This document shows positions 1 to 64,000 of a stretch of 64,000 bases of DNA, one piece after another. Position numbers and translations under genes: made by a program. How positions within the stretch are numbered: the first letter of the stretch is position 1; every line of letters starts with the position of its first letter. Under the pieces are notes generated by a model that saw only the letters and a program-made list of their open reading frames with translations, had not been told where the DNA came from and ran no database searches. Source of the DNA: a virus; IMG/VR virus record IMGVR_UViG_3300033145_000529, positions 84,198 through 148,197 of that record, one strand, 5' to 3'.

Positions 1-188
1 TTTATCCCGCTTTTGCTTTTAAGTTTAAGTTCACTCAACAGAATGGTATGAGTAAGATGGTCGTAATCCCATTTCCAGTAATGGAGAGAGTTCTGCGTGA
101 GGCTAATAATGTATATGAGGAATTAGAAGAGCTAAAAAGAGAGTTGGTTATGTGGCAAAAAGGAATTAAAACAAGGAAGGACGAATAA
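1..188 (+). CDS. 3' end of a gene cut by the window edge
   Basis: An open frame runs from base 3 to a TAA at 186-188 that overlaps the ATG of the next gene by one base. The visible 61 residues end in a charged helical stretch with a heptad-like pattern (VYEELEELKRELVMWQKG). I do not recognise it. Its tight junction with thyX suggests one transcript. Confidence 0.55.
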   Translation, partial: YPAFAFKFKFTQQNGMSKMVVIPFPVMERVLREANNVYEELEELKRELVMWQKGIKTRKDE

Positions 189-805
189 TGGAGATTATAG
201 AACCATCTGTTGAGATTATTGACGATATAAATGAGTTGCAAATTATCACCAAGCTTGAGTTGTGCGGTAGGACTGCTTATAAGTCAGAGGATAAAATTAC
301 TAAAGGTTCTGCGGAGAAGTTTATTCGTAGTATAATTAAATCGGGACACGGTAGTGTTTTAGAGCATACTAATATCACAGTAAAGTTTATATGTGATAGA
401 GGTGTGACACATGAACTCGTTAGACATCGTATAGCTTCTTATACTCAAGAGTCAACGAGATACTGTAATTACAGTAAAAAGGGTGTAATGTTTATCCGTC
501 CTCTTTTTTGGGACGAGGGTTCACTGGAATGGGGACTGTGGTATAGAGCAATGCAGGAAGCTGAGATTAGATACAATAAACTAATTAAGCTAGGAGCAAC
601 ACCTCAAGAGGCTAGAAGCGTATTACCTAATTCCCTAAAGACTGAAATTGCAACTACTATGAATATCAGAGAGTGGAGACATGTTCTTGGTTTGAGAACG
701 CAACCAAATTGTCATCCGCAAATGCGGCAACTTATGTATATACTTTTATTAGAGTTCAGGAAGAAGTTACCCGTTCTATTTGAAGATGTGGGAGTATTAG
801 AATAA
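188..805 (+). CDS. thyX: FAD-dependent thymidylate synthase ThyX
   Basis: This 205-residue protein should convert dUMP to dTMP with FAD, NADPH and methylene-tetrahydrofolate. The ThyX signature is clear: RHRIASYTQESTRY matches RHR-x2-S-x-x-E-x-S-x-R. The C-terminal stretch with NIREWRHVLGLR and a following CHPQMRQ is typical of the family's last helices. Length fits the family (about 200-250). The ATG overlaps the upstream stop. It starts a nucleotide/replication module; no separate ThyA is seen. Confidence 0.95.
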   Translation: MEIIEPSVEIIDDINELQIITKLELCGRTAYKSEDKITKGSAEKFIRSIIKSGHGSVLEHTNITVKFICDRGVTHELVRHRIASYTQESTRYCNYSKKGVMFIRPLFWDEGSLEWGLWYRAMQEAEIRYNKLIKLGATPQEARSVLPNSLKTEIATTMNIREWRHVLGLRTQPNCHPQMRQLMYILLLEFRKKLPVLFEDVGVLE

Positions 806-807
806 TA

Positions 808-984
808 ATGCGAAGAAATCGCTTCTATAATTTGTTCACAAAGGAAGAAGAGGAACGTAGAGCAGTAAATTGTTATTATGCTGATTTAATTATTTGTGAC
901 AAGAGAGTTGCGAGTAGGTGTAGGCAGGAGTCGTATAGGTTGTGGCGTAAATGCCCGAAACACAGAGGAGAAGAAAGTGTATGA
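808..984 (+). CDS. small Cys-containing protein, 58 aa
   Basis: A short frame starts 2 bases after thyX and ends at a TGA that overlaps the ATG at 981. The peptide is basic and has four cysteines in its second half (C-x-Y-x-A..C, then R-C-R and K-C-P-K-H), so metal binding is possible. Tight spacing on both sides supports it as real. No family recognised. Confidence 0.5.
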   Translation: MRRNRFYNLFTKEEEERRAVNCYYADLIICDKRVASRCRQESYRLWRKCPKHRGEESV

Positions 985-2036
985 TTGATTGGATTTTTGA
1001 CAAGTCAAGACGTTTGACCGAACTTGTTTGTGACCCCGAAAGATACAGCGAAAGTCAAATAGCTAAGATAATGACTGAAGAGTTCGGGGAAGAGTTTTCT
1101 AGAGATGCTGTTCATAATAAAATTTTGCGGCTTAGTGTGAGGTCACTTCTTGATAGACCAATACCAAATAGGATGCCATACTATTCCGCTTACAAGGACA
1201 TCATAGAAGGTATTGAGGATGAACCAGATAAGGTACTTGAGCTTCAACCGAATCAAATGTACCTAGAACTACCAAAGGAAAACTTAAAAATTCTGCATCT
1301 TGGTGACCCCCATATCCCATTTCAGTGTGATGACCAGGTACAGATTGCTATGAATAGAAATGCGTCTGCGGATGTTGTACTAACAACTGAAGTCATTGAT
1401 TGCTACTCTATTTCAAGGTTTAATAAGAATCTAAGCGTTCCTTTTGAGGTAGAGATAGACAATGCGGTTAGGTATTTTGAAACCCTGAGTGAGAACTTTC
1501 CCTTAGTTATTGTCACATCGGGCAATCATGACAAAAGGATAGATAAGGCTTTCATGAAAGGTGTTCCACCATCCTTACTGTGGTTGGTTAAAGGCAGTAT
1601 CCTGAAGCTGTTAGCGAAACCTTTCCCCAATATTATAGTGTCTGAGACACCTGTTTTACAGATAAATGATGCTGTATTTGCTCATGCAGAGTTCTTCTCA
1701 AAAGTTGATTTGAAGGCGGCAATGAATGTTAGAAGTTTCCTTGATGAATGGAAAGATACGTTAAGTTTACGTGACTTCCGTCTTGTAATAGAGTCTCATA
1801 CTCATATGGTAGGTGCAACTTACAGAAGTGGTAATCTGAAGGTAATGGAAAGTGGATGTCTTTGCAGAGTTCCAGATTATGCTGTTATGGGGTTTTATAG
1901 TAAACCTCAGACTAATGGATATGTTGTTGTGGTTCAAAAAAATGGGGTTACTGACTTTAATCTTACTAGAGAGTATGTGTTCCCAACAGAGAGGTATACA
2001 CCAAATGTCTTCACAGGAGTGAGGATGGAGATATAA
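981..2036 (+). CDS. calcineurin-like metallophosphoesterase with N-terminal HTH
   Basis: I prefer the ATG at 981 (MIDWIFDKS) over the in-frame one at 951, because an AGGAG lies about 11 bases upstream and the start overlaps the previous stop. Residues about 20-55 form a helix-turn-helix-like region (SESQIAKIM). The phosphoesterase metal motifs follow: GDPHIP near residue 108, GNHD near 181, and a late H-T-H (ESHTHM) near 273. The usual GD-x2-D second motif is TEVID, so one metal ligand is changed from D to E. Probably acts on nucleic acid; the substrate is unknown. Confidence 0.8.
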   Translation: MIDWIFDKSRRLTELVCDPERYSESQIAKIMTEEFGEEFSRDAVHNKILRLSVRSLLDRPIPNRMPYYSAYKDIIEGIEDEPDKVLELQPNQMYLELPKENLKILHLGDPHIPFQCDDQVQIAMNRNASADVVLTTEVIDCYSISRFNKNLSVPFEVEIDNAVRYFETLSENFPLVIVTSGNHDKRIDKAFMKGVPPSLLWLVKGSILKLLAKPFPNIIVSETPVLQINDAVFAHAEFFSKVDLKAAMNVRSFLDEWKDTLSLRDFRLVIESHTHMVGATYRSGNLKVMESGCLCRVPDYAVMGFYSKPQTNGYVVVVQKNGVTDFNLTREYVFPTERYTPNVFTGVRMEI

Positions 2037-2365
2037 TGTATAGAATAGAGGGTGATGGTAGTTATCAGCATACTGTAATTTGGAGAGATGGTGAGCAAAT
2101 TTCCTATGAACAATGTGAATTTAGGATAAACCAAGAGGAAGAATGTGTTGCAGTTGTTGATGGTGTATTTGGTACTCTTGACCGTATGTTATTAACTGGT
2201 ATTTACATGATAGTAAGCGATGGTAAGTTTACCAATTCTAAGCTGTTCTATATGACAGAAATACTTCACGGTGTTCAGTGGTTGAAAGGTATTATAAAGC
2301 AAGAGGGACATCCTGAGCTACGGTTGGGTACTATATTGTTACCTAATTTTATTGAGGAAGAATAA
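2036..2365 (+). CDS. hypothetical protein, 109 aa
   Basis: Its ATG overlaps the TAA of the upstream phosphoesterase by one base and its own TAA overlaps the next ATG, so it lies within a translationally coupled run. The protein looks like a mixed alpha/beta domain with several short strands and no metal or nucleotide motif. Not recognised. Confidence 0.65.
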   Translation: MYRIEGDGSYQHTVIWRDGEQISYEQCEFRINQEEECVAVVDGVFGTLDRMLLTGIYMIVSDGKFTNSKLFYMTEILHGVQWLKGIIKQEGHPELRLGTILLPNFIEEE

Positions 2366-2790
2366 TGTTTGAAGTGTGGGTAGATGGGTCTGTAAGAAAT
2401 GGTAACCCAGGTTTTGGTGGGGTTGGTGTTTACGTAGAACACGATGGTATTGAGGTGTGGAGATACTCTTCACTGTGGGGTGAAGATGTTTCTAATAATC
2501 AAATAGAATATGCGGCTATGATATATGCTTTAGAGTATTTGCAAGGTATTAATACTACAAATGAACCTTGTAAAATATATACAGACAGTGCCCTTGTTCA
2601 CGGTCACGTAGTGAAAAGGTGGAAATGTAATTTTGAGCATCTTAGAATTTTACGAAATGAGGTTATTATGCTAATACGAACTGCGTCTTTTAAGGTGGAG
2701 ATAGTTTGGAATGGCAGACTCAGTAATGAAATAGCTAATGAGTTAGCTCAAGCGGTTACAGAAAAGGAGAAATTGGCAAGGAGAGGATGA
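2365..2790 (+). CDS. ribonuclease H-like protein (RNase HI fold)
   Basis: The 141-residue protein has the RNase HI layout: first-strand Asp in WVDGSVRNG, a glycine-rich turn, Glu in NNQIEYAAM, and Asp in IYTDSALV. The fourth metal ligand, usually Asp in a late D-x-LA motif, appears as Asn in NEIANELA, so activity may be altered. It probably removes RNA primers during phage replication, given the polymerase downstream. Confidence 0.8.
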   Translation: MFEVWVDGSVRNGNPGFGGVGVYVEHDGIEVWRYSSLWGEDVSNNQIEYAAMIYALEYLQGINTTNEPCKIYTDSALVHGHVVKRWKCNFEHLRILRNEVIMLIRTASFKVEIVWNGRLSNEIANELAQAVTEKEKLARRG

Positions 2791-3197
2791 TGGCAGAGTT
2801 TGACAAAGTTAAAGATAGCGGCAAACATCAAGAATTTGAAACTGGTAGTAAAAGAGATACTAGGGACGGGAAGGGACGTTTTGACCTTATCCCATCATAT
2901 GCTTTAACTAGGCTTGCTAGGCACTATGAGAATGGTGCTAAGAAATATGGTGATAGAAACTGGGAAAGGGGGCAACCCCTGGCTCGATATTTGGATTCTA
3001 TGATTCGGCATGCTTATAAGTTTTTGGGTGGCAGCCAAGAGGAAGACCATCTTGCGGCTGTTGCTTGGAATGCTCTTGCTTATATTGAAACAGAGCATAG
3101 AATAGAACAGGGGATTCTATCAGTAGACCTTGATGACATAGAATTAGTGAGGAAGATGTTAAATGGAGGGAATAATAAAACTGAACAGAAAACTTAG
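2787..3197 (+). CDS. dATP/dGTP diphosphohydrolase-like protein (DUF5664 type)
   Basis: The core GRFDLIPSYALTRLARHY, then GAKKYGDRNWERG, then RYLDSMIRHAYKFLGG and EEDHLAAVAWNALA is what I remember for the phage DUF5664 family, annotated as a dATP/dGTP diphosphohydrolase N-terminal region and related to MazG-type all-alpha pyrophosphohydrolases. The E-x2-D in EEDHLAA is the likely metal site. It may adjust the dNTP pool with ThyX and dCMP deaminase. A related family (MazZ) serves diaminopurine genomes, but no PurZ is visible here. Confidence 0.7.
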   Translation: MMAEFDKVKDSGKHQEFETGSKRDTRDGKGRFDLIPSYALTRLARHYENGAKKYGDRNWERGQPLARYLDSMIRHAYKFLGGSQEEDHLAAVAWNALAYIETEHRIEQGILSVDLDDIELVRKMLNGGNNKTEQKT

Positions 3198-3442
3198 GAA
3201 CGATGGTCGTAAGTTTTGTTCTTCTTGTAATAGAGAGGTATCATTAGACTTATTTTCTGGTAATACCGCTTCGTGTAAAGATTGTAAGAATAAAAGAGGA
3301 TAGATTGATACCAGAAAAAGGTTATACTCAAGGTAACGTGGTTTGGTGTGTTTGGTGGGTTAACAGGATGAAGTTTGAAATGGATAGTGGTACGTTTTAT
3401 AGTAGAGTTCAATTGATTATGGAGCACAGATATGAGCAGTAA
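3163..3442 (+). pseudogene. broken HNH homing endonuclease
   Basis: The first frame (3163-3303) encodes a zinc ribbon, CSSCNREV..CKDCKNKRG, then stops. The +1 frame continues as DRLIPEKGYTQGNVVWCVWW and NRMKFEM to 3442, the usual C-terminal part of phage HNH nucleases. The two halves are one frameshift apart and the central HNH segment is missing. A decayed mobile endonuclease. Confidence 0.7.
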
Positions 3443-3836
3443 ACATAAAAGTCATAGCTTAGATAAGGAATGTCTTTGTCCAAAGTGTCATTTACGGTTC
3501 GTTTGTTTTACTGAGGAACGAGTGTTCTCTGACCCCATATATCAGGGGTTGTTTGAAGCATTGATGGCTCAAGGGAAGTCTAGGGAAAAAGCTCTTGACG
3601 AAGTGACGGCTGAAATTAAGTTTAGGATGAATAACCCTATCGAAATAGGTGGTGGAAGTAATGGTACAATGTACCCACTTCCAACTACAATACCAGCTAT
3701 CACACCAAATATTCAACCAGATGTACAACCTTGGATAGTGATTTCCGAGTATTCTGATACTGTTAATGACAAAGGAGAAGTGCAGGTGAATTATACTATG
3801 TATGATGGGAAGGAAGTTAGCTGGTTATGCAAATAA
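3432..3836 (+). CDS. CRF-tag protein, 134 aa
   Basis: The N-terminal region carries CPKCHLRFVCFT (Cys16, 19, 25), the first instance of the C-x2-C-x2-RF-x-C-[YFW]-T element found in 25 proteins of this window. The rest has a helical segment and a Pro/Thr-rich linker before a short beta-like C-terminus. It overlaps the downstream polymerase gene by 10 bases. No family recognised beyond the tag, whose three cysteines suggest Zn or Fe-S binding. Confidence 0.75.
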   Translation: MSSKHKSHSLDKECLCPKCHLRFVCFTEERVFSDPIYQGLFEALMAQGKSREKALDEVTAEIKFRMNNPIEIGGGSNGTMYPLPTTIPAITPNIQPDVQPWIVISEYSDTVNDKGEVQVNYTMYDGKEVSWLCK

Positions 3837-5815
3837 ACTTAGACAATTATGAACTCATTGAGAAAAATGCAGAAATACCTTTAATCTTGGTAGAGGCGGA
3901 ACAGTGCAAGTATATAGGTCTTGATACTGAGAATAAGGGCGGACTTGACATTCTTGCACCAGGAGTTAAGCTACTTCTTGTTCAGCTTGAAATAAAGGGC
4001 AAAGCATATATTATTGATGCCCGAAAGGTTGATATATCTCTTTTAAGTGACTTATTAATGAACAGGAAGCGATGGATTAAAATTGTCCAAAACGCTAACT
4101 ATGATTACAAAATTTTGAAAGTGCTACGTGGAATTCCTCTTCGTGGAGTCTTTGACACTAAGATAGCGGAGTCATTATTGCATATGGGAATAGGAAAAGG
4201 GGGAAATTCTCTTGATAATCTTTCACTCAAGTACCTAGACTACAAGATGGATAAGGATATTGTGTTAACATTTGTTAACCATCCTGATGATGCACCGTTT
4301 ACAGAGGAACAACTTCGCTATGCGGCTGGCGATGTTCTTGTTCTCCCAGGAATACGTAAACGACAACAAATGTATTTGAATCAGTATAGGCTTAATCCAA
4401 TTGCTGAATTGGAGTTTGCTTTAGTTGAATCAGTGGCGGAAATGGAACTTGCTGGTATTACTCTAGATTCTGAGATGTGGAATAAAAGCTTAGATAACAC
4501 TAAGAAGAAGTTATTTAAAATAAGTACTGAATTGAGGCAGGTTTTACCAGATCCACCAGTACCACCTCCCAAACTAGTGAGATTGAAGAAGGATGGTACT
4601 CCATATGCCAATACACCCAAATCAAAACCACCACCAGTTCTTAATCTCGATAGTTGGCAACAGCTTGTACAGGCTTTTAATGAAATTGGTGTAGACTTAC
4701 GGGAGGTCAATAAGAAGACGAGGAAAGGTCCAACTAATAGTGGAACTATAAAAGTCGCTCAAAGTGTCTACAATAGTGATTCTGTGAAAGCTACCACGCT
4801 TAAAAACCTAATAAAATATAGGGGACTTAATCAGGTCAAGAAAACTTTTGGTGATAATCTTATTAATTGTATTAGAGATGATGGAAGAATCCATGCGAGA
4901 TTTCATCAGAATGGAACTGAAAGTGGGCGGTTTAGTAGCTCTGCCCCCAACCTTCAAAATATTCAGAAGAAGGGCAAGGAAGGAGAGATATTAAGGTCTT
5001 GTTTTGTTCCAGCACCAGGTTATAAATTTGTCATTGCTGATTATAGTCAAATTGAATTAAGAATAGTTGCGGAGTTGAGTGGTGACCCTGTAATGTTGGC
5101 TATGCTTCAAGACCCGAAAGGGGACATTCATCGGGCTACTGCATCTCAAATGTACAAAGTTTCATATGACAGCGTTTCTACGGTATTGAGGAGAGCGGCT
5201 AAAACCTTGAATTTTGGTATTATTTATGGGATGATGATAAAGACACTTGCAGAGCGTCTTAATTGTTCTTCCACTGAGGCAGACGGTCACCTACGAAGGT
5301 ATAATGAGACATACTCTACTTTGATGGAATGGTTAAAAGATGAGGGTGATGCTGCATATAAGAGAGGTTGGACTAGAACAATTGGTGGTAGAATCAGGTG
5401 GTTTCCCACATTAAATGAGAAAGATTTTGAGACGAAGCGAGAATTTAATAATATGGTTGACTTCTTCAAGCGAGTAGGAAGGAATCACCCTGTTCAGGGG
5501 ACATCTGCTGATATGACCAAGACGTCTATTGTTCTGCTTTATTTTCCTTTGTTACACTTTACATCTAAATTAGTCAATACTATTCATGATGAACTTTGCA
5601 TTGAGACACCAATTAAGCATACTATAGAGGTGGCGCATATAGTAAAAGAGAGAATGATTCATGCAGGAGAGCAGTTCTTACACAAAGTTCCTGTCCTAGT
5701 AGATGTTAAAATAAGAGATTCTTGGTGGGTAAGTGACGATGTACCTGATGATGAAAGTGGGCAACAATTGTGGTTAATGCCACAAAGGTATGGATTGGAT
5801 GGTAACGGGCAGTAA
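3827..5815 (+). CDS. family A DNA polymerase with 3'-5' exonuclease
   Basis: A 662-residue replicative polymerase. The exonuclease has D33 and E35 in GLDTENKG, DTKIAESL, and Y-A-A-G-D near residue 168. Polymerase motif A is ADYSQIELRI near 403, motif B is RRAAKTLNFGIIYG near 460, and motif C is IHDEL near 585. There is no 5' nuclease domain. It overlaps the CRF-tag gene upstream and is probably co-translated. Likely copies the phage genome together with RecA and the Cas4-like nuclease. Confidence 0.96.
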   Translation: MQINLDNYELIEKNAEIPLILVEAEQCKYIGLDTENKGGLDILAPGVKLLLVQLEIKGKAYIIDARKVDISLLSDLLMNRKRWIKIVQNANYDYKILKVLRGIPLRGVFDTKIAESLLHMGIGKGGNSLDNLSLKYLDYKMDKDIVLTFVNHPDDAPFTEEQLRYAAGDVLVLPGIRKRQQMYLNQYRLNPIAELEFALVESVAEMELAGITLDSEMWNKSLDNTKKKLFKISTELRQVLPDPPVPPPKLVRLKKDGTPYANTPKSKPPPVLNLDSWQQLVQAFNEIGVDLREVNKKTRKGPTNSGTIKVAQSVYNSDSVKATTLKNLIKYRGLNQVKKTFGDNLINCIRDDGRIHARFHQNGTESGRFSSSAPNLQNIQKKGKEGEILRSCFVPAPGYKFVIADYSQIELRIVAELSGDPVMLAMLQDPKGDIHRATASQMYKVSYDSVSTVLRRAAKTLNFGIIYGMMIKTLAERLNCSSTEADGHLRRYNETYSTLMEWLKDEGDAAYKRGWTRTIGGRIRWFPTLNEKDFETKREFNNMVDFFKRVGRNHPVQGTSADMTKTSIVLLYFPLLHFTSKLVNTIHDELCIETPIKHTIEVAHIVKERMIHAGEQFLHKVPVLVDVKIRDSWWVSDDVPDDESGQQLWLMPQRYGLDGNGQ

Positions 5816-5820
5816 AGTTG

Positions 5821-6003
5821 ATGACGCTATTACTTGTATTGTAGCGATATACCGCACTTGTCGGCAAGCTGTCATCTACAAATATACTAGAAAGATACCC
5901 GCATAATGAAGAATTGCCAGGATTAGAGGAGGAGTGCGAAAAATGTGAATTTAGTTTTTTGCGTGCTTCTTCTAGGAGTAGAAGTCATGTATCATGGGGG
6001 TAA
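5821..6003 (+). pseudogene. remnant of a CRF-tag gene with an in-frame TAG
   Basis: Reading from ATG 5821 gives seven codons, then TAG (5842-5844), then an open frame to 6003 that ends CEKCEFSFLRAS. The last part aligns with the CRF tag, but the R of RF and the third Cys are lost. Most likely a decayed tag protein between polA and the deaminase. A rival small frame (about 5799-5906) overlaps it, so I cannot exclude a different real peptide. Confidence 0.4.
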
Positions 6004-6017
6004 GTAAGGAGAGGTTA

Positions 6018-6587
6018 ATGAAAGAACATACAAGTCAACATGAGTGGGATTTACATTTTATGAGAGAGACTAAGCTTTGGATGGGGAGGAGCAAATGTCT
6101 TTCCAGACAAATCGGTGCTGTTTTAGTTCAAGGTAAGCATATTATAGCAAGTGGGTACAATGGACCTCCAATGGGTGTTCCCCATTGTGACCATAGAAAT
6201 AATCAAGGATACTACACTAATTTTGTTGAGGAGAAGTGTCCACGACAAAGAATGGGGTTTAAGAGTGGTGAGGGTATGGAGCATTGTGTTGCTGTTCATG
6301 CAGAGATAAACCCCATTATGCAGGCGGCAAAAATGGGCATCTCAACTAGAGGTGCAACGCTCTATTGCTATTGTGGTACACCTTGCATTAACTGTACAAA
6401 AGAGATTATACAAGCTGGAATAACGAGAATAGTTTGTCTTGGCAAAAGTGGAACTTCTCATGCACAAATAAAAGATGGGGATAACCCCACAAAGAGAGGA
6501 TACAACTTTCCATTGTCGGAGAAGATACTTGAACTGGTTGGAGTTAAATTAGATGTAATTACCGAAGAAGAGGTAAATAGTGGCTAA
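6018..6587 (+). CDS. deoxycytidylate deaminase
   Basis: Catalyses dCMP to dUMP, feeding ThyX. The zinc site is visible as HAE (AVHAEINPI) and PCINC (TPCINCTKEI). The insert CDHRNNQGYY..EKCPRQ is typical of phage dCMP deaminases, which bind a second zinc there. I choose ATG 6018 because AAGGAGAGG lies just upstream; the earlier ATG at 5994 has none. Its end overlaps the recA start by 8 bases. Confidence 0.93.
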   Translation: MKEHTSQHEWDLHFMRETKLWMGRSKCLSRQIGAVLVQGKHIIASGYNGPPMGVPHCDHRNNQGYYTNFVEEKCPRQRMGFKSGEGMEHCVAVHAEINPIMQAAKMGISTRGATLYCYCGTPCINCTKEIIQAGITRIVCLGKSGTSHAQIKDGDNPTKRGYNFPLSEKILELVGVKLDVITEEEVNSG

Positions 6588-7590
6588 GGATATTAAGGAA
6601 CTTGTTGACCTAATCTTAAAGAAAACAGACAAAATATTTGTTCCTGAAGGTAAAACGACTTGGAGATTGCCTATGGGCATCCCATCACTAGACCGTATTC
6701 TTGGTGGTGGATTTCCTGGTGGAGCAATTGTTCAGATTTATGGTCCAGAAGAAGCAGGAAAGACAACACTTGCTTATCATGTTGCGGGACAAGCGGTTAA
6801 GTTGGGGTATCCCACATTATACATTGGTTTGGAAGGGTATAGTGAGCAATATGCCAAAGCATGCGGAGTTGATGTAGATAGTGATAAATTTCACCCTGTT
6901 TCGGGGGACTTTGCTGAAGAGGTATTCAATATGTGTATTGAGGGATTACGGAACTATGACTTAAAGGTAGTAGTTATGGATTCCATCACTGCGGCTATAC
7001 CTAAAGCTAATATTGAAAAAAAGCAACCTACTGATGCTATGGACAAAGGTCCAAGTCTTGGGGCAAAAGCCCGAACTGTTGGTTATTTTGTGGAACAACT
7101 ACAACACCCCATTAGAAGAAAACACGGTCTTTTTGTCACAGTAAATCAGCTTAGGTCTAATATTGGTAAATTTACTTCGGGATTAAAGCCTTCTGGTGGA
7201 ATGGCTTTACAATACTACACGGATGTTAAGATTTCAATGTGGGGTAGTAAGGATAGGTCTACAGGAATCATTGAGAGTAAAGTGACCGTCAACAAAGGTA
7301 AAGAATGGGATGTCGTTCCTTGGGGTGCTACTACTTTGTATATAGAACACGGTAAAGGGATTAGTGTTAACCATGATATTATTACTATCTGTGAGAAGGT
7401 AGGTATAATTAAGAAGAGCGGTTCTTGGTATAATTACGATGATGGGAAGCAGGAGTATAAGTTCCAAGGGATAGCCAAATTTGCAGATGAGTTAGAAAAT
7501 AACTTAGCACTTCGAGAGGAACTTTATAATAAGGCTACCCAGTCACAAGTAGAGGTCGAAGTGACTGAGGAGAATGAAGATGATAAATAA
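6580..7590 (+). CDS. recA: RecA recombinase
   Basis: A 336-residue RecA with Walker A GPEEAGKTT near residues 54-62, Walker B region VVVMDSITAAIP, and the VNQLRSNIG / PSGGMALQYY loop region involved in DNA binding. The start is GTG at 6580, preceded by GAAGAAGAGG and overlapping the deaminase stop. The acidic C-terminus is typical. It forms filaments on single-stranded DNA for phage recombination and repair. Confidence 0.95.
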   Translation: MAKDIKELVDLILKKTDKIFVPEGKTTWRLPMGIPSLDRILGGGFPGGAIVQIYGPEEAGKTTLAYHVAGQAVKLGYPTLYIGLEGYSEQYAKACGVDVDSDKFHPVSGDFAEEVFNMCIEGLRNYDLKVVVMDSITAAIPKANIEKKQPTDAMDKGPSLGAKARTVGYFVEQLQHPIRRKHGLFVTVNQLRSNIGKFTSGLKPSGGMALQYYTDVKISMWGSKDRSTGIIESKVTVNKGKEWDVVPWGATTLYIEHGKGISVNHDIITICEKVGIIKKSGSWYNYDDGKQEYKFQGIAKFADELENNLALREELYNKATQSQVEVEVTEENEDDK

Positions 7591-7759
7591 TCTTAGTGAC
7601 CTTTGGGTTAAAGCTTGTGAAGAACTTCGGTGTTTATCTAAAGATAGACCTTATATACGTAGTGAAGCCACGTTATGGGATGCTTTTAAATTTATGTATA
7701 TGCGTAGAGTTAATGGGGGCAAAACAGATGGTCGCAAAGTTTATGGTGAGGTAAAATAA
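7580..7759 (+). CDS. hypothetical protein, 59 aa
   Basis: GAGGAG lies 7 bases before ATG 7580, which is better placed than the in-frame ATG at 7574. The small, mildly basic peptide (DLWVKACEELRCLSKD..) has no recognised domain. It is tightly joined to recA and to the next gene (TAA/ATG overlap). Confidence 0.55.
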   Translation: MINNLSDLWVKACEELRCLSKDRPYIRSEATLWDAFKFMYMRRVNGGKTDGRKVYGEVK

Positions 7760-8124
7760 TGTTACCAGAAAGACCGAACATTGAAGAGTTTATAAAGCTT
7801 GTTGACGACCTTGCAGATATACAAGATGAATTAAACAAGCTGGAATATCAATACAGTAAGAAAGTTGCTACTAATGTTCGTAGTGCTATGGAACGTGGTG
7901 CAAAAACTAGGGAGCTTGATTGTGTAAAAGTTCTCGGTAATACCGAGGAAGAGCAAAAAGTTATGGATGGTTTGATGAATTCAATTCATGACAGGAAAAA
8001 AGCGGTAAGGATGTTATGGGGGAAAATAGAGGCATGGAAAGCGAAGAAGGAGCTATATAGGACTGACAGTTATCATCAGATTACTGGTAAACCTGATAAG
8101 AGTTTCTTTTCAGAAGAGGGGTAA
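7759..8124 (+). CDS. coiled-coil protein, 121 aa
   Basis: An almost entirely helical, charged protein with heptad-like runs (DDLADIQDELNKLEYQYSKK and DRKKAVRMLWGKIEAWKAKK). It lies between recA and a Cas4-like nuclease, so a recombination accessory role is conceivable, but this rests only on neighbours. No family recognised. Confidence 0.6.
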   Translation: MLPERPNIEEFIKLVDDLADIQDELNKLEYQYSKKVATNVRSAMERGAKTRELDCVKVLGNTEEEQKVMDGLMNSIHDRKKAVRMLWGKIEAWKAKKELYRTDSYHQITGKPDKSFFSEEG

Positions 8125-8131
8125 GACATTT

Positions 8132-8875
8132 ATGGAAATAAGTTATACTATGCTCCATTCTTTAATGGAATGTGAATACAGTTACTACTTGAGATATGTT
8201 GAGAGAGTTCCTATTAGGGAGTCGTCAGCTTCAGTTTATGGGACTGCTGTTCACAGAGCTATACATACAGGATATGAGAATAATCTAGCTAGAGATGACT
8301 GGGCAAAGGTATTTAAACATGAATGGGTAGTTTTAACATCAAGCAAAGATATAGCTTTTTATAATGAGAACGAATATCTGAAGAAGTTCAAGGATGGGCA
8401 ACAACTTCTTTTAGATTATTATGATACATTTGTAAAAAAAGAAAAAAAACCGCCCCAAATGTTAGAATACTTTTTTGGGAGAGATAAAGCTGTAAAGCTT
8501 GGAAAGCATGTTATCATAGGAGTCCTCGACCAAATAGATGCCAGGAGTAGAATTATTGATTATAAAACTGGTATTAAACCAACACAAGCGAAGTTAGACC
8601 TTGATTTACAGTTTACAATTTACAGCTATGCTTATAGACAACTGTTTGACCGAGAAGAAAGTGGTCTTGTTTTGAGGCATCTTGGTACTATGAAAGATAT
8701 GAAAACAAAACGTACTGAAGAAGATTTTGAGCTTGTCAAGGAAGAAGTTGATAAGGTTGAGAGAAGATTGAAAGGTAAAATATTTGTTAGGAATTTAGGT
8801 AGGGGGTGTGCTAATTGTTATTTTATTGAACACTGTCTAGGCAAGGAGAGGAAAATTGGGAGAAGTTGGGCATAA
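8132..8875 (+). CDS. Cas4/RecB-like PD-(D/E)XK nuclease with Fe-S cysteines
   Basis: A 247-residue single-domain exonuclease. The nuclease core has a conserved helix (YGTAVHRAIHTGYE), the Asp in VLDQIDARS and the D-Y-K of IIDYKTG. One N-terminal Cys (MECEYSYYLRY) and three C-terminal Cys (CANCYFIEHC) form the 4Fe-4S pattern of Cas4/AddB proteins. It may resect DNA for RecA. There is no CRISPR array, so it is not evidence of a CRISPR system. Confidence 0.88.
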   Translation: MEISYTMLHSLMECEYSYYLRYVERVPIRESSASVYGTAVHRAIHTGYENNLARDDWAKVFKHEWVVLTSSKDIAFYNENEYLKKFKDGQQLLLDYYDTFVKKEKKPPQMLEYFFGRDKAVKLGKHVIIGVLDQIDARSRIIDYKTGIKPTQAKLDLDLQFTIYSYAYRQLFDREESGLVLRHLGTMKDMKTKRTEEDFELVKEEVDKVERRLKGKIFVRNLGRGCANCYFIEHCLGKERKIGRSWA

Positions 8876-9314
8876 GATTATGTCAACCCTTGTTAAAGAG
8901 TTATTACGGAATTACTATAATATAGATGATAGCTCTAAACTTGACTTAGATATGGCAATAAAAGCTCTTATTGATAGTGGCAAGTTTAGTGAAGATGAGC
9001 GTATCATCCTTAAGCTTACTATCGAGCAAGTTCATCATAGTGGTATTTCTAGAGTTGTGGGGCGGCAAAAGAGTGCTGTTAATGCTAAGATTAATAAGAT
9101 TGCTAAGAAAATTGCTGATTATTTAGGTGCTGAATACCAAGATGAAAAGATTTTAAAAGAAGTTGAATTTAGATTAGGTCGAGCACTTACCCCTGACGAA
9201 GAAAAATTTTGTTGGAAAATTATTCGGGCTGGTCGTCCAATAAAGGGGATAAACATTTTTAACTTTAAGGCTAGGAAGTATGCAAAGAGAGGAAAGGATA
9301 AAGCAAAGGGATAG
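8856..9314 (+). CDS. HTH protein resembling sigma region 4
   Basis: I accept the TTG start at 8856 because AAGGAG lies 7 bases before it; ATG 8880 is an in-frame alternative with no site. The middle (SEDERIILKLTIEQV..GISRVVGRQKSAVNAKINKI) looks like a sigma-70 region-4 or related HTH, with a basic C-terminus (ARKYAKRGKDKAKG). It could help recognise the shared promoters of this genome, but that is inference. Confidence 0.6.
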   Translation: MGEVGHKIMSTLVKELLRNYYNIDDSSKLDLDMAIKALIDSGKFSEDERIILKLTIEQVHHSGISRVVGRQKSAVNAKINKIAKKIADYLGAEYQDEKILKEVEFRLGRALTPDEEKFCWKIIRAGRPIKGINIFNFKARKYAKRGKDKAKG

Positions 9315-10095
9315 GTGGGTTTGTAAAAGGTGCGGGAAGAAGTTTGAAGGTTTGGTTCTCTGTAAGTTTGACCTTACTGCTGACACTGATAATTGCTATA
9401 TTACCTTCTGTACGGAATGTTTAAAGTGGGCATTTGATAATCTAGAGGAAACAAAACAACTATGCACAAAACTTTTACGACGTAATAAGATTGTGTTGGT
9501 TGGAGATTGTCATGGCAATTTCGAGAAATTAGACGCTGTTCTGACTGCTGAAGAACCATTTGACTTTTTCATTTCGGTAGGTGATGTTGGTTCTCTAAAT
9601 GACGTAACTCCACAAAACATTTCACTAATTGAGAAGTGGCAAAATGGGTACTTTGTTCGTGGTAATCACGATGATGTGGAATTCTTCAAACCCCTTGAGA
9701 TTGTGCAAACTATAAATGGGGTACAAGTAGCAGCATTAAATGGGATGCTAAAGTCACGAACGTTCCTCAAGGAACAATTAAATAATATTTCATTTCGTGA
9801 AGTTCTTTACTTATCACACTTGAACGATATTGACATATTGGTTACGCATCAACCACCAACAGGTCTATTTGGAGGAGTAGGTGAAGCTGTTCTTGAAGAG
9901 ATGTTAAATTATCTCGTCCCCAAGATTTATATTTGTGGGCATATTCATAGATACAAACTGAGATTTCATCTTAAAACCTTCGTAATATCACTACCAATGA
10001 TTCATAGAGGTCATGCAGTTGCGTATTTTCAAGGTAGAGATTTGAGAAATTTAGAGGTAGTGTTGAAGAAGGGAAAGAAGTTTATTAGAGTATAA
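9280..10095 (+). CDS. zinc ribbon fused to a metallophosphoesterase
   Basis: Residues about 15-50 form a zinc ribbon (CKRCGKKF then CTECLKW). From about residue 70 a calcineurin-type phosphoesterase follows with GDCHGN, GDVG, RGNHDD, THQPP and CGHIH, so all main metal motifs are intact. The N-terminal zinc ribbon suggests nucleic-acid or protein binding. This is one of three phosphoesterases in the window (also 981-2036 and 33684-34301). Confidence 0.85.
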   Translation: MQREERIKQRDRWVCKRCGKKFEGLVLCKFDLTADTDNCYITFCTECLKWAFDNLEETKQLCTKLLRRNKIVLVGDCHGNFEKLDAVLTAEEPFDFFISVGDVGSLNDVTPQNISLIEKWQNGYFVRGNHDDVEFFKPLEIVQTINGVQVAALNGMLKSRTFLKEQLNNISFREVLYLSHLNDIDILVTHQPPTGLFGGVGEAVLEEMLNYLVPKIYICGHIHRYKLRFHLKTFVISLPMIHRGHAVAYFQGRDLRNLEVVLKKGKKFIRV

Positions 10096-10109
10096 GGAAC
10101 AATTATATA

Positions 10110-10366
10110 ATGATAATTAGAACAGCATTTACATTCGGGGAAAACAACACTAGCAAAGATGGTATCGGCTAGACTAAACCTTAAAGGATATATTCCAGCA
10201 CTGATTCATGAGTATGCTAGGGACTATCACAAAGTGTCATGTAAGACCTAATACCGTGGCGGAGCAGTTCTTAGTGTTCTACAGACAATTGGAGCGGGAA
10301 GATGAGATGTGCTCTAGTAGCACACAAATTATGTGTACGGATTGTCCAGTCAGGCATTGTAGTTAA
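10110..10366 (+). pseudogene. frameshifted P-loop nucleotide kinase-like remnant
   Basis: ATG 10110 begins IIRTAFTF, then a shift brings in SGKTTLAKMVSARL and IHEYARDY, a Walker A with the start of an AAA_28-type kinase. Another shift gives VAEQFLVFYRQLERE and ends CTDCPVRHCS. At least two frameshifts and a lost middle show decay. The last residues have a C-x2-C pattern like a damaged CRF tag, but the resemblance is weak. Confidence 0.6.
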
Positions 10367-10413
10367 AGCTTGACACCGAGGGAAACAGAGATTGTTGTTA
10401 AAGGAGAGGAATA

Positions 10414-10611
10414 ATGCCAGTAGATAAACTTGAAAAACTAAGAAAGACAGACATAGACCTTAGTAGCATAACATTAAATGTATTCATGCATAGAGTTATT
10501 TGTTGTTCTGAGTGCGGGGAAACTCAATTTACCTTACGTAGAGTGAGGGATAAAGAAGGCAAGAAGATTAAACCTTCGAAATTCATTTGTGTGGAGTGCT
10601 ATAAAGGGTGA
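10414..10611 (+). CDS. small zinc-ribbon protein, 65 aa
   Basis: Preceded by AAAGGAGAGG at good spacing. Two CxxC pairs (CCSECGE and CVECYKG) bracket a basic beta-hairpin-like region, a classic zinc ribbon. Its TGA overlaps the GTG of the next gene. Function unknown; perhaps nucleic-acid binding. Confidence 0.65.
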   Translation: MPVDKLEKLRKTDIDLSSITLNVFMHRVICCSECGETQFTLRRVRDKEGKKIKPSKFICVECYKG

Positions 10612-10844
10612 AGAGATTATTTATAGAGTGCTCCAGTTGTCATTATATAATCTTACCGAATCCAGAGAAGATTCCTGTACTTGTTGAAGTTTTGGACAGT
10701 AATAAACTTTACAAGTGTAAGAACTGCGATACTGTGATGGATTTTTATTCTATCCATATTTGTTATAGAGACCTCACTGACGAATGTAACGATTGCAGAT
10801 TCCGTTTCTTATGTTACACAAACGATGCCACAAAAAAGGCTTGA
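10608..10844 (+). CDS. zinc-ribbon plus CRF-tag protein, 78 aa
   Basis: GTG start at 10608 overlaps the preceding stop. An N-terminal zinc ribbon (CSSCHYI..CKNCDTV) is followed by the CRF tag CNDCRFRFLCYT (Cys60, 63, 69) near the C-terminus. The final codons KKA-stop are part of the promoter at 10841, whose -35 TTGACT contains the TGA stop. Confidence 0.75.
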   Translation: MKRLFIECSSCHYIILPNPEKIPVLVEVLDSNKLYKCKNCDTVMDFYSIHICYRDLTDECNDCRFRFLCYTNDATKKA

Positions 10845-10869
10845 CTTATTGATTGGCTTATGATACAAT
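10841..10869 (+). promoter_or_regulatory. sigma70-type promoter P1
   Basis: TTGACT, 17-base spacer ending GGCTTATGA, then TACAAT. Member of the shared promoter set. The -35 overlaps the stop codon of the upstream gene. Drives 10887-11144. Confidence 0.8.
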
Positions 10870-10886
10870 AGTAGGAGAAGTGGTAA

Positions 10887-11144
10887 ATGTTTAATAATAT
10901 TAAGAATGCATATAGGGTTTTGACTAATAAATTATATGAACAATACGAACATCATGGAAGTGTTGTTTGGGTTAGAAAGGACTTAAAAGGTAAGCATAGA
11001 GATTATTGTCTTTGTCATAGTTGCGAGAGGTTTAAACCCGCAGAAAAAAATTGTGTGACTGCTAATCTAGTGTTTGCTGTATGTAAAGAATGTGATATGG
11101 TTCTACCAGTTTGGGAATGCCCTTTCTTTGCTAAAAAGGCTTGA
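10887..11144 (+). CDS. cysteine-rich protein, 85 aa
   Basis: A basic N-terminal half is followed by CLCHSCERFKP, NCVTANLV, CKECDMVLPVWECPFF: seven cysteines in a pattern suggesting a bound metal or Fe-S cluster. A GGAG precedes it in the short leader. It ends KKA-stop within the -35 of promoter P2. No family name known to me. Confidence 0.65.
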   Translation: MFNNIKNAYRVLTNKLYEQYEHHGSVVWVRKDLKGKHRDYCLCHSCERFKPAEKNCVTANLVFAVCKECDMVLPVWECPFFAKKA

Positions 11145-11169
11145 CAACTAGTCTTTTATGTGGTATAAT
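11141..11169 (+). promoter_or_regulatory. sigma70-type promoter P2
   Basis: TTGACA, 17-base spacer ending ATGTGG, then TATAAT. It overlaps the end of the upstream gene. The expected start of transcription is about 11176, only about 5 bases before ATG 11181, so the mRNA would be nearly leaderless. Confidence 0.85.
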
Positions 11170-11180
11170 ATAAGTAGAGA

Positions 11181-11630
11181 ATGAAGAAATTAGTAAAATG
11201 TATAGATTGTGGTGTGGAGAGGTTGGTAAGAATTAGGAATGGTAAACCTGTTCATGAAAGATGTTGTAAATGTTCAAACGAATTGAAAGCGATGTTTGGT
11301 GAGAGTAACCCTAATTGGAGGGGTGGACGTATTGAACACGATGGTTATACTATGATTAGGGTTTATCCTGAAGATAGGTTTTATTGTATGGTAAAATCAG
11401 AATCATTTCCCTATGTTATGGAGCATCGTTTATTACTGGCTGAGTCTATTGGTAGACCATTGAGACCAGATGAGAAGGTTCACCATGATAATGAGCTACG
11501 GAAGGATAATAGAGTGGCTAACTTTGAATTGACAGATAATGGTGGTCATGCTGTCATTCATAATTTGGGGCATCATCCCAAAGCAAATCGGATTCCACCA
11601 AATAATTTTGGTAAGAGGTACAATAAGTGA
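11181..11630 (+). CDS. HNH endonuclease, 149 aa
   Basis: An N-terminal zinc-binding part (CIDCGVE..CCKCS) and a NPNWRGG segment precede the HNH core VHHDNELRKDNRVANFEL, typical of phage HNH_3-type homing nucleases. It appears full length. Its mRNA from P2 would have almost no leader. Probably a selfish element. Confidence 0.85.
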   Translation: MKKLVKCIDCGVERLVRIRNGKPVHERCCKCSNELKAMFGESNPNWRGGRIEHDGYTMIRVYPEDRFYCMVKSESFPYVMEHRLLLAESIGRPLRPDEKVHHDNELRKDNRVANFELTDNGGHAVIHNLGHHPKANRIPPNNFGKRYNK

Positions 11631-11905
11631 AAATTAGTCAGGCATTACAAGCACAAAAAGCTCTCAATGCGGAGATTTCACACTTGAGAGGGTTAGAGTC
11701 CCAAAAAGCATGGTCGTATAGGTCATTAGAGACACCTAACGCTGAAATGAAATCAAATTTTGATTTTGACAAGAACCATGAGACCATCAAGAAACTGTCC
11801 CGTTTGCACACAAAGCTTGGACAGGCAATTTCGAGAACGAATCTTGAGTTGGACTGTATTGGTCTTGATGTAAAGGACCTTGTGGAACTGGGGGAGTGGA
11901 TCTAA
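11627..11905 (+). CDS. helical protein, DIP1984-like (weak)
   Basis: GTG start at 11627 overlaps the HNH stop and has AGAGG upstream. The 92-residue protein is helical. MKISQALQAQKALNAEISHL and the later L-x-Q-A-I-S-R-T-N-L recall the DIP1984 family, where a helix ends I-x-R-T-N; this is from memory and uncertain. Confidence 0.55.
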   Translation: MKISQALQAQKALNAEISHLRGLESQKAWSYRSLETPNAEMKSNFDFDKNHETIKKLSRLHTKLGQAISRTNLELDCIGLDVKDLVELGEWI

Positions 11906-11921
11906 AGTCTACTTCTCTACC

Positions 11922-12075
11922 AGCCTACTGATGGGGGAATTGTAGATTTTTGCACTGTTACAGTTATCTACTGTGTAGCACATCGGTAAAGAGGCGAAGC
12001 AGAAGGGTTTCTCGTGTATGCGTGTAATTGTGTATTCGTGTTTAGCGAGAATCTCTCTTCTTTCCACAGTAGGCT
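11922..12075 (+). ncRNA. candidate structured RNA A upstream of tRNA-Gly
   Basis: AGCCTACTG (11922-11930) pairs perfectly with CAGTAGGCT (12067-12075), closing about 154 bases with no credible ORF. Inside, TTCTCG/CGAGAA and AGAAG/CTTCT nest, and CTAC-TGT-GTAG is a small hairpin. It ends 4 bases before tRNA-Gly, the same arrangement as RNAs at 27088 and 33262. No known class recognised. Confidence 0.45.
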
Positions 12076-12079
12076 CAAT

Positions 12080-12155
12080 GCGTCTATAGTGTTTAATGGT
12101 TTTAGCACATCACGCTTCCAACGTGATAGTCAGAGTTCGAATCTCTGTAGACGCT
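12080..12155 (+). tRNA. tRNA-Gly(TCC)
   Basis: Acceptor GCGTCTA/TAGACGC, anticodon loop with TCC, T-arm with TTCGAAT. No CCA encoded. A protein gene begins 4 bases downstream. It lies 10 kb before the main array. Confidence 0.9.
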
Positions 12156-12159
12156 CGAA

Positions 12160-12639
12160 ATGATTGGAGCAGTAGGTTATTGGGAGTCAAATGAGCGAAG
12201 TCCCTTTTCTGGTCGAATAGCGGATTTTGGACGTTGGGTTAATCAGTTGTATGCCTTTGGGCTAGATGCATTGCTTCTAATTGGAGCTGAGGGAGCAAAA
12301 ACACTTGGGTCAGTACAATCTGGTGCAGTTGTTGTCAGTTGGATGCAAAAATTAGAAGAAGCATCAATTACTTATCCCCAAGCAACAAGGGTTTTTGTGG
12401 AGCACAGAGGAATAATTCCAGGAGATATCAAGTATGAATTTCTCCATAATTTTAATCATCCACAAGGAGATGTAATTTATTTCTTTGGTGCGGATTCAAT
12501 GGTAACTGGTTTACCTGTAATTACAAAAAAAGATAAAGTTGTAACTATTTCATATCCGCATGAGGATGTCGCTCTATATGCTCAAGAGGCGTTGACTTGT
12601 GTCTTATATGATAGGATGGTAAAGAGTTTAAGTGGTTAA
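12160..12639 (+). CDS. possible SPOUT-like protein, 159 aa
   Basis: Starts 4 bases after tRNA-Gly without a ribosome binding site. The C-terminal half (YFFGADSMVTGLP, KVVTISYPHEDVALYAQEAL, LYDRM) resembles motifs 2 and 3 of SpoU-type knotted RNA methyltransferases (FG-x-E-x2-GL, then a glycine/serine loop and LYE), but the key residues differ. It sits between a tRNA and an IF3 domain, which would suit an RNA-modifying role. Fold assignment is tentative. Confidence 0.55.
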   Translation: MIGAVGYWESNERSPFSGRIADFGRWVNQLYAFGLDALLLIGAEGAKTLGSVQSGAVVVSWMQKLEEASITYPQATRVFVEHRGIIPGDIKYEFLHNFNHPQGDVIYFFGADSMVTGLPVITKKDKVVTISYPHEDVALYAQEALTCVLYDRMVKSLSG

Positions 12640-12916
12640 AAGGTTGAAAGAAATCCAAATTCGACCTAAAATAGCGGAACATGACTTCCAAACTAAGCTT
12701 CGTGCAATAAGAAGAATTTTGACCAGGAGCGAGGTTAAAGTTCAAATTTTCTTTCGTGGCAGGGAATTTACTCACCTCGAAATTGGAATTAATCTATTGC
12801 GTAGAGTTATCGAAGAGACTAGGGATATCGCTAAGGTAAAGGCAAGGCACGAGAAGGACAACCGATTTTTTATTATTTTGGTGTCCAATGGTCAAGAAAC
12901 CTTGCGAACAGTATGA
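12632..12916 (+). CDS. stand-alone IF3 C-terminal domain
   Basis: The 94-residue protein matches bacterial initiation factor IF3's C-domain: KEIQIRPKIAEHDFQTKL, VQIFFRGREFTHLEIG, LLRRVIEETRDIAKV, FIILVSN. Full IF3 is about 180 residues, so the N-domain and linker are absent. The IF3 C-domain binds the 30S platform and carries most of its activity. GTG start at 12632, overlapping the upstream stop. Together with bS21 at 20760 it suggests takeover or tuning of translation initiation. Confidence 0.9.
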   Translation: MVKRLKEIQIRPKIAEHDFQTKLRAIRRILTRSEVKVQIFFRGREFTHLEIGINLLRRVIEETRDIAKVKARHEKDNRFFIILVSNGQETLRTV

Positions 12917-13208
12917 AATAGATAAGAGTATTTGTCCCGAACCTGGGAATTGTTTTAAGTGCCAAATTAGTAAGGCAGATTGTTCTTATTGGTGGATGGT
13001 GGAAGCTATGAGTGTTGTATCTGAGCAGTATTTTTATAAATGTAATAATTGTGGTGAGTTTTTTAGTAGTTCACAAAAAGTGAAATCACCTGGTGCTTTG
13101 CTATCACTTCCTGGAGCATTTGTTAAATGTCCCAAATGTGGGAGCAAGGATATAGATGAAAGTGAGGATATAGATGACAAACCATCTAGTGACCATACTT
13201 GGGGGTAA
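12888..13208 (+). CDS. zinc-ribbon protein, 106 aa
   Basis: The N-terminal part has several Cys (CPEPGNCFKCQISKADC), followed by a zinc ribbon CNNCGEFF..CPKCGSKD and an acidic tail. Its start lies inside the IF3 gene. Function unknown; the ribbon resembles nucleic-acid-binding types. Confidence 0.65.
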   Translation: MVKKPCEQYEIDKSICPEPGNCFKCQISKADCSYWWMVEAMSVVSEQYFYKCNNCGEFFSSSQKVKSPGALLSLPGAFVKCPKCGSKDIDESEDIDDKPSSDHTWG

Positions 13209-13215
13209 GATAATT

Positions 13216-13548
13216 ATGGGTGTTTATGATATGTTACCAAAAGGTAGTCAAGTAAAACTTTGGTCTAGCGAGATGGAAATCAAACGAGTAGGAGACGCTG
13301 TTCCCGATTATGGTTTGGATAGGTATGCTGTTCTTCTACGTGAGGGTGGTCATGTTCTGGTGGAAAAAGGTACAATCACCAAGATTATAGAAAACCATGG
13401 AAGGAAATATTACTACCCCGAAGATTTCCCCAACATTATCTGTTTTGATAAATGGGGATGTGAAATAGGTTCTCGTAGTGATTTAATTGGACAATTCCAA
13501 GGAATGATGGGAATGGATGACCCATATTATTTTAGGAGTAAAGAGTGA
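13216..13548 (+). CDS. hypothetical protein, 110 aa
   Basis: ATG 13216 has GGGGG about 10 bases upstream; an earlier in-frame ATG at 13174 lies in the previous gene. Content suggests a beta-rich fold (QVKLWSSEMEIKRVGDAV, YAVLLREGGHVLVEKG). No motif recognised. Coupled to the next gene by overlap (GTG 13545). Confidence 0.6.
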   Translation: MGVYDMLPKGSQVKLWSSEMEIKRVGDAVPDYGLDRYAVLLREGGHVLVEKGTITKIIENHGRKYYYPEDFPNIICFDKWGCEIGSRSDLIGQFQGMMGMDDPYYFRSKE

Positions 13549-13961
13549 AATACTGGTCTAATGTTTGCGTTGAAGGTCATTGTTTTGGAGAACAGGATAA
13601 AAACGGGAATAACCCATGTGGTAGGAGTGTTCCCTCATCTTTCTGTCTTGGCAATGGGAGAACTAAAGTTTGCCCTCATTTTGCTTGGTCTGATGCTACT
13701 GAGCGTGATGTAGCACGCTTTGTTCGTATCCGCTATATACTAAAGGATAGAATGGGTATATGGGCTGAGGAAGTCTGGTGTGAGCTACAATGGTGGTTTT
13801 GGGATAGGCTTTGGTTCAACAGACGCAAAGTTGATGAATTTTTTAACAATATAAAAGTAATTGATGACAATGACCCTTGTAGGCAAAGTTGGAAAGAGGA
13901 AGAACGTAAACAGCAAGAGAAATTCGAGAAGTGGTTTCCAAAGGCTAAGAAAGAGTGGTAA
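13545..13961 (+). CDS. Cys-rich N-terminus protein, 138 aa
   Basis: GTG start. The first 45 residues hold five cysteines and a final C-P-H (CVEGHCFGEQ, CGRSVPSSFC, VCPHFAW), a likely metal site. The rest is Trp-rich and charged (WCELQWWFWDRLWFNRRK). Not recognised. Confidence 0.6.
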   Translation: MKYWSNVCVEGHCFGEQDKNGNNPCGRSVPSSFCLGNGRTKVCPHFAWSDATERDVARFVRIRYILKDRMGIWAEEVWCELQWWFWDRLWFNRRKVDEFFNNIKVIDDNDPCRQSWKEEERKQQEKFEKWFPKAKKEW

Positions 13962-13967
13962 ATTGTA

Positions 13968-14231
13968 ATGCCTATTTATGAGTACATTTGTAGTGGGTGT
14001 GGTAAAGAGTTTGAGGAGAGAGTGACTGAATTTAAACCATTGGGTCGTTGCCCATTCTGCAAAAGAAGTAAACTGAGGCAAAAATGGTCTGTTCCAACTG
14101 CTATCTACAGAGGTTCTGGGTTTGCTACCACAGAAGCTAGGGGTATAACTGGTAGAAAGCGTAGACCGAACATAAGAGTTGGAAATGTGAGTGATTTACC
14201 ATCAGAGGAACGAGAGAAGTGTGTTGGATAA
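13968..14231 (+). CDS. FmdB-type zinc-ribbon protein, 87 aa
   Basis: MPIYEYICSGCGKEFEERV followed by CPFCKRSKL is the FmdB-family zinc ribbon (CxxC...CxxC), seen in small putative regulators and phage proteins. The C-terminal tail is basic. Role in the phage is unknown. Confidence 0.75.
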   Translation: MPIYEYICSGCGKEFEERVTEFKPLGRCPFCKRSKLRQKWSVPTAIYRGSGFATTEARGITGRKRRPNIRVGNVSDLPSEEREKCVG

Positions 14232-14805
14232 ATGGAAGGTAAGTCTAGTTTTAGTAGAAGGTGATGTTCAACGTAAATTAGTTAAGTCAATTATTGAGAA
14301 TTATCATTCTTACATTCCAACATATAAGTCAGTTGGTAGAAGGATTGATTGGCTTATTTTATATGATAATGAGATTATAGGAATGATAGGAATTGGGTCA
14401 TCTACTTACCCACCATCAAAGGATTTATTAGCTTATTTAAATGTGTCCAAGTCTGAATATAGAAATTTATTTAATACTATTGCTAATAATTGGAGATTTT
14501 GTTTAATTAAACAAATAAAGAATATTGGAACAGTTATACTAAAGAAACTAAGAAGACTTGCACCCATAGAGTGGAAAAAGAAGTATGGGAATGATTTGAA
14601 ATATTTAACAACTTTTGTTGGTGGTGGACATAATGGTGCTGTCTATAGAGCTGATAATTGGAGCTTTATTGGACAAACATCTGGACTTCCTCCTCACAAA
14701 AGTAGCTCGATGAAATGGAATTCAGCGAAGGAACTAAAGACTTTGTTTGTAAAACCTACGGGTGAGAATAAAAAATTAATTTTTATAACAACGCTATCAA
14801 AGTGA
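14191..14805 (+). CDS. Mom/DruA-like GNAT-fold protein, 204 aa
   Basis: The pattern YHSYIPTYKSVGRRIDWL, EIIGMIGIGSSTY, NLFNTIANNWRFCL, YLTTFVGGGHNGAVYRADNWSFIGQTSG matches my memory of the DUF4338/DruA and Mom-like families (YH-x-LG, LVGALGFGS, NNTRFLI, YRAANW). These are linked to DNA base modification (Mom) or, for DruA, to Druantia defence. The start is uncertain: GTG 14221 is an alternative. It belongs to a trio with 15277 and 16762. Confidence 0.65.
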   Translation: MIYHQRNERSVLDKWKVSLVLVEGDVQRKLVKSIIENYHSYIPTYKSVGRRIDWLILYDNEIIGMIGIGSSTYPPSKDLLAYLNVSKSEYRNLFNTIANNWRFCLIKQIKNIGTVILKKLRRLAPIEWKKKYGNDLKYLTTFVGGGHNGAVYRADNWSFIGQTSGLPPHKSSSMKWNSAKELKTLFVKPTGENKKLIFITTLSK

Positions 14806-14953
14806 GAAGTGTAAAAAGCAAGAATTACTAGAGGCTAAGGAAGAATATAAAAAGCTCAAAAGCCTTCACAAGTATGCTACGAGAGAAGTTAATTGAAGCA
14901 CAGAAACCTTAGATAGTTTGTTGTAAGTAACCAATATGTGCCCGTGATTAGGC
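14806..14953 (+). other. short non-coding stretch with a coding remnant
   Basis: One frame reads SEKCKKQELLEAKEEYKKLK and on to a TGA, but it has no start codon and directly follows another gene's stop. It looks like the tail of a lost coiled-coil gene. The rest leads into the next promoter. Confidence 0.3.
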
Positions 14954-14982
14954 TTGACATCCTGCTTGGCTTGTGGTATAAT
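14954..14982 (+). promoter_or_regulatory. sigma70-type promoter P3
   Basis: TTGACA, 17-base spacer ending GGCTTGTGG, then TATAAT. Here the leader is longer and contains AAAGGAAAGG before ATG 15020, like the leader after promoter P7. Confidence 0.85.
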
Positions 14983-15019
14983 AAAGGTAGAATTAGAGTA
15001 TTCTAACTAAAGGAAAGGA

Positions 15020-15280
15020 ATGGAAATGATGGAACTTTTGGAAACCAAAAATAAAAACTATGACCAAGTATTATTTAAAGTGGTTGCAGATGCAAAGGTA
15101 TGTTTAGTATGCCAAAGACTTCTAACTTTTGACCATTTTAGTAATGATAAGTCACGTACCAGAGATGGTCATAAGACAATTTGTGCAGATTGTATGAAAA
15201 AGGGTATCAAACATTATGACCCACTTGACCATGAAACACAGATAATTATTGCCAGGAAGTACTGTAGAACAAATGAATGA
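15020..15280 (+). CDS. HNH-associated-type zinc-finger protein, 86 aa
   Basis: CLVCQRLLTFDHFSNDK and later CADCMKKG form a CxxC..CxxC finger of the sort placed at the N-terminus of phage HNH nucleases, but no HNH core follows. A strong AAAGGAAAGG precedes the ATG. It may be a solo zinc-finger or a truncated nuclease. Overlaps the next ATG by four bases. Confidence 0.65.
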   Translation: MEMMELLETKNKNYDQVLFKVVADAKVCLVCQRLLTFDHFSNDKSRTRDGHKTICADCMKKGIKHYDPLDHETQIIIARKYCRTNE

Positions 15281-16215
15281 ATAAGGATAAATTGCGAGAA
15301 AAATTACTGGTTGCCAAGGGGCAGTACGTAGATAAAAATGCGGACAGATTGGTCAAGATAAAACCTATTTGGGATAAGGTTCAGTCCGCTGTCCCCAAAG
15401 TCGAGGCATTAGAGCCGTATATTGAGTTTTGTACTAATAATGATTTGTGGTGGTATGGTAGAGTATCTGTAAGTAGTGCCCCATTGTCTGGTGAGGTGGG
15501 TAGGCGTATTCATTATCTTGTTCGTGATAAGAAAACAGGATTTATCCTTGGGGTTGTTGGGTTAGCCTCTGATTTAACTATTCCTATTAGAGATAAATAT
15601 ATTGGTTGGACAAATGATAACAAGTGGAAGGGTAAACGTATGAATTATCTAATGAATGTCCAACATTGCGTGGCAACTCCAGAACTAAGCAATTATTTAA
15701 CTGGCAAATTGTGTGCCCTATCTGTTTTGAGTAGTGAAGTACAAGGTTATTTTGAACAAAAATATAGTCACCCTCTTGCTATGATGACGGTAACTTCCTT
15801 GTTTGGTAAGAGTTCTATGTATAATAGATTAGAAGGGTTTGAGTATCTTGGGACAACAAAAGGTTATTCATCTATACTTATTCCCCTTGAAGTAAAACAA
15901 CAAATGCGGGATGATTATAAACGAGAAAAAGGTAAATATTCAGAAATCTATTACAATGAAGATGGTTCAGTCCGTGAAAAATATGGGGTCGTAAAAGGTT
16001 ACCAAAAACTTTCTAAGTATGGGAAGGTTCAAAGCGTAGAGAATTTTCGTGGGGTATACGTTATTCCTCTATCGTTTAACTATAGAGAATTCTTACGGCA
16101 AGAAACTGATAAGTTGAACAAGATTGAACATAAAACATTTGAAGAATTATTTATTTATTGGAAAGATAGATGGATGCTACCACGATACCAAAGAATAGTT
16201 AATGGCGAAATATGA
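15277..16215 (+). CDS. DruA/DUF4338-like protein, 312 aa
   Basis: GRRIHYLVRDKKTGFILGVV, IGWTNDNKWKGKRMNYLMNV, QHCVATPELSNYLTGKLCAL, then GKSSMYNRLEGFEYLGTTKG is the DUF4338 pattern I recall from phage and Druantia DruA-like proteins. The enzymatic role is not established. Lying between two Mom-like proteins it may form a DNA-modification or counter-defence set, an inference from neighbours. Confidence 0.7.
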   Translation: MNKDKLREKLLVAKGQYVDKNADRLVKIKPIWDKVQSAVPKVEALEPYIEFCTNNDLWWYGRVSVSSAPLSGEVGRRIHYLVRDKKTGFILGVVGLASDLTIPIRDKYIGWTNDNKWKGKRMNYLMNVQHCVATPELSNYLTGKLCALSVLSSEVQGYFEQKYSHPLAMMTVTSLFGKSSMYNRLEGFEYLGTTKGYSSILIPLEVKQQMRDDYKREKGKYSEIYYNEDGSVREKYGVVKGYQKLSKYGKVQSVENFRGVYVIPLSFNYREFLRQETDKLNKIEHKTFEELFIYWKDRWMLPRYQRIVNGEI

Positions 16216-16391
16216 ATGGAACTAAAGTTACAGAAAATGAAGTTAAGTTGTGGCAACAAAAAGCAGATGAGGGTTTATCTGCCAGGAAGATAGGTAACCT
16301 CTTTGGCAGACAACATAGTACAGTTCTTTCTTATGTTGACATCCCCAAAGAAAATTCAGTGCTACATCAAGCACATCGTGGTACGCATTAG
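16212..16391 (+). CDS. small HTH protein, 59 aa
   Basis: ATG overlaps the preceding stop (ATGA). Residues about 10-45 (NEVKLWQQKADEGLSARKIG, FGRQHSTVLSYV) form a typical sequence-specific HTH like those of small phage regulators. No partner recognised. Confidence 0.6.
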   Translation: MNGTKVTENEVKLWQQKADEGLSARKIGNLFGRQHSTVLSYVDIPKENSVLHQAHRGTH

Positions 16392-16406
16392 TCTAAATAT
16401 GCTGAT

Positions 16407-16529
16407 ATGAGTGAGGAAGAAATCGAAGTAACTACTTTCGGTGAAACCGAAAAGCAGTTTATCAGATATACGGTTTGTGGTCGTGGTGAGGTAATTGACG
16501 AACCTCATAGATGTGGTTTCTACGATTAA
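16407..16529 (+). CDS. possible 40-aa peptide
   Basis: Open frame MSEEEIEVTTFGETEKQFIR to DEPHRCGFYD-stop, between an HTH gene and a broken DUF4326 gene. No clear ribosome binding site. Could be the start of a longer lost gene. Confidence 0.35.
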   Translation: MSEEEIEVTTFGETEKQFIRYTVCGRGEVIDEPHRCGFYD

Positions 16530-16532
16530 CGG

Positions 16533-16772
16533 AACGGAAGTAGTTAATATATACAAATGTAAGGACAAATTATATTTACATAGGGTGTGGTTCTCCTTTT
16601 GGTAACCCACTTGTTGTTGGCAAAGATGGGACAAGAGGAGAAGTCATAGAGAAGTATAGGAGTTACTTTAAGGGTAAACTTGAAGACCCGATGTTTGCAC
16701 TTATGGTTTCTCGTTTGTAAACCACAAGCTTGTCATGGAGATGTTATAAAGGAATATTTGGATGGTTCTTAG
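16533..16772 (+). pseudogene. frameshifted DUF4326 gene
   Basis: Three frames in succession give VVNIYKCKDK, then GSPFGNPLVVGKDGTRGEVI..EKYRSYFKGKLEDPMFAL, then KPQACHGDVIKEYL. Together they spell the DUF4326 domain (GSPLGNPF.., C-x-P-x-x-CHGDVI). Two single-base shifts break it. The stop at 16770-16772 overlaps the next gene's ATG. Confidence 0.75.
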
Positions 16773-17568
16773 CATAAGAGAGCATGATAAAGTTGAGTGT
16801 ATTGATTTTGTTCAGGCTCATCATTATTCAAAAGTAATGCCAAAGTTAACTAAACACTATTTAGGTTTGTTCAATGGTGAGGAGCTTGTGGGGGTTGTTA
16901 CGTTAGGATGGGGGACTCAACCATTAGCTACTATTAATAAGCTATTTCCTGGTTACACTACTAAAGATTACTATGAGCTTGGCAAACTATGTGTTCACGA
17001 TAAAATGCCACGCAATACAGAAAGTCAGTATATTTCACTTCTGATTAAATGGTTGAAAGATAACACCGATAAGAAATTGCTTTACACGTTAGCTGATGGG
17101 GTTGTTGGAAAGGTAGGATATGTTTATCAAGCTAGTAATTTCTATTATGGTGGGTTCTTTTGGACTGATGTTTATATCGGGGTAGATGGCGAAAAGATTC
17201 ATCCTAGATCCGCAAGACAATTATGTAAAGAAAATGCTGAATTTGTGGGTAAGGATATGGTGTTCTGGTTAACTCCTGAGTATATGCAGGTGAAGGGGAT
17301 AAGAAGGATAAGAGGAAAGATGTATCGTTATGTTTATCCTCTTAATAAGAAAATTAGAAAAGAAGTAGAGGCAAGAGGATGGAATAGGGAGTATCCTAAA
17401 GATGGCTCATTGGTGTGGAGAGAACAAGTAGCAAAAAATAAGTATGTGGTATTACCTGAAATTCCACAATTTGCATTAGATGTAGTTAATGTTAATGCTA
17501 ACAATGTCAATAGGCATAGGAAGGAGAGGAGAGGACGTGAGAAAAATAATTGGTTACCATTATACTAA
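16762..17568 (+). CDS. Mom-like DNA modification protein, 268 aa
   Basis: AHHYSKVMPKLTKHYLGLF, ELVGVVTLGWGTQPL, ELGKLCVHDKMPRNTESQYI, YTLADGVVGKVGYVYQASNF matches phage Mu Mom-type GNAT proteins (HHYS, LVG-x-V, L-x-V, NTES, GYVYQA-x-NF). Mom modifies adenine in DNA and protects it from restriction. Activity here is inferred from the family. Confidence 0.75.
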   Translation: MVLSIREHDKVECIDFVQAHHYSKVMPKLTKHYLGLFNGEELVGVVTLGWGTQPLATINKLFPGYTTKDYYELGKLCVHDKMPRNTESQYISLLIKWLKDNTDKKLLYTLADGVVGKVGYVYQASNFYYGGFFWTDVYIGVDGEKIHPRSARQLCKENAEFVGKDMVFWLTPEYMQVKGIRRIRGKMYRYVYPLNKKIRKEVEARGWNREYPKDGSLVWREQVAKNKYVVLPEIPQFALDVVNVNANNVNRHRKERRGREKNNWLPLY

Positions 17569-17740
17569 TAAGGAACTTCTTAACTTTTTTGGGATCGGTG
17601 AGGATTACGTTATACGAAGTGTTTTGGTGATAGAGGCAGATGATGATGAATCTGCTTCATATTGGTCAATAGAGGCAACGATTGAGGAAGTACCTAAGCG
17701 AAGGGGGAAGAGTAAGGAGAGGGTATGTTCGGGGCAATAG
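17537..17740 (+). CDS. hypothetical protein, 67 aa
   Basis: The GTG at 17537 follows a strong AAGGAGAGGAGAGG, so it is preferred over the ATG at 17489 inside the Mom-like gene. The peptide (VRKIIGYHYTNKELLNFFGI, then VLVIEADDDESASYWSIEAT) looks like a short strand-rich domain. Not recognised. Confidence 0.6.
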   Translation: MRKIIGYHYTNKELLNFFGIGEDYVIRSVLVIEADDDESASYWSIEATIEEVPKRRGKSKERVCSGQ

Positions 17741-18723
17741 GTACAATAACAGTTCTCTGTTTAGCGTTTGGGTTGGTTGCTTATTTTGCAATTAAGTATA
17801 TTCGTGAAGTTGCGAAGGTAAGAACTATTGAGCAAGAACATCGGATTGACATAAGAGAGCAACGAACAGATGCGGTTAAGAGGAGTCGTTCAGTAATCGA
17901 GGGGCAAGTGGCAGAACAACTTGTACCGCATTTCCCTGAGTGGAAATATGTTCCTTCAGAAGCCAGATTTCTAGCATCACCCCTTGATTACGTTGTTTTC
18001 GAGGGGTTGTCTAAGGATGAAGTAGATAGTATTAAATTTGTTGAAGTTAAAACTGGTAAAGGTAAACCAAACAAACGCCAAATTAGTACGAGAAAAGCGA
18101 TTGAGGATGGTAGAGTAGGTTATGAATTATTAGAGGTAGATATGAATGGCAAACCTGTAAAACAAGATGAAATAGATTTATGGATTGATAGAGCTAGTGT
18201 TGGAAAAACTATTGATGAGGTATCATTAGAATTTGGCAGAAGTACAGCAACAATATATAAGTATGTGCCAAAGGGGGTTTTTAATTCCAGTGGTGGACTG
18301 CGGAATGGTAAGAAGGTAATTTTATCTGACATTGATTCTGCTTATTTGGCTGGTATTATAGATGGGGAAGGTAGTATTGGGTTGTCTAAGTTAAACAGAA
18401 AAGGTAGAACATTTATTAGTCCAGTAATAACTATAACAAACACTAGCAAAAATTTAGTTGATAAAGTGTCATCAATCTATCCTAATGGCACTTGGAGAAC
18501 GAGGCAGAGGTCGTACAAGAATAAACCTATTAACGAATGGGTGTTAAATAAGACTAATAATGTAGCAGATTTGCTTCAACAAATAATACCTCATTTATCT
18601 GCTAAATTAGACAAAGCTAATTTGGTTTTAGATTTTTGTAAATATAGGCAAGAGAAAAAACCCTATTCAGAGATAGATTTGGAGTTTTTCAATAAACTTG
18701 AGGAGATTAAAAATGAGAAATAG
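17725..18723 (+). CDS. Holliday-junction-resolvase-like protein fused to LAGLIDADG
   Basis: N-terminus: one membrane helix (TVLCLAFGLVAYFAIKYI), a charged linker, then SVIEGQVAEQLVPHFPEWKY, ARFLASPLDYVVFEGLSKDE, VEVKTGKGKPNKRQI: the PF10107-type resolvase-related endonuclease with D..E-x-K. At about residue 205 a LAGLIDADG domain follows (YLAGIIDGEGSIGLSK), with WVLN and a C-terminal helix-rich part. There is no stop between them. The homing domain may have inserted near the end of the resolvase gene. Confidence 0.8.
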   Translation: MFGAIGTITVLCLAFGLVAYFAIKYIREVAKVRTIEQEHRIDIREQRTDAVKRSRSVIEGQVAEQLVPHFPEWKYVPSEARFLASPLDYVVFEGLSKDEVDSIKFVEVKTGKGKPNKRQISTRKAIEDGRVGYELLEVDMNGKPVKQDEIDLWIDRASVGKTIDEVSLEFGRSTATIYKYVPKGVFNSSGGLRNGKKVILSDIDSAYLAGIIDGEGSIGLSKLNRKGRTFISPVITITNTSKNLVDKVSSIYPNGTWRTRQRSYKNKPINEWVLNKTNNVADLLQQIIPHLSAKLDKANLVLDFCKYRQEKKPYSEIDLEFFNKLEEIKNEK

Positions 18724-18970
18724 ATGGTTTAGGAGAACATTTGGGATTGGTAGAGGACAAATGGTTATGTTACAAGGGGTAGACCAATTTGGTATGCCGA
18801 GGTGTTCCTTCTCTCAAGGTACAGGCAAAAATCAAGGAGATAAACCAGGGGTGGGTCCTGGTGGCAAGTGTGTTTGTCCCGATTGTGGAGCAAAGGTTGC
18901 ACATACTGTAAATACTCCTTGTAATCAAATGAAATGCCCTAAATGTGGGGCTACTATGACAAGGGAATAA
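18713..18970 (+). CDS. C-terminal zinc-ribbon protein, 86 aa
   Basis: ATG 18713 has GAGGAG upstream. A Gly-rich basic N-terminus leads to PGGKCVCPDCGAKVAHTVNT, PCNQMKCPKCGATMTRE. I recall the same tail (CVCPxCG..H..G.PC....CPKCG..M.RE) in small proteins of anaerobic bacteria and archaea, which hints at an anaerobic host. Function unknown. Confidence 0.65.
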   Translation: MRNRWFRRTFGIGRGQMVMLQGVDQFGMPRCSFSQGTGKNQGDKPGVGPGGKCVCPDCGAKVAHTVNTPCNQMKCPKCGATMTRE

Positions 18971-20323
18971 ATGCTTTATAATTGTGATTGTTTAAAAGGA
19001 ATAAAAACTCTTAATGATAACAGTGTTGACTTAGTAGCCACCGACCCACCTTATGGTATAGGGTTTATGGGTAAGGACTGGGATAAGGCGTTACCTGATA
19101 AAGAGATATGGGCTGAGTGTCTGAGGGTGTTAAAGCCTGGAGCATTTGCCTTTGTAATGAGCATACCGAGAAGCGACTGTCTGAGCAGGATGATTATCAG
19201 CCTAGAGGATGCTGGATTTAGGGTAGACTTCAGTCCGATATATTGGGTTTATGCGTCAGGATTTCCAAAGGCAAAGAATATAGGGAAGGCGGTGGATAAG
19301 AGAATGGGGGCTGAGCGTGAAAGAACCCACCCTGATAATGAAAAGAGGTTTAAGGAATACAAAGAGCAAGACGGTAATGAGCGGAAAACTTTTGGTGAAT
19401 TAGATACTATGCCACTGACACCCCAAGCCAAAGCCCTAGATGGTAGTTATGGTGGGTTTCAACCCAAACCCGCAGTAGAAGTAATAATAGTCTGTATGAA
19501 GCCCTTGTCTGAAAAGACCTTTGTTGACCAATCCCTGAAGAACAGGAAGGGTATAACTTGGCTGGATGATTGTAGGATACCGTACGGTGGTGAAACCCCG
19601 AATATGGGTGGCAGGAAGAATGCCAAGATGGGTGGTGACCAACCCTATGGCTTCAAAATAGAGGGCAGACCTGATACACCAAATACAGTAGGTCGTTTCC
19701 CAGCCAATCTATTAGTCTCAGATGATGTGCTGAATGATGGGGGAGTAACAAGGAGTGGATTTATGAAGGGGAAGCATATAGCACCCAATTCTTATGGTGG
19801 ATTTAACACTCCTACTGAAACTCAGACCTACCCCGATTCAGGCTCATTTTCCCGCTACTTTGATTTAGATAAATGGTGGGAAGAAAGGGTAAAGGAACTC
19901 CCCAAACCTGCTCAACAGACCTTTCCATTTCTAATAGTCCCCAAAGCTAGTAAAAGTGAGAAGAATAGGGGGTTAAAAGGTGGTTCAGGTAGCAATACAT
20001 ATAATCGCAAGTGCCTTAATTGTGGCAAGTGGGAACGCAAACAGGGGTTGTCTGATAACTATACTTGCTATTGCGAGAAGCCAGATTGGGAACAACCATC
20101 GGGCAACAATCATCCCACAGTAAAACCCATCAAACTAATGTCTTACTTAATAACATTAGGCAGTCGTGAAGGTGATATCATTCTAGACCCGTTCTTAGGT
20201 TCAGGAACTACAGCAATTGCTTGTGAGATTGTGGGTCGTGATTGTATCGGTTATGAAATAGATAAAGGCTATTTTGATATAGCGATAAAAAGAGTGGAGG
20301 CATTTAAAAGTGCAAGAAATTAG
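18971..20323 (+). CDS. site-specific DNA methyltransferase (N4/N6, beta type)
   Basis: 450 residues. The catalytic DPPY occurs near residue 28 (VATDPPYGIGFMG) and the SAM-binding motif DPFLGSGTTAIAC is near the C-terminus, the order of beta-class enzymes. A CLNCGKWERKQGL..CYCEKP insert may bind zinc. The target base (N4-C or N6-A) cannot be told from sequence. With the Mom-like genes it may guard phage DNA from restriction. Confidence 0.9.
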   Translation: MLYNCDCLKGIKTLNDNSVDLVATDPPYGIGFMGKDWDKALPDKEIWAECLRVLKPGAFAFVMSIPRSDCLSRMIISLEDAGFRVDFSPIYWVYASGFPKAKNIGKAVDKRMGAERERTHPDNEKRFKEYKEQDGNERKTFGELDTMPLTPQAKALDGSYGGFQPKPAVEVIIVCMKPLSEKTFVDQSLKNRKGITWLDDCRIPYGGETPNMGGRKNAKMGGDQPYGFKIEGRPDTPNTVGRFPANLLVSDDVLNDGGVTRSGFMKGKHIAPNSYGGFNTPTETQTYPDSGSFSRYFDLDKWWEERVKELPKPAQQTFPFLIVPKASKSEKNRGLKGGSGSNTYNRKCLNCGKWERKQGLSDNYTCYCEKPDWEQPSGNNHPTVKPIKLMSYLITLGSREGDIILDPFLGSGTTAIACEIVGRDCIGYEIDKGYFDIAIKRVEAFKSARN

Positions 20324-20747
20324 AGGAGATATTTGGGAACAGCATAAACTTGGAAGATGGGCAATTATCACTACTAATAGTGATGTCAGAAAAGATGGAG
20401 CTTGTATTATGGGGCGTGGTATTGCAAAACAAGCAGCTGAAAGGTTTCCCAATTTACCATATAAGCTTGGTAACGCATTAAAAGCTAGTGGAAATAAGGT
20501 TTATGTCTTTGATGATTTGAAAATAATTACTCTACCTGTTAAGCACCATTGGAGAGGAAAAGCAGATCTTGGTCTTATTGAGAAATCCTTGCAACAGCTT
20601 GTTGCTTGGGTGGATACTCCACCACGAAAGCATGGTAAGTTTTATTTGCCAAGAGCGGGGTGTGGAAACGGTAGTCTTAATTGGTTTGATGTAAAACCGC
20701 TCTACGAGAAGTATTTAGATGATAGGTTTGTAGTAGTGCAACTATGA
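20310..20747 (+). CDS. macro-domain-like protein, 145 aa
   Basis: GTG start. GDIWEQHKLGRWAIITTNSD, then GACIMGRGIAKQAAERFP, and LPRAGCGNGSLNW fit small macro domains (ADP-ribose-binding; N, G-x-MG-x-G, and PR-x-GCG). It could remove ADP-ribose or its 1''-phosphate, the latter made in tRNA repair. Activity is inferred. Confidence 0.75.
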   Translation: MQEIRGDIWEQHKLGRWAIITTNSDVRKDGACIMGRGIAKQAAERFPNLPYKLGNALKASGNKVYVFDDLKIITLPVKHHWRGKADLGLIEKSLQQLVAWVDTPPRKHGKFYLPRAGCGNGSLNWFDVKPLYEKYLDDRFVVVQL

Positions 20748-20759
20748 AAGGTTTAAGAA

Positions 20760-21017
20760 ATGGTTTACGTTAAGATAAACAAATTAGAAGAAGATTTGTG
20801 CCGCAGGGGAGACAAGATGGGGGCGATAAGTTCTATGCTTGCTAGGTTTCATCATCAAATTCAGGCTTCGGGAATATTTAAAGATTTGAAAAAGCACGAA
20901 TCTTATGAGAAACCATCTCTAAAAAGACGTAGGAAAAAGAGAGAAGCGATGCTTCGAAGGATTAGAAAGGAGAGGAAAGATACCTTATATAAAACGGGAA
21001 ATAAGGGAAGAAGTTGA
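20760..21017 (+). CDS. rpsU: ribosomal protein bS21
   Basis: MVYVKINKLEEDLCRRGDKM, then QIQASGIFKDLKKHESYEKP, KRRRKKREAMLRRIRKERK match bS21: a short strand followed by a basic helix with the Y-E-K-P turn. 85 residues versus about 70 in bacteria, with a short tail. bS21 sits near the anti-Shine-Dalgarno, affecting initiation. Phage bS21 homologues are known. With the IF3 C-domain it suggests ribosome reprogramming. Confidence 0.88.
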   Translation: MVYVKINKLEEDLCRRGDKMGAISSMLARFHHQIQASGIFKDLKKHESYEKPSLKRRRKKREAMLRRIRKERKDTLYKTGNKGRS

Positions 21018-21123
21018 CGAGGATGTAGACAACCTGCTTTCGGTGATAAGGAGTGTCAAAGACCCGAACGATACAGTGATTGATGGGATGCAAAACAGTA
21101 AAACAAGATTGTGTAGACTATGA
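20980..21123 (+). CDS. 47-aa protein with apparent AUA start
   Basis: AAGGAGAGG is followed 4 bases later by ATA and the frame (M)PYIKREIREEVDEDVDNLLS. Small phage and bacterial proteins I recall begin MPYIK-x-E-x-R, so translation likely starts at the ATA, where homologues have ATG. It overlaps the last 38 bases of the bS21 gene and the start of an endonuclease VII remnant. It could instead be a start-codon mutant. Confidence 0.4.
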   Translation: MPYIKREIREEVDEDVDNLLSVIRSVKDPNDTVIDGMQNSKTRLCRL

Positions 21124-21250
21124 TAGTGAGACAGGTGAGGTTAGAGGACTGCTGTGCGGTTTTTGCAATGTTGGAATTGGACATCTTAGGCATTCCGCCG
21201 ATTTACTAAAACATGCAATCGAATATTTACAAGGAGAGGAATGTGTATGA
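21083..21250 (+). pseudogene. endonuclease VII remnant
   Basis: A 55-codon frame contains VDYDSETGEVRGLLCGFCN and a helical end, the C-terminal half of T4 endonuclease VII-like recombination nucleases (V-D-H-D-H..TG-x-VRGLLC-x2-CN). The catalytic His is Tyr and the upstream Cys pair is scrambled by a frameshift (TRLCRL in the other frame). Probably inactive. Confidence 0.65.
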
Positions 21251-21446
21251 AATAAGTGGAATTTATGCTGTTAAGTTCTATCCTGACGGTTCATTAAGTA
21301 GGAACAAGAAAGCATTCAAAATGGTAGTCAATTCAGAGCGGGGTGTAATGGCTTTTGTTGATGAACAGAAACCTTTTGAGAGCATTAAAATAAAAGACCC
21401 CGATACTAAAGAGGACTTTACGGAATATTTTTTAGGTACAAAATAA
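21243..21446 (+). CDS. hypothetical protein, 67 aa
   Basis: GTG at 21243 after AAGGAGAGG; the earlier ATG at 21213 lacks a site. Content: strand-rich (ISGIYAVKFYPDGSLSRNKK, ESIKIKDPDTKEDFTEYF). Not recognised. Coupled by TAA/ATG overlap to the next small gene. Confidence 0.6.
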   Translation: MYEISGIYAVKFYPDGSLSRNKKAFKMVVNSERGVMAFVDEQKPFESIKIKDPDTKEDFTEYFLGTK

Positions 21447-21616
21447 TGAAAGACCAGACTGGAAAAGAAATAAAGAGAGATTTTGCTCCCCGTAAAAGAA
21501 ATCCTAGTGATAAGTACAAGGTTAAGATTGTCGAGAAAAAACCTGATTATGATGTAACTAAAGACCCTCAAACTAAAAGACCTATTGTCATTAGAAAGAA
21601 AGGGGATAAGAACTAG
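21446..21616 (+). CDS. basic disordered protein, 56 aa
   Basis: ATG overlaps the previous TAA; its TAG overlaps the next GTG. The sequence is Lys/Arg/Asp/Pro-rich with no predicted core (RDFAPRKRNPSDKYKVKIVE). May bind nucleic acid, but this is only from composition. Confidence 0.5.
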   Translation: MKDQTGKEIKRDFAPRKRNPSDKYKVKIVEKKPDYDVTKDPQTKRPIVIRKKGDKN

Positions 21617-22074
21617 TGAGAATTTCTTTTGACTTAGATGGTGTTATAGCTGACGGGCATCATTGGTTCTTCAGTATTCTAGAACCAATTAGAGGGATTG
21701 ACCGAGAGCGAGCTGAGTATGCAGAGTTGGAATATTATTCATCTCGTCCTTTAAAGTATCATCCTCACTTGTTCTTAGCGTCCGATGATGAGGCTATTAT
21801 TGTTACGGCACGTAAACCGAAAGCACAGGCAGTGACTTGTGCATGGTTGAAGATGTACGGTATTAACTTACCTACCTATTTTGTTGACCCCGATGATTGT
21901 ATAAATTGGGGGTCGTATGACGAAGCAGCAAAAGAGTCTGCAAGGTTAAAGTCAATAGTTATAAAGGAACAAAGGATAGCTGTTCATTTTGATAATAGTC
22001 CAATTTTAGTCGCAACATTAAGAAAAATCCTACCTGGAGTGAGGGTAATTCTAGTTGGTGGGGAAATGTCTTAA
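21616..22074 (+). CDS. HAD-family phosphatase/nucleotidase-like
   Basis: MRISFDLDGVIADG carries the HAD nucleophile D-x-D, VTARKPK is motif II (T-x-R), and VHFDNSPI gives the terminal acidic motif. At 152 residues it is a small-cap HAD, possibly a 5'-nucleotidase or polynucleotide 3'-phosphatase type. Substrate unknown. Confidence 0.75.
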   Translation: MRISFDLDGVIADGHHWFFSILEPIRGIDRERAEYAELEYYSSRPLKYHPHLFLASDDEAIIVTARKPKAQAVTCAWLKMYGINLPTYFVDPDDCINWGSYDEAAKESARLKSIVIKEQRIAVHFDNSPILVATLRKILPGVRVILVGGEMS

Positions 22075-22102
22075 AAATTATTGAAAAAACCTTAAAAAAG
22101 GC

Positions 22103-22131
22103 TTGACAATTCTTGTTTTATATGCTATAAT
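22103..22131 (+). promoter_or_regulatory. sigma70-type promoter P4
   Basis: TTGACA, 17-base spacer ending TATATGC, then TATAAT. Transcription would start near 22138, 11 bases before ATG 22149, leaving a short leader with GAGG. Confidence 0.85.
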
Positions 22132-22148
22132 ACAAGTAGAGGATTAAG

Positions 22149-22283
22149 ATGGCTTATACTCCCCCTCCTGTACCACTAACAAAAGCGGAATTTTACAGAA
22201 AGTGTAAGGAACGACAAACTAAGACAGCATGTAAAGAGTGCGATAGGTGTCCTAGTAGGTTTGTATGCTGGACTATAAAGTAG
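22149..22283 (+). CDS. CRF-tag microprotein, 44 aa
   Basis: A Pro-rich start (MAYTPPPVPLTKAEF) and then CKECDRCPSRFVCWTIK, with the CRF tag at Cys31, 34, 40 forming the C-terminus. It has its own promoter and start site, so the tag can occur with hardly any other domain. It is a minimal member for testing what the tag binds. Confidence 0.75.
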   Translation: MAYTPPPVPLTKAEFYRKCKERQTKTACKECDRCPSRFVCWTIK

Positions 22284-22285
22284 GT

Positions 22286-22554
22286 ATGATAGAATTATTA
22301 GAGAGGGTTCAGAGTCGCTGTTTGTTTATGCATCTGCCGTGCGGTTTAATGTTACAAGCAATACTACTAAAAATGGCAAGGAGTTGAAAAGAAAGTATGC
22401 TCCTAATGAGATAGATTACTTCATGGTATATTGTACAGATTTGGGTAGGATTTTCCTAATATCTGTAAAAGAGGCAACAAGTACGCTTCGGGTGGAAGCA
22501 ACAAAAAATAATCAGGATAAGGGCATTAAAGGGGGCACACGACTACGAATTTAA
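22286..22554 (+). pseudogene. C-terminal half of a PD-(D/E)XK homing-type endonuclease
   Basis: From GTG 22339 the frame reads VRFNVTSNTTKNGKELKRKY, EIDYFMVYCTDLGRIFLISV, RVEATKNNQDKGI: the C-terminal half of the PDDEXK_5 family (IDYF-x-VYC, KNNQ). The preceding segment has ELLERVQ-like pieces in another frame, so the nuclease core is damaged. The matching N-terminal half type lies at 29102. Confidence 0.6.
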
Positions 22555-22561
22555 AGGTTTT

Positions 22562-22635
22562 GGGGGTGTGGTGTAATGGTAACATAGCAATCTGATAAGT
22601 TGCTGTAGGAGGATCAAAACCTCCCATCCCTACCA
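22562..22635 (+). tRNA. tRNA-Ile(GAT)
   Basis: Acceptor GGGGGTG/CATCCCT, anticodon loop CTGATAA, discriminator A and encoded CCA. The T-loop is ATCAAAA instead of TTC-type, slightly unusual. First gene of the main array. Confidence 0.8.
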
Positions 22636-22729
22636 ATTAAAGTGGTGACTTCTTATTTTAAGTGATATTACGAATGCAAAATGTAGGTTGAGAGACTACG
22701 AAATGCACTGTAAAGATAATAAAACATTA

Positions 22730-22801
22730 AGAGGCGTAGCTAACAGGTAAAGCAGTTGGTTTACACCCAACGAAAAAGGAGTTCGAATCTCCTCGCCTCT
22801 A
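22730..22801 (+). tRNA. tRNA-Val(TAC)
   Basis: Acceptor AGAGGCG/CGCCTCT, anticodon loop TTTACAC, T-loop TTCGAAT; no CCA encoded. The 94 bases before it hold no gene I can see. Confidence 0.9.
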
Positions 22802-22861
22802 CCCAAGGTTGAGGTAAGTCACATCCAGGGCATTCTCACCAATAGCTACGGATTTGTACAG

Positions 22862-23053
22862 GTGGTGTCTGTACCAACCTCAACCTCTAGGAAAGTAGAT
22901 TTTGTTCTTTGTTGCATAATACCTCTAGATGTTTGGTATATAATTCCAATTGAAGACCTTGGTAGTAAGCACAATGTTCGTCTCTTTCTTGACATGATTG
23001 ATTCTAAATCTAAGTATTCTAAATATAAAGAAAATTGGGCAGTATTGGAGTAG
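22862..23053 (+). pseudogene. second PD-(D/E)XK endonuclease C-terminal fragment
   Basis: FVLCCIIPLDVWYIIPIEDL..SKSKYSKYKENWAVLE matches the closing part of PDDEXK group I-intron-type endonucleases (DF-x-VAY-x-IP-x-D-x-WY-x-IP, SKSKY..Y-x-E-x-W). The N-terminal catalytic half is absent. Its stop lies 7 bases inside tRNA-Ser. Confidence 0.5.
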
Positions 23054-23134
23054 TGCCTGAGTGGTTTAAGGGGACGGTTTGCTAAACCGTTGGGCGTAAA
23101 TGTCCCGTAAGTTCGAATCTTATCTACTCCGCCA
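23047..23134 (+). tRNA. tRNA-Ser(GCT)
   Basis: Acceptor GGAGTAG/CTACTCC, anticodon loop with GCT, long variable arm, discriminator G and encoded CCA. Normal class II structure. Confidence 0.92.
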
Positions 23135-23144
23135 CATAAAAGGC

Positions 23145-23173
23145 TTGACTTGCTTAAAGGCTTATGATATAAT
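23145..23173 (+). promoter_or_regulatory. sigma70-type promoter P5
   Basis: TTGACT, 17-base spacer ending GGCTTATGA, then TATAAT. The first in-frame ATG of the next gene (23172) overlaps the -10 itself, so the transcript from P5 would lack that start; read-through from the tRNA operon may supply it. Confidence 0.8.
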
Positions 23174-23528
23174 GGAAGAGAAGTGGGTAACTGTCAGCAG
23201 CGAATATCTTAATAGAAAGTCTAAGTATAAGCATTGGGTACTTGGTTGTTGTGTTAAATGTAGAAATATTCAGGTCTACAGAGTTACAGATAGTGTAGTA
23301 GAAGCAAAGAAGTGGTGGGCTGTTGAGAAATGTGATAAGTGTGGAGGTCTTTGTGGTGTTTGTATCTTGAGTAAATACCAAAAACCACCTGGGTTTGCTA
23401 GAAAGTGTAAGAAGTGTAATTTTAGGTTCACTTGTGCTACTATTAGGATAAAGGAAATACCCTCTGTCTTAGTGGGGTTAACGACAGTAAGATTTGAATC
23501 CGAGGATGTTATAAAAGAGGATGTGTAG
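23172..23528 (+). CDS. zinc-site plus CRF-tag protein, 118 aa
   Basis: Contains CCVKCRN, CDKCGGLCGVC and then the CRF tag CKKCNFRFTCAT (Cys79, 82, 88). I take ATG 23172; the longer frame to 23100 runs through tRNA-Ser. The stop TAG at 23526-23528 is supplied by bases 8-10 of tRNA-Lys. Rich in Cys, probably metal binding. Confidence 0.7.
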   Translation: MEEKWVTVSSEYLNRKSKYKHWVLGCCVKCRNIQVYRVTDSVVEAKKWWAVEKCDKCGGLCGVCILSKYQKPPGFARKCKKCNFRFTCATIRIKEIPSVLVGLTTVRFESEDVIKEDV

Positions 23529-23593
23529 CTCGATTTTGGTAGAGCCTCGGTCTTTTAAACCGAACGGTGTGGGTTCGAGTCCCATCACATCCA
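23519..23593 (+). tRNA. tRNA-Lys(TTT)
   Basis: Acceptor GGATGTG/CACATCC, anticodon loop CTTTTAA, T-loop TTCGAGT; discriminator A, no CCA. A protein ATG follows 2 bases later. Confidence 0.92.
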
Positions 23594-23595
23594 CG

Positions 23596-23928
23596 ATGGA
23601 TGAATACAAACATAAACAAGTAAAAATTAAAATACCTCCGTACAATTACTATGGTTATGTTGATGAGGGTATCGTTGATCTTGTGCAGTCTTTGTGGCGA
23701 CAAAAAATTATGACTGGCATGAGTTGCCAAGAGATTGATGGTAACATATGGTTAATGTTTGACTCCAAGAAGGATTTTGTTAAGTTCTTGGGGAAGGTTG
23801 ATTTTGTTGATATAACATTAAGTGATATTAGGTTGCGGAGACGAGATAAACGTATAGCTTATGAGTATGTGTCAGTTAGATTTCCAATTGATTTAAAGAA
23901 TAAAATTAAAAAGAGAATAGATGATTAG
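23596..23928 (+). CDS. hypothetical protein, 110 aa, starting at a tRNA 3' end
   Basis: ATG lies 2 bases after the tRNA-Lys discriminator, with no Shine-Dalgarno, so a leaderless start after tRNA processing is likely. The mixed alpha/beta protein has no recognised family (KIKIPPYNYYGYVDEGIVDL). It ends 3 bases before the next tRNA. Confidence 0.65.
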   Translation: MDEYKHKQVKIKIPPYNYYGYVDEGIVDLVQSLWRQKIMTGMSCQEIDGNIWLMFDSKKDFVKFLGKVDFVDITLSDIRLRRRDKRIAYEYVSVRFPIDLKNKIKKRIDD

Positions 23929-23931
23929 ATT

Positions 23932-24008
23932 GGGTGTGTAGCTAAATTGGTTAAGGCACTGGTCTCTTAAACCAGACATTAAGGGTTCGAGCCCCTTCAC
24001 ACCCACCA
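23932..24008 (+). tRNA. tRNA-Lys(CTT)
   Basis: Acceptor GGGTGTG/CACACCC, anticodon loop CTCTTAA, discriminator A and encoded CCA. Second lysine acceptor. Confidence 0.92.
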
Positions 24009-24091
24009 AAGGACATAAGTAGTTCCTATTAAATAACACAGAGGTCTACTTCGGTAGGCTTCTGTATTGAAAAAAGTACTACTCGTCCTTT
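24008..24091 (+). ncRNA. structured RNA element 1 of a covarying tandem pair
   Basis: AAAGGAC (24008-24014) pairs with GTCCTTT (24085-24091), then AGTAGT (24018-24023) with ACTACT (24078-24083). Inside, a 12-bp hairpin is capped by TTCG. TTCCTATTAAA is unpaired and recurs in the next element. No known class recognised; could be a riboswitch-like leader of the 653-aa gene. Confidence 0.55.
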
Positions 24092-24103
24092 AATAATCGG
24101 TAT

Positions 24104-24160
24104 AATGGCATAAGCAGTTCCTATTAAAAAGTTGATTGAACAAATTTACTGCTCGCCATT
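24104..24160 (+). ncRNA. structured RNA element 2 of a covarying tandem pair
   Basis: AATGGC (24104-24109) pairs with GCCATT (24155-24160) and AGCAGT (24113-24118) with ACTGCT (24148-24153). Compared with element 1 the middle base pair changes T-A to C-G on both strands, a compensated change. It shares the TTCCTATTAAA loop. It lies just before the ATG at 24176; TTCCT could pair with GGGAA in the ribosome-binding region. Confidence 0.55.
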
Positions 24161-24175
24161 TAGGGAAGGGAAAGC

Positions 24176-26137
24176 ATGGAGTCAACAATTAAATTATTTA
24201 GAGCACTACCAATAACAACTAAGGAAAAGAAGTTTGATGAAAAATTGATGGAAGCAACCATTAAGCATGGCTTTGTATTTGCACCAGAGATTGTTGCTAA
24301 CTATTCTAACTATGATGAATTGATTGAAAAAGTTGAAAGATTAGTTGGGGTAAGCTCTGAGCAAATGAATAGTTCGTTCCACAAGGCTTGGGCTAAGGTT
24401 AGAAACACAGGTATGGAACAATTAGTAGTAGAACAGATAGCACACTATCTGACTACCTATGGCAAAGAGAACCCTGAAGCATATCTGATTGAAAAGGGTA
24501 TACAGTGGGGTGTTGATGACCTTTCTGATAAGGTGTCAAATCTAGATGACATAGAATTAGATAAAGTCCAAGATGCTAACTATGTTTATATCCCTAACGA
24601 GGTACTTGACATACCAGATGTAGAGTTGGATACGATTAAACTTATCGTAATCAAAGGATACACAAAAGCTGAACTAAAGGGCAAGCTGCTTGCTTTGTTA
24701 GGACTTGGAGTTGCTTTGGGGGAAGATACGATACAAGCTGTTGTAGAGGTAGCCACGTTTGTCGGAGTTGATGACAAAGATATTGAAAAGGTTAAGAACA
24801 AGGAAGTAAATACCGCCTTGTATGACTACTTAGGTCTTTTTCCAGAAAATCCAGTTGCGTTTTTAAGGTTTATTGTTTTCAAAGCAGCAAGTAAAACGCT
24901 TTTGATAAAAGATTATAATTTGATTCAAGCGATTAGGGAAAGCAATAACTTGAATGTAATTAAACTATTTGATGACTACGAAAAGAAATATGGATTAGAA
25001 AGGTTAGCTGAGATATTTAATAGGTTCAAACCACTTTTCTTAGCTTTTAGAACAAATGAAAGACTCAAGGTAGTAGTTAATAGGATAAGAAGACTTGCTG
25101 TGAGATACCACAAACCTCTTCCAGAAGATTTCCTTAACACTGTTACAGCTAGGGTAGGAAATAGTGAGAAGATAACCCAAGGTAAATTACAATCTGAACT
25201 GAGGAGAGTAAATGTCTTCAGGAAGATACGATTAGCTTATGCACTAAAATTTAGGACAAAAGACGTGGATTCTATTTTATATAGGATAAGGAATGGTAAG
25301 GGATATGCTACTGAGTTCACCTTCGGCAATCAGACTGAAGCTCAAAGAGTATTGGACATTGTATTAGACTCAATTGCCCGTGATGTTAGTAAGAATGTAA
25401 AGGACAAGAAAATATACATTCCAGAGCATATAAATTATAGTCTACCCGCAACTGAGAAGCAGTTTACTGGTAATTTCCCATCAGGAACTTGTGTGTCACT
25501 AACTGATAATATGATTGCTGGTATCAATTGGCATAACGTTAAACACAATAGGATTGACCTTGACCTGTCTTTATTATCAGTTACAGGTAAAATTGGTTGG
25601 GATTCTTCTTATAGAACAGAAGAAGGTGATGTGCTATTCTCTGGTGATATGACTGATGCTTGTAACGGAGCATCGGAACTTTTCTATGTTAAGAAGCAGA
25701 CTAAGAAATCGTTTATAATATTCGTTAATTACTATAATTTTGACGAGGCTATAAAAGTACCGTTCAAGATATTAGTTGCACATGAGGCTACTAAGAATCT
25801 TAGAAAAAATTATATGGTTGACCCTAATAATGTTGTAGCAATTACCGAATCAAAAATTGACCAGAAGCAAAAAATACTGGGGTTGCTAATCGTTACAACA
25901 ACAGGAAGCAAGTTTTATTTTGTTGAGGCAAATATAGGCAGGTCAATAACATCAAGTGGTACTGAATTTGCCACACGAAGCAGAAAGTATCTACTAGACT
26001 TTTATGAAAACACTATTATGTTAAGTGATGTTCTTACTAAAGCTGGTGCTAAACTTGTTGGTGACAGGGATGAAGCAGATATAGACTTATCACCAGAAAC
26101 GCTTGAAAAGGATACCATATTAACTATGCTTAGGTAA
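24176..26137 (+). CDS. large protein with possible TerD-like domain, 653 aa
   Basis: The largest protein of the array. Residues about 1-400 are mainly helical. Around 455-520, RIDLDLSLLSVTGKIGWDSS, DVLFSGDMTDACNGASELFY, FIIFVNYYNF recalls the D-x-D and GD-x-T pattern of TerD-type calcium-binding beta sandwiches; this is tentative. GGGAAGGGAAAG precedes the ATG, and two structured RNAs lie in its leader, so expression is probably controlled. Role unknown. Confidence 0.75.
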   Translation: MESTIKLFRALPITTKEKKFDEKLMEATIKHGFVFAPEIVANYSNYDELIEKVERLVGVSSEQMNSSFHKAWAKVRNTGMEQLVVEQIAHYLTTYGKENPEAYLIEKGIQWGVDDLSDKVSNLDDIELDKVQDANYVYIPNEVLDIPDVELDTIKLIVIKGYTKAELKGKLLALLGLGVALGEDTIQAVVEVATFVGVDDKDIEKVKNKEVNTALYDYLGLFPENPVAFLRFIVFKAASKTLLIKDYNLIQAIRESNNLNVIKLFDDYEKKYGLERLAEIFNRFKPLFLAFRTNERLKVVVNRIRRLAVRYHKPLPEDFLNTVTARVGNSEKITQGKLQSELRRVNVFRKIRLAYALKFRTKDVDSILYRIRNGKGYATEFTFGNQTEAQRVLDIVLDSIARDVSKNVKDKKIYIPEHINYSLPATEKQFTGNFPSGTCVSLTDNMIAGINWHNVKHNRIDLDLSLLSVTGKIGWDSSYRTEEGDVLFSGDMTDACNGASELFYVKKQTKKSFIIFVNYYNFDEAIKVPFKILVAHEATKNLRKNYMVDPNNVVAITESKIDQKQKILGLLIVTTTGSKFYFVEANIGRSITSSGTEFATRSRKYLLDFYENTIMLSDVLTKAGAKLVGDRDEADIDLSPETLEKDTILTMLR

Positions 26138-26139
26138 GT

Positions 26140-26215
26140 GGGAGTATCGTCTAGGGGTTTAGGACACCAGTTTCTCAGACTGGTAACGGGAGTTCGATTC
26201 TCCCTACCCCTACCA
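26140..26215 (+). tRNA. tRNA-Glu(CTC)
   Basis: Acceptor GGGAGTA/TACCCCT with one A-C mismatch, anticodon loop TTCTCAG, discriminator A and CCA whose A is also the A of the next ATG. Confidence 0.85.
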
Positions 26216-26424
26216 TGTGGGTATACATTTATGGAGATAAGATTAAACGAGTTGTGTATGGGTGGGTATGCCCCCATTGTGGCACGACTTGGATAGGTAA
26301 TTTTCTAAGTACTTGTCCAAAATGCAAATCTACACTTTGTCTGAGTCAAGAATTTATAACAAAAGCTAATGAAAAAGCGTGGAAAGCGTATGATTTACAA
26401 AAGATTAGTGCGAAACTTCATTAG
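26215..26424 (+). CDS. zinc-ribbon protein, 69 aa, starting in tRNA CCA
   Basis: The ATG shares its A with the 3' CCA of tRNA-Glu. No other start or ribosome-binding site exists. The protein has CPHCGTTW..CPKCKSTL, a zinc ribbon. This is the clearest case of a start codon fused to a tRNA end. Confidence 0.65.
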   Translation: MWVYIYGDKIKRVVYGWVCPHCGTTWIGNFLSTCPKCKSTLCLSQEFITKANEKAWKAYDLQKISAKLH

Positions 26425-26500
26425 GAGGTTATGTGATGAAACTATTTAGTTACTTTGGTGTAAATAACAAGAAATGATGGGTATGAAGCTTTTATAGGTG

Positions 26501-26574
26501 GGGAACGTAGCTCAACGTGGAGCAGTGGTCTTATATGCCAAAGGTTGTAGGTTCAAATCCTACCGTTCCTACCA
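26501..26574 (+). tRNA. tRNA-Ile(TAT)
   Basis: Acceptor GGGAACG/CGTTCCT, anticodon loop CTTATAT, T-loop TTCAAAT, discriminator A, encoded CCA. UAU reads AUA directly; most bacteria use a modified CAU tRNA instead. Confidence 0.82.
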
Positions 26575-26575
26575 T

Positions 26576-26652
26576 CCCCCTATAGTCTAATGGAATTAAA
26601 ACGGTGGGCTACGAACCCACAGTTGCGAGTTCGAATCTCGCTAGGGGGTCCA
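26576..26652 (+). tRNA. tRNA-Arg(ACG)
   Basis: Acceptor CCCCCTA/TAGGGGG, anticodon loop CTACGAA, discriminator T, encoded CCA. One base separates it from the previous tRNA, so they share a precursor. Confidence 0.9.
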
Positions 26653-26670
26653 GTAAACCCATTTCGGGGG

Positions 26671-26791
26671 TGTGAGTAGTCTCACTATACGTGTAGGGAG
26701 TATGAGAAGCCGTGTACAGAGTGTACATTGATGTTACGAAACTATCATACGACAGCCTTGCTGTTGAAGTAAGCGTTCGCTTAATTGTATG
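26671..26791 (+). ncRNA. multi-hairpin leader enclosing a start codon
   Basis: Hairpins: GTGAG/CTCAC (26672-26685), GTACA/TGTAC (26714-26726), ACAGC/GCTGT (26752-26764), TAAGC/GCTTA (26770-26783). The last two sit in a stem CATAC/GTATG (26746-26750 with 26787-26791) whose 3' arm contains the ATG of the next gene. No ribosome binding site precedes that ATG, suggesting structure-controlled initiation or a separate RNA. Confidence 0.45.
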
Positions 26792-27025
26792 ACAATAAAC
26801 AAAAGAGCTTACTCACCCACCGAAATAGGTTTACGAATGGAGAAGGTAGTACCATTAAGACAACAAATAACTAAGGTTGTTCAGAATAATCCTCATTTAG
26901 ATAATAGTTTTCTTGTGTCAGGTTGTCTTTGTTCTCATTGGAACGACCTTGAAGAATGCGATAAATGTCTTGTAAGATTTTATTGTTATACTCATTTTAG
27001 AGTGAAAATTGCCCCTGTAGTGTAA
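26789..27025 (+). CDS. CRF-tag protein, 78 aa
   Basis: CDKCLVRFYCYT (Cys57, 60, 66) lies near the C-terminus, preceded by SGCLCSHW, which adds two cysteines. The first half is basic and helical. The last six residues and the stop lie inside tRNA-Arg(TCT). The start is in a stem (26671-26791). Confidence 0.7.
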   Translation: MTINKRAYSPTEIGLRMEKVVPLRQQITKVVQNNPHLDNSFLVSGCLCSHWNDLEECDKCLVRFYCYTHFRVKIAPVV

Positions 27026-27086
27026 ATGGAGAACACATTAGTCTTCTAAGCTAATAGTCCGAGTTCAAATCTCGGCAGGGGTGCCA
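27011..27086 (+). tRNA. tRNA-Arg(TCT)
   Basis: Acceptor GCCCCTG/CAGGGGT, anticodon loop CTTCTAA, discriminator G, encoded CCA. Reads AGA. Its 5' end encodes the tail of the upstream protein. Confidence 0.9.
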
Positions 27087-27087
27087 G

Positions 27088-27243
27088 AGTACTTAGGATG
27101 CGGTAGCGTTTACAAGGTGAAAACTGATAGGTATTAGCTGAAATAACGTCAAAAGCACTTTGATAGAAAAGCTAATAGTGTGGAATACCGAGAACTATTA
27201 GCTAGGCACAGAGGAAAAACCGATAGCCTTTATCCTAAGTACC
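27088..27243 (+). ncRNA. candidate structured RNA B between tRNAs
   Basis: AGTACTTAGGAT (27088-27099) pairs with ATCCTAAGTAC (27232-27242), 11 bp perfect. Inside, AGCTAATAGT pairs with ACTATTAGCT (27170-27179 with 27194-27203) and TCAAA with TTTGA. No ORF. It begins 1 base after tRNA-Arg CCA and ends 6 bases before the next tRNA-like gene, so it can be released by tRNA processing. Confidence 0.6.
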
Positions 27244-27249
27244 CTTTAT

Positions 27250-27330
27250 CTCGCTGTAGTCGGGGCGGTTTCCTAAACCGTTATCCGTAAATCGGAACTG
27301 TAACTGTGGGTTCGAATCCCATCAGCGAGT
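27250..27330 (+). tRNA. atypical tRNA, anticodon CCT
   Basis: Acceptor CTCGCTG/CAGCGAG and a T-arm (TTCGAAT) are good, and the stem GCGGT/ACCGT holds a 7-base loop TTCCTAA. Only about 8 bases lie where a D-arm should be, and the variable region is about 23 bases. CCT would be Arg, but this could be decayed or specialised. Confidence 0.5.
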
Positions 27331-27364
27331 CGTATGCTAGTGTAGTCGAATTAGGCAAGTCATA

Positions 27365-27650
27365 ATGAATGATTTAGAAAAGAGAGAATACCAAAGGAAT
27401 TGGTATCATAATCATAAGAAGCAAGCTAGAGCTTGCAGGAATAGACGCAAAGACAAGATAATGGTATAAAGAATATAAGAGTACGCTATTTTGTCATGAA
27501 TGTGGAGAGAATCACCCATGTTTAACCATGATAGCCACATCCAATGTTTTATCATCATTTGGATGATGAAAGCTCAAGCAAGCAGGTTGGTCTATTGAAC
27601 GTATAAAAGAGGAAATAGATAAATGTGAGAATTGTCATAGAAAAGGTTCT
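27365..27650 (+). pseudogene. broken HNH endonuclease
   Basis: MNDLEKREYQRNWYHNHKKQ.. runs to a TAA; then other frames give STLFCHECGENHPC, FHHLDDE, GWSIERIKEEIDKCENCHRK. Together these are an HNH nuclease of the same type as 34707-35036, with at least two frameshifts. Confidence 0.7.
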
Positions 27651-27665
27651 TGGGGGAAATGTTTT

Positions 27666-27743
27666 GCTGGTGTAGCCCAATAAGGTAGAGGCAACAGCCT
27701 TAGAAGCTGTTCAGTGAGAGTCCGAATCTCTCCACCAGTACCA
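27666..27743 (+). tRNA. tRNA-Leu(TAG)
   Basis: Acceptor GCTGGTG/CACCAGT, anticodon loop CTTAGAA, discriminator A, encoded CCA. The variable region is only 5 bases, whereas bacterial Leu tRNAs normally have a long arm. Confidence 0.82.
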
Positions 27744-27755
27744 AAAGAGAATAAG

Positions 27756-28145
27756 ATGTATTTATACACGACAACTGACAATAGAACGATGAAAAGACAC
27801 TGGCATTTTGGTGGGAGAGAGTGTGATGGGTGTCAATATAGGTTTGAATGCTTTACTAGTAATAGAATCCATATTAAACTTGTGAAGGTGGATGTTACAG
27901 AGATACCTCACCTTTACCAACAGTGTGATAGATTCAAAGCGGAATTCCATTTACCAAAGTGTTTAAGACTTGGACTCTATAAACAAATAGCGGATTGTGG
28001 TTTTTGGAGTAGGAGTTACAGACAAAATTTCGGTGATGGATTCAAACTAGGAGCAATAATTGAAGAAGAAGATGAATATATTGATATAGAACGTGCGTGG
28101 GTGAAGTTTCCAGTTACTCTGTTTATAACTGGTACAATGAGATAA
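27756..28145 (+). CDS. CRF-tag protein, 129 aa
   Basis: ATG 27756 follows the tRNA-Leu CCA by 12 bases with AAGAGA before it. The CRF tag CDGCQYRFECFT (Cys23, 26, 32) is N-terminal. The C-terminal 80 residues (CDRFKAEFHLPKCLRLGLYK, WVKFPVTLFITG) look like a beta-rich domain. It ends 1 base before tRNA-Asp. Confidence 0.75.
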   Translation: MYLYTTTDNRTMKRHWHFGGRECDGCQYRFECFTSNRIHIKLVKVDVTEIPHLYQQCDRFKAEFHLPKCLRLGLYKQIADCGFWSRSYRQNFGDGFKLGAIIEEEDEYIDIERAWVKFPVTLFITGTMR

Positions 28146-28146
28146 T

Positions 28147-28219
28147 GGTCTATAGGTGTTAATGGTGAGCATGCATCCCTGTCAAGGATGAGGGACGGGC
28201 TCGAAACCCGTATAGACCG
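28147..28219 (+). tRNA. tRNA-Asp(GTC)
   Basis: Acceptor GGTCTAT/ATAGACC, anticodon loop CTGTCAA, discriminator G, no CCA. An ATG occurs 2 bases downstream (28222) but opens only a 19-codon frame overlapping the next gene. Confidence 0.92.
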
Positions 28220-28255
28220 CTATGAAAAATATAGATGACCTTAAAGGAGAGGAAC

Positions 28256-28486
28256 ATGAGAGAATTAAAAGTCACAGATGATGAGCTAGATATGTTACAC
28301 GGAGCACTTGTACTTCAATCGTGTTGTAATGGTGTATACTGTGTAAGTTCGTATGAAAAAGCTTTAAATGGTGATAAGGAAGAACTAGATGAGTATAAAT
28401 TTCATGGACATACTTTTGAGCAAATAAAAGAAGGAATTGCTCCACTTCTTTCTGTTATGGAGAAGGTTAAAACACTTTGGGAGTAA
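28256..28486 (+). CDS. hypothetical protein, 76 aa
   Basis: AAAGGAGAGG lies 4 bases before ATG 28256, so this start is preferred. Acidic, helical protein with no known motif (MRELKVTDDELDMLHGALVL). It may be coupled to the 19-codon frame that begins beside tRNA-Asp. Confidence 0.6.
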   Translation: MRELKVTDDELDMLHGALVLQSCCNGVYCVSSYEKALNGDKEELDEYKFHGHTFEQIKEGIAPLLSVMEKVKTLWE

Positions 28487-28507
28487 GCTAAGAAAGAATG
28501 AGGGTAA

Positions 28508-28583
28508 GGCACTGTAGCTAATTGGCAAAGGCGGTCGCCTGCAAAGCGATTTTAAGTGGGTTCGATTCCCACCAGTGCTTCCA
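28508..28583 (+). tRNA. tRNA-Cys(GCA)
   Basis: Acceptor GGCACTG/CAGTGCT, anticodon loop CTGCAAA, discriminator T, encoded CCA. Given the many cysteine-rich small proteins, a phage Cys tRNA is fitting. Confidence 0.92.
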
Positions 28584-28593
28584 AAGGAGATAA

Positions 28594-29112
28594 ATGAAAG
28601 ATTATTATAAGATTTTAGGTGTGGCTAGGGACGCTTCTCCAGAGGAGATAAAAAGGGCATATAGGAGACTAGCGAAACAATGGCATCCTGATGTAAATAA
28701 ATCTCTAGAAGCAGAAGCGAAATTTAAAGAAATAAATGAAGCTTACGAATCTTTAACGTCAAAGAGAACGCTGAATGGTACATTTGACCCGTTCGATGTT
28801 TTCTTCAGAGAGTTTAGTTCTTTTGGTGGCATCTTCAGTGGTCAAAATATTAATGTAATTAGAACAAGAAGGATAAGCTTATCTGTTGATTGGTTAACCA
28901 TGATTTTAGGTGGTGAGATTGTTGTTAATTTGGATGGGGAAAGAATTACATTGAAAGCTCCCCCACTATCTCAAGCAGGGCAAACAATTCACATTAAAGT
29001 TTATGGTGTTGATAACTATTTTACTTTGCAACCAAATTTACCAAGGTCATTGAGCGAGGAACAGAAAAAGAGTCTGGAAAATTTGAGAAATACATTGAAA
29101 GATGAATACTAA
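28594..29112 (+). CDS. DnaJ-type co-chaperone, 172 aa
   Basis: J domain at residues 1-65: [23 protein letters not shown] motif in WHPDVNK, and the YESLTS end. No Gly/Phe region or zinc fingers; the C-terminal ~100 residues form one substrate-binding-like beta domain. It likely directs host DnaK to a phage protein. AAAGGAG follows the tRNA CCA directly. Confidence 0.85.
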
Positions 29113-29346
29113 ACAAATTGGTGATATATCATAAGCTAATATAGAAGTTAAATTACTTTCCAAAGGATATACTGTTTTAGTCCCACGTGATAATGATAGG
29201 TATGATTTAGTAATAGATAAAGATGGTGCGTTTAAAAGGATACAGTGTAAGACTAGTCGTTTAAGGAATGGAGCAATCGTGTTCAAAACGGTCAGTTCTG
29301 AGTACCATAGAGGTGGATGACTTGGGCTAAAGATTATGAAATATAA
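29102..29346 (+). pseudogene. PD-(D/E)XK endonuclease with stop and internal deletion
   Basis: [10 protein letters not shown], then TAA at codon 11 (29132-29134, probably GAA to TAA), then ANIEVKLLSKGYTVLVPRDN, DRYDLVIDKDGAFKRIQCKT, RLRNGAIVFK: the catalytic N-half of the PDDEXK_5 family. After TGA, a shifted frame gives MTWAKDYEI, the family's usual C-terminus. The middle (VYC.. segment) is deleted. Confidence 0.7.
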
Positions 29347-29348
29347 TT

Positions 29349-29424
29349 TCTGGTGTACTACAATTGGTAGTAGAATCGGCTGTTAACCGAGCATATGTTG
29401 GTTCGAATCCAACCATCAGAGCCA
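29349..29424 (+). tRNA. tRNA-Asn(GTT)
   Basis: Acceptor TCTGGTG/CATCAGA, anticodon loop CTGTTAA, discriminator G, encoded CCA. Confidence 0.92.
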
Positions 29425-29428
29425 AAAT

Positions 29429-29500
29429 GGGGGTATCTGCTAGTGGCTAGGCACTCAGGTTTTCACCCTGAAAACGGGAGTTCGATTCTCCCTACCCCTG
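29429..29500 (+). tRNA. tRNA-Glu(TTC)
   Basis: Acceptor GGGGGTA/TACCCCT, anticodon loop TTTTCAC, discriminator G, no CCA. Four bases after tRNA-Asn. Confidence 0.92.
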
Positions 29501-29607
29501 CTCATATTAAACTAGTTCATGAGATTGCTGATGATGTTCTAATAAGAATTATTAATGATATAAATAACTTATTGGCAGTGTGTCCGAATCGTCACAAAAG
29601 AATATGA
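29501..29607 (+). pseudogene. C-terminal remnant of an HNH endonuclease
   Basis: The frame HIKLVHEIADDVLIRIINDI, NNLLAVCPNRHKRI ends as many phage HNH proteins do (N-x2-NL-x-VCPN-x-H). No start or catalytic core remains; upstream is tRNA-Glu. Confidence 0.45.
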
Positions 29608-29617
29608 TAATAAGAAT

Positions 29618-29692
29618 AGCGGGGAGATTGTTGGTTATCCGTTAGCTCTCATAAAGCTAACTACGTGGGTTCAATTCCCACCTCCGCCACCA
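29618..29692 (+). tRNA. tRNA-Met(CAT)
   Basis: Anticodon loop CTCATAA in stem TAGCT/AGCTA. Acceptor AGCGGGG/CTCCGCC with an A-C mismatch at the first pair. It lacks the three G-C anticodon-stem pairs of initiators, so elongator Met or an Ile (modified CAU) is likelier. CCA shares its A with the next ATG. Confidence 0.82.
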
Positions 29693-30063
29693 TGAAAATA
29701 TTTATATTAGATGATATGCCTAATAGACAACAATTTTTATCTTGTGCTATGTCTAAAATATACGGTGGTGATTCACATTGTATAGTTGCAGATAGTTTTA
29801 GTAATGCTGTCAAGGTATTTGAAGAACATAAGGAATTTGATATTATGTTTTTAGACCATGATTTGGGTGGGAAGATTTATGTTGATTCAGAAGACCCTAA
29901 TACTGGTTATCAAGTAGTTAAATACATGGCAGAGCATGACATTAAAGGTAAAGAAATTATTGTGCATAGTTTAAACTTTGCGGGAGTTCAAAATATGTTA
30001 GCAATATTACCAAAGCACGCAAAATATGTACCATATACCATTTTACACTCTTCAAGATTATAG
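29692..30063 (+). CDS. cyclic-phosphate-processing receiver-like protein, 123 aa
   Basis: MKIFILDDMPNRQQFL, DIMFLDHDLGG, TGYQVVKYMAEHDIKGKEII, VHSLNFAGVQNM fit the receiver-like 'cREC' family, which I recall being linked with RNA-end 2',3'-cyclic phosphate processing. The start ATG shares its A with the CCA of tRNA-Met. In a tRNA array it could assist tRNA repair, but that is inference. Confidence 0.72.
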   Translation: MKIFILDDMPNRQQFLSCAMSKIYGGDSHCIVADSFSNAVKVFEEHKEFDIMFLDHDLGGKIYVDSEDPNTGYQVVKYMAEHDIKGKEIIVHSLNFAGVQNMLAILPKHAKYVPYTILHSSRL

Positions 30064-30065
30064 AT

Positions 30066-30137
30066 TCTCCTGTAGTCTAATAGGTAGGACGGTTGGTTCT
30101 GAACCAGCTATTTCAGGTTCGAATCCTGACAGGAGAA
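30066..30137 (+). tRNA. tRNA-Gln(CTG)
   Basis: Acceptor TCTCCTG/CAGGAGA, anticodon loop TTCTGAA, discriminator A, no CCA. Confidence 0.9.
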
Positions 30138-30208
30138 CAGGAAAATAAGGTGTATCGGCAAGGTAGGATAGATGAGGAACTTAAAATACTGTAGTAATAC
30201 TTTGTTGA

Positions 30209-30382
30209 ATGAAAAGATACGCTTGTTTGTATTGTAGTTATATCTATTATAGAGTCAAACCTAGATGGTGCAGAAGGTGTTTTAGTATCAGTATTTATGA
30301 AATAGATACAAATGGTTATGTCAAGAGAGGTTTAGACTTAGGTGATAAGACGCAAGAGAAGTTAAAGAATTGCGTATGGTGA
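30209..30382 (+). CDS. small zinc-ribbon protein, 57 aa
   Basis: CLYCSYIYYRVKPRWCRRCF forms a compact CxxC..CxxC ribbon; the C-terminus is charged. Its stop TGA falls within the first bases of tRNA-His. No clear ribosome binding site. Confidence 0.5.
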   Translation: MKRYACLYCSYIYYRVKPRWCRRCFSISIYEIDTNGYVKRGLDLGDKTQEKLKNCVW

Positions 30383-30453
30383 CGGTCATTCAATGGTAGG
30401 AAGCCTCGCTGTGACCGAGGTAATGTAGGGTTCGAATCCCTCCCGTCACCCCA
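30378..30453 (+). tRNA. tRNA-His(GTG)
   Basis: G-1 encoded, acceptor GTGACGG/CCGTCAC, C73, anticodon loop CTGTGAC. CCA overlaps the ATG of the next gene. Confidence 0.92.
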
Positions 30454-30974
30454 TGAATCTAAGAGATAACATAGAAGCTTTAGGTTGCAGAATAGAAGGT
30501 GATTTCACTTTACATTCTGGTGCGAAGAGTAATGTAAAGTGGGATATTGAAAAGCTTTATTCTGATTATGCTTTACACGAGAGATTGTTTTACCTCAGAC
30601 CTTGGCACAGGGAAATCTTAAAATTTATAGGAGGTAGAGATGTCCTTATCGTGGGTATTCCTACTGGTGGAGAGAGATTGATGTATGATTTTGGTAGGCA
30701 CTATAAACTTAGATATGGTGACTCAAAATACCACCTTGCTCCCTGTATGAAAAATTGGGATGCTATTATAATAGATGATGTGTTGACTACTGGAGCAACT
30801 ATTAGGGAATTATTCGATAAAGTTCACATTCTAGGTGTAGCAGTTCTTGTTAACCGTTCAAAGCTAACTAAAATCAATAATAAACCTATTATCTCAGGAG
30901 TTTTTGCTGATGAATTTGATGGGAGATTCAAAGCCTGTAATTGCACCCAAGTATTGCATTGTGGCGGAGGTTAG
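30453..30974 (+). CDS. orotate-phosphoribosyltransferase-like protein
   Basis: The PRPP-binding signature IIIDDVLTTGATIRE is present, with GDFTLHSGAKSNVKWDIEKL near the N-terminus as in PyrE (F.L.SG..S..Y.D). 173 residues. It may make OMP or act on another base. The ATG shares the A of tRNA-His CCA, with no ribosome binding site. The C-terminus has CNCTQVLHC, unusual for PyrE. Confidence 0.8.
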   Translation: MNLRDNIEALGCRIEGDFTLHSGAKSNVKWDIEKLYSDYALHERLFYLRPWHREILKFIGGRDVLIVGIPTGGERLMYDFGRHYKLRYGDSKYHLAPCMKNWDAIIIDDVLTTGATIRELFDKVHILGVAVLVNRSKLTKINNKPIISGVFADEFDGRFKACNCTQVLHCGGG

Positions 30975-30981
30975 CAGAGGC

Positions 30982-31010
30982 TTGACTTTTAACGTGGCTT
31001 GTGGTATTAT
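30982..31010 (+). promoter_or_regulatory. sigma70-type promoter P6
   Basis: TTGACT, 17-base spacer ending GGCTTGTGG, then TATTAT. The G of GTG 31017 is 7 bases after the -10, the expected +1. Confidence 0.8.
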
Positions 31011-31016
31011 AATAGT

Positions 31017-31373
31017 GTGGACATAGTAATAGACCAAGAAGATACAATCTACCGTTATAAGTGCAACGAGCAATGTGATAATTGTCCGATGCGGTATGTT
31101 TGCTGGACACACAGGAAAGATGGTAATACTCTCCACTTAAAAGGACAATCCTATTTAGACCCGATGACTCGTGCTAGAGTGGGTTTGTTCGCAGGCAACC
31201 AAGAGACTTTATGTCCTTGGTGTTATCGAATAGAAAAGAAGGATGTAGCACGTAAACTTGGCGAAACTTGTCCCACTTGTGGTCATTATATAACATGTGA
31301 TAGTTGTATCAGAGATTGTAACCTCAGAAATGACCTCTATAACACTGATGGTGATTGCCTTATGACAAAGTAA
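31017..31373 (+). CDS. CRF-tag and zinc-site protein, 118 aa, probably leaderless
   Basis: The tag CDNCPMRYVCWT (Cys20, 23, 29; RY variant) is near the N-terminus. Two more Cys clusters follow (CPWCYRI..CPTCGHYITC, CDSCIRDC). GTG 31017 is at the expected +1 of P6; an upstream ATG (30999) lies inside the promoter. So the mRNA would be leaderless. Confidence 0.75.
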   Translation: MDIVIDQEDTIYRYKCNEQCDNCPMRYVCWTHRKDGNTLHLKGQSYLDPMTRARVGLFAGNQETLCPWCYRIEKKDVARKLGETCPTCGHYITCDSCIRDCNLRNDLYNTDGDCLMTK

Positions 31374-31385
31374 GGAGAGGAATAT

Positions 31386-31583
31386 ATGGAAATACACGAA
31401 GGAAAACAGACACGAAATTACAGAATGTTCATCAAAATTGGGACTAAAAAACAATTAGATGCTATTGGAAAAAGTGGTGCTGGTGGGTTTAAGAAGGTTG
31501 AGCTTATGATTACTAGCAACTTTGATTTAATGGTTTCTGATTGCGATAAACCTTATTGGGTGGAACTGAAGTATAAAACTTAA
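31386..31583 (+). CDS. hypothetical protein, 65 aa
   Basis: AAGGAGAGG before ATG 31386. Beta-rich (YRMFIKIGTKKQLDAIGKSG, KKVELMITSNFDLMVSDCDK). Not recognised. Confidence 0.6.
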   Translation: MEIHEGKQTRNYRMFIKIGTKKQLDAIGKSGAGGFKKVELMITSNFDLMVSDCDKPYWVELKYKT

Positions 31584-31589
31584 TCGAAA

Positions 31590-31666
31590 GCTCAGGTGAT
31601 GCAATAGGCAGACGGACACGTTTCAAAAACGTGGTTTTGAGAGTTCGAATCTCTCTCTGAGCACCA
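31590..31666 (+). tRNA. tRNA-Leu(CAA)
   Basis: Acceptor GCTCAGG/TCTGAGC, anticodon stem CACGT/ACGTG with loop TTCAAAA, discriminator A, CCA overlapping the next ATG. Variable region 5 bases, unlike normal Leu tRNAs. Confidence 0.82.
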
Positions 31667-31899
31667 TGTGTATAAGAAGATGTTCAAAATGTAACTCCAT
31701 TTGGGTGTGCTGGAACTGGGTGCACGCTTTTGGTGGTGATAGAAAAAGGTATGAAGAAACTAACCCACACATTCCACCAGAAGAATTGTTAGATTGGGGT
31801 CACGAATGTTGGAGTTGCAATAATGTCTTACAGACTAAAGATAAGGTTCACAACGGTATACCTTATTGGTTCTTAAAAAGATTTTATAAGGGAGTGTAG
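31666..31899 (+). CDS. Cys/Trp-rich protein, 77 aa, starting in tRNA CCA
   Basis: MCIRRCSKCNSIWVCWNWVH and later CWSCNNVL give a zinc-ribbon-like layout. The ATG uses the A of tRNA-Leu CCA; the stop TAG is positions 8-10 of tRNA-Trp. The stretch CSKCNSIWVCW resembles a CRF tag without R-F. Confidence 0.6.
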   Translation: MCIRRCSKCNSIWVCWNWVHAFGGDRKRYEETNPHIPPEELLDWGHECWSCNNVLQTKDKVHNGIPYWFLKRFYKGV

Positions 31900-31963
31900 T
31901 CTAATAGGATTAAAACAGCAGCCTCCAAAACTGTACTTCGGGGTTCGAGTCCTCGTACTCCCG
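31890..31963 (+). tRNA. tRNA-Trp(CCA)
   Basis: Acceptor GGGAGTG/TACTCCC, anticodon loop CTCCAAA, discriminator G, no full CCA. A 45-codon ORF starts one base downstream. Confidence 0.88.
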
Positions 31964-31964
31964 C

Positions 31965-32102
31965 ATGATTGAGCAAAAGGAATATTCAGCATGGGTAGTG
32001 GAACGTTCAGTACTCTATTTGTATAGCATAGATTGGGTTTATGTTTTCGAATTGGAGTCTCTTATGGATCTAGAGGCAAGGTTACAATTAGATAATAATT
32101 AG
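31965..32102 (+). CDS. small protein, 45 aa, next to tRNA-Trp
   Basis: ATG is one base after the discriminator. Peptide MIEQKEYSAWVVERSVLYLY to LQLDNN. No site upstream. Plausible leaderless product; not recognised. Confidence 0.4.
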   Translation: MIEQKEYSAWVVERSVLYLYSIDWVYVFELESLMDLEARLQLDNN

Positions 32103-32111
32103 GAGATGTGT

Positions 32112-32441
32112 ATGCGTGGAGCTAGATTAATTGTTGCTCGGTGTAAAGCTGAAAAGACTTTCAGAAATTACGAGGGATTTTCACCACGTAATAAAAAACA
32201 ATCGAGGTGGCATAGTTACTATGGCAGGTTAGGGTGGGCAGAAGACGAGATACAAAGAATGTTAGGAATTTACCGCAAAACTAAAGTTCCATGTTCTTGT
32301 TATATGTGTGGAAATCCTAGACGGCATTGGGGATATTTACCAATAAAAGAAGTTAGGCAACATCTTAGTGCTGATTCACAGTATGATGAAATACATTGGA
32401 ATCACCGAAAGTTAAGATGGTTGAAAGGATGGTTGGATTAA
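32112..32441 (+). CDS. conserved small phage/bacterial protein, 109 aa
   Basis: CSCYMCGNPRRHWGYLPIKE is a motif I recall from a widespread small family (KPCSC-x-MCGNPR-x-H-x-G). TAGGAG lies before ATG 32112. Basic and Trp-rich; may bind RNA. Function unknown. Confidence 0.7.
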   Translation: MRGARLIVARCKAEKTFRNYEGFSPRNKKQSRWHSYYGRLGWAEDEIQRMLGIYRKTKVPCSCYMCGNPRRHWGYLPIKEVRQHLSADSQYDEIHWNHRKLRWLKGWLD

Positions 32442-32491
32442 GAGGGGGCACCAAATATACGCAGACGAGACCGTTGTAAGGAATGTATTAA

Positions 32492-32565
32492 GCTCGTGTA
32501 GCCCAATCGGCAGAGGTGATGGATTTAAACTCCATTTAGTGTAGGTTCGACTCCTATCACGAGCA
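32492..32565 (+). tRNA. tRNA-Leu(TAA)
   Basis: Acceptor GCTCGTG/CACGAGC, anticodon loop TTTAAAC, T-loop TTCGACT, discriminator A, no CCA. Variable region 5 bases. Third Leu tRNA with the short arm. Confidence 0.82.
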
Positions 32566-32579
32566 CAAGGAGGGGTAAT

Positions 32580-32810
32580 GTGAGTTGGGGAATAGAGGCT
32601 ATTGGGATAACTGCTGGTGCTCTTGTTTTTGGAGCAATGGCTGCAAAAAGACTTGTTGTTATTAAAGCTTTTTTGTTAGCGGGGGCTATAGGATTTTTCA
32701 CATATGGTATGCTATTATCCCTTCCAGCAATAATAATTATTAATTCTATAGGTATGGGTGTTGCCATATATGGTTTAGTAAGTGCCATTCGAACCACGAA
32801 AAAGGCTTGA
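32580..32810 (+). CDS. small membrane protein, 76 aa
   Basis: GTG 32580 after AAGGAGGGG. Three hydrophobic segments (AIGITAGALVFGAMAAK, AFLLAGAIGFFTYGMLL, AIIIINSIGMGVAIYGLVSA). It ends KKA-stop within the -35 of P7. No family recognised. Confidence 0.65.
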   Translation: MSWGIEAIGITAGALVFGAMAAKRLVVIKAFLLAGAIGFFTYGMLLSLPAIIIINSIGMGVAIYGLVSAIRTTKKA

Positions 32811-32835
32811 CATCTACTTTGGTATATGGTATAAT
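32807..32835 (+). promoter_or_regulatory. sigma70-type promoter P7
   Basis: TTGACA, 17-base spacer ending GGTATATGG, then TATAAT. The -35 overlaps the upstream TGA. Leader has AAAGGAAAGG. Confidence 0.85.
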
Positions 32836-32872
32836 AATAATAGAGTTGGGGAACTCCAAATAAAGGAAAGGA

Positions 32873-33256
32873 ATGGAAAAAATGACTACTGAAAAATTTG
32901 GATTAGTGGAACTTGAACGGTATGAAGCAAAAGTGGGCTTCAAAAAGTCCGATGTGCGGACAATCAAGGGTGTGTGTGCAATTGTGGATTTACCTTTGAC
33001 TGTCGCACCCGAAACTCAGGGAATCATAGCAGCTTGTAATAAGGATATTCTAGCCTCTGAGATACAAATTGCTAAGATTAGAGCTGAGGATGCTAGGAAT
33101 GATGAAGCAACAAAGCAGAACATTGCACGCTTAAAAGCTGAAAGAGAAGCTACCAAGAGGAAGAGTGAGCGGTCTATAACTGTCTCAAAGGTTGAGACTG
33201 GGAATTCCAATAGGGAAATCGCTCGTTTGCAGAAGCTCTTAAAGCATTTTTCCTAA
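32873..33256 (+). CDS. coiled-coil protein, 127 aa
   Basis: AAAGGAAAGG before ATG 32873. After an N-terminal domain (FGLVELERYEAKVGFKKSDV) a long charged helix follows (EDARNDEATKQNIARLKAER..). Probably self-associates. Not recognised. Confidence 0.65.
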   Translation: MEKMTTEKFGLVELERYEAKVGFKKSDVRTIKGVCAIVDLPLTVAPETQGIIAACNKDILASEIQIAKIRAEDARNDEATKQNIARLKAEREATKRKSERSITVSKVETGNSNREIARLQKLLKHFS

Positions 33257-33261
33257 TTAAA

Positions 33262-33444
33262 AACCTGAGCTAATAAGTAGGTATTGTCTAACTAGCCCGT
33301 GTGGACTTGCCCTTAACTCAAAGAGTTAACTCCACAAGGCAGAGCGGGGAAAATCTAACCAGAGTTATTGGATTAGGTGGTACAGCCACCCTGCTGTTAA
33401 TCTAGACTCTGTGGAAGGTAGACAGTCTGCCGAAAGCTCAGGTT
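33262..33444 (+). ncRNA. candidate structured RNA C upstream of tRNA-Phe
   Basis: AACCTGAGCT (33262-33271) pairs with AGCTCAGGTT (33435-33444), 10 bp perfect, closing 183 bases without ORF. Inside: TTAACTC-AAA-GAGTTAA (33313-33329) flanked by TGTGGA/TCCACA, GGTGG-TACAG-CCACC (33376-33390), GATTA/TAATC and AGAGT/ACTCT. It ends 4 bases before tRNA-Phe. Confidence 0.65.
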
Positions 33445-33448
33445 ATTT

Positions 33449-33521
33449 GCCGAGATAGCTCTAATGGTAGAGCGATAGGTTGAAGCCCTATGCGTTGTTG
33501 GTTCGAATCCGACTCTCGGCA
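33449..33521 (+). tRNA. tRNA-Phe(GAA)
   Basis: Acceptor GCCGAGA/TCTCGGC, anticodon loop TTGAAGC, T-loop TTCGAAT, discriminator A, no CCA. Confidence 0.92.
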
Positions 33522-33546
33522 CATAAATCTAAGACGGAGGTCTAAG

Positions 33547-33612
33547 ATGAACGCTAACGAAAGAAAAGATACCCAATTAGGCATATCACACGGTACAGAT
33601 GGGGGGGCTTAG
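33547..33612 (+). CDS. possible 21-aa peptide
   Basis: ACGGAGGTCTAAG before ATG, then MNANERKDTQLGISHGTDGG A-stop; its last bases lie in tRNA-Ala. A similar GGAGGTCTAA leader recurs at 34303 before a shorter frame. A real product is uncertain. Confidence 0.3.
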   Translation: MNANERKDTQLGISHGTDGGA

Positions 33613-33676
33613 TTCATTGGGAGAACAACTCCCTTGCAAGGAGTAAAGACGAGTTCGACTCTCGTAGCCTCCACCA
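33603..33676 (+). tRNA. tRNA-Ala(TGC)
   Basis: Acceptor GGGGGCT/AGCCTCC, anticodon loop CTTGCAA, discriminator A, encoded CCA. Confidence 0.92.
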
Positions 33677-33683
33677 ATAAGTT

Positions 33684-34301
33684 ATGAAGATAGTTTTAAT
33701 AGCAGACACGCATAACTGCACTCCTGAACTTCCTGATGGAGACATCTTAATTCATGCTGGTGATGGCACATCAAGAGGAACTAGAGAAGAAGCTGAACAG
33801 TTTGATGAGTGGCTTGGCACTTTAAAATTTAAACAAATTCTATTCACACCAGGTAACCATGACTTCTGTTTTGAGAAGAATAGAGATATATTAAAGAATG
33901 CTACAACACTGATAAACGAAGGTATTGTAATTGATGGTGTTTCATTTTGGGCATCACCATATACATTAACCAAGTTCAATTGGGCATTTATGAAACCTGA
34001 GAATGAATTAGCAGAGATTTGGCGTTATATTCCAGATAAGGTTGATGTTCTTATCACACACGGTCCACCTAGAGGAATATTAGACAGAACGATTAGTGGG
34101 GAAAACGCTGGTTCACAATCCTTGCTTGACCGCTCAAGGATAGTTAAACCTAAAGTGCATGTTTTTGGACACATACACGAAACATACGGGTCACAGTATA
34201 ATCGTGGGGTACATTATATCAATGTTTCTGTCCTCAATGAGTATTACCAGAACGTGAATAAACCAGTTGTGGTTGACGTTGGTGTGTGGCTCAGTCAATG
34301 A
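33684..34301 (+). CDS. metallophosphoesterase, 205 aa
   Basis: IADTHN, LIHAGDGTS, PGNHDFCF, ITHGPPRGI, FGHIHETYG: all calcineurin-type metal motifs, in the compact MPPED/Rv0805-like layout. Starts 7 bases after tRNA-Ala CCA with no site. Substrate unknown. Confidence 0.88.
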   Translation: MKIVLIADTHNCTPELPDGDILIHAGDGTSRGTREEAEQFDEWLGTLKFKQILFTPGNHDFCFEKNRDILKNATTLINEGIVIDGVSFWASPYTLTKFNWAFMKPENELAEIWRYIPDKVDVLITHGPPRGILDRTISGENAGSQSLLDRSRIVKPKVHVFGHIHETYGSQYNRGVHYINVSVLNEYYQNVNKPVVVDVGVWLSQ

Positions 34302-34343
34302 CGGAGGTCTAAAAATGAGCACAAATAAAGATAAGTTTTAGGG

Positions 34344-34442
34344 ATGCCTTTTGGCACTGCTTCAAATACACTAAGGAAGAACTTTTTATTTCATGTATTA
34401 AACAAAGGTTGCTTCAAAAAGCTCGGCAAGAGGATAGAATAA
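34344..34442 (+). pseudogene. N-terminal remnant of an HNH endonuclease
   Basis: MPFGTASNTLRKNFLFHVLN is the N-terminus I recall from HNH nucleases (MPYGTA-x-x-LRK). The frame then ends without the core. Confidence 0.45.
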
Positions 34443-34447
34443 ATAAA

Positions 34448-34525
34448 CAGTCTATAGCTCAATAAGGTAGAGCACCACGTTTGGGGTGTGGGGGGTTGGT
34501 GGTTCAATTCCACCTAGACTGACCA
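34448..34525 (+). tRNA. tRNA-Pro(TGG)
   Basis: Acceptor CAGTCTA/TAGACTG, anticodon loop TTTGGGG, discriminator A, CCA overlapping the next ATG. Confidence 0.9.
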
Positions 34526-34659
34526 TGCACCACGTTGCTTGGAATTTGGTGTTGGGTATTGAAACTATGAGTTTCAACCAAACGTACAAAGACTTAGAGG
34601 AAGCGATACCAAGCCATTTGCTTCCCTACAGGGTGTACGTCAGTGGACAGACTACCTAG
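34525..34659 (+). CDS. small protein, 44 aa, between tRNAs
   Basis: The ATG uses the A of tRNA-Pro CCA, and the stop TAG lies inside the next tRNA. Peptide MHHVAWNLVLGIETMSFNQT to VSGQTT. Not recognised; may be a by-product. Confidence 0.35.
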   Translation: MHHVAWNLVLGIETMSFNQTYKDLEEAIPSHLLPYRVYVSGQTT

Positions 34660-34704
34660 CCTGGACCTAGGAGGACGGCGGTCCGAATCCGCCCACCCTG
34701 ACCA
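34629..34704 (+). tRNA. tRNA, anticodon TGG (second Pro-type, odd loop)
   Basis: Acceptor CAGGGTG/CACCCTG, anticodon stem CCTAG/CTAGG with loop CCTGGAC, T-arm GGCGG/CCGCC, encoded CCA. Position 33 is C instead of the nearly universal U, so identity is uncertain. Confidence 0.65.
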
Positions 34705-34706
34705 TC

Positions 34707-35036
34707 GTGGGGTATAAAAATAAAGAAAAACAGAAAAAAGCACAACACGAGTCATATCTAAGACTTAAAGATATTTACCGTGAAAACAACCGTAGAAGGC
34801 GTAAAGAGCTTAAAGAGTGGTTTGCTGAAATCACAAAGGACGATGTTTGTTTATTTTGTGGAGAGTCTTGTAAGATTTGTTTAGACTATCATCACAGAAA
34901 TCCAGAAGAAAAGGTAGCCAACGTAAGCACATTACTTGCAAATATGAGAAGTAGAAAAATGATACTGGCTGAACTAGCAAAGTGTGATTGTATGTGTTCT
35001 AATTGTCATAGAAAGCATGAAGCTGGATTGATATAA
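34707..35036 (+). CDS. HNH endonuclease, 109 aa
   Basis: A basic N-terminus, then CLFCGESCKICLDYHHRNPE and CDCMCSNCHRKHEAG: an intact HNH with a zinc cage. GTG start 2 bases after the tRNA CCA. The undamaged relative of the pseudogene at 27365. Confidence 0.8.
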   Translation: MGYKNKEKQKKAQHESYLRLKDIYRENNRRRRKELKEWFAEITKDDVCLFCGESCKICLDYHHRNPEEKVANVSTLLANMRSRKMILAELAKCDCMCSNCHRKHEAGLI

Positions 35037-35164
35037 TGGAAAAGTATGAAAGACGAGAACAAAAATTAGAGGCTAAGAAAACTAGAGTACCTAAACACGG
35101 TAGAAACATAGGAGTAGTTTATAGAAATGCCTTGGAGAAAAGAACTAGCAAAGAAGATAGATAG
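35036..35164 (+). CDS. small basic protein, 42 aa
   Basis: MEKYERREQKLEAKKTRVPK HGRNIGVVYRNALEKR resembles a short Lys/Arg-rich phage family with HG-x-x-x-x-x-VYRNA-x-EKR. ATG overlaps the preceding stop. Likely nucleic-acid binding. Confidence 0.5.
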   Translation: MEKYERREQKLEAKKTRVPKHGRNIGVVYRNALEKRTSKEDR

Positions 35165-35181
35165 CTTCCTAAAACTAGAAC

Positions 35182-35373
35182 ATGATTGGGATAGCCGTTG
35201 ATTTGATACTTGACCACATTGATGGCAACTCATTTGATAATTTACCTAATAACTTAAGATGTGTTTGTTCTAATTGTGATGCTAATTTACCGACCTATAA
35301 ATCAAAGAATAGAGGAAATGGCAGGGGATATAGACGCCAGCAAAGCACATTTGGAAGTGCAGGCGATTTGTAA
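35182..35373 (+). pseudogene. HNH endonuclease fragment
   Basis: LILDHIDGNSFDNLPNNLRC, VCSNCDANLPTYKSKNRGNG is the HNH core of a phage nuclease. The N-terminal part is in another frame (PWRKELAKKIDSFLKLEHDW then TGA). The frame runs into tRNA-Thr. Confidence 0.6.
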
Positions 35374-35411
35374 TCGTCAGGAAGGTTTGGGTTCGAATCC
35401 CCCTGCTGGCT
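35336..35411 (+). tRNA. tRNA-Thr(TGT)
   Basis: Acceptor GCCAGCA/TGCTGGC, anticodon loop TTTGTAA, T-loop TTCGAAT, discriminator T, no CCA. Confidence 0.9.
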
Positions 35412-35420
35412 CATTGAGTC

Positions 35421-35492
35421 GCCACTGAAGCTCAAAGGTTGAGCAACTACTTCGTAAGTAGGAGATTGTGAGTTCGAATCTCACCTGTGGCT
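35421..35492 (+). tRNA. tRNA-Thr(CGT)
   Basis: Acceptor GCCACTG/CTGTGGC with one T-T mismatch, anticodon loop TTCGTAA, discriminator T, no CCA. Confidence 0.85.
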
Positions 35493-35501
35493 CATAGTAT
35501 T

Positions 35502-35584
35502 GGAGAAGTGTCCGAGTGGTTTATGGTGCTGGCTTTGAATCCCAGTGAGCTAACGCTCCGAAAGTTCGAATCCCACACCTTCCG
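35502..35584 (+). tRNA. degenerate tRNA-Ser(TGA)
   Basis: Anticodon loop TTTGAAT and a class II variable arm fit Ser(TGA), but the acceptor (GGAGAAG vs ACCTTCC) and T-stem do not pair well. Probably decaying or mutated. Confidence 0.45.
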
Positions 35585-35593
35585 CTAGTTAAA

Positions 35594-35860
35594 ATGGAAT
35601 TAAAAGTTTGCGAAACTAAAAAACGTTCTCTAGTAAAGGCAATATCGTTTAGGATTATTGAAGTTGCTATTGATACGCTTATACTTTCTTTCTTTATTCC
35701 CGTACCAATAGCCTTTGTATTGGCAATGGCTGTTGAGGGAATTTGTTTCGCTTTACATTTTGCGTTTGAGAGAGTCTGGAATAAAATAGATTATGGGAGA
35801 CACATATACAAACGCAAAAATAAGCAAACTAAATGGATGTTATATAAGCAGACTGAGTGA
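35594..35860 (+). CDS. DUF2061-like membrane protein, 88 aa
   Basis: KKRSLVKAISFRIIEVAIDT, a second helix VPIAFVLAMAVEGICFALHF, and FERVWNKIDYG match the DUF2061 pattern (K-x-xSWR-x-x-D; two helices; HERVWN-x-I-x-WG). Function unknown. Confidence 0.7.
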   Translation: MELKVCETKKRSLVKAISFRIIEVAIDTLILSFFIPVPIAFVLAMAVEGICFALHFAFERVWNKIDYGRHIYKRKNKQTKWMLYKQTE

Positions 35861-35867
35861 ACGGCTT

Positions 35868-36113
35868 ATGGGTCTGCTTATGATATTAGAAATAGAATTA
35901 TCGTGGGGCAAGAGATTGGCATTTAATACATGGGGCGTAGAGACTGCTAGTTTTATTTGTGAAGGTGAAAGAAAGTGTAGTGATTGTGAGTTTCGTTTTG
36001 CTTGCTATACCACCAACACCGTAATTAAGATTAAACGTGAGTTCACCGATTATCATAGTGCGATAAAATATAGAAACAACCTTAAAAAAAGGTTTAAGTG
36101 CCGAGTAGTCTAG
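35868..36113 (+). CDS. CRF-tag protein, about 81 aa
   Basis: CSDCEFRFACYT (Cys37, 40, 46) with basic residues after it (IKIKREF). I use ATG 35868, after the upstream stop; 35880 is possible. Its last codons and stop fall in tRNA-Gln. Confidence 0.65.
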   Translation: MGLLMILEIELSWGKRLAFNTWGVETASFICEGERKCSDCEFRFACYTTNTVIKIKREFTDYHSAIKYRNNLKKRFKCRVV

Positions 36114-36176
36114 ATTGGTTTGGACGTCAGCCTTTGAAGCTGGAGTTTGGTGGTTCGAATCCACCCTCGGCAACCA
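36099..36176 (+). tRNA. tRNA-Gln(TTG)
   Basis: Acceptor TGCCGAG/CTCGGCA, anticodon loop CTTTGAA, discriminator A, encoded CCA. Last gene of the array. Confidence 0.9.
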
Positions 36177-36207
36177 ATGGGTTGACTGCTGTATCAAGGG
36201 GGTTGCT

Positions 36208-36747
36208 ATTAAATTAGAGTTAGGTGATATCCTTATATGCGTCAATGATAGGACTGATGCATGGTCAAGATTAAACAGAGTCATAGCAGGAAAATATGAC
36301 CATGTTCTTATGTACATTGGAAAATTCCATGACATCCCTATGGTTTACGAGAGTGATGGTCGAGGGGTGGTAATTCAAAACTTAACACACCAAACAGGTA
36401 AACAAGTTTTGGTTATGCGTTCCACTCTTGGGCAGGAAGCTAAACGTAGAGTTATAGCCAAAGCGATTGAAATAGCCAGTAGAGATGGTGCTTATTACGA
36501 TTATTTTGCGGTTGTTTATTCTTGTATTCCGAGAATACTTAAAGAGAAATTCCCATTCTTACCAATACCTTCCCACTATGTTCGTGATAAGATGATGATT
36601 TGCTCCGAAGCGATTGCAGAAGCTTTTTGGGAAAACAAGATTCCAGTTCTTCCACAAGGTATCGTTCCATTACCCGAAGATTTTAAGACTAGCAAGATTC
36701 TACATCAAGTTCTGCAAGGGAGTTTATTAAAAGATGTTTTGCCGTAA
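36208..36747 (+). CDS. YiiX/NlpC-type papain-like hydrolase, apparent AUU start
   Basis: LELGDILICVNDRTDAWSRL, GKYDHVLMYIGKF, and ICSEAIAEAFW give the permuted papain-like fold (GD-x-I, H, then CSE), as in amidases/peptidases of lipids or cell wall. The frame upstream goes through tRNA-Gln with no usable ATG, GTG or TTG after the tRNA. AAGGGGG lies 5 bases before ATT 36208 (I-K-L-E-L-G-D), where homologues begin. About 179 aa. Confidence 0.7.
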   Translation: MKLELGDILICVNDRTDAWSRLNRVIAGKYDHVLMYIGKFHDIPMVYESDGRGVVIQNLTHQTGKQVLVMRSTLGQEAKRRVIAKAIEIASRDGAYYDYFAVVYSCIPRILKEKFPFLPIPSHYVRDKMMICSEAIAEAFWENKIPVLPQGIVPLPEDFKTSKILHQVLQGSLLKDVLP

Positions 36748-36777
36748 TGGTTTGGTGGTTTAAATGACGAGGCTAAA

Positions 36778-36957
36778 ATGGCAACTTACTGTAAGAGAAA
36801 GTGTCCCGCTTGTAAAAAAGATATGCGAATGGTAACTGAGGTTGATGGAACAATACTATACAAGTGTTATGATTTTGATTGTGGTACGCTAATCCTTTTT
36901 GATAAGGAAGCTGGAACAGAGCTACAAAGGTGGAATAGAAACGGGAAAGAATATTAG
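36778..36957 (+). CDS. zinc-ribbon protein, 59 aa
   Basis: CKRKCPACKKDMRMV then CYDFDCGTLILFD, a ribbon with four Cys. Last gene on the plus strand before the terminator. No site recognised. Confidence 0.5.
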   Translation: MATYCKRKCPACKKDMRMVTEVDGTILYKCYDFDCGTLILFDKEAGTELQRWNRNGKEY

Positions 36958-37017
36958 GGTAGGGTATATCTACGAACTTGGTAAGTCAGGTAATCATCCT
37001 CTCTCCCAAGGGCATAA

Positions 37018-37052
37018 AGAAGGCTCAAGGATTAACCTGAGCCTTCTTTTTT
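37018..37052 (+). terminator. rho-independent terminator at strand convergence
   Basis: AGAAGGCTCA (37018-37027) pairs with TGAGCCTTCT (37038-37047), followed by TTTTTT on the plus strand. It may also serve the minus strand, which has a shorter T run. It separates plus-strand genes from minus-strand genes. A short minus-strand frame (about 37055-37102) is too small to call. Confidence 0.85.
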
Positions 37053-37127
37053 GCCTACTAATCTCTAAAAACAAATCCGAAAAATTCTATGTCGTCAATA
37101 GTCATCTCTCTCTATCATCTGCCATTC

Positions 37128-37481
37128 TTAAAAAACATTCTCCTCTATTACGCAATATTTAGGAAGTTTAGTTTTTCTATTCTTTAAACTAAGTACCTCG
37201 TTTATCTCCTTATAAATTTTATCAACTTGTGACATTCTTCGGGGTTTGTAGTTTTCCTCACAAGCGGCAGAATCTTTGTGTACAAGCATCCCTGTAACCT
37301 CACAAAAACCTACAGGACGTTGAATTGTTCTGTATCCCTGTGCTTTCATGTCAAATTTGGCGTTCTGACACTTACCACAAGTGTTCTGAATTTTCCAATT
37401 TACTTTCACCCGTTTTGGTCTCTCGTTATTTGCTAGGGTAAAACATATAAAACGATACTCACACTCTTCACACCTAGGCAT
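37128..37481 (-). CDS. CRF-tag protein, 117 aa
   Basis: The tag CEECEYRFICFT (Cys4, 7, 13) starts the protein, followed by CGKCQNAKFD, FCEVTG and a basic helical C-terminus. Last gene of the minus-strand block. Extra Cys suggest a second metal site. Confidence 0.75.
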   Translation of the reverse strand: MPRCEECEYRFICFTLANNERPKRVKVNWKIQNTCGKCQNAKFDMKAQGYRTIQRPVGFCEVTGMLVHKDSAACEENYKPRRMSQVDKIYKEINEVLSLKNRKTKLPKYCVIEENVF

Positions 37482-37626
37482 TAACTATCCTCAGCTTTTT
37501 ATTTTCACGTTTACCCCTTTTCCTTAAGACCTCCACTTCCTCTGGTGATACTACTGGTTGTTCTGGTATTTGTGGTTTTGGTGGACTACCTAGAGGTTGA
37601 ATTCTTTTACTTGGTGGTTGTGGCAT
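37474..37626 (-). CDS. Pro-rich protein, 50 aa
   Basis: MPQPPSKRIQPLGSPPKPQI then a basic helix (EEVEVLRKRGKRENKKLRIV). Overlaps neighbours by 8 and 20 bases. Probably disordered. Not recognised. Confidence 0.5.
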   Translation of the reverse strand: MPQPPSKRIQPLGSPPKPQIPEQPVVSPEEVEVLRKRGKRENKKLRIVNA

Positions 37627-37813
37627 CTTCTTCCTCTTTTCCAAATTCTGCTCTGATGAATTCTTGTTCTTTCTTCATTAGGATATGAACTTCATCAAAA
37701 CTCTTAGCACTTCGGAGAGCATTTCTTAGGTCTAGCAATCTATCTAAATAGAGGTTAATATAACCTTTGATAAATTGCTCCTTAAATTGCTCCAATTCCT
37801 TTTCTTCGCTCAT
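37607..37813 (-). CDS. helical protein, 68 aa
   Basis: MSEEKELEQFKEQFIKGYIN.. almost wholly helical and acidic. Not recognised. Confidence 0.6.
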   Translation of the reverse strand: MSEEKELEQFKEQFIKGYINLYLDRLLDLRNALRSAKSFDEVHILMKKEQEFIRAEFGKEEEDATTTK

Positions 37814-37838
37814 TCATACTCCTTTGCACAGTTACCTT

Positions 37839-38081
37839 TTAACTAGGATTATAGCATCTACGCTTCATGTTTACCCATGTGGTCATAAGAGGTTTTCTGA
37901 GATGGTAAGCAATTTTCTTATTTGCCAAATACTCTTTGTGTTGCTCCCTATAACACTGACACCACAAACTTACTTTGTCTTTATTAAGAGCATTCCATAT
38001 CTTGCTATAACAAGATTTACACAATCCATTTGCGTGGTGTTCTCTTTGCTTATTGCATTTTGTACATGTCATTAATTTCAT
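37839..38081 (-). pseudogene. truncated homing endonuclease N-terminus
   Basis: CTKCNKQREHHANGLCKSCY, then TWVNMKRRCYNPS-stop. Homing HNH proteins continue NPS-x-x-x-Y-x-x-YGG after this motif; here the Tyr codon appears as TAA. C-terminal fragments of this type lie at 39450. Confidence 0.55.
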
Positions 38082-39447
38082 TTTTATGCTTAATATACTC
38101 TCTAGCTTTGGCAAACGCTGATTCTCTATCATCTTTATTTAATTTTCCATCTATAACCAAGCTAGTTAAATAATTCTTTATATCACCAATAGCTTTACTA
38201 GGTTTAAGGTTAAACGCTTCCATAATCTCCACACCACTAATAGGTGATGTTAAAGTTTCTGGTTGTTCCTTCATACACTTATTTACTAATCTTGTTAAGA
38301 TAGTTATAAACTTGTAACGTGGGTTCTTTGAAGAACGAATATCACACCTCACTAAATCTAATAGCAGATAAATATTATCCTCCCCGACCTTCCTCACCAA
38401 CCGCATGATGATTCGCTTCCTAATTCTACCATTTCGAATTTCCCTTTGCAAAACAATAGGAGTCATATGATACTTTATCAAGTGGCATACGCTGTTTACG
38501 ATTTCGTTATTGTAACGTAATCTACGTAGAATCTTTCTAGTCTTTCTAGCACCCACATTGTGGTGTCCATAGAAGTGAACACCGTCATCATCTTCTATCT
38601 TTGTCTCTGGTTTTCCAATATCGTGGAAGATACAAGCAAGACGGAAGATTAGATTTCTATTGCCAGCATCTACTTTACTACCTTTGTGTAGAACTAACAA
38701 TGAATGTTCGTAAGCATCTTTCGTGTGATTTTTTCCCTGTGGTATATACCTTAGATCCATAAACTCAGGTGCTACATAATACATCAATCCAGTCTGACAT
38801 AGTTTTCTGACACCAAAAGAAGCTCTATATGAAAGAATAATTTTGGTAAACTCGTCACGTATTCTTTCCTTAGAGATAATTTCCAGTCGTTCTGGATGCT
38901 CAATTCTTATACCTAGAGAGAATCCAAATTGGCAAGCAAACCTAATGGCTCTTAACATTCTTAGCGGGTCGGATGAAAATCTCTCGTTGAAATCTCCCAC
39001 GCATCTAATAACTTTATTTTTAATATCTTCTTGCCCATTAAACGGGTCTATAATGGTGTCTACACCATGGTTAATAGACCTTATCAAATCAATAGCCATA
39101 GCATTAATATTAAAGTCCCGCCGACTCAAATCATCATATATGTTATCACTAAATGTCACTGTTGGATTACGAGAATCAGAAGTGTATTTTTCCCCTCTGT
39201 ATGTAGTTACCTCAATGGTTATGCTTGCTGTATTGAGACCAATTGTTCCAAAAGCTTCTCCAATAGAATAAATGCTACCAAACTCATCCAATAGTTCTTT
39301 TATCTTATCTGGATGAATATTAGTTGCCATATCAATATCGTGTGATTCTCTATTAAGAATAATATCACGAACAGTACCACCCACTAGATACAACTCGGCA
39401 TTATTTTTAGCAAACTTGGTTGCTATTCTTTTTACAATATCTTCCAC
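38050..39447 (-). CDS. cca: CCA-adding tRNA nucleotidyltransferase
   Basis: The nucleotidyltransferase head has LVGGTVRDIILN, HDIDMATNI, and RRDFNINAMA; then the RNA-binding region, and an HD domain (CIFHDIGKPET, HHNVGARK). 465 aa, GTG start at 39447 after GAGG. It adds CCA to tRNA 3' ends; about half of the phage tRNAs here lack an encoded CCA. A damaged copy of the N-terminus lies at 40103. Confidence 0.93.
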   Translation of the reverse strand: MEDIVKRIATKFAKNNAELYLVGGTVRDIILNRESHDIDMATNIHPDKIKELLDEFGSIYSIGEAFGTIGLNTASITIEVTTYRGEKYTSDSRNPTVTFSDNIYDDLSRRDFNINAMAIDLIRSINHGVDTIIDPFNGQEDIKNKVIRCVGDFNERFSSDPLRMLRAIRFACQFGFSLGIRIEHPERLEIISKERIRDEFTKIILSYRASFGVRKLCQTGLMYYVAPEFMDLRYIPQGKNHTKDAYEHSLLVLHKGSKVDAGNRNLIFRLACIFHDIGKPETKIEDDDGVHFYGHHNVGARKTRKILRRLRYNNEIVNSVCHLIKYHMTPIVLQREIRNGRIRKRIIMRLVRKVGEDNIYLLLDLVRCDIRSSKNPRYKFITILTRLVNKCMKEQPETLTSPISGVEIMEAFNLKPSKAIGDIKNYLTSLVIDGKLNKDDRESAFAKAREYIKHKNEINDMYKMQ

Positions 39448-39449
39448 AA

Positions 39450-39655
39450 TTAACCTCTAATATTAGCGTTTTCTTTCATAGACAACCAGCAACAAAATTC
39501 TGGTGCATAAATTTTTTGTCCTATTATTTGTTTTTTTATCTTTGTCTAAATTGAATCCTCATTAAATTTAACCTCATCCCATCCTTCTAAAATAGACATA
39601 TCCTGTAGGAAACTAGCAAAACAATACCATTTTTTACAGACAGTGATTCCATCTG
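39450..39655 (-). pseudogene. homing endonuclease C-terminal remnant
   Basis: GITVCKKWYCFASFLQDM, EGWDEVKFNEDSI-stop, then after a shift KKQIIGQKIYAPEFCCWLSM KENANIRG: the C-terminal part of an HNH homing enzyme (ITVC-x-x-W..F..DM; YSPETC-x-W..KEN). Confidence 0.55.
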
Positions 39656-39811
39656 TCAGTCATTATCTTCTCCTTTGGTTTCTAGCTCATCAATAGCCCA
39701 CCATAGGCGATTTGCCTGATACCATATTTCCTCTTCGCCACACACTCCTCTTATTTCTCTACACAAATCAGTAATCAATTTCAACAATTCAACTTTCTCT
39801 TCATCAGTCAT
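39656..39811 (-). CDS. helical protein, 51 aa
   Basis: MTDEEKVELLKLITDLCREI, WYQANRLWWAIDELE. Overlaps the upstream frame by 4 bases. Not recognised. Confidence 0.5.
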   Translation of the reverse strand: MTDEEKVELLKLITDLCREIRGVCGEEEIWYQANRLWWAIDELETKGEDND

Positions 39812-40106
39812 TTCTTTACCTTCCGCCTTGCTTCTAACATTTGGTCAATAGTATCTTGCATTGCTTTCGGTAAAGTAACCCACCAATTCTCTGTTAAATC
39901 ACCGTTCTCTCTAACATCCCAAAGAAATAAGGCACAATCATCATGAGCAATACTCATTACTGGTAAGCCACAAATATCCTTTATAGTCATGGTGGAATAC
40001 TCTCGACTATCTAAGGAAGCAAAACGTTCACCATCATACTTTTGCAATTGCTTACTAGAGAATTGCCACGGTGGGTCGGCATATATTATGTTGTATTTTT
40101 ATTCAT
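39808..40106 (-). pseudogene. MT-A70-type methyltransferase, frameshifted and cut
   Basis: The frame KYNIIYADPPWQFSSKQLQK, then QKYDGERFASLDSREYSTMT, DDCALFLW matches MT-A70 adenine methylases (DPPW). The ATG at 40106 is one base out of frame at an A5 run, and the C-terminus after FLW is unlike the family. Probably non-functional. Confidence 0.65.
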
Positions 40107-40207
40107 TTCATATCCCTCAAAATGGCATCACCACCCACTTCCCATAACTCAAAACCAGCTTTGTTGAATTTTTTAGCTATTTTCTTGATTAATTCTCTTT
40201 CACCCAT
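40103..40207 (-). pseudogene. fragment like the CCA enzyme N-terminus
   Basis: LIKKIAKKFNKAGFELWEVG GDAILRD aligns with IVKRIATKFAKNNAELYLVG GTVRD of the CCA enzyme at 38050, then ends. A truncated duplicate or relative. Confidence 0.45.
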
Positions 40208-40295
40208 ACCGTTTATCTCTAAATCCAAGCTTCCATCCTTCTTTTTTAAATGCAGTAAGTTGCTCAGGATAGATTCTTTTATTTCTCTTTAACAT
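40200..40295 (-). CDS. possible 31-aa peptide
   Basis: MLKRNKRIYPEQLTAFKKEG WKLGFRDKRYG-stop overlaps the fragment downstream. Basic. Uncertain. Confidence 0.3.
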   Translation of the reverse strand: MLKRNKRIYPEQLTAFKKEGWKLGFRDKRYG

Positions 40296-40315
40296 ATTAT
40301 GTATATGTATAATAA

Positions 40316-40627
40316 TTATTCATATTTAGGGCAGTCTCCACATTTACACTGATCCCAAAGTAGAGAACTCATAAGTCCTAGTTCTGCGGAGGACTTGGGG
40401 GGATTAAAGTTTTCTCTCTTACCATCATACACTATCCAAGGAATGCTTGGTTCTTTATTTAAGTCCCAGTCACCCTTTTCTAAGTAGGCACAGTACCCGT
40501 TCTCGTGCTTGTGGTGACGCTTGTCTGTTTTCCAATAAGGACACACTCTTACATCACCAGTGTCAAATACTGTGTAGCAATACATTCCCTTCGGTATTAC
40601 GCTTTTATCTTTTTCCATTGTTCCCAC
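40316..40627 (-). CDS. conserved Cys-rich phage protein, 103 aa
   Basis: GMYCYTVFDTGDVRVCPYW, GYCAYLEKGDWDLN, SSLLWDQCKCGDCPKYE. The LLWDQ-x-K-x-CG ending and CPYW are familiar from phage proteins of unknown function. Probably metal binding. Confidence 0.65.
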   Translation of the reverse strand: MGTMEKDKSVIPKGMYCYTVFDTGDVRVCPYWKTDKRHHKHENGYCAYLEKGDWDLNKEPSIPWIVYDGKRENFNPPKSSAELGLMSSLLWDQCKCGDCPKYE

Positions 40628-40974
40628 AATTCACATTCTTTTTCTTCTGCCTCATCCCTGATTTTCATAATTCTCTTTCTGATTTCTTTCCCTTTCTCCC
40701 AACAAGGTTTACAGATATACTCAGGGTAATCAGAATGGAAATAGGGTTCTAGCAAGTTGCATTCAATATCTACATGTTCCGAACATTCCCAACAAACATC
40801 TTCCTTGCAAATTTTACATTGTTTAATTCCAGTGCATCTCCACTGGTCTTCTTTGCCACAAAAATCACAAGTGACGATGGCTATGGAAGTTGTTTCTATC
40901 TTTGATTCAACTCTTTTCATTCTCCGTACTTTCGAAAGCTCTTCAATTATTGGAGTTAAGCCCAATTTTGGCAC
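40597..40974 (-). CDS. multi-CxxC zinc protein, 125 aa
   Basis: CDFCGKEDQWRCTGIKQCKI CKEDVCWECS..CKPCWEKG: about ten Cys in treble-clef/RING-like spacing, then a charged helix. Likely structural zinc; function unknown. Confidence 0.65.
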   Translation of the reverse strand: MPKLGLTPIIEELSKVRRMKRVESKIETTSIAIVTCDFCGKEDQWRCTGIKQCKICKEDVCWECSEHVDIECNLLEPYFHSDYPEYICKPCWEKGKEIRKRIMKIRDEAEEKECELWEQWKKIKA

Positions 40975-40976
40975 AT

Positions 40977-41225
40977 TTACTTCTCAAATTTTGTCTTTCT
41001 CTCTCGTTTAACTTTTATTTCAGTATAGCATCGGAAGCGAAGTTTACAGTGCTCACATTTTTCCCTATCTTTCATAGCGGCAGTTCGTTCTCTACACTCT
41101 TGGATAAAATCAATGAGTGATAAGTCCTCAGCGTTCATTTGCGGATTACTAGGTAGCCTCCTCCAAGCTGTTGATACTGGTATAGCTTGTCGTAGTGCTT
41201 TAATCATATCCTCATTTTCGCACAT
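40977..41225 (-). CDS. CRF-tag protein, 82 aa
   Basis: Helical start, then CEHCKLRFRCYT (Cys57, 60, 66) with a Lys/Arg tail (EIKVKRERKTKFEK). The tag near a basic end recurs in several proteins. Confidence 0.72.
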   Translation of the reverse strand: MCENEDMIKALRQAIPVSTAWRRLPSNPQMNAEDLSLIDFIQECRERTAAMKDREKCEHCKLRFRCYTEIKVKRERKTKFEK

Positions 41226-41331
41226 TGTTGTACTCTCTCAAGGGCAAGTCGGTGATGCTATAGGTCGTCATCTGAAAAAATAGAGCGTGGTTTAGTCCAG
41301 CACCAACTATTACCACATCATAGTGATTCAT
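41212..41331 (-). pseudogene. FAD-binding N-terminus remnant
   Basis: MNHYDVVIVGAGLNHALFFQ is a Rossmann G-x-G start, as in FAD-dependent oxidoreductases or UDP-galactopyranose mutase; the third Gly is lost and the frame ends after 39 aa. Confidence 0.4.
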
Positions 41332-41337
41332 TCAAAA

Positions 41338-41742
41338 TTACCTTCTTGTCGTATAACACTTAAATCGTGCATCACACTTCTCACAGTGTTCTGTAGGGAA
41401 CTTTCCATAGCTCCAACAAACCTTAAATGGATTACCACACGTTGAGCAGGTGGGATACTTTCTAACTTCACCCATGTTGTATATAGAAACATCACAAGTA
41501 GGACAATACCATACTATCTTCTTCTGCTCACCAATGTTTCCTTTTATACCAATGAAGTCAAGCCCAAAAGGAGTATTGTTCCACCACAATCCGCAACCCG
41601 CACACTTCACATTAACGATTAGTCCACCGCTTAGACGACCCTCGTAGAACTTTTTACTACCGCAGTTCAGACAAGCTAGTTCCTCTGCTGGCATCTTTTC
41701 CGTGTCAATTATTCTACGTTTTCTTTTTAAGAAGTCAAACAT
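41338..41742 (-). CDS. double zinc-ribbon with C-terminal CRF tag, 134 aa
   Basis: CLNCGSKKF..CAGCGLWW, CPTCDVSI..CSTCGNPF, then CEKCDARFKCYTTRR (Cys120, 123, 129) at the very end. Like the glycosylase at 50514, the tag closes the chain. Confidence 0.75.
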   Translation of the reverse strand: MFDFLKRKRRIIDTEKMPAEELACLNCGSKKFYEGRLSGGLIVNVKCAGCGLWWNNTPFGLDFIGIKGNIGEQKKIVWYCPTCDVSIYNMGEVRKYPTCSTCGNPFKVCWSYGKFPTEHCEKCDARFKCYTTRR

Positions 41743-42082
41743 TTATCGCTTCGTCATCAAATTTCTTTGTCATTGCTTTGCACATCTGATAAGTTAAATT
41801 CGTAAAAGCCTTTGATGCCTCATCCACTGTAATCATTTGTGCTTTCATACATTGCTGTAGCTTCTGTAGTCCTATATGGGTATCTTCAAAGACACTCATT
41901 GATTGCGGTCTACCAGCAGTCCAGCATTGAAATCTTTGGTCACATTTGCTACAATGCCTGTGGTCAACTTCTCTTTCTTTTATTCTGCACTGTTCAAACC
42001 TCCATTCGGGTGTGGTTTTATCTATATAGTAGTCACTGTCTTTCTTAATCATATCAAGTTGTAACTTAGGTAACCTTAACAC
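41735..42082 (-). CDS. CRF-tag protein, 115 aa
   Basis: HCSKCDQRFQCWT (Cys44, 47, 53) lies mid-protein between a basic start and a helical half (GLQKLQQCMKAQMITVDEAS). Overlaps its neighbour by 8 bases. Confidence 0.72.
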   Translation of the reverse strand: MLRLPKLQLDMIKKDSDYYIDKTTPEWRFEQCRIKEREVDHRHCSKCDQRFQCWTAGRPQSMSVFEDTHIGLQKLQQCMKAQMITVDEASKAFTNLTYQMCKAMTKKFDDEAINV

Positions 42083-42160
42083 ACCAACTCCAACAATCCT
42101 ACTCTATCAGTCTTGTAACAAATCATACGTCTAGTAATTACTATCAAAGCATCGTTGAAG

Positions 42161-42274
42161 TTACCCCTGACCAGATTCGATAAAGCCTTGAAACACGTCC
42201 GCCATCGGATGCTTGCGACTACCAACTTTTCCTTTATGTGCTTCACTTGTTTGTTTATAACCCAGTTTTGGCAT
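42161..42274 (-). CDS. NUMOD3-like peptide, 37 aa
   Basis: MPKLGYKQTSEAHKGKVGSR KHPM resembles the NUMOD3 DNA-binding repeat of homing enzymes; no nuclease follows. The region 42083-42160 has no clear start. Confidence 0.35.
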   Translation of the reverse strand: MPKLGYKQTSEAHKGKVGSRKHPMADVFQGFIESGQG

Positions 42275-42286
42275 GTTCTAATCTAC

Positions 42287-42538
42287 CTATACATTTATCA
42301 ATAATTTACCAATACTATTCGCAACTTCTGATTTGACTATAATATTTTGTCCTTTTGCCGCAAATTTCTTATCGTTCTCGGTCTTCCACACTTGAATTTG
42401 TATGAACTCTGCTCCCCAACATTTTACCTTGGCAACTCTAACCTTGGAGAACTTGTTCTTCTGGATTTCTCCAATAACATCTAAGAGTTCAAAAACCTTC
42501 TTCTTGTCGTATTTCTTGTCCACATCTGAAAAGCTCAC
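42287..42538 (-). CDS. hypothetical protein, 83 aa
   Basis: A helix (KKVFELLDVIGEIQKN) then strands (VRVAKVKCWGAEFIQIQVWK, KGQNIIVKSEVANSIGKLL). Looks like a small nucleic-acid-binding beta sheet, but I do not recognise it. Confidence 0.6.
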   Translation of the reverse strand: MSFSDVDKKYDKKKVFELLDVIGEIQKNKFSKVRVAKVKCWGAEFIQIQVWKTENDKKFAAKGQNIIVKSEVANSIGKLLINV

Positions 42539-42541
42539 TAT

Positions 42542-42755
42542 TTACCTCCAAGCGATTTTATAGTCTTTTTTAGTGTTGGCTGACAATGTAATCCATTGAC
42601 AATTACCTGGTTCAAACTTTAATTCCACCATACCTACAGCATAGAGCTTAGTATACGATAACAACCGTGTTTCTTGTGCAATGATAATTTTCTTTTATGC
42701 TCTGCTTGTTTTTGAGTGAGAAACTTAAATTTTTTCTGCCCTTTTCTGTTCTCCT
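42542..42755 (-). pseudogene. homing endonuclease remnant
   Basis: FLTQKQAEHKRKLSLHKKHG then, in another frame, MVELKFEPGNCQWITLSANT KKDYKIAWR. EPGNCQW-x-T is the usual end of HNH homing enzymes. Confidence 0.45.
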
Positions 42756-42770
42756 ATAAGCTCCACCTTA

Positions 42771-42799
42771 ATTATACCACATGCCACAGATTAAGTCAA
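42771..42799 (-). promoter_or_regulatory. sigma70-type promoter P8
   Basis: On the minus strand: TTGACT, 17-base spacer ending GGCATGTGG, TATAAT. The -35 contains codons of the upstream frame, which stops one codon later (TTG-ACT-TAA). Confidence 0.8.
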
Positions 42800-42961
42800 A
42801 CCTTTATTATCTGCCATTTTACTCTTGAAAAGACGAACCATACACTTAGGAATCCCAAAGTGGTGACACCAATAAGGTGTAGCTTCATACTCCCTTAATC
42901 TTCGCCAACAGTAATCGGGGTCTTTAGTAAATTCTTTTAGTGTCGGGTCTGGGTATGCTAT
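42791..42961 (-). pseudogene. ORF without a normal start, 56 codons
   Basis: IAYPDPTLKEFTKDPDYCWR RLREY, TPYWCHHFGIPKCMVRLFKS looks like real protein, but no ATG, GTG or TTG precedes it in frame. An ATG at 42968 (MQDS..) is one base out, so a single indel is likely. Confidence 0.4.
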
Positions 42962-42967
42962 CCTGCA

Positions 42968-43204
42968 TTACTTCTTTTCCTTAAACCTCTTTGCTGCTCT
43001 TTCACCAAAGTATTCTACTACAATAGCAGTTGCTACTGCCTGTAGCTGTAAGGGAACATCCACTTCACATAGCCACATAATACCTAATAGTGTCCATGAG
43101 AATACTATAAGGTAAGGTCTAACCATTCCCTTCCAGAACTCTAAGTCACTAGTCCTTTGCACCTTACTGTTCTCCAAATTATATGTTTCTATTTCTTTAT
43201 CCAT
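42968..43204 (-). CDS. holin-like membrane protein, 78 aa
   Basis: After a charged start, helix 1 RPYLIVFSWTLLGIMWLCEV, helix 2 LQLQAVATAIVVEYFGERAA, and a Lys tail. The P..V..WYFGERA-type second helix is typical of phage holins or holin-like proteins. It could time lysis together with the hydrolase at 36208. Confidence 0.65.
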   Translation of the reverse strand: MDKEIETYNLENSKVQRTSDLEFWKGMVRPYLIVFSWTLLGIMWLCEVDVPLQLQAVATAIVVEYFGERAAKRFKEKK

Positions 43205-43332
43205 TGTATTGAGGATGCTGCCTTACGGGAGCACCAGTATAATCTCCTACCTATTTGTCCAGCTTCAGATACGTATGATTCTGCTAAGGATATTCTCTGG
43301 GTAGCCTCAGATATAAAACCATGTACCACCAT
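43189..43332 (-). CDS. small protein, 47 aa
   Basis: MVVHGFISEATQRISLAESY to AASSIQWIKK. Overlaps the holin-like start by 16 bases. Amphipathic. Not recognised. Confidence 0.4.
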   Translation of the reverse strand: MVVHGFISEATQRISLAESYVSEAGQIGRRLYWCSRKAASSIQWIKK

Positions 43333-43341
43333 AACCCATAA

Positions 43342-43980
43342 CTACCTCTCAAAATGTAACTCCCTCATGTGCCACCGCATCCAGCTACCCATAAAAGGAT
43401 TGTTTGACCTGTCAAGGTATCTACTAAATTTCCTGTGTAATTTTTTGGTGTCTTCATATTCATCCCCAGAGTAATTGCCCCAAATATCAAAGTAAATTAT
43501 GTTGTATTTGCGGTCTGGTGTATAACTATAAATATCATCTTCATCAACCCTTAATTTGTTGATGTAGCTACCGAGATGTTTTGCCAAGTGTGGGAGGACA
43601 AGATGGCACACATCGTGTGAGATTTCTACTACAGTAACACTTTCCACTTCTGGTTTAGGTAAAATGCTACAAAGAATCATACCTAATCCTAAGCCAGCGA
43701 TTAGGATATTACCATGTGCTTCTCTTAGAATTTCCGTATTAGAATATCGTTCACCACCTGAGTCTGACATTATTATACTGCCATTATGTGTAAGCTTACA
43801 AAAACTGCCTGCGAATATTTCCCTACCAAGATAGTCACGATTGTATGTAGCCATTGTTACTGCTAGTCGTGCTTTGTCTTTGGGAATATCATAATGTTCA
43901 ATAGCAAACTTACCTGACTTACCTTCAGGTATAATATCCTTCATCAGAGGAAATCCTCTAAGTTGCCAGTCGTTGTTCAT
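43342..43980 (-). CDS. spermidine-synthase-like SAM methyltransferase fold, 212 aa
   Basis: ILIAGLGLGMILCSIL, SVTVVEISHDVCHLVLPHL, YNIIYFDIWGNYSGDEY: the Rossmann order of spermidine synthase-like proteins (G-x-G-x-G, acidic E at strand 2, D-x-W). The leading region YSNTEILREAHGNI also fits. Substrate unknown. Confidence 0.75.
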   Translation of the reverse strand: MNNDWQLRGFPLMKDIIPEGKSGKFAIEHYDIPKDKARLAVTMATYNRDYLGREIFAGSFCKLTHNGSIIMSDSGGERYSNTEILREAHGNILIAGLGLGMILCSILPKPEVESVTVVEISHDVCHLVLPHLAKHLGSYINKLRVDEDDIYSYTPDRKYNIIYFDIWGNYSGDEYEDTKKLHRKFSRYLDRSNNPFMGSWMRWHMRELHFER

Positions 43981-44390
43981 TTCTTTTCTCTCCCGCTCAA
44001 GAGTTCCTTTACCAATTCCTGTGTTGATAAGAAGTAAGCTTCATCATCCTCAAATTCAAGCACAACCCCGCTACCATCAGCTAAAACTGACAGAACGAAC
44101 TTCTCTCCATTACTACCGCCGCCCTTCACCAAGGGAACTCTTCCTATTTTTTGGTTGCTGTCAAATTTATCTATTTTCATTTGGTCTCCAACCCCTTTAT
44201 TATATTGCTTCCAACCACGCTTAATAAATATCTTATCTGCATCGGTATCAGGACACGTAATTGCAAATATTTCGTCTAGCTTGGTCTCCAATAATACCTT
44301 CTCTATAAGATAATTTACTATTTGGGTTGCTAATCCTTTATGCCTATGTTTTAGGGTCAGTATATATAGATTGAGGTCGTCCAACCTCAT
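43977..44390 (-). CDS. GNAT-like N-terminus with extra C-terminal domain, 137 aa
   Basis: LYILTLKHRHKGLATQIVNY is the GNAT motif A helix and loop (R-x2-G-x-A), and CPDTDADKIFIKRGWKQYNK the following part. The first GNAT strands are lost. The final 65 residues differ (RVPLVKGGGSNGEKFVLSVL). May be a cut acetyltransferase. Confidence 0.55.
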   Translation of the reverse strand: MRLDDLNLYILTLKHRHKGLATQIVNYLIEKVLLETKLDEIFAITCPDTDADKIFIKRGWKQYNKGVGDQMKIDKFDSNQKIGRVPLVKGGGSNGEKFVLSVLADGSGVVLEFEDDEAYFLSTQELVKELLSGREKK

Positions 44391-44395
44391 CTGCT

Positions 44396-44656
44396 CTAAT
44401 CATTTCTTTTTTGTATGCGTAAAATACGCTTATTTATTGACTCTTTTTTCCTTCTAGGAAAGTAAAGGTCTACCGCCACTTTCTTTGCTTTACGGGGGTC
44501 GCAGTTTTTCCAGATTTCGTAGGGAACTTCCCATTCAGCACTCTTTTTGAGCTTTTGGTAGACTTCGTTATCCTCAGTGTAGAGGACAATGGTTTTTCCA
44601 TCCCCATAGTTTCTAAGATCGGTGCGGTGTTCTCTTGCTTCTTTCGTTCTTCCCAT
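44396..44656 (-). CDS. hypothetical protein, 86 aa (overlapping frame)
   Basis: GDGKTIVLYTEDNEVYQKLK, WEVPYEIWKNCDPRKAKKVA VDLYF looks like genuine protein, and the ATG lies at an A6 run of the upstream gene. It may also be reached by -1 slippage (see 44470). Confidence 0.6.
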   Translation of the reverse strand: MGRTKEAREHRTDLRNYGDGKTIVLYTEDNEVYQKLKKSAEWEVPYEIWKNCDPRKAKKVAVDLYFPRRKKESINKRILRIQKRND

Positions 44657-44916
44657 TTTTTAGCACTCCAATACCTTGATACTATATCCAAAACACCAGG
44701 TGTTTCACCTGGTTCAATAAATGTCCCCCAATACCTGTCACTATTAAAGAAAACTCGCTCCTGATTTCCCCACTCATCATTAATCCACCTGCCCGATGGA
44801 CTTGCTTGCTGTTCAGTACTCTTCATCTTCCGTTTCTTCTTTGGTTTCAAAGCTTCCTTTCGTACTTCCCTCTCAGCCTTCTCCATCGCCTTCTTGACTT
44901 TTTTACTTGTCTTCAT
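44470..44916 (-). CDS. basic protein with a C-terminal overlap, 148 aa
   Basis: Lys-rich start (KKVKKAMEKAEREVRKEALK), then GRWINDEWGNQERVFFNSDR, VLDIVSRYWSAKKWEERKK. After about 44656 its frame (ETMGMEKPLSSTLRITKSTK) is low quality, while the -1 frame looks protein-like. Real N-terminus; the C-terminus is doubtful. Confidence 0.5.
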   Translation of the reverse strand: MKTSKKVKKAMEKAEREVRKEALKPKKKRKMKSTEQQASPSGRWINDEWGNQERVFFNSDRYWGTFIEPGETPGVLDIVSRYWSAKKWEERKKQENTAPILETMGMEKPLSSTLRITKSTKSSKRVLNGKFPTKSGKTATPVKQRKWR

Positions 44917-44971
44917 ACCATTTCCTCTAATAAGTCTTCACTAATTTGTAGCAAACATCAATTGCCTAAAA

Positions 44972-45316
44972 TCATAGGGAATGGTTTCCATTCTTTAGGT
45001 CAAAAATCAGCTTCTCTGTTGGTGTTAGTTCGGGCATATAATATCCCTTGTAATCACCAAACCTATCTCTCGCTAGGGATAGATGAGCCTTGTCAAACCA
45101 GATACTTCTAGGGTGGTCAAGTCTAATTTCTGCACAATCCTGTTGCCTACCTTTCGCTTCAAGAGCACGATTGCGAGCACATCTTCGACCTTCTGCTTTG
45201 CTAAGGGAATCTAACCTTGAGCATACAGAAATTCCCCTTGCTACGATGTCACCATCTTCTTGAAGTAAGCAAACTGTAGTCCGCCCATCCACATAATAAA
45301 TAGCCCTGTCTTTCAT
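44972..45316 (-). CDS. hypothetical protein, 114 aa
   Basis: YYVDGRTTVCLLQEDGDIVA RGISVCSRLDSLSKAEGRRC ARNRALEA is a pattern of small phage proteins with a beta start and a basic helix. Function unknown. Confidence 0.6.
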   Translation of the reverse strand: MKDRAIYYVDGRTTVCLLQEDGDIVARGISVCSRLDSLSKAEGRRCARNRALEAKGRQQDCAEIRLDHPRSIWFDKAHLSLARDRFGDYKGYYMPELTPTEKLIFDLKNGNHSL

Positions 45317-45372
45317 TTTCCTCTCCTATAGTGGTTCTGAACAAATACCCTTTTAAAATTATTTGCGTTGAT

Positions 45373-45558
45373 TTATTTACTTCTAAGTGTATATCTTGAC
45401 TCACTACTATGCTGTCCCATAGAAATCCGCATCCTCGCTCCACCTCTACTTGCCCAACATCTAAAACGCTTGTCACACTTGTTACACTTTTCTTCATCTA
45501 ATCTATGGGCTACATCATAATCAACCTCAATTATTGGTAATTCCGTCTGGTTCATCAA
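45373..45558 (-). CDS. CRF-tag protein, 61 aa
   Basis: CNKCDKRFRCWAS (Cys25, 28, 34; A in place of T) with a basic, Ser-rich tail. Overlaps the next tag gene by 32 bases. Small, like 22149. Confidence 0.7.
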   Translation of the reverse strand: MMNQTELPIIEVDYDVAHRLDEEKCNKCDKRFRCWASRGGARMRISMGQHSSESRYTLRSK

Positions 45559-45760
45559 ATTTTACCTGTATATCTTTTAATATATCACTTAGTTTAGTAA
45601 CTTCAGCCGAAGACACCCTTGCATCATTCGTTTTAATGCGTTCAGTAAAACATTGAAACCTATACTTACAAGCATTGCAACTTTGTGGTGCGGTTTTTAT
45701 TTTGTCGCATTGCTTTATAACAAGCTCTTTTCCATCCCAATTGAACTCTAATTTACTCAC
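45527..45760 (-). CDS. CRF-tag protein, 77 aa, probably leaderless
   Basis: CNACKYRFQCFTE (Cys28, 31, 37). The GTG start is 7 bases after the -10 of P9, at the expected +1, as for 31017. A short helix follows the tag (SSAEVTKLSDILKDIQVKFD). Confidence 0.72.
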   Translation of the reverse strand: MSKLEFNWDGKELVIKQCDKIKTAPQSCNACKYRFQCFTERIKTNDARVSSAEVTKLSDILKDIQVKFDEPDGITNN

Positions 45761-45766
45761 AGTACC

Positions 45767-45795
45767 ATTATATCATATGCCATTTGGAATGTCAA
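45767..45795 (-). promoter_or_regulatory. sigma70-type promoter P9
   Basis: Minus strand: TTGACA, 17-base spacer ending GGCATATGA, TATAAT, then GTG at +1. Confidence 0.85.
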
Positions 45796-45801
45796 GCCTA
45801 G

Positions 45802-46176
45802 TTATTGGCTGGACAAGTAGTGTTCCTTCAACTGGTAGTGTTCCTCTGGTGTTAACCAAGCGAAAATAAAACCATCATTGATAAGTTGTCCAGCACTGTC
45901 CTTATGACGGTTTAATGTTCGTTCCCTAACATGCTCACGAGCGAACTCATCATCATATTTTGGGTTTAATTTCAGTAACTTTTGAGGTTGGACATAAGTA
46001 AATCCATAAGATGTTGGTTTGAATTCTCGATGACCCCACCCAACTTCACTACCAACACCACGAAAGACACATAACCAAGCATCATAGCCATCCATCCACA
46101 TTACTTTTCTGGATAATTTCGTGAGTCTTCCTTTCCAATTTGGTGCGACCCACGTTAAAGTTCCTTTGGTACTCAT
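45802..46176 (-). CDS. hypothetical protein, 124 aa
   Basis: LTWVAPNWKGRLTKLSRKVM, DAWLCVFRGVGSEVGWGHRE, FIFAWLTPEEHYQLKEHYL. Aromatic, beta-like. Not recognised. Ends just before P9. Confidence 0.6.
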   Translation of the reverse strand: MSTKGTLTWVAPNWKGRLTKLSRKVMWMDGYDAWLCVFRGVGSEVGWGHREFKPTSYGFTYVQPQKLLKLNPKYDDEFAREHVRERTLNRHKDSAGQLINDGFIFAWLTPEEHYQLKEHYLSSQ

Positions 46177-46177
46177 T

Positions 46178-46585
46178 TTATTCCTTTTCTATGTAATCTC
46201 GAAAAGCTCCAAAATCTATAAACTTATCTCGAAGCTCTTTAGCAACGGCTTCCGTATCCATTCCCACTTTCTTCAAGAGATAATCAGTGAGGTCATAAGG
46301 ACTGACAGTAGTAAAGGTGCAACAAGGGCAATGCTTCGCAAGTATTTCATGGATTGCATCACAGTAGTCATCGGTATCTTCGCTACCCTCTGCCAGTTTG
46401 TTTAACATTTCCTCAAGTTCTTCCCCATTGATAGCGTGGTCTTTACAGAATATATGACCATTTTCACACTTATACATTTCTGCTTCCTCTAACCCAACAT
46501 CCCAACCAGATACAGTCTCCGCACAGACCTCACAGATAAAGGAAGTTGAACTGCTGTTACTGATAAATCCTTTTCTTATTTTCAT
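46178..46585 (-). CDS. SNSSS protein 1 with zinc site, 135 aa
   Basis: MKIRKGFISNSSSTSFIC starts the protein: the shared N-terminal block. It continues CEVC, CENGHIFCKDH, CPCC, a RING- or treble-clef-like zinc pattern. One of five genes with this start. Confidence 0.75.
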   Translation of the reverse strand: MKIRKGFISNSSSTSFICEVCAETVSGWDVGLEEAEMYKCENGHIFCKDHAINGEELEEMLNKLAEGSEDTDDYCDAIHEILAKHCPCCTFTTVSPYDLTDYLLKKVGMDTEAVAKELRDKFIDFGAFRDYIEKE

Positions 46586-46594
46586 CTTCTCTCC

Positions 46595-46894
46595 TTATCC
46601 ATTGTACCAAGCTTGTGAGTGTGTGTTACACACTACATCTGTCCCAAATATCTCAATAAGATTGCGTCTTATAGTTTCCCTAAACTCTCGACCAGTTTCG
46701 TCATCCAGAATAGCGTCCCAACTCCTCCCAACATACCTTTGCTCATCCAAATCTGGTGCGTATTCAATGATGAGGTCAGCATTGCGTATCTTTTGCTCAA
46801 TTTCCTCAGTAATGTCTGCCTTCTCCACTTGAATACCATAAAGCAAAAAACTTTCTGAGGAACTATTACTAACAAATCCTATTCTTACTTTCAC
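46595..46894 (-). CDS. SNSSS protein 2, 99 aa
   Basis: GTG start after AGGAGG. MKVRIGFVSNSSSESFLL, then an acidic region. No other motif. The block is the only part shared with neighbours. Confidence 0.75.
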   Translation of the reverse strand: MKVRIGFVSNSSSESFLLYGIQVEKADITEEIEQKIRNADLIIEYAPDLDEQRYVGRSWDAILDDETGREFRETIRRNLIEIFGTDVVCNTHSQAWYNG

Positions 46895-46903
46895 TTCATC
46901 CTC

Positions 46904-47455
46904 CTAATGACAGCTTATTTGTTTGTGGGGAAGATTATTGAATATCCCCCCATGTTCTAGCACAGAGAAATAATCTCTATCATCTCCATATCTAAATATG
47001 TAAATTTTCTGCCCTTTAAATTCTTTTAGTAACTCGTCCACGACTACCTGTGTGTGTTCATCACAAGCTTTAGAGTATGCTTTCCAATCGGTCTGCTCTC
47101 TAACTCTAGCTGTAATAATAGTTTTGTTATCATATTCTAGCTCGGTAATGTGATGTGGTATTATCTTGAAATCATCGTAATTTGGTTGTCCGCTCAACCA
47201 ACCACCCCTGACAGCATCATTAACTCTATTTAGCATTGTTGTGTGCTTCCACCGTTTTTGTGGTTTTATATCCCCCCACACTGTCTGTGCAATCTTCTTC
47301 GTTTCAGTTTTGCCATCATCATAAGGATTGCCCAGAAATGGATGACCATTAAACATCATTTCATGCACATCTTTGATGCTCTTTGGTTCACGTGGAAAAG
47401 CCACCACAAACATAGAGCTAGAACTATTACTTACAAAACCTGTACGTATCTTCAC
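46904..47455 (-). CDS. SNSSS protein 3, 183 aa
   Basis: MKIRTGFVSNSSSSMFVV, then an alpha/beta body (VDELLKEFKGQKIYIFRYGD). The largest member. Body not recognised. Confidence 0.75.
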   Translation of the reverse strand: MKIRTGFVSNSSSSMFVVAFPREPKSIKDVHEMMFNGHPFLGNPYDDGKTETKKIAQTVWGDIKPQKRWKHTTMLNRVNDAVRGGWLSGQPNYDDFKIIPHHITELEYDNKTIITARVREQTDWKAYSKACDEHTQVVVDELLKEFKGQKIYIFRYGDDRDYFSVLEHGGIFNNLPHKQISCH

Positions 47456-47509
47456 GTTGTTTCCTTACCAGAACTTTTCATTTCCTAGTGATATTTCTGA
47501 CCTTATCTT

Positions 47510-47692
47510 TCATTTTACCCCAATTACCATACACCTTTCGGGTAGTTGTAAACCTTTCTTCAGAGTTACTTCTAAATATTCCGACCCTTCTGTAGTATAG
47601 CAATGAAATTTAATAGGACATTTAGTACACTCTCCATTACACCTAACAGTAGGAAATCCCTGCATACTTATCCACCTTCTATATTTGCCCAT
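47510..47692 (-). CDS. CRF-tag protein inside the SNSSS cluster, 60 aa
   Basis: CNGECTKCPIKFHCYTTE (Cys22, 25, 31; KF variant). Flanked by SNSSS genes, so the two elements share a transcript. Confidence 0.72.
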   Translation of the reverse strand: MGKYRRWISMQGFPTVRCNGECTKCPIKFHCYTTEGSEYLEVTLKKGLQLPERCMVIGVK

Positions 47693-47693
47693 A

Positions 47694-47936
47694 TTACATG
47701 GTCATATCTGCTTGTAAGTTATGCTTTTCCAAAAACGCTGGTATTAGCTTATCGTGCATACTTAGATTACCATGAAAATGTTTCTCACTTTCATAGATAT
47801 AGGTATCACCGCTTTTTGCCTCAGCTTCATGATAAACAAACCGAAAATCTATCATCTGTTCTTTTGTCATACCATCTTTATCAAGGACAAAGGAACAGGA
47901 AGAAGAATTACTTACAAAACCACTTCTAATTTTCAT
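47694..47936 (-). CDS. SNSSS protein 4, 80 aa
   Basis: MKIRSGFVSNSSSCSFVL after GAGGTG. The rest is short and His-rich at one spot (EKHFHGNLSMHDK). Not recognised. Confidence 0.75.
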   Translation of the reverse strand: MKIRSGFVSNSSSCSFVLDKDGMTKEQMIDFRFVYHEAEAKSGDTYIYESEKHFHGNLSMHDKLIPAFLEKHNLQADMTM

Positions 47937-48346
47937 CTTTTTTCACCTCTATTAGTATAGCATATAAACCTCATTTGACATTCATTACACATTAAGTCAC
48001 ATTCTAAATCATCGGTCTCGGCAGTAGGTTGAATCCCATCACCCCATACTACGTTCTCAACACCAAGTTTTTCCATAAATGCTCCCATATCAAAATTGTC
48101 CATAGAAGTGCTACTGTATAGCACACCTTTTCTTATGGTAATATCCCAAGCATCACTTTTTGCGTATTCTATACCAAGCCTCTCACCCCATATCTGATGA
48201 TTGAGTATTTTACACAGTTGTTCGAGTGATAACTTGCGTAATGATACCACAAAAGACGAACTGCTACTATTACTTACAAATCCATTTCGTATCTTCATCG
48301 GTTTAAAATCTATTCCAAATTTTGCTTCTATTCGTTTTAGCTCCAT
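47933..48346 (-). CDS. SNSSS protein 5 with C-terminal CRF tag
   Basis: Carries both elements: MKIRNGFVSNSSSSSFVV and, near the C-terminus, CNECQMRFICYTNR. I set the start at ATG 48346, coupled to the small upstream frame; this puts 16 residues before the block. ATG 48298 would start at the block but lacks a binding site. Confidence 0.65.
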   Translation of the reverse strand: MELKRIEAKFGIDFKPMKIRNGFVSNSSSSSFVVSLRKLSLEQLCKILNHQIWGERLGIEYAKSDAWDITIRKGVLYSSTSMDNFDMGAFMEKLGVENVVWGDGIQPTAETDDLECDLMCNECQMRFICYTNRGEKR

Positions 48347-48435
48347 ATCGTATCTGACCACCTTGCCTGAAACCAATACCCTGAACCTCTTTTACTATAA
48401 TGGGCTATAATTTGCTCATTATTTGTTATCAACAT
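48337..48435 (-). CDS. possible 32-aa peptide
   Basis: MLITNNEQIIAHYSKRGSGY WFQARWSDTIWS-stop, whose stop overlaps ATG 48346. Possibly a leader peptide. Uncertain. Confidence 0.3.
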   Translation of the reverse strand: MLITNNEQIIAHYSKRGSGYWFQARWSDTIWS

Positions 48436-48482
48436 AGTGTTTCTTATAAATTTGGTAGTGATGCAAACTTATGTTCACATTG

Positions 48483-49562
48483 CTAACTATTTTTTATCCC
48501 TAAATCATATATTAAACATTTGCGACAACCGTTACAATCTATTTCTGCGAGACTTCTCTTTCTATATTTATCAAGCAATGGGTGATTCCAAATGTCTTTA
48601 ACAAAATCATTACAATTCAAGACATCTAATCCTTCAGACCACTCCCCAACACCTTCGGCAAAGCTACAGGGGAAATATTTTCCGTCTACGTTGATATAGC
48701 CAGAAAATAAACCAAATGACTCACAGGATTCTGACATAGTTTTGTATGTCTCAAAGTTTTTATCACCTTCAACTGCCTTCAGAAAAGCTGGTGCAGAACA
48801 ACTATCAAACCCAAACTTGCCACCAGTTTCCATTGCAGTTCCAATTAAATCCTTGAACCTTTTCATCGAATCGAGTTGATTCAAGTGATTCCTTTTACCT
48901 TTTGGTTTTAACCACAAGAATACTACTGCGTTCAAGCCTGCAAGTCGTGAGTCTATTACTTTGTCAAGGAGTGTAGTATAACAATCCATAAAAGTTTCTT
49001 TTGAAAGGAGAGAGTGTATATTTACCTGCTTCATTCCCTTATCTGAAAGCTCCTTAACAGCATTATAACAGGTATCTTTATCATACTTACTAACCGCAAC
49101 AGCTCCACACAGCTCCACTAACTTATCATACAAATCAGATGTCATTCGCTCACCGTTTATGGTAATATTTGGAATAACATTACTTTTTCTACAATACTCC
49201 ATCATCTTCCATAAGTTAGGATTACTGTCAATATCACCTATTCCGAATGCTACTTGTGTCAAGGTCGGTGGCATTTTGTCCAAAATAACCTTGAATGTCT
49301 CAAAGGACATGTTCTTACCCTTGTATGTACCATTACTTTTGTAGCACCAGGGGCACGCTCTAGAACAAATGGTACTTACCTCTATGTCCAATATCTCATT
49401 ACCGAATGGCGAATATTCGGGGTCATCTTTCTTGTTCTTCCCCCACCTAGCAAAGAAACCAGTATTCTTATCAAAATAAGAATTAAAATTTTCGGAACGA
49501 ACTATTTTTTCATCTACAGTATCAGTTACTAGCAACTCTTTTGCACCACCTAATGAACACAT
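48483..49562 (-). CDS. radical SAM/SPASM-like enzyme, 359 aa
   Basis: The CxxxCxxC cluster is CSRACPWC near residues 66-73. The C-terminal part has CSAPAF, CSFAEG and CNGCRKCLIYD, which recalls the SPASM or Twitch auxiliary-cluster domain. It acts on SAM and usually modifies peptides or proteins. It lies upstream of the SNSSS genes, so those, or CRF-tag proteins, are possible substrates (inference). Confidence 0.88.
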   Translation of the reverse strand: MCSLGGAKELLVTDTVDEKIVRSENFNSYFDKNTGFFARWGKNKKDDPEYSPFGNEILDIEVSTICSRACPWCYKSNGTYKGKNMSFETFKVILDKMPPTLTQVAFGIGDIDSNPNLWKMMEYCRKSNVIPNITINGERMTSDLYDKLVELCGAVAVSKYDKDTCYNAVKELSDKGMKQVNIHSLLSKETFMDCYTTLLDKVIDSRLAGLNAVVFLWLKPKGKRNHLNQLDSMKRFKDLIGTAMETGGKFGFDSCSAPAFLKAVEGDKNFETYKTMSESCESFGLFSGYINVDGKYFPCSFAEGVGEWSEGLDVLNCNDFVKDIWNHPLLDKYRKRSLAEIDCNGCRKCLIYDLGIKNS

Positions 49563-49773
49563 CTTCTGTCATCCCCCATTTCATTCTGTTTATATCTCTA
49601 TGTACCCACTGAACATTGCCGATAATGTAACCTTTATTTGTTAATAATAGTCTTTCATTTCCGCAATCACAACTACAAAGCCAAACAGGTTGTTTATGTT
49701 TATTAGTCGTCTTATCTATAACTAACCAACGACCAAATCTTTTATTTAATAAATCCAATCCATAACTATTCAT
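49522..49773 (-). CDS. homing-endonuclease-like chimera, 83 aa
   Basis: MNSYGLDLLNKRFGRWLVID KTT, WLCSCDCGN starts like AP2/HNH homing enzymes; GNVQWVHRDINRMKWGMTED VF ends like HNH. The central nuclease is missing. Starts about 8 bases after the -10 of P10. The end overlaps the radical SAM gene. Confidence 0.5.
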   Translation of the reverse strand: MNSYGLDLLNKRFGRWLVIDKTTNKHKQPVWLCSCDCGNERLLLTNKGYIIGNVQWVHRDINRMKWGMTEDVFIRWCKRVASN

Positions 49774-49780
49774 TATCCTT

Positions 49781-49809
49781 ATTATAGCATATGCCGTAAG
49801 TAATGTCAA
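49781..49809 (-). promoter_or_regulatory. sigma70-type promoter P10
   Basis: Minus strand: TTGACA, 17-base spacer ending GGCATATGC, TATAAT. Heads the transcript with the radical SAM and SNSSS genes, if not interrupted. Confidence 0.85.
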
Positions 49810-49811
49810 GC

Positions 49812-50450
49812 CTAATCTTTAGCTTCGTCATCTTTGAAGAAGGAGAGAAATTCATTGCCAGAAGGAAGATTGTTTAGCTCGAATATTTTCGCAAGCTTTA
49901 CAGGATAGTAGTTTTGCCTTGATTTGATTATATCCTGTCCATTTAGTTCAATGCTTTCATTACGTTTTTCAAATATACTAAATCTTTCATCGCTTTGGAG
50001 TGGTTCTTTATTAAATCCTTTATAGACTTCAAAGGTATTCTTATCCAAGTCAATAACATATACCCACTCACAAAATAATGAGTCACCAGCAAACTCTAAT
50101 TGATTGATTAACCTTATTGGTTTGTCGGAATTTTGGATAATAGAGAGTATTTTTGCTCCCGTGTCACGGTTATTTTCTGGATGTTTTGCAGCGTGCCATT
50201 TAGCAATATCCATTGATACCAAATCTAAGTCTTTACTAGCACCACATTCTACCCATTGGGTTTTGTAGTCCTCATCAGTTATCCATGTCAAGGTTTTAAC
50301 TTTGGAGGTAAAAGCTTGTCTGTCCATCTCATTTGCCAAAAAGTTAAGTATGTCTAAGCCCTGACCGTCAGGATAACCATCCCACTGCCCATATTGAGCA
50401 ACCTTGTATTCACCATCTTTTACTACACAGATTAAATGCCTCGTTCCCAC
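49812..50450 (-). CDS. MGTRHLI-type protein of unknown function, 212 aa
   Basis: MGTRHLICVVKDGEYKVAQY GQWDGYPDGQG is the start of a widespread family (bacteria, phages, fungi) I recall without known role. GTG start. A C-terminal half is variable. The protein at 54930 is a distant relative (RHSDGYPGT). Confidence 0.7.
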   Translation of the reverse strand: MGTRHLICVVKDGEYKVAQYGQWDGYPDGQGLDILNFLANEMDRQAFTSKVKTLTWITDEDYKTQWVECGASKDLDLVSMDIAKWHAAKHPENNRDTGAKILSIIQNSDKPIRLINQLEFAGDSLFCEWVYVIDLDKNTFEVYKGFNKEPLQSDERFSIFEKRNESIELNGQDIIKSRQNYYPVKLAKIFELNNLPSGNEFLSFFKDDEAKD

Positions 50451-50513
50451 TTTAACCTCCCATATTTCAAATATCCAAAAAATGTTGAAACCAAATTTTC
50501 AAACTTGCCTCCT

Positions 50514-51245
50514 TCATCTAAAGCAATAGAACCTTTGCTTACAATTTTTACACTTATCAGAACTTCCCCACCACCTCTGACAAGCTCTTTTCCTTTGCTC
50601 CAACTCAATTAAAATTGGTTGAAGATGTTCACTAAATTCAACAGGTGCATCAACAAGTCGTAACTGTTTATCTATATGTTTAATGCTTAATGCTTCCTTT
50701 ACCGTTTTCTCAATTTCATCCCTAATCAGTCTGCCCCGTTCAGTACCCGTACCTCCAGAATGTGCAATTGCCGCTGGATGGTATGTTACAATCACACTAT
50801 ACTTCTGTCGCCAAGTAAATTTAGTTCCTACAATATCTTTCATCGCAACCTTTGTATCACCACCCAAAGCAACGTAAGGTATCTTACCCATACAAACAAT
50901 GATTACTGGTTGAAGTGCCTCTACCTCAGCGTACAAGCGGTCATTACAGCATCGTATTTCTACATCAGTTGGTGTGCGGTTGTATGTTTTCCCATCCACT
51001 ACTTTAGTTGGTCTGCACGTAACAACATTTATATAGTTTCCATCTTCCCGTTTTGCACCTAAAGATTCAACGATTCGATTAAAGTCTTGACCTGCCACTC
51101 CAACCAAAGGTCTACCTTCTTGTGCTTCATGGTATCCAGGAGCCTCTGCTAAAAACAATACCTTTGAGTCGTGTAATTCAGACGGTACATAAACATTATT
51201 TTTTAGTGGGCACTCTTCACATTTACCTGATGTAGCTTTTATCAT
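50514..51245 (-). CDS. family-4-type uracil-DNA glycosylase with C-terminal CRF tag
   Basis: Cys9 and Cys12 (CEECPL) plus Cys in TCRPT and RCCND give the 4Fe-4S of family 4. FLAEAPGYHEAQEGRPLVGV AG is the active-site region and TYHPAA the H-P motif. It removes uracil from DNA. After about residue 200 an extra tail ends CKNCKQRFYCFR: the CRF tag (Cys232, 235, 241), not a part of such enzymes. Evidence that the tag is a module. Confidence 0.92.
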   Translation of the reverse strand: MIKATSGKCEECPLKNNVYVPSELHDSKVLFLAEAPGYHEAQEGRPLVGVAGQDFNRIVESLGAKREDGNYINVVTCRPTKVVDGKTYNRTPTDVEIRCCNDRLYAEVEALQPVIIVCMGKIPYVALGGDTKVAMKDIVGTKFTWRQKYSVIVTYHPAAIAHSGGTGTERGRLIRDEIEKTVKEALSIKHIDKQLRLVDAPVEFSEHLQPILIELEQRKRACQRWWGSSDKCKNCKQRFYCFR

Positions 51246-51526
51246 CGTTTATGCAACTCCCGCATTTTATTATATCCATCTTTTTTCTCTCTTATAAAGG
51301 CATCTACTCCTGTGAGAGCATCAGTCAGGGCTAGTTCTAACCAGAGTTTGTGAGATAGAAGTGCTGTTTTGCACTCCAGTTTTGTCTTTAGTTCGGGAGC
51401 TTCGGGAATATCAAAGCCGTAGTAATCCTTGAAATTCTTTACCCCTTTCACCCTTAATAATTTAGTTCCACAACGTGGACAATAAGACCACCAAACTCTA
51501 TCCTCTTCGTAGTTTAAGTAAGTCAT
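51242..51526 (-). CDS. zinc-knuckle-like protein, 94 aa
   Basis: YCPRCGTKLLRVK near the N-terminus then a helical, charged region. Half a ribbon is visible. Overlaps the glycosylase start by four bases. Not recognised. Confidence 0.6.
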   Translation of the reverse strand: MTYLNYEEDRVWWSYCPRCGTKLLRVKGVKNFKDYYGFDIPEAPELKTKLECKTALLSHKLWLELALTDALTGVDAFIREKKDGYNKMRELHKR

Positions 51527-51711
51527 TTTATTACCTCTTTGTCAGGTAGTGGACACCACTCAGGTATCTTCGCATCTCTAAAACTTAGATATTCATCCTC
51601 AATTAACTTACCTGCTCCTCGACAGAAATTCAGAGATATTGTATTGTCAAATGGTCTATTATAGTTGGGGCAAGCATAACAGCTGATTATTTCCTGGTGA
51701 TAGATTTTCAT
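51523..51711 (-). CDS. small Cys protein ending IPEWCPLPD, 62 aa
   Basis: SCYACPNYNRP, NFCRGAGK, IPEWCPLPDK. A paralogue is cut by the window end at 63828. The spaced Cys suggest one metal. Function unknown. Confidence 0.65.
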   Translation of the reverse strand: MKIYHQEIISCYACPNYNRPFDNTISLNFCRGAGKLIEDEYLSFRDAKIPEWCPLPDKEVIK

Positions 51712-51717
51712 TTTATG

Positions 51718-51879
51718 TCACCTCTTTACTCCCATTACTTTATCTATATCATCTTCCAATTTCAACCTTTTCATCTCGTCAAGTTCAGGTTTGTCGCAGA
51801 TGGGACAAGCAATCCATATACTCCTTTTGTCTTTGTCCCAAAGCTCCAATAACTTACCTCCACAGTGCGGACAATTCAT
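51718..51879 (-). CDS. zinc-ribbon protein, 53 aa
   Basis: MNCPHCGGKLLELW..IACP ICDKPELDEM: two CxxC pairs. Strong AGGAGG before the ATG. The start lies just downstream (on this strand) of the structured region at 51905. Confidence 0.65.
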   Translation of the reverse strand: MNCPHCGGKLLELWDKDKRSIWIACPICDKPELDEMKRLKLEDDIDKVMGVKR

Positions 51880-51904
51880 TTCCTTTCACCTCCTCTTTGT
51901 TTTC

Positions 51905-52230
51905 TCCCTGAGAGGCTGGTGTAACGTCCCCATTAAGAGGAATTATCGTGCAGCCTCTCACCCCACAAGGTTCTTGCCTGAGCCTACTTGGCAGGGTCTA
52001 GTTAACTAGAATATCAATGCCTTTCAGCTCAGGTTTGCCAGCTAGTGTCGGCTAGATTGATACTATCGCTCCCTTGTAGACCTATTACCCTCCCCTGTCG
52101 GGGTAGCTGGCTTGCTGGCTGTTCCCACACACTTCGTGACCAGCGTGCTATGCCTAGACCTGTATCACTCGCCCCTATGGTGACTACGTTAGTTCGTCAA
52201 AGGGACACCAGCATATTCAGTTCTTCAGCT
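51905..52230. ncRNA. large structured RNA candidate
   Basis: About 325 bases, more GC-rich than the surroundings, with no credible gene. Perfect stems: GAGAGGCTG/CAGCCTCTC (51910-51918 with 51951-51959), CCTGAGC/GCTCAGG (51978-51984 with 52027-52033), TCTAG-TTAA-CTAGA, TATCAAT/ATTGATA, GCCAGCTA/TAGCTGGC (52037-52044 with 52104-52111), CCCC-TGTC-GGGG. Neighbours suggest the minus strand. Class unknown; large phage RNAs (GOLLD, ROOL) are usually longer. Confidence 0.55.
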
Positions 52231-52419
52231 AGGTAACTGGTACTTAGGATACTTCTTTAGGATTTTACCACAATCATCACACACTTCTACATCATTACCA
52301 TAATGCCCTGGTGTCCATGTAAAAGCAGACCTATGGTGCTTGTTATGATGGCACGACTTTTGCAACTGCTCAATTTCTACCTTGTGTCTTTCTCTCATTT
52401 GTTCTATATTCTCTTTCAT
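52225..52419 (-). CDS. helix plus zinc-finger protein, 64 aa
   Basis: A charged helix (IEQMRERHKVEIEQLQKS), then CHHNKHHR, TPGHYGNDVEVCDDCGKILK: C-H-H plus C-x2-C. Similar small proteins exist in bacteria. Function unknown. Confidence 0.6.
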   Translation of the reverse strand: MKENIEQMRERHKVEIEQLQKSCHHNKHHRSAFTWTPGHYGNDVEVCDDCGKILKKYPKYQLPS

Positions 52420-52449
52420 AACAACTCCTTTGTATCTCTGGTCTTTCTG

Positions 52450-52635
52450 TCATTTCTTATCCTCATTTTTACTTCTCTGTTCTGCACAATATGCCTGATA
52501 GAGTAACATCATGGATGCAAGTTCATCTCTTCCTGTTCCTTTTCCAATACCAATTACGATGTGACCCCAACAATAATTGATAATCTCTTGAAAGTTCATA
52601 CCCTCAAACACGTCACCATAGTAATGTTTCTTCAT
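52450..52635 (-). CDS. hypothetical protein, 61 aa
   Basis: MKKHYYGDVFEGMNFQEIIN YCWGHIVIGIGKGTGRDELA. Not recognised. Overlaps the next stop by four bases. Confidence 0.55.
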   Translation of the reverse strand: MKKHYYGDVFEGMNFQEIINYCWGHIVIGIGKGTGRDELASMMLLYQAYCAEQRSKNEDKK

Positions 52636-52928
52636 ACCTTCACCCTCATTACAAGTTTAGTTTCAGTTTCGCCAGAAGGAGTAGTGCGTTGCTGTTCTTC
52701 AATTTCATAGGGTATTTTCCCCTCACTAAACATATATTTTGCCACGCTCCTTAAATCTTTTATCTTATATCGTTTTATAGTATCTTGCGGAATTTGTATT
52801 TCGTTCCGTTCTGATAAACATAAAAACCTCAGTCTACAACCATCGCACAGTGATTTTCGCCTACCCCTGCAATCAAACCCATTAAATTCTTGATTACCCT
52901 CAAGTTTGATAGTAACTCCCGTTGACAT
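52632..52928 (-). CDS. CRF-tag protein, about 98 aa
   Basis: CDGCRLRFLCLSE (Cys28, 31, 37; S in place of T). I start at ATG 52928; a longer frame to 53009 exists. The C-terminal 60 residues form a mixed domain (RYKIKDLRSVAKYMFSEGKI). Confidence 0.7.
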   Translation of the reverse strand: MSTGVTIKLEGNQEFNGFDCRGRRKSLCDGCRLRFLCLSERNEIQIPQDTIKRYKIKDLRSVAKYMFSEGKIPYEIEEQQRTTPSGETETKLVMRVKV

Positions 52929-53042
52929 TACCTTTTCACCACAATAAGTATTATTAATAAGGTTATTAACATAGACACAAAAAAAGTCATTAAAGTTCCC
53001 CATCTCCAAAACCGTGATAAAATGATAAATTTTGAGCGTAGA

Positions 53043-53885
53043 TTATGTAATCTCCTCTTTTTCATCCTCTGGAGATTTTCTACCGAGCACTTTGCTTAGA
53101 TAGATTTTTCTATAACGATAATAGGTTGCTTGACCTTCACCAGTCTCCGCAATCCATTGTTTTAACCTCTCACCATCCCTCTTATAATTCTTGAACAATC
53201 TTTGGATAGTGAGCAGCCTATGGTCTAGTTCTAACTCAGTCATAATTTCAGCTTCCCAATCAAGATTGGATTTTTTACTCTCAACAGCTTTAACGTATGT
53301 TCTCAATGTTAGTGCTCTGGAAAGCGGAGCATATCCTCTTATGAAATTTATAACCTCTTTATCCTCTGCCCATTTGCCAATATTAAGATAGTTAAAGATT
53401 TCTGAGTCTGGGGGTTCAAAATTGATTGTATGTCCTCTTGACATTATTGCTCTAATGTTCTCATCGGAAGGTATGAGAGTATTGATAAGCATAATTACTT
53501 TAGCTTTTGAGGTTATCTCTTTAGGCAACCCTTTGAGGAGCGGAGTTGTTGACATATATTTAATTATTTTCTCTTTCCTAGTATCACAAAGTAATTTTAA
53601 CATCGTCTTTAATTTGCTGTTTTGAAACATCATTTCCGCCTCATCAATAACAATAAGGCAATCACTTTCCTCTGCCGTCCTCTCTGCTAAAGCTTGGTAA
53701 AAGGAAAGAGGTGTAACATGAGAATTAAAAACAAGTGGGGCTTCTATTTCTAGTTCTTCCTCAACTAGGGAAGTTTTACCCAACCCTGCTCTTGATACAA
53801 TTATAAGCAAACCTATATGCTTTCGTCTAAAAGCTCTAACATACCTTCCTAAGTCATCATAGGTTTTAATTATCAAATAAGACAT
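53043..53885 (-). CDS. AAA-type ATPase, 280 aa
   Basis: Walker A VSRAGLGKTS near residue 31-40, Walker B LIVIDEAEM, and sensor-like STTPLLKGLP. A C-terminal helical part ends with an HTH-like TYYRYRKIYLSKVLGRKS. It resembles phage ATPases used in replication or DNA processing. Target unknown. Confidence 0.8.
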   Translation of the reverse strand: MSYLIIKTYDDLGRYVRAFRRKHIGLLIIVSRAGLGKTSLVEEELEIEAPLVFNSHVTPLSFYQALAERTAEESDCLIVIDEAEMMFQNSKLKTMLKLLCDTRKEKIIKYMSTTPLLKGLPKEITSKAKVIMLINTLIPSDENIRAIMSRGHTINFEPPDSEIFNYLNIGKWAEDKEVINFIRGYAPLSRALTLRTYVKAVESKKSNLDWEAEIMTELELDHRLLTIQRLFKNYKRDGERLKQWIAETGEGQATYYRYRKIYLSKVLGRKSPEDEKEEIT

Positions 53886-53933
53886 TCACTTCCTCTTGGT
53901 GAAAAATACTTCTCGATTTCCCATGACATCTCT

Positions 53934-54437
53934 TCATTTTTTTACTTCCACCGTAACAATCGTATCTTGGTGAATTCCGCCATGTGGAACAAGCAATATT
54001 CTTGTTATTTCAAATCCCAAAACCTTTCCTATTCCACCGCTGTTCCAACCGAATGAAATTACCTTGCCACCTGGTTTCACAACCCTTGCAATTTCTTTCT
54101 TTATATCAGACCAAAAGTTTGCTCTAGTTGTTGCTTGTGTTACAGGATAACCCACCTGTTTATAGCACTCAGATACTTGTCTTACACTGTAGGGAGGGTC
54201 ATAGAGAATACCATCAGCAGTTTTGTCAGCAAACATTTTTAAGAACTCCACTGCATCCATATTACAATCCGCTTTGATTGTCGGGTTCAAATCATTTGTG
54301 ATGAGTGCGGGACTATTCTCTCCACAGAGTGGATCTACCCATAAACCATCACCAACTTCTTCTTTTAGAAGTTCTGCAATGGGTTTCATCTTAAATGTTT
54401 CTTTATTTGGCATACTCCACACACGTTCAATTCTCAT
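53934..54437 (-). CDS. DNA adenine-methylase-like protein, 167 aa
   Basis: RVWSMPNKETFKMKPIAELL, PALITNDLNP, DGILYDPPYSVRQVSECYKQ VG, KPGGKVISFGWNS. DPPY is the catalytic loop. Related phage/bacterial proteins are labelled adenine-specific methylases. Activity is inferred. Confidence 0.8.
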   Translation of the reverse strand: MRIERVWSMPNKETFKMKPIAELLKEEVGDGLWVDPLCGENSPALITNDLNPTIKADCNMDAVEFLKMFADKTADGILYDPPYSVRQVSECYKQVGYPVTQATTRANFWSDIKKEIARVVKPGGKVISFGWNSGGIGKVLGFEITRILLVPHGGIHQDTIVTVEVKK

Positions 54438-54680
54438 CTATCTTTAAACTCCATTTATACCCTCCTGCCGTTTGGCACTTACCATTACAAGCATTATAAA
54501 TAGTACCACTATTGATGCCAGTAAATTTGCTTGCTTGTGATATTGAAGGATAGATAATGAGAGTACCGTCAAGATAATGTTGATTTACTGGCACTTTTTT
54601 AAGCCTTTACTAGAATTCTCAGAAATTGGTATCCACTGGCAAGGTGTCGCATTTTATCCACCCCACTAGAACCTCTAAGG
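54427..54680 (-). pseudogene. HNH/NUMOD1 homing endonuclease remnant
   Basis: PCQWIPISENSSKGLKK runs in one frame to a stop; shifting at an A6 run gives VPVNQHYLDGTLIIYPSISQ, ASKFTGINSGTIYNACNGKC, TAGGYKW, a NUMOD1 DNA-binding motif, from GTG 54594. The nuclease core is missing upstream. 54681-54900 holds only scraps and a direct repeat TCTAACATAA at 54721-54740. Confidence 0.6.
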
Positions 54681-54904
54681 AAATTTTCTTTTCACATTCT
54701 CACCTATTCAAGTCTTAGTATCTAACATAATCTAACATAAAGGTGCGTTGAAGCACATTACTTCAAAGCGTAATCCAAATTTGTATATAACTCATTTTCT
54801 ACTTGCGTTGAGGGACATTCCCCAATACGTTAATAAATATATCCCATTACAAAATTTTCTTTATCAGACCATAGATTATTCCTCCTTATATCCCATCCTC
54901 TATA

Positions 54905-54933
54905 ATTATACCATAAGCCAGAATAAATGTCAA
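54905..54933 (-). promoter_or_regulatory. sigma70-type promoter P11
   Basis: Minus strand: TTGACA, 17-base spacer ending GGCTTATGG, TATAAT. The -35 holds the TGA stop of the upstream gene (KRA-stop). A GGAGG follows downstream but the nearest frame is very short. Confidence 0.82.
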
Positions 54934-55394
54934 GCCCTTTTTGTGGCTAATTTTATCGTCTTTATCACTTTCCAAGTCGCACAGTTCTCATCGTGAGGTA
55001 CTTCGTATACTTCTAACTTATCAGGATGAACAGCGTAAAAGTATTCAATATCACCATGAAAGCCTGTACTGATGCCATATCCTAAAGTTCCTGTAAATTT
55101 TGGTTTTTCTGTCACTACCACATCAGTATTCCATTCTGTCTCAATGTCATCCACCATCTTATCATACTTGTTACACAGATATTGAAGTAATCTAGCAGAA
55201 CAATACTCACAGTCTCCAAGTCCTCTCCCCCTGCTCCACCAAAGTAGGAAAGGAACAATATCTGGAAGAACACCATACTCCAATCCGTTCATTGTGCCAG
55301 GATACCCGTCAGAATGACGATATAAAAGTTGAGACCAATTATTAAGATTTGTTTCTTTTTCCTCATAGAAGGCGATTTGGGCACGGATTGACAT
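54930..55394 (-). CDS. DGYPGT-type protein, 154 aa
   Basis: MSIRAQIAFYEEKETNLNNW SQLLYRHSDGYPGT, GLGDCEYCSARLLQYLC, GTLGYGISTGFHGDIEYFYA VH. A bacterial/phage family of unknown role, distantly like 49812. ATG 55394 follows GGAGG. Confidence 0.68.
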   Translation of the reverse strand: MSIRAQIAFYEEKETNLNNWSQLLYRHSDGYPGTMNGLEYGVLPDIVPFLLWWSRGRGLGDCEYCSARLLQYLCNKYDKMVDDIETEWNTDVVVTEKPKFTGTLGYGISTGFHGDIEYFYAVHPDKLEVYEVPHDENCATWKVIKTIKLATKRA

Positions 55395-55595
55395 TATTTT
55401 TTTCCTCCACGTAAGTCTTCTTTTTTGCAATTCTCTTTTAATGGTATCCATTGACAATTACTTGGTTCATAATCACCATCATTTATATGCTTTGTTTGTT
55501 ATTTCAAAACATCGTCTTCTCATATTATCCCAAGTAAAACGAAGTCTTGTGTTGCTCCTTCCACCTATCCAACTTGGATTAGATTTACCATATTT
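55394..55595 (-). pseudogene. HNH homing endonuclease remnant
   Basis: KYGKSNPSWIGGRSNTRLRF, TWDNMRRRCFEITNKAYK-stop, then GDYEPSNCQWIPLKENCKKE DLRGGKK. Both ends of the family are present; the middle is deleted and shifted. Confidence 0.6.
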
Positions 55596-55598
55596 ACC

Positions 55599-56159
55599 TC
55601 AATAATGTACGTCAGCAGGTACACAAAATATACTCTTATCCCGCAATTCGGGGTCTGGTTTACCTTCGTGATTACAAGCCCACCTACTCAAAACGTGGTT
55701 TAGGTGTTCATTATCCCTTATTCCCTCACCATCTTGGTCATAAAGAGAGACACAAGGTCCTTTGTATTGCCCAATCTGATAACAACGGAACATAAAACTA
55801 TGGTCTTCAAAAAGCTGGTCATCATTATGCGTGGCAAGGAGTTTCTTCATAGGAGCAAGATTTTCAAGGAACTCTTGTTTAGTTTTCTGCATGGCTTCCT
55901 CTATCATGGAGTTCGTCTGAATGGTATAGCACTTAAAACGTTCAGAACACTTGTCACACTTGTCTGACCCCAAATCAGCACAAACCTTTACTGCTGGTGG
56001 CATTTCACCCCAACGTTCCAAAGCATGTTTATCATTGAATGTGCTAAAATAATCAAAAGGTTCACCCTCTCCACACAACCTATCCAAGACATAGTGAGCC
56101 TCACTTACTGCATCTTCCTCATCCTCTGCAAAAACTAATATTTTGACAATCATGTGCAT
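55599..56159 (-). CDS. CRF-tag protein, 186 aa
   Basis: The tag CDKCSERFKCYT (Cys68, 71, 77) sits between an N-terminal alpha/beta domain (MIVKILVFAEDEEDAVSEAH) and a C-terminal one (GPCVSLYDQDGEGIRDNEH). Here the tag is internal. Domains not recognised. Confidence 0.75.
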   Translation of the reverse strand: MHMIVKILVFAEDEEDAVSEAHYVLDRLCGEGEPFDYFSTFNDKHALERWGEMPPAVKVCADLGSDKCDKCSERFKCYTIQTNSMIEEAMQKTKQEFLENLAPMKKLLATHNDDQLFEDHSFMFRCYQIGQYKGPCVSLYDQDGEGIRDNEHLNHVLSRWACNHEGKPDPELRDKSIFCVPADVHY

Positions 56160-56302
56160 TTTATTTCAGCCTCAATTTTTTCTTTTAGCTTCAACCATTT
56201 TTCTACAAATTCTGGTTTTATTTTTCTTTCATACATCTCAACCTTGTGATGGCATTTACCACAGAGCTAGACTCCTTCTTCTTCACTCTTTTTCGTAGGC
56301 AT
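56150..56302 (-). pseudogene. zinc-finger fragment with in-frame TAG
   Basis: MPTKKSEEEGV, TAG (56267-56269), LCGKCHHKVEMYERKIKPEF V to KCT-stop. TAG probably replaced TGG (GVWLCGKCHHKV), the usual text of an HNH nuclease. Nonsense mutant rather than read-through, as TAG is a normal stop in this genome. Confidence 0.45.
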
Positions 56303-56551
56303 TTAAACGACCTCCACATACTCCATCATAAGTTGCAAGGCTTCATCATAACTCTTACATTCATGTAATCGAGTTTGAAATTCTTCTACCAAGTAACAAA
56401 CCCCATCCCGTTCAGTGTAACATTTGAACTTGTGGTGGCAATCTTCACATCTTTCTTCGCTATGTTCAGCCCTTTTAAGAGTTCTAGTTACTATCCCAGC
56501 GAGATTGAAGACGTTGCCATCTTCTTCTGTTAGCTTACACTCTGGTTTCAT
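56303..56551 (-). CDS. CRF-tag protein, 82 aa
   Basis: CEDCHHKFKCYTE (Cys35, 38, 44; KF variant). A beta-like start and an acidic helical end (QTRLHECKSYDEALQLMMEY). Confidence 0.72.
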   Translation of the reverse strand: MKPECKLTEEDGNVFNLAGIVTRTLKRAEHSEERCEDCHHKFKCYTERDGVCYLVEEFQTRLHECKSYDEALQLMMEYVEVV

Positions 56552-56552
56552 T

Positions 56553-56741
56553 TCAATAATTACCTACTAGCTTTTTTGGTATAAGATATTTCTCAGCAAT
56601 TTCGTGCATTTCTTTTGCAGTAAATACATCCCAGTAAATACATCCCATTTGACCCTATTACATTTGTGACAAGCTATCACTATATTTCGTATAGAGTAGC
56701 CACTGTCCCTTCACAAATTTCCCTAATTTGTCTCTGTTCAT
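56553..56741 (-). pseudogene. HNH endonuclease broken by a 14-base tandem duplication
   Basis: IVIACHKCNRVKWDVFT then the shifted TAKEMHEIAEKYLIPKKLVG NY. The 14-base unit AGTAAATACATCCC (plus-strand text) occurs twice, 56619-56632 and 56633-56646; removing one copy joins the frames. Confidence 0.7.
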
Positions 56742-57250
56742 TTCTTCCAAGCTAAACTGTCCTTCTTGTGGATATGTATTATTCTCGCTTTATGCCAGGA
56801 CCTAGTTTCCATCAATATTCTTTTCACCAAAATAGTATTTTTAATTGAGGGAGTCGCCAAACAATGGTACATGACGACAAATTTTCCCTCTTTACAAACA
56901 CGGACGGCTTCTGCGGTATATGTTCTGAACCTAAGTTTACCATATTTCTTGGTATCATAGAGCCGTTCAGCATATTCCTCGCTATAAGGTGGGTCTAGTA
57001 TGACCAAATCAAATGTGTTGTCCTCAAATGGTAAATCGTGAGCATCACCCACAAAATCGGGGTTGACCTCTGGGTCTATGTCTACTCGTAACCCGAACTC
57101 CGCTTGCCCTCCAAATGGATGTAATATCTTATGTATGGCAGGGTCTATATTTAATTCCTTTAAGAGCTTTTGCTCGAAGTGGAGAGGAAATGACCCTATG
57201 TATTTACTTTTATTTGGGCGTGGTAAAACCCACGCCAGTGTTTCTATCAT
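56738..57250 (-). CDS. class I methyltransferase-like protein, 170 aa
   Basis: LHPFGGQAEFGLRVDIDPEV, GDAHDLPFEDNTFDLVILDP PYSEEYAERLY. LDPPYS suggests a DNA or RNA methylase. Short C-terminus. Substrate unknown. Confidence 0.75.
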   Translation of the reverse strand: MIETLAWVLPRPNKSKYIGSFPLHFEQKLLKELNIDPAIHKILHPFGGQAEFGLRVDIDPEVNPDFVGDAHDLPFEDNTFDLVILDPPYSEEYAERLYDTKKYGKLRFRTYTAEAVRVCKEGKFVVMYHCLATPSIKNTILVKRILMETRSWHKARIIHIHKKDSLAWKK

Positions 57251-57477
57251 TTCAAAACTCCTAACAACCGTTTATAGCTATACCTCTTGTCCCTTTCAAA
57301 TTTGAGGGAATAGTCAAAATTTCTCTCAGTGAGGCATTGAAATCTATGATTACATTTGTTACACTTACTAATCTTACCTCTAAATTTACAGAGGCTTTTT
57401 GGTTTGTACCCTGGTGCTGTTGGTGGCATTGGTGGCATCTCATCGCTCCATCCCACTATAAATCTCCAAACATTCAA
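57247..57477 (-). CDS. CRF-tag protein, 76 aa
   Basis: CNKCNHRFQCLTE (Cys39, 42, 48) preceded by a Pro-rich segment (DEMPPMPPTAPGYKPK) and followed by a basic tail. Overlaps 57440. Confidence 0.72.
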   Translation of the reverse strand: MNVWRFIVGWSDEMPPMPPTAPGYKPKSLCKFRGKISKCNKCNHRFQCLTERNFDYSLKFERDKRYSYKRLLGVLK

Positions 57478-57895
57478 GACATACCCTATCTTTTTCTTCC
57501 TTACGTAATGTGGAATCTATTGTTCCCAAGCGAGTTATAAAGGTAATTCTATCGTGCTTGTTCTCAAGTGTATGGTCAAGAACTCTGCCGCACAGTCCCA
57601 CATAATACATTTTATCTTCTGTCATACAGGATGTATTATTACGCAGGATGTGAATTACCCAATGAGGGTCTGGCAAAGCATTGTCATCTTCATCTACCAA
57701 CACTCCACCATAGATTTCATCTTCTCCATGGAGTGTAATGTGGTCACCGAGACAAGCAATATCTTTGCCGTTGCGTATTACGATAAGCTTGGTGTGTTCA
57801 TATCCACACCGACCACACATATGACATTCAATTTCTACTTCATCGCTAGTCTCTAGTTTGAGACGGTAACCTTTTATAGTAACTATCGCACTCAT
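57440..57895 (-). CDS. Cys-containing protein, 151 aa
   Basis: ECHMCGRCGYEHTKLIVIRN, then a beta-rich domain, and CLECLEIYSGMER at the end. Two CxxC pairs far apart may join one zinc site. Not recognised. Confidence 0.6.
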   Translation of the reverse strand: MSAIVTIKGYRLKLETSDEVEIECHMCGRCGYEHTKLIVIRNGKDIACLGDHITLHGEDEIYGGVLVDEDDNALPDPHWVIHILRNNTSCMTEDKMYYVGLCGRVLDHTLENKHDRITFITRLGTIDSTLRKEEKDRVCLECLEIYSGMER

Positions 57896-57929
57896 TTCTT
57901 AAACCCCATTGGTTGTTTCTTAAATCCTA

Positions 57930-58109
57930 TCAGTTGTTTTTTTTTAGGTGCTTACCTTTGTGTAGAAGTGGTGCTCCACAATCAGGACAGAAACCATTCT
58001 TCTTGGCAACCTCTCTTGCTTTCATCGCACCTTTGGAGAACCAGAACATCATTCCCCAACTGATTATCAAAGCTGTAAAGCTTGCTGTGCCAAATATTAT
58101 CCAGAACAT
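57930..58109 (-). CDS. membrane helix plus zinc ribbon, 59 aa
   Basis: MFWIIFGTASFTALIISWGM MFWF anchors it; AREVAKKNGFCPDCGAPLLH KGK gives a half ribbon. ATG overlaps the upstream gene. Function unknown. Confidence 0.6.
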   Translation of the reverse strand: MFWIIFGTASFTALIISWGMMFWFSKGAMKAREVAKKNGFCPDCGAPLLHKGKHLKKNN

Positions 58110-59158
58110 ACTTTCTTAAACCTCATAAATGGTTGATAATGTCTACCTATTCGCACGTATTCTCTATCTCGTTCTGATGGCGAAAAAGCTAGGCATTTCT
58201 TTTGTTTCCCTCCCCATCCATATCTCACAAAGAATATATTGCCAATTTGTGCTTGGATGGATTGTAAAACAAGATTGAATATGTCTTTACGAATATGCTT
58301 TTTATTCCCCTTTTTACCTATCTTATAGATATTTGATATTCCATAAATTGATGTTAGTTCTTTAGCAAGTATCCTGAACTCTATCTGTTGACCAAATCTG
58401 TAAACATCAGCCATTACCATTACAACAGTAGCATTTGGAAGTTTTTCTCTTATCGCTAATATCAAACGTGGGCGTTGGGTTTCATATCCAGCACCATTGA
58501 TGTATACTAAACATCTTTTTGTGCTGTGTTTCAATTCTGCTAAAACTTGAAGCATATTACCACGTTTCGTCTTAACATTATGCCCCTGTTCCTCACAATA
58601 CTGTCTTACACGCTCAACTTTTTCCCACTCACTCAAATTATTGAGTAGAATATTCTTTTTAACACTACCCCAATCAATAAGCATCTTTGTTTCCATTTCC
58701 ACTAAATACCCATTTTCACGGGTTAAATCTTCAAGACAAAACAAATATAATGTTTTATAAACTGGCATCTGCTTCAAGAAATCTCTTATTCTATATTTCT
58801 TACTACTACTCAAATCTGGAAGTTTGTTTTTACTTTTATTGCTGCGACCGTGATGTAGCCGTAATGCAGTAACTTCCTCGTCAGCTACTTGTATTAGCTC
58901 TAAATCAGATTTATTAGCATACTCTAAATTATCTCGTAATTCTCTGTATCGTTTTGAGATATATGTTATGGCTTCAATCTTTTCCTTATAACCAACATCC
59001 TTTTTATTAAGCTTAGGGAAAAAGTGCCTTGCAAAATAAATATTAGCTTCTTTCTCCCCAATTAAAAAATCTGCTTTCTCAAGAGACTTTTTAATTTTAG
59101 CTATTCCTGATTTGTCATATCTACTATATTGTTTCAAACAATGAGTGTAGAGTCTCAT
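58097..59158 (-). CDS. possible Spo11/TopoVI-A-like TOPRIM protein, 353 aa
   Basis: Central CLVYINGAGYETQRPRLILA, LPNATVVMVMADVYRFGQQI E resembles the TOPRIM part of TopoVI-A/Spo11 (G-x-G-x-x-x-x-TR..L, then DADPYG-x-x-I), though the DxD is incomplete. The N-terminal half is helical and basic. A tentative call; no TopoVI-B is seen. Confidence 0.6.
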   Translation of the reverse strand: MRLYTHCLKQYSRYDKSGIAKIKKSLEKADFLIGEKEANIYFARHFFPKLNKKDVGYKEKIEAITYISKRYRELRDNLEYANKSDLELIQVADEEVTALRLHHGRSNKSKNKLPDLSSSKKYRIRDFLKQMPVYKTLYLFCLEDLTRENGYLVEMETKMLIDWGSVKKNILLNNLSEWEKVERVRQYCEEQGHNVKTKRGNMLQVLAELKHSTKRCLVYINGAGYETQRPRLILAIREKLPNATVVMVMADVYRFGQQIEFRILAKELTSIYGISNIYKIGKKGNKKHIRKDIFNLVLQSIQAQIGNIFFVRYGWGGKQKKCLAFSPSERDREYVRIGRHYQPFMRFKKVCSG

Positions 59159-59515
59159 CTAAACAATAGCCCCTTTATTCGTGTAACAGTAGAACCTGTG
59201 TTCACATTCATCGCATTTAACTTTGTTCTCGCACCATAATGGTTGAAAGAACATCTCTAAAAACTCCCCATCTTTTTTCTTTGCCCTGCTGTTCTTCCAT
59301 ACTAACCAGATACCACCCTTATGGTATTCCAGATTAATTAATGCCCACCGATGGGAGACTTTAATCTCTTTACCATCACCACCATCACCAAGAGCTACCC
59401 CATCAACCCTTGAACATTCGGCGTAAATTGGACAGTTGTCACATTTCCTCCGCCAACATTCCATTGCCAGTTGAGTGAGGATTTCTCCACTCATATGTAG
59501 GATGCGTAGATACAA
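59159..59515 (-). CDS. CRF-tag protein, 118 aa
   Basis: CDNCPIYAECS near the N-terminus has the tag's Cys spacing without RF; the full tag CDECEHRFYCYT (Cys101, 104, 110) ends the chain. Start could be ATG 59494. Two related Cys units may be an old duplication. Confidence 0.72.
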   Translation of the reverse strand: MYLRILHMSGEILTQLAMECWRRKCDNCPIYAECSRVDGVALGDGGDGKEIKVSHRWALINLEYHKGGIWLVWKNSRAKKKDGEFLEMFFQPLWCENKVKCDECEHRFYCYTNKGAIV

Positions 59516-59525
59516 ATGTTTTCAT

Positions 59526-59954
59526 TTAATCAAAAGGTTCTTGCTGACCTAACACTTGACGGTCTAGGAATATCTTAACGTCATTCCCAACAATAGTAAG
59601 TGTTCCTGCTTTTTCCGCTTCTTCTAGAGCCGCTTGAATTGCAAGCAATTTACCAAGTGTCAACCCCAACCAAGTGTAGTTATTCTTGTGTTCCGCTTTT
59701 GTTAATTCCATTTCCCCTCCAATGTGTAATGTCTCAACATATCCTGTTGGTTTTTCTCTGCAATAAACTCGTAATAACCCTTGTATCACGCACCCCTCAA
59801 ATAATGTCCCGTAGCCTTTTTCCTCTATCTTATCAGGTTTTAATACCACAGCTTCAATGTCTGAGCACATAATTTTTCTGACCTTCATTCGATGATTAGT
59901 GTGTCCGTTAGCGTAGTATTCCTTACCATCACAGCTAAATAAAAGTTTCTTCAT
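59526..59954 (-). CDS. hypothetical protein, 142 aa
   Basis: MKKLLFSCDGKEYYANGHTN HR, GLTLGKLLAIQAALEEAEKA G. A longer TTG-started frame to 59993 exists, but it includes a repeat shared with 50479. Function unknown. Confidence 0.6.
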   Translation of the reverse strand: MKKLLFSCDGKEYYANGHTNHRMKVRKIMCSDIEAVVLKPDKIEEKGYGTLFEGCVIQGLLRVYCREKPTGYVETLHIGGEMELTKAEHKNNYTWLGLTLGKLLAIQAALEEAEKAGTLTIVGNDVKIFLDRQVLGQQEPFD

Positions 59955-60031
59955 CGTTCTATTTGACAGAAAATGTTGAAGCCAATTTTTCAAACTTGCC
60001 TCTTGGTAGTCACCCCTCTACTACTCATTGT

Positions 60032-60157
60032 CTATATTATAACACATGCCGTTTTGTAAGTCAAGCTCCACATACCGCCGCACAAAACCACCTGCTGTTT
60101 TACTCGTTCATTCTTATGCTCTACTTTCCATTGCTTGTTATCAAATTTCAAATACAT
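60032..60157 (-). CDS. small protein overlapping P12, 41 aa
   Basis: MYLKFDNKQWKVEHKNERVK QQVVLCGGMWSL then codons that overlap P12. ATG overlaps the upstream stop by one base. Plausible. Confidence 0.4.
   Translation of the reverse strand: MYLKFDNKQWKVEHKNERVKQQVVLCGGMWSLTYKTACVII
60036..60064 (-). promoter_or_regulatory. sigma70-type promoter P12
   Basis: Minus strand: TTGACT, 17-base spacer ending GGCATGTGT, TATAAT. An ATG 7 bases after the -10 opens a 12-codon frame only. Confidence 0.8.
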
Positions 60158-60813
60158 TATTCCCAAAAAGAATTATTCCCCCAACTACCATACTTTGGTT
60201 TTGGCTCAGGTGCTCCTGTATAACACTTAAATCGTAAGTCACAGTTATTACATTTCTCGCTTTGTTTATTGGTTTCGTAGCAGTATTTTATAGCGAGTGC
60301 CTCGTTCACAACTCGTTCTGGTCTGTCAAATTCCCAATGAGCTTGCTCAACAAAGACCTCATTATCCTTGACAACCAAATTCCACCTATCCTCGTTGTCC
60401 TCACCCTGTGCTTCAATCTCTCCATCACAAATATGCCCCTTTAAGAAAGCAAACTGTTTTGGAAATCTGGTTTTAGCAACAGGGTCAGGTTTGAGGAAAT
60501 TTTGAATAATATACCACATCCATTCGGCTGAACAATAGAACTTCTCAGCTCCATCCCACTCAATATACTTGCCATCTTCGGTTGGTGTCCACTGACACCA
60601 CAAACCTGGTTGTTCAGGGGACGAGGTGTTACAGTCTATTATGTCGGGGTCTTCACCTTGCCCTGCCACACCAGTACCGTCAACGAAATATTCCCCATTT
60701 TTACGCAACATTCTCCTAGTCTTGGAGAACTTCTGTAAATACTCTATCTCCTTGCTGTTCAAGGTTGGTTCAATAGCTATTTCACCCCTAAAGTTTGTTG
60801 TGTATCCCATCAC
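60157..60813 (-). CDS. known-family protein with C-terminal CRF tag, 218 aa
   Basis: GYTTNFRGEIAIEPTLNSKE, GLWCQWTPTEDGKYIEWDGA EKFY, GEIEAQGEDNEDRWNLVVKD N match a family I recall in actinobacteria and phages (unknown role). The end adds CNNCDLRFKCYT (Cys188, 191, 197), absent from the relatives I remember. Confidence 0.75.
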   Translation of the reverse strand: MMGYTTNFRGEIAIEPTLNSKEIEYLQKFSKTRRMLRKNGEYFVDGTGVAGQGEDPDIIDCNTSSPEQPGLWCQWTPTEDGKYIEWDGAEKFYCSAEWMWYIIQNFLKPDPVAKTRFPKQFAFLKGHICDGEIEAQGEDNEDRWNLVVKDNEVFVEQAHWEFDRPERVVNEALAIKYCYETNKQSEKCNNCDLRFKCYTGAPEPKPKYGSWGNNSFWE

Positions 60814-60952
60814 TTCTCACCTTATTGACGTTCAATTCTTCTTTATCGCATATGGGGCAAGCGTACCAAGGAATACCTTCTCCACAATCTTTGCCACCAC
60901 CTACCCAAATTAAAATCAATCTTGCACCACATTTACACACTTTGTGAACCAT
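60788..60952 (-). CDS. zinc-ribbon protein, 54 aa
   Basis: MVHKVCKCGARLILIWVGGG, YACPICDKEEL. Start at ATG 60952, with overlaps on both sides. CxC and CxxC pairs fit a ribbon. Confidence 0.55.
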   Translation of the reverse strand: MVHKVCKCGARLILIWVGGGKDCGEGIPWYACPICDKEELNVNKVRSDGIHNKL

Positions 60953-61511
60953 ATTCCTTATCCCACCTCTCCCAACATTCGTGTTTGTCTTTGAAATGGT
61001 CACATGATGTAAATGAACTGACACCTATCCTACACCAATCCCAACGTGGTTTCTTACTATAATCTGCCAATTGATACCACCATGCGGGACAAACATAGTT
61101 TCTCATTTCAGACTTTGGTGGAAATATTGGATTTTTCAGCCATTCATTATAAGGTATTCCACCAAAATCCTCAAGCTTTAAAGTTTCCCCACCCTTACCC
61201 CCTTCCCCAACCCCAATGCCAGGATTTGTTTGAAATACCCTCTTAATCTTGTCCCTTATTTGCTGTCCTCTAAAATCAATCCATTCTACATGAATATGTG
61301 ACTTGCCAGTTCCTTTACATTTGTTGCAAACAACTCCTGCTCCATCCAATTCACCCATACCTACATAGATACCTGTTCCTTTACAAGCACCGCATTGAGT
61401 ATCAGTATAAAAGGAGAAAACAGTCGAGGTAAAGCACTCGTAACGAAACCTGCAATTATCGCAAGCTTTGTTGCCGTTAGCTTTTTGGACTTCTCTACAG
61501 TTTAGATTAAT
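60933..61511 (-). CDS. CRF-tag protein with DnaJ-type CxxCxGxG motifs, apparent AUU start
   Basis: The ATG at 61358 cannot be the start: the same frame upstream encodes the full CRF tag CDNCRFRYECFT (Cys17, 20, 26) and CGACKGTG, partner of the later CNKCKGTGKS (DnaJ zinc centre type). In frame, a TAG lies at 61512 and no ATG, GTG or TTG follows before the tag. ATT 61511 has GGGG 8 bases upstream. 192 aa if so. Confidence 0.65.
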   Translation of the reverse strand: MNLNCREVQKANGNKACDNCRFRYECFTSTVFSFYTDTQCGACKGTGIYVGMGELDGAGVVCNKCKGTGKSHIHVEWIDFRGQQIRDKIKRVFQTNPGIGVGEGGKGGETLKLEDFGGIPYNEWLKNPIFPPKSEMRNYVCPAWWYQLADYSKKPRWDWCRIGVSSFTSCDHFKDKHECWERWDKEYGSQSV

Positions 61512-61522
61512 CTAAATATCCC

Positions 61523-61687
61523 CTATCTATAGCTACCCTGATATAGAAAATATACCCCACACATGAAGCAAATTCCCCAAGCTACGGTTGCACCAGCTAT
61601 CCATGAAACAGGGAATGTAGCCACCACATGCCCAAATATAAATGATGGGATAACCAGCAAAAATACCCCCTTATCTATTCTCTTCAT
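61523..61687 (-). CDS. small membrane protein, 54 aa
   Basis: Two helices: GVFLLVIPSFIFGHVVATF and ATVAWGICFMCGVYFLYQ. Lies 11 bases upstream of the AUU start. Could be a holin partner; not recognised. Confidence 0.6.
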   Translation of the reverse strand: MKRIDKGVFLLVIPSFIFGHVVATFPVSWIAGATVAWGICFMCGVYFLYQGSYR

Positions 61688-61995
61688 TTTTCTTCCCTCA
61701 CAAAGTTTTCGTCTATTGGTACTCCCTCTCCATCCTTTCCAACCTTGAAGCCATAATTGAATTGTTTCTGCTTCATATAAAGAAGTAACTCTGTTTCATC
61801 ATCGTAGGAAATAACCTCAAGTAGAGTATCACTGTCAAGTAATGCTAATTTATTGTCGGGGTATTCTTCATATAATACTCTTGCCAACGTTAATCCCAAG
61901 AATACAGACTCCGTTAATATAGGTAGAATACCATATTGTTGGCAAACAAACAGAAGTTCTGAGATATTTGTCGCACATTTAAGTGTTCTTATCAT
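61684..61995 (-). CDS. hypothetical protein, 103 aa
   Basis: SELLFVCQQYGILPILTESV FLGLTLARVLY, DSDTLLEVISYDDETELLLY. Not recognised. Overlaps both neighbours. Confidence 0.6.
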   Translation of the reverse strand: MIRTLKCATNISELLFVCQQYGILPILTESVFLGLTLARVLYEEYPDNKLALLDSDTLLEVISYDDETELLLYMKQKQFNYGFKVGKDGEGVPIDENFVREEK

Positions 61996-63428
61996 TATCT
62001 ATCTTTATAAATTCCAGCTTCACGTAACTTGTTCACATCGAACTCGGCTTCACGCTGTGTCCAGCAAATAAACCGCATTTTACAAGCATCACATTGTTCA
62101 GGGTAGTTTTTGCACATTATGGGTATCTTTTGTGTACCCCTTCCATAGACATCACTAGTTTCTTCAACCGCCATAATCAGCCGACCCTGACCATTAACAG
62201 TCAAACCCTCATCCCGCAGAGCTATGATATGTTTGCACGTTCTGTTTCTACGAGTATTAAATATCCAAGATGGACAATTGTGAACATAGGCATTAGAAAT
62301 TATATAGTGTGGTTTATCATTGACCTCACAATTATAAACGTTTCCAATATATTTGTAACGTTCAATAGACCTAATAGATGTTGCAATCCAATCAGGCATA
62401 GAGTAATAATGTGTATTTGCCCCCTTTATTGCAAGACTACCACAATATTGAACTTTTGCGTTGCCAGCTCTTCCATTTATAATATAAGTATTGCGACTGT
62501 TACTTAAACACAAGGTATACAACTTGCCAAATCTTGCAGCAAGTAACTGAATTTGTAACGCTAGTGTCCTACTAGTAGTAGAAAACCTAAAACCAGAATT
62601 TGACCCATCCCCTTTAAGATATGCTTCTAAAAATGAGGTAGCTAATAATTCCTCTCCCATCAATATCCAATTAGGTATTTTCTTGTTCTCTGCACCACGA
62701 CCAAAGTGGTCACTCATAAATCGTGCTAATGGTTCATTGTGTATTGTTAAACGATAGCAGTTACCTACAACTTCGTCTGAAGTGCCAATACCCATAGAGT
62801 TGACATAAGATTGTACTTGTAAAGCATCACTTCTATCTTTATTGTTATTAAAATCTAGCGTAAACCCATTGCTATTTTTACTTCCCTCAGCAACATACCA
62901 ACCACACAACATAGCAAAATCCTGCGATAGTTTTATTTGTCGTGTACCACGATTCCGCCACTCTGGTGCTTTTACATACTTTGTCAAATCAAACATTTTG
63001 ACCACGTGTGTAGTTTTAAGTCGTGGTATCAAAAGATAATTACTTTTCTTCCTATTATGATACTCCAATTGTCCAGAAAGCTTCCACAATGGCTCGCTAA
63101 ATCTGTAGCCATTTCCATATCTATAATGTTCTACCACAAAAAATGGGTGTTCACATGTACAGCTAATTGGCAACAACCCAGTGGCTTTTATGCAAAGCAA
63201 ATCCTCATTTACTTGTCGTGTTAATACTTGACTTATTATATCTGTTTTAATATTGACTACGTTATCCCCGACAACTAAATCTTCAATGTTCTTGTTTGCC
63301 CCAAGGATAAATGTACCTTCTGGAAAACAATTACAACTAAACATACCATGTTCATCTACTTTAATAGTATAGTGCTTGTTGGGATTAGATTGAGACGAAA
63401 TTTCTGCAACAAAATTATACTGTTTCAT
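61995..63428 (-). CDS. SWIM-domain CRF-tag protein split by an intein, 477 aa
   Basis: N-extein residues 1-33 end FSCN. The intein is about residues 34-384: it starts CFPEGTFILG, has HPFFVVEHY (block B His), the endonuclease motifs LCGWYVAEGSK and LEAYLKGDGS, and ends AYVHN. C-extein starts CPSWIF..RTCKHI. Joining gives FSCNCPSWIF and C-x-C..C-x-H, a complete SWIM zinc finger. The C-extein carries the CRF tag CDACKMRFICWT. Mature protein about 126 aa. Confidence 0.88.
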   Translation of the reverse strand: MKQYNFVAEISSQSNPNKHYTIKVDEHGMFSCNCFPEGTFILGANKNIEDLVVGDNVVNIKTDIISQVLTRQVNEDLLCIKATGLLPISCTCEHPFFVVEHYRYGNGYRFSEPLWKLSGQLEYHNRKKSNYLLIPRLKTTHVVKMFDLTKYVKAPEWRNRGTRQIKLSQDFAMLCGWYVAEGSKNSNGFTLDFNNNKDRSDALQVQSYVNSMGIGTSDEVVGNCYRLTIHNEPLARFMSDHFGRGAENKKIPNWILMGEELLATSFLEAYLKGDGSNSGFRFSTTSRTLALQIQLLAARFGKLYTLCLSNSRNTYIINGRAGNAKVQYCGSLAIKGANTHYYSMPDWIATSIRSIERYKYIGNVYNCEVNDKPHYIISNAYVHNCPSWIFNTRRNRTCKHIIALRDEGLTVNGQGRLIMAVEETSDVYGRGTQKIPIMCKNYPEQCDACKMRFICWTQREAEFDVNKLREAGIYKDR

Positions 63429-63434
63429 TTCTCC

Positions 63435-63599
63435 TCACATCAACCATTTTGCATTTTGCAATCTTATCCTACCACACCTAGCACAGATAAACCCCATATC
63501 CCGTTTACCTGTTATTGGATTGTATAGGGCAACAATATCCTCGTGCCCCTTTATAAGACAGATGATGCTCCTCCAAAACCATCTTACTCTAAATTTCAT
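63435..63599 (-). CDS. small zinc-site protein, 54 aa
   Basis: A basic Trp-rich start (MKFRVRWFWRSIICLIKGHE) and FICARCGRIRL. AGGAGG before ATG. C..H..CxxC could bind zinc. Not recognised. Confidence 0.55.
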   Translation of the reverse strand: MKFRVRWFWRSIICLIKGHEDIVALYNPITGKRDMGFICARCGRIRLQNAKWLM

Positions 63600-63620
63600 T
63601 TCTCAGCCTCCTTACTGTTA

Positions 63621-63806
63621 TTAAACATCAGTTGTCTCTCCAGGTAATAGTGGCTCGAATTCCCAGCTAAGTTTTTCACGGCGGGCGTTAGTACGCTTCA
63701 GGGCTTCAATGCCTAGTCTATCCGCTTCGGCTATCTCATCAGGGTCAATACTGAGAAGTTCCTCTCTTGTAAGAGATTTGATTTCTATAGCTCTTTCAAT
63801 TTTCAT
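63621..63806 (-). CDS. conserved small protein, 61 aa
   Basis: MKIERAIEIKSLTREELLSI DPDEIAEADRLGIEALKR. The DP-x-E..A-x-x-LGIEALKR end is common in phage and bacterial small proteins. AAGGAAGG before ATG. Confidence 0.65.
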   Translation of the reverse strand: MKIERAIEIKSLTREELLSIDPDEIAEADRLGIEALKRTNARREKLSWEFEPLLPGETTDV

Positions 63807-63827
63807 TGTAACCTTCCTTATTGACTG

Positions 63828-63970
63828 TCATTTCTCCTCCTTACTGTCAGGTAGTGGGCACCACTCAGGTATGTTCGATTCGCCAAGCTTTAGATATACA
63901 TATGGGATAAACCTATCCACTTCCGCACAGTAATTTAGAACCTTCTTTTCATCTGATGAACTGTTATAGT
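63828..63970 (-). CDS. partial IPEWCPLPD protein, cut at the G run
   Basis: YNSSSDEKKVLNYCAEVDRF, YLKLGESNIPEWCPLPDSKE EK-stop. Paralogue of 51523. The 5' end disappears into the 24-base homopolymer. Confidence 0.55.
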
Positions 63971-63994
63971 GGGGGGGGGGGGGGGGGGGGGGGG
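63971..63994. repeat. 24-base G homopolymer near the window end
   Basis: A run of 24 G then TATTAA. It interrupts a gene and is unlike anything else here. Long G runs are a known artefact of two-colour sequencing, so it is probably not biological. Confidence 0.9.
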
Positions 63995-64000
63995 TATTAA

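What the first reader, a model, noticed from the sequence alone, without database searches (positions are those of the whole stretch)
20760..21017. Phage bS21 with IF3 C-domain, CCA enzyme and 19-amino-acid tRNA set
One window encodes bS21, IF3-C, a CCA-adding enzyme, about 30 tRNA-type genes for all amino acids but Tyr, and a probable RNA-repair receiver. bS21 lies near the anti-Shine-Dalgarno on the ribosome. This is an unusually full translation kit and would favour phage mRNAs.
Basis: partly seen in the sequence, partly recalled or inferred. Interest (0 to 1): 0.75.

Follow-up and report, generated by a model that had tools for sequence, protein, structure and literature searches.

The report
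Phage translation kit with tRNA-punctuated genes
A phage carries genes that plug into the host's protein-making machinery (a ribosomal protein, part of an initiation factor, 29 tRNAs and the enzyme that finishes tRNAs), as some large phages are known to do; less expectedly, many of its small genes start exactly where a tRNA gene ends and have no ribosome-binding site, an arrangement that resembles animal mitochondria.

Summary
The window is the last 64 kb of a 148-kb IMG/VR phage record. It encodes bS21 (20760-21017), a lone IF3 C-domain (12632-12916), a CCA-adding enzyme (38050-39447, minus strand), a cREC protein and 29 convincing tRNA genes for 19 amino acids. The missing tRNA-Tyr is a real local loss: two relatives with the same tRNA order carry it between Phe and Ala. 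bS21 and IF3-C are under purifying selection. Elsewhere the record has a tmRNA, an Rnl2-like ligase and RtcB in two ORFs. Such kits are known from large phages, so this is a member of a known kind; host and ribosome incorporation stay untested. New here: in six related phages (bS21, then tRNA array) 60 of 161 tRNAs abut or overlap the ATG of the next ORF (6.4 expected), against 1 of 201 in sixteen other tRNA-bearing phage loci. Only 2 of the 60 have a Shine-Dalgarno motif, against 153 of 204 other genes, and the starts are ATG-only. This suggests mitochondria-like tRNA punctuation: tRNA excision would release near-leaderless mRNAs while the phage's CCA enzyme completes the tRNAs. Geometry and statistics are shown; RNA processing is inferred.

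The parts
20760..21017 (+). bS21 (85 aa); ATG start with AAGG 8 nt upstream; N-terminal segment about 11-13 residues longer than E. coli bS21
   Evidence: PF01165 46.7 bits; alignment and dN/dS with six relatives; SD
20310..20747 (+). PHROG 335 protein (annotated phosphatase; Macro-like by my reading), directly upstream of bS21 here and in G018
   Evidence: phrog_335 E 1.5e-26; G018 order
12632..12916 (+). IF3 C-terminal domain alone (94 aa), GTG start; N-domain absent from this ORF
   Evidence: PF00707 78.6 bits over residues 5-85; dN/dS 0.11 against G018
38050..39447 (-). CCA-adding enzyme / tRNA nucleotidyltransferase (465 aa), downstream of the array
   Evidence: PF01743, PF12627, PF01966; phrog_2244; relatives
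12080..12156 (+). tRNA-Gly(TCC), separate from the main array; ORF 12160-12639 starts 3 nt after it
22562..36176 (+). main tRNA array: 28 tRNA genes (Ile gat, Val tac, Ser gct, Lys ttt, Lys ctt, Glu ctc, Ile tat, Arg acg, Arg tct, Leu tag, Asp gtc, Cys gca, Asn gtt, Glu ttc, Met cat, Gln ctg, His gtg, Leu caa, Trp cca, Leu taa, Phe gaa, Ala tgc, Pro tgg x2, Thr tgt, Thr cgt, Ser tga, Gln ttg) interleaved with small ORFs; 17 of the 29 tRNA genes of the window encode CCA
33523..33602 (+). 80-nt gap where relatives G005 and G018 carry tRNA-Tyr(GTA) plus an ORF that begins at its 3' end: local loss of Tyr
29665..30063 (+). cREC (cyclic-phosphate-processing receiver) ORF; its likely true start ATG at 29692 is the last A of the tRNA-Met CCA
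   Evidence: PF20274 57 bits; start geometry
30453..30974 (+). phosphoribosyltransferase-like ORF starting on the last A of the tRNA-His CCA
31666..31899 (+). 77-aa ORF starting on the last A of the tRNA-Leu(CAA) CCA
26215..26424 (+). 69-aa ORF starting on the last A of the tRNA-Glu(CTC) CCA
23596..23928 (+). 110-aa ORF starting 1 nt after tRNA-Lys(TTT)
31965..32102 (+). 45-aa ORF starting directly at the 3' end of tRNA-Trp; N-terminus conserved in G018 at the same junction
34525..34659 (+). 44-aa ORF starting on the last A of the first tRNA-Pro CCA; runs into the next tRNA gene, so doubtful

Best explanation
This is the translation module of a lineage of 133-153-kb phages: bS21 upstream, a long tRNA array, a CCA-adding enzyme downstream and, in four of six phages, a lone IF3 C-domain a few kb before bS21. 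Most likely bS21 and IF3-C join host 30S subunits and tune start-site choice for phage mRNAs, the tRNAs supply a nearly complete set if host tRNAs are scarce or cut, and the CCA enzyme completes those without an encoded CCA (12 of 29 in the window). The array also seems to act as an expression scaffold: many small ORFs begin with ATG within about 5 nt of a tRNA 3' end, with no Shine-Dalgarno motif. I infer that cutting the tRNA out just after its discriminator base leaves a near-leaderless mRNA (5'-CC-AUG...), and that the CCA enzyme then finishes the tRNA, so that one transcript gives both; this is the tRNA punctuation logic of animal mitochondria. Shown: gene content, conservation, geometry, SD deficit, ATG-only starts. 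Inferred: RNA cleavage, leaderless translation, ribosome incorporation.
For: Families. bS21 in six phages, CCA enzyme in the window and in the four relatives where it was sought or read, IF3-C in four. Near-identical tRNA order in the window, G005 and G018 although the ORFs between have largely turned over. Purifying selection. Abutment 60/161 against 6.4 expected, binomial p 1.5e-41; 1/201 against 8.2 expected in 16 other loci. SD 2/60 against 153/204. ATG 60, GTG 1, TTG 0, although 56 of 247 called genes use GTG or TTG. The enrichment ends after +3. Enzyme-like N-termini begin at the junction: MKIFILDDM (cREC), MKKVIVFDLDGT, MRLVIISDTHGL, MIYLIGDLHLDH. Only 6 of 60 have an SD-led in-frame alternative start.
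Against: No RNA or protein data. 95 of 161 tRNA genes in the six phages encode CCA, unlike animal mitochondria, and bacterial RNase Z is often inhibited by an encoded CCA (general knowledge); a cut after CCA would destroy the overlapping ATG. IF3 on the 30S discriminates against leaderless mRNA, though IF3 binding to the 50S in 70S ribosomes is reported to promote it (both as cited in PMC8138138), and bS21 is reported as required for SD mRNAs (PMC4929434), so the two factors need not serve the leaderless ORFs. G005 and G029 lack a detected IF3-C yet have abutting ORFs. The host is unknown. Compactness alone could give overlapping starts, though other dense tRNA arrays do not show it.
Confidence: 0.55

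Rival explanations
1. Ordinary large-phage translation kit: tRNAs, CCA enzyme, bS21 and IF3-C boost phage translation, and the tRNA-ORF junctions are only the result of compact gene packing; the ORFs are translated from the unprocessed polycistronic message.
For: Comparable kits are published (PMC7162821, PMC7824862). Gene-dense phage; start-stop overlaps are common in phages (general knowledge).
Against: Other dense tRNA arrays show 1/201 abutments. 58 of 60 abutting ORFs lack SD in a genome that otherwise uses it. A folded tRNA of 73-88 nt separates each ORF from the gene before it, which argues against translational coupling.
Confidence: 0.3
2. The junctions mark an insertion or recombination habit: small ORF cassettes are exchanged at tRNA 3' ends by recombination between the shared T-arm sequences or with help of HNH nucleases, so ORFs sit flush with tRNA ends.
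For: tRNA order is conserved while most ORFs between them differ between the window, G005 and G018; the cREC ORF follows tRNA-Met in the window but tRNA-Asn in G026 and G027; Tyr tRNA and its ORF are absent together from the window.
Against: Does not by itself explain ATG-only starts or how SD-less ORFs are translated; compatible with punctuation rather than exclusive of it.
Confidence: 0.35
3. The tRNAs mainly serve codon adaptation to an AT-rich phage codon usage in a GC-richer host.
For: The phage favours A/T-ending codons: ATA is 37% of Ile and AGA plus AGG 68% of Arg codons, and the array holds Ile(TAT) and Arg(TCT) tRNAs.
Against: The set covers 19 amino acids, not only codons that would be rare in a host; the host is unknown, so no direct comparison.
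Confidence: 0.35

Closest known systems
Huge phages with translation genes (Al-Shayeb et al. 2020, PMC7162821)
   Same: Encode S21, IF1/IF3, CCA-adding enzyme, tRNAs (up to 67); S21 predicted to redirect initiation; most phages there have canonical SD
   Different: That study concerns genomes over 200 kb; here the records are 133-153 kb, IF3 is the C-domain only, the array is interleaved with tRNA-abutting ORFs, and I saw no tRNA synthetase among the genes I examined (the whole gene set was not scanned)
bS21 phages of Bacteroidetes (Chen et al. 2022, PMC9723584)
   Same: Phage bS21 thought to replace the host protein
   Different: There bS21 lies on the reverse strand among terminase, portal, protease and capsid genes and the host group usually lacks SD; here bS21 precedes a tRNA array on the same strand and the phage uses SD
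Pelagiphage HTVC008M and environmental viral bS21 (Mizuno et al. 2019, PMC6375957)
   Same: Viral bS21; incorporation into E. coli ribosomes shown for that protein
   Different: tblastn with the window bS21 found no match in the GenBank phage collection
Jumbo-phage RNA repair systems (PMC7824862)
   Same: RtcB, Rnl2, cREC, CCA enzyme, IF3 and TROVE proteins described there
   Different: No tRNA-ORF abutment described in the parts I read; tmRNA is not mentioned there
tRNA-rich cyanophages S-CRM01 and S-CBWM1
   Same: Long tRNA arrays with small ORFs between; share the 653-aa protein (28-30% identity); S-CBWM1 also has a CCA-type enzyme
   Different: No tRNA-abutting ORFs (0 of 23 and 0 of 35)
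Animal mitochondrial tRNA punctuation (general knowledge; leaderless background in PMC4633059)
   Same: tRNAs abut ORFs that lack SD; a CCA enzyme finishes the tRNAs
   Different: CCA is encoded in many of these tRNA genes; most other genes of the phage use SD; no RNA evidence

Membership tests
Ribosomal protein bS21 | PF01165 above cut-off and (F/Y)EKP-type core | tested here: met
   46.7 bits against 27; SYEKPS core aligned with E. coli FYEKPT
Ribosomal protein bS21 | Incorporation into host 30S | not testable with these tools
   needs ribosome proteomics or cryo-EM; host unknown
Initiation factor IF3 | C-terminal 30S-binding domain | tested here: met
   PF00707 78.6 bits; RPK, KLR, FRGRE and RV motifs kept
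Initiation factor IF3 | N-terminal domain in the same protein | tested here: not met
   the 94-aa ORF matches IF3_C over residues 5-85 and nothing else; so it is an IF3 C-domain protein, not a full IF3
CCA-adding enzyme | PolyA_pol head plus RNA-binding domain | tested here: met
   PF01743, PF12627, PF01966; phrog_2244 E 8e-69
CCA-adding enzyme | Adds CCA rather than poly(A) | not testable with these tools
   needs biochemistry; 12 of 29 window tRNA genes lack an encoded CCA
tRNA genes (not pseudogenes) | Covariance score above Rfam cut-off | tested here: met
   27 at 41.9-67.6 bits against 29; Ser TGA and Met CAT rest on ARAGORN
Translation-kit phages | Ribosomal protein, initiation factor and tRNAs in a phage genome with structural genes | tested here: met
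   phage minor tail protein domain PF10145 in the same record; kit genes
Bacteroidetes bS21 phages (Chen 2022) | bS21 on the opposite strand amid terminase/portal/capsid genes | tested here: not met
   bS21 lies on the same strand as the tRNA array and its neighbours
tRNA punctuation | tRNAs directly abut ORFs more than chance gives | tested here: met
   60/161 against 6.4 expected; controls 1/201
tRNA punctuation | ORFs lack SD | tested here: met
   2/60 against 153/204
tRNA punctuation | CCA not encoded | tested here: not met
   95 of 161 tRNA genes encode CCA; so mitochondria-like in layout, not identical
tRNA punctuation | tRNA excision generates the mRNA 5' ends | not testable with these tools
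   no transcript data
Ro60/TROVE (653-aa ORF 24176-26137) | HEAT-type TROVE ring | tested here: inconclusive
   N-terminal model: Ro60 rows at Z 5.7-6.0 (158-236 residues), tied with unrelated helical proteins; no Pfam match
TerD fold (653-aa ORF) | TerD-like C-terminal domain | tested here: met
   top structural matches are TerD or TerD-like chains, Z 7.7-9.8 over about 145 residues; fold only, no function implied

The most novel reading that the evidence does not exclude
A phage lineage uses mitochondria-like tRNA punctuation: its tRNA array is both a tRNA source and the 5'-end generator of near-leaderless, SD-less mRNAs for many small proteins, made possible by the phage's own CCA-adding enzyme and supported by its own bS21 and IF3 C-domain.
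Probability: 0.45. Interest if true: 0.85.

Novelty: new variant of a known kind. Interest (0 to 1): 0.62.

Why it matters
Why phages carry whole sets of tRNAs and single ribosomal or initiation proteins is still debated. In this lineage the tRNAs are physically tied to SD-less ORFs next to bS21, IF3-C and a CCA enzyme, which gives a directly testable reason for keeping tRNA genes and a CCA enzyme: making mRNA 5' ends. It would also be a case of tRNA punctuation in phages of bacteria, an arrangement otherwise described mainly from mitochondria.

Tried and rejected
The 653-aa protein as a tRNA-array partner: it lies inside tRNA arrays in S-CRM01 and S-CBWM1, but most of its 78 viral loci have no tRNA nearby (ThyX control loci 2 of 22), so a strict link was dropped; its identity as Ro60 stayed inconclusive. 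The tRNA-like element at 27249-27331 as the missing tRNA-Tyr: rejected, no GTA anticodon loop and no likeness to relatives' tRNA-Tyr, while the true Tyr site is the Phe-Ala gap. Host by IF3-C: nearest cellular IF3s are only 43-52% identical and scattered over phyla. bS21 in GenBank phages: none. Pfam and PHROGs for the Cys-motif proteins: no family for the motif. Literature searches for phage-encoded tmRNA, for tRNA-abutting phage ORFs and for leaderless mRNA combined with tRNA processing in phages found no prior report; most subscription papers are not in that library.

Full report
What was checked. The window is bases 84198-148197 of a 148,197-base IMG/VR virus record, classed as linear. bS21 at 20760-21017 is a clear PF01165 match (46.7 bits, cut-off 27); 12632-12916 is an IF3 C-terminal domain alone (PF00707, 78.6 bits); 38050-39447 (minus strand) is a CCA-adding enzyme with head, RNA-binding and HD domains; 29665-30063 is a cREC protein. 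ARAGORN finds 27 tRNAs. Rfam adds Gln(TTG) at 36099-36173 and a relaxed ARAGORN run adds Ser(TGA) at 35503-35585. Together 29 tRNAs serve 19 amino acids; only Tyr is missing, and the other 84 kb of the record hold no tRNA. Rfam scores of 42-68 bits speak against pseudogenes.

The missing Tyr. Relatives G018 (IMGVR 3300017963_000316) and G005 (3300027917_001949) have almost the same tRNA order as the window, and both carry tRNA-Tyr(GTA) between Phe and Ala. In the window that space is 80 nt. In both relatives an orthologous ORF starts right at the 3' end of tRNA-Tyr; it too is absent from the window.

Rest of the kit. Outside the window the record holds a tmRNA (114.6 bits), an Rnl2-type RNA ligase and an RtcB split over two neighbouring ORFs. 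Twelve of the 29 window tRNA genes lack an encoded CCA, which gives the CCA enzyme a plain task. By my own gene calling 153 of 204 genes outside the tRNA region have an SD-like motif, so the host presumably reads SD. IF3-C homologues in the genome collection are at best 43-52% identical and scattered over phyla, so the host remains unknown and no codon-usage comparison with it was possible.

A lineage. A scan for a Cys motif (see Noticed in passing) and protein searches gathered further members: 3300033145_000476 (G026, 138.6 kb), 3300033149_001989 (G027, 133.8 kb) and 3300027861_000001 (G029, 149 kb). bS21 is present in the window phage, G005, G018, G026, G027 and G029; IF3-C in the window phage, G018, G026 and G027; the CCA enzyme was found in G026, G027 and G029 and read directly in G005; it was not searched for separately in G018. 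IF3-C does not turn up in G005 or G029. Records may be fragments. bS21 dN/dS is about 0.12-0.19 and IF3-C 0.11 between the closest pairs, so both genes are kept by selection. All seven bS21 sequences compared share an N-terminal segment longer than in E. coli.

tRNA-abutting ORFs. Many ORFs between the tRNAs begin exactly at a tRNA 3' end, often with the A of ATG being the last A of the encoded CCA. In six phages 60 of 161 tRNAs have an ATG ORF of at least 40 codons at -2 to +5 of the 3' end, against 6.4 expected from random positions in the same sequence (p 1.5e-41). Sixteen other tRNA-bearing phage loci, S-CRM01 and S-CBWM1 among them, give 1 of 201 against 8.2 expected. The starts are ATG only (60 ATG, 1 GTG, 0 TTG) and the excess ends after +3, although 23% of called genes use GTG or TTG (the caller favours ATG, so this share is if anything low). 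Only 2 of the 60 have an SD motif, against 153 of 204 other genes (Fisher p 3e-25). Enzyme-like N-termini start at the junction: cREC MKIFILDDM after tRNA-Met in the window and after tRNA-Asn in G026 and G027, HAD-type MKKVIVFDLDGT and phosphoesterase-type MRLVIISDTHGL in G027, MIYLIGDLHLDH in G018 (domain names for the last three are mine). Only six of 60 have an SD-led in-frame alternative within 25 codons. Of 109 tRNA spacers of at least 130 nt, 58 start with such an ORF. The ORFs themselves turn over while tRNA order stays.

Mechanism. Shown: gene content, conservation, geometry, SD deficit, ATG-only starts. Inferred: the array is transcribed as one RNA; cutting after the discriminator base frees an mRNA with a leader of 1-7 nt (distribution), usually CC-AUG, and the CCA enzyme completes the tRNA. 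This is the layout of mitochondrial tRNA punctuation. Leaderless starts in mycobacteria accept only ATG or GTG (PMC4633059), in line with the missing TTG starts here. Against it: most of these tRNA genes encode CCA; IF3 on the 30S disfavours leaderless mRNA while IF3 bound to the 50S of 70S ribosomes is reported to favour it (as cited in PMC8138138); bS21 is reported as needed for SD mRNAs (PMC4929434). bS21 may therefore serve the SD-led majority of phage genes rather than the abutting ORFs, and G005 and G029 have abutting ORFs without a detected IF3-C.

Novelty. S21, IF3, CCA enzymes, tRNA sets and RNA repair in large phages are published (PMC7162821, PMC6375957, PMC9723584, PMC7824862), so the kit is a new member of a known kind. 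I found no report of tRNA-abutting SD-less ORFs in phages, with the limit that most subscription papers are not in the searched library. I therefore rate the whole a new variant of a known kind.

Limits. Gene calls outside standard tools come from my own script. Random-position nulls do not model all constraints; the control loci from other phages are the stronger comparison, but they are not matched for GC or gene density and some are small. The six phages are related, so their junctions are not fully independent, although most ORFs at the junctions are not orthologous between the three arrays compared.

Noticed in passing
window 3477, 10785, 22239, 23406, 26957, 27822, 31074, 35976, 37437, 41022-62058 and further copies across the 148-kb record; relatives L125, L126, L202, L204, L206: About 30 otherwise unlike ORFs of the record carry the motif C-x2-C-x2-R-F-x-C-[FYWL]-T (24 of 247 called genes; 0.0 expected in shuffled proteins), at any position in the protein, including a UDG C-terminus and a SWIM/intein protein. 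In viral contigs a DNA form of the motif recurs several times per contig only in this lineage; 30 of the 60 tRNA-abutting ORFs carry it. No Pfam or PHROG family.
   Followed up: partly
L003:12028-12382 (record 32028-32382, outside the window); L121, L122, L289, L290: The phage tmRNA encodes an unusually long tag of about 35-41 aa, conserved at the protein level in five phages (core LFVVLxEGLLF...EDRFSAEPV), mostly without the usual ALAA end; ARAGORN does not call it.
   Followed up: partly
window 24176-26137: 653-aa protein inside the tRNA array: AlphaFold pLDDT 90; C-terminal TerD fold (Z 9.8), N-terminal helical part weakly Ro60-like. 78 viral loci, among them S-CRM01 and S-CBWM1; also in Phass-1.
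   Followed up: partly
L002:16663-17208 and 17223-17846 (minus strand): RtcB RNA ligase split over two adjacent ORFs in this record, while G005 and G029 have an uninterrupted RtcB; frameshift, assembly error or real split not decided.
   Followed up: no
window 27249-27331: tRNA-like element: 7-bp acceptor and T-arm, CCT in a possible anticodon loop, long variable region, no normal D-arm; identical but for one base in the near-duplicate contig.
   Followed up: partly
record 130375-132543 (window about 46178-48346, minus strand); L016: Run of five unlike ORFs that begin with MK(I/V)RxGF(V/I)SNSSS (one after an upstream extension); more in G018.
   Followed up: no
window 61995-63428 (minus strand): SWIM-type protein interrupted by an intein with a LAGLIDADG domain, and a Cys motif near its C-terminus.
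   Followed up: no
window 12632; L010:223; L197, L198: The IF3-C ORFs of four phages appear to start with GTG or TTG rather than ATG, which recalls the rare AUU start of bacterial infC.
   Followed up: no

What the first reader, a model, noticed from the sequence alone, without database searches (positions are those of the whole stretch)
24008..24160. Tandem RNA elements with compensatory base changes before a 653-aa gene
Both have the same layout and a fixed TTCCTATTAAA. Stem 2 is AGTAGT/ACTACT in one and AGCAGT/ACTGCT in the other, so both sides changed together. The second can pair its TTCCT with the GGGAA near the ATG. Suggests a tandem riboswitch or protein-binding leader.
Basis: partly seen in the sequence, partly recalled or inferred. 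Interest (0 to 1): 0.78.

Follow-up and report, generated by a model that had tools for sequence, protein, structure and literature searches.

The report
Y-RNA-like genes beside TerD-domain protein
The two small hairpins are real and belong to a large, apparently undescribed family of structured RNAs that sit beside one protein family in phages and bacteria and often contain a tRNA look-alike, so they look like a second, separate version of the 'Y RNA plus Ro60 protein' RNA-handling particle.

Summary
Two tandem RNA elements (24008-24091, 24104-24160) share the layout stem 1 - AUA - stem 2 - UCCUAUUAAA - loop - stem 2' - C - stem 1'. They belong to a large RNA class next to homologues of the 653-aa protein in phages and bacteria: 367 copies within 1.5 kb upstream of 140 of 153 homologues. 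In a non-circular test 206 of 253 motif-selected 5' halves find their 3' partner, against about 57 when halves are swapped. A covariance model finds only these two copies in the 148-kb phage record.

The riboswitch/leader reading is not the best one. In many relatives the loop holds a circularly permuted tRNA domain, which Rfam's Y-RNA model YrlA recognises as well as RNAs beside real Ro60 genes. In about 50 other copies the same helix replaces the anticodon loop of a normally ordered tRNA. The protein has a helical N-terminus (weakly Ro60-like) and a C-terminal TerD fold; RtcB RNA ligase often lies beside it.

Best explanation: stand-alone Y-RNA-like RNAs bound by a Ro60-like TerD protein. 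RNA binding, expression and function are inferred, not shown. The window's own copies are the simple type, without a tRNA domain.

The parts
24008..24091 (+). RNA element 1 (simple Y-like RNA): stem 1 24008-24014/24085-24091, AUA bulge 24015-24017, stem 2 24018-24023/24078-24083, C 24084
   Evidence: covariance model R1 E 7.8e-10
24038..24065 (+). 12-bp UUCG hairpin in the loop of element 1, where relatives carry a tRNA-like domain
   Evidence: fold
24104..24160 (+). RNA element 2 (simple Y-like RNA): stem 1 24104-24109/24155-24160, AUA 24110-24112, stem 2 24113-24118/24148-24153, C 24154
   Evidence: covariance model R1 E 4.4e-15
24176..26137 (+). 653-aa partner protein: helical N-terminal domain (residues 1-430) plus TerD-fold C-terminal domain (about 432-606)
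   Evidence: AlphaFold2 pLDDT 93.7; TerD fold Z 12.2; weak Ro60 similarity of the N-terminal domain, Z about 6
23932..24008 (+). tRNA-Lys(CUU) abutting element 1, probably in the same transcript
23145..23173 (+). promoter-like TTGACT-17-TATAAT (11 of 12, extended -10) upstream of the tRNA/element/gene array
   Evidence: consensus match only, total number of promoter-like sites in the region not above shuffles

Best explanation
The two elements are genes for small stand-alone structured RNAs that work like bacterial Y RNAs. Shown from sequence: a terminal two-part helix (stem 1, 3-nt AHA bulge opposite a single C, stem 2, then invariant UCCU), encoded beside one protein family, with a variable insert in the loop that in many relatives is a tRNA-like domain. 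Inferred: the conserved helix docks on the 653-aa helical/TerD protein, forming an RNP, and the insert (hairpin, permuted tRNA, or normal tRNA joined through its anticodon stem) is the effector module that gates the protein or recruits tRNA-recognising enzymes, nucleases or repair enzymes. The likely role is handling of damaged or structured RNA, especially tRNA, in tRNA-rich phages and in bacteria with RtcB nearby. An extra autoregulatory effect of the ATG-proximal copy is possible.
For: Tight linkage: 140 of 153 genes have 1-7 copies upstream. Whole-genome specificity: 2 hits in the 148-kb phage record, next E 0.26; in six multi-Mb bacterial genomes the significant hits cluster at one locus each. 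Pairing conserved by co-variation. Rfam YrlA aligns full length to L002 2426-2538 (E 1e-7) and to L004 2122-2236 (E 3e-4), and partly to L090 (E 1.5e-5), at 36-40 bits; RNAs beside true TROVE/Ro60 genes score 35-45 bits. About 50 normal-order tRNAs have the helix in the anticodon loop: 7-bp acceptor in nearly all, T stem, MFE fold with acceptor in 48 of 48, anticodon stem at the canonical place 4.04 of 5 pairs against 2.91 (max 3.54) when swapped. Both topologies would give the same 3D object. The Ro60-system neighbour RtcB lies directly upstream in over 40 Chryseobacterium loci and near in L017, L134, L095 and L144. N-terminal domain: the Ro60 structures 1yvp and 2i91 are the only listed VIA hits that span almost the whole domain (242-247 residues, Z 5.7-6.0); phage Ro60 9l5y Z 6.1 over 157 residues.
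Against: No expression or binding data. Ro60 Z of about 6 with rmsd 4.8-6.9 is in the range that may mean only a common helical arrangement, and Foldseek gives nothing at E below 0.001. No sequence similarity to TROVE. The window phage itself has only simple copies; no tRNA-like form was found in its record. The proximal copy is tightly spaced to the ATG, which also fits a cis element. 13 of 153 homologues had no upstream element in the strict scan.
Confidence: 0.76

Rival explanations
1. Cis-acting autoregulatory leader: the TerD protein binds the gene-proximal hairpin in its own mRNA and blocks translation; further copies are decoys or extra operators.
For: Proximal element ends a median 19 nt before the ATG, 105 of 139 within 30 nt; same strand as the gene in the upstream set.
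Against: Up to 7 copies; copies up to about 1 kb upstream or downstream of the gene (Phass-1 six, L011 two); tRNA-like modules with acceptor and T arms; no conserved Shine-Dalgarno pairing.
Confidence: 0.12
2. Metabolite riboswitch in tandem.
For: Tandem arrangement, conserved unpaired motif UCCU plus AHA bulge, position before an ORF.
Against: No Rfam riboswitch match; variable loop from 12 to 143 nt including tRNA domains; the same single protein family follows in phages and unrelated bacteria; no expression platform seen.
Confidence: 0.03
3. A variant of the best explanation on ancestry: true but very divergent Ro60/Y RNA members, in which the N-terminal domain is a TROVE ring that lost detectable sequence similarity and exchanged the vWA domain for TerD.
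For: Ro60 structures align along most of the N-terminal domain (Z 5.7-6.1); shared YrlA-like module and RtcB neighbourhood.
Against: Pfam TROVE not hit, hhalign probability about 1% against a thin TROVE profile, helix model R1 does not match RNAs of true Ro60 loci (E 0.92 at best), and both systems coexist as separate loci in the same genomes.
Confidence: 0.35

Closest known systems
Bacterial Y RNAs YrlA/YrlB with Rsr/Ro60 (RYPER; rsr-yrlBA-rtcBA operons)
   Same: RNA genes in tandem beside the partner gene; terminal helix plus modular effector; circularly permuted tRNA domain as in YrlA (6CU1; described in PMC11472068 and PMC8394870); RtcB neighbourhood (PMC7790460); simple copies may be like YrlB (from general knowledge).
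   Different: Partner is not TROVE by sequence and carries TerD instead of vWA; the helix has its own motif (AHA bulge opposite C, UCCU) not found at Ro60 loci; a second topology occurs, an intact-order tRNA with the helix in the anticodon loop, which I have not seen described.
TerD (tellurite resistance/stress Ca2+-binding domain)
   Same: C-terminal residues about 432-606 have the TerD fold (Z 12.2 vs 3ibz, 2.8 A over 142 residues); acidic DLD and GD positions nearly invariant in the family alignment.
   Different: Fused to a large helical domain and linked to RNA genes; no other Ter genes were noted in the few neighbourhoods checked.
tmRNA and other tRNA mimics
   Same: tRNA-like acceptor and T arms in a larger RNA.
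   Different: Most copies are only about 45-125 nt and no tag ORF was seen; the Phass-1 copies merely lie next to a tmRNA.
Ro60 of jumbo and Thermus phages
   Same: Phage-borne RNA-binding proteins of the Ro60 type exist (PMC7824862; PDB 9l5y).
   Different: Those are annotated TROVE/Ro60 proteins; this family matches none of Pfam, NCBIfam or PHROGs significantly.

Membership tests
Bacterial Y RNA (Ro60-associated) | Encoded next to a TROVE/Ro60 gene | tested here: not met
   PF05731 absent from the protein, the phage record and 8 bearer genomes or records
Bacterial Y RNA (Ro60-associated) | Terminal stem made of 5' and 3' ends with an internal bulge | tested here: met
Bacterial Y RNA (Ro60-associated) | Same protein-binding helix motif as RNAs beside true Ro60 genes | tested here: not met
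   R1 does not match five true Ro60 loci (best E 0.92), also not in genomes that carry both systems
Bacterial Y RNA (Ro60-associated) | tRNA-like domain in at least one RNA per locus | tested here: inconclusive
   Met in many relatives, not found in the window's own record
Bacterial Y RNA (Ro60-associated) | Binds a ring-shaped Ro60 protein and an effector such as PNPase | not testable with these tools
   needs biochemistry
Rfam YrlA RF02553 | Score above the gathering threshold of 69 bits | tested here: not met
   36-40 bits; true Bacteroidota Ro60-linked RNAs also only 35-45
Ro60/TROVE protein | TROVE domain by sequence | tested here: not met
   no hit at E up to 1; hhalign probability about 1% (TROVE profile thin, Neff 2)
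Ro60/TROVE protein | HEAT-like helical ring fold | tested here: inconclusive
   VIA Z 5.7-6.1 to Ro60 structures, up to 247 residues aligned, rmsd 4.8-6.9
Ro60/TROVE protein | C-terminal vWA domain | tested here: not met
   C-terminus is a TerD fold
TerD domain | TerD beta-sandwich fold | tested here: met
   Z 12.2, 2.8 A over 142 residues vs 3ibz; several TerD chains at the top of the list
Known riboswitch or leader families | Rfam match in the leader | tested here: not met
   no match at gathering, best chance match E 2.9

The most novel reading that the evidence does not exclude
A second Ro/Y-type RNP system, without detectable sequence relation to Ro60, spread across phages and bacteria, in which a helical TerD protein is paired with RNAs that present a tRNA body on a protein-binding helix in two topologies: a permuted tRNA inside the helix loop, or a normal tRNA whose anticodon loop has been replaced by the permuted helix.
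Probability: 0.6. Interest if true: 0.9.

Novelty: new variant of a known kind. Interest (0 to 1): 0.83.

Why it matters
Ro60/Y RNA particles are old, medically prominent and still poorly understood. A parallel system with a different protein and helix motif would let the common logic be tested (a helix that tethers, a tRNA mimic as effector). The anticodon-inserted tRNAs suggest how YrlA-type permuted mimics could arise from ordinary tRNAs, and the presence in tRNA-rich phages and next to RtcB-type RNA repair genes points to tRNA cleavage conflicts as the setting. It would also give a function to a large protein family without a Pfam entry.

Tried and rejected
Pfam, PHROGs, NCBIfam, PADLOC and PDB sequence searches of the protein: nothing significant. 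Rfam on the elements: only chance matches. Whole-model Foldseek: no PDB hit under E 0.001; N-terminal Foldseek likewise. Profile comparison with TROVE: no similarity, but my TROVE profile was thin. The first attempt to find tRNA-embedded copies used a wrong D-arm pattern and gave mostly artefacts; L028/L029 are also artefacts. The hit at window 62331-62366 (no UCCU) is a chance match; R1 does not report it. The idea that UUCCU pairs with the Shine-Dalgarno region as a switch was rejected as not conserved. RF01053 gave no information (no control rang). The literature search (open-access subset only) found no report of these RNAs or of TerD with Y RNAs; absence there is weak evidence, and the two Y RNA papers tried by id were not held.

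Full report
1. The observation. The window lies in a 148,197-base virus record with 27 tRNA genes in the window. At 24008-24091 and 24104-24160 two RNA elements share one plan: stem 1, a 3-nt AUA bulge, a 6-bp stem 2, the sequence UCCUAUUAAA, a loop, stem 2', one C, stem 1'. Element 1 has a 12-bp UUCG hairpin in its loop. The second element ends 15 nt before the ATG of the 653-aa gene (24176-26137); the first directly abuts tRNA-Lys (23932-24008).

2. More than chance. Homologues of the protein were found in Synechococcus phages S-CRM01 and S-CBWM1 and gut Phage Phass-1, 78 IMG/VR loci and 80 kept (of 180) bacterial or archaeal contigs: mostly Chryseobacterium, also Winogradskyella, Tenacibaculum, Erysipelotrichaceae, Selenomonadaceae, Ktedonobacter, and MAGs labelled Lokiarchaeota, Methanobrevibacter and others (MAG labels may hide phage contigs). 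A strict scan found 367 elements within 1.5 kb upstream of 140 of 153 genes (1-7 each), while Markov-generated sequence of about the same total length gave 64 hits. In a test that chose 5' halves by sequence only, 206 of 253 had the matching 3' half, against 57 on average (max 70 in 200 trials) when 5' halves were swapped between loci; on the minus strand 28 motifs had no partner. In 59 diverse copies 99.5% of cells pair and 10 of 11 base pairs show changes on both sides (copies were chosen as pairing, so the percentage is circular, the variety of pair types less so). Model R1 finds only the two copies in the phage record (E 5.9e-15, 1.1e-9; next 0.26). In the six bacterial genomes searched the significant hits cluster at one locus each.

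3. What the RNAs are. In several relatives the loop contains a tRNA-like domain in permuted order (T arm, acceptor closed by a short loop, D arm): L002, L004 (S-CRM01), L050, L053, L090 (Ktedonobacter), L122. Rfam's YrlA (Y RNA-like) model aligns end to end with the L002 copy (E 1e-7, 39 bits) and the S-CRM01 copy (E 3e-4, 35.9 bits). These are below Rfam's gathering score of 69, but RNAs beside genuine TROVE/Ro60 genes of Bacteroidota, fetched as a positive control, score the same 35-45 bits. Literature states that YrlA has a basal stem that binds the Ro60-like protein Rsr and a tRNA-like domain (PMC8394870), and that the bacterial Y RNA superposes on tRNA with circular permutation (PMC11472068).

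4. A second topology. In about 50 further copies (phages L008, L010, L014, L025, L039, L042, L044, L051; bacteria L091-L093, L095, L101, Chryseobacterium, L144) the tRNA is in normal order, with acceptor stem (7 bp in nearly all), D arm and T arm, and the anticodon loop is replaced by the same helix in permuted form: ACNNNN-C-GC...GC-AHA-NNNNGU-UCCU. L028/L029 in that list are artefacts. All 48 distinct sequences fold with the acceptor stem in place. At the canonical anticodon-stem positions 26 distinct pairs of strands make 4.04 of 5 pairs on average, against 2.91 (max 3.54 in 2000 shuffles) when strands are swapped. L104 (Winogradskyella) carries two such copies in tandem. Both topologies would place the conserved helix at the end of an anticodon stem of a tRNA-shaped body; this is inference from secondary structure.

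5. The protein. No significant Pfam, NCBIfam, PHROG, PADLOC or PDB sequence match. AlphaFold2 with 80 relatives gives pLDDT 93.7, pTM 0.90. The C-terminal part has the TerD fold (3ibz, Z 12.2, 2.8 A over 142 residues). The N-terminal 430 residues are mostly helical. Modelled alone (pLDDT 90.4), VIA-align lists Ro60 structures among its best hits: phage Ro60 9l5y (Z 6.1, 157 residues), Xenopus Ro60 1yvp (Z 6.0, 242 residues) and 2i91 (Z 5.7, 247 residues). The two animal Ro60 entries are the only ones listed that run along almost the whole domain, but Z of about 6 with rmsd 4.8-6.9 is in the range that can be a common arrangement. Profile comparison with a small TROVE alignment shows nothing. 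So 'works like Ro60' is favoured; 'is a Ro60' is open.

6. Relation to true Ro60 systems. R1 does not match the true Ro60 loci. Three Weeksellaceae-type genomes (relatives of Chryseobacterium: G068, G080, G106) carry both a TROVE gene and this protein, as separate loci. In the regions fetched from them, R1 matches occur only at the TerD locus, while YrlA-type hits occur at the TROVE locus where tested. The two systems are therefore distinct in RNA motif and protein. RtcB RNA ligase, the usual neighbour in rsr-yrlBA-rtcBA operons (PMC7790460), lies directly upstream in over 40 Chryseobacterium loci and near in L017, L134, L095, L144 and L040. In the window a cyclic-phosphate-processing receiver domain protein lies in the same tRNA region (29665-30063).

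7. Mechanism. Best reading: stand-alone RNAs, transcribed with the tRNA array and the protein gene, that bind the protein through the conserved helix and present an effector module. A leader role for the proximal copy stays possible: it ends a median 19 nt before the ATG, within 30 nt in 105 of 139. Arguments against a pure leader: copy number, copies far from or downstream of the gene (Phass-1 has six downstream, next to a tmRNA), tRNA modules, and no conserved Shine-Dalgarno pairing (SD-like sequence in 49 of 139, only 5 of 57 in L108-L164, mostly Flavobacteriia). Expression, binding and function are not shown.

8. Novelty. Nothing in Rfam 15 covers the simple elements, and nothing in the open-access papers searched describes them (weak evidence, since the main Y RNA papers were not held). 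From general knowledge, Chen et al. 2014 (RNA) reported Y RNAs near Ro60 in many bacteria and phages; I could not read it here, so overlap with part of this set cannot be fully excluded. I file it as a new variant of a known kind.

Noticed in passing
window 29665-30063: 132-aa protein with a cyclic-phosphate processing receiver domain (cREC_REC, PF20274, E 3e-15) inside the tRNA region, possibly part of RNA end repair.
   Followed up: no
window 12080-35493: 27 tRNA genes on one strand interleaved with small ORFs, including a DnaJ-domain protein at 28594-29112 and an N6/N4 DNA methylase at 18971-20323.
   Followed up: no
L006 5663-6573 (Phage Phass-1): Six elements in tandem next to a phage tmRNA, about 1.3 kb downstream of the partner gene.
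   Followed up: partly
L098 4971-8754: The ORF after the Selenomonadaceae homologue appears to encode a second, paralogous copy of the protein (596 aa).
   Followed up: no
L104 4459-4698: Two adjacent helix-bearing tRNA-like genes; the first still keeps a CUCAUAA stretch like the anticodon loop of tRNA-Met beside the inserted helix, which may show its origin.
   Followed up: partly
L178 4738-4815, L189 2436-2523: Flavo-1 RNA (RF01705) occurs near the true TROVE/Ro60 gene in two genomes related to Chryseobacterium.
   Followed up: no
L081 4496-4558 and 6706-6769, L072 4620-4761, L070 4610: Divergent copies with stem 2 ending in CU instead of GU, in L081 with a longer stem 1 (9 bp), perhaps a subfamily with its own specificity.
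   Followed up: no
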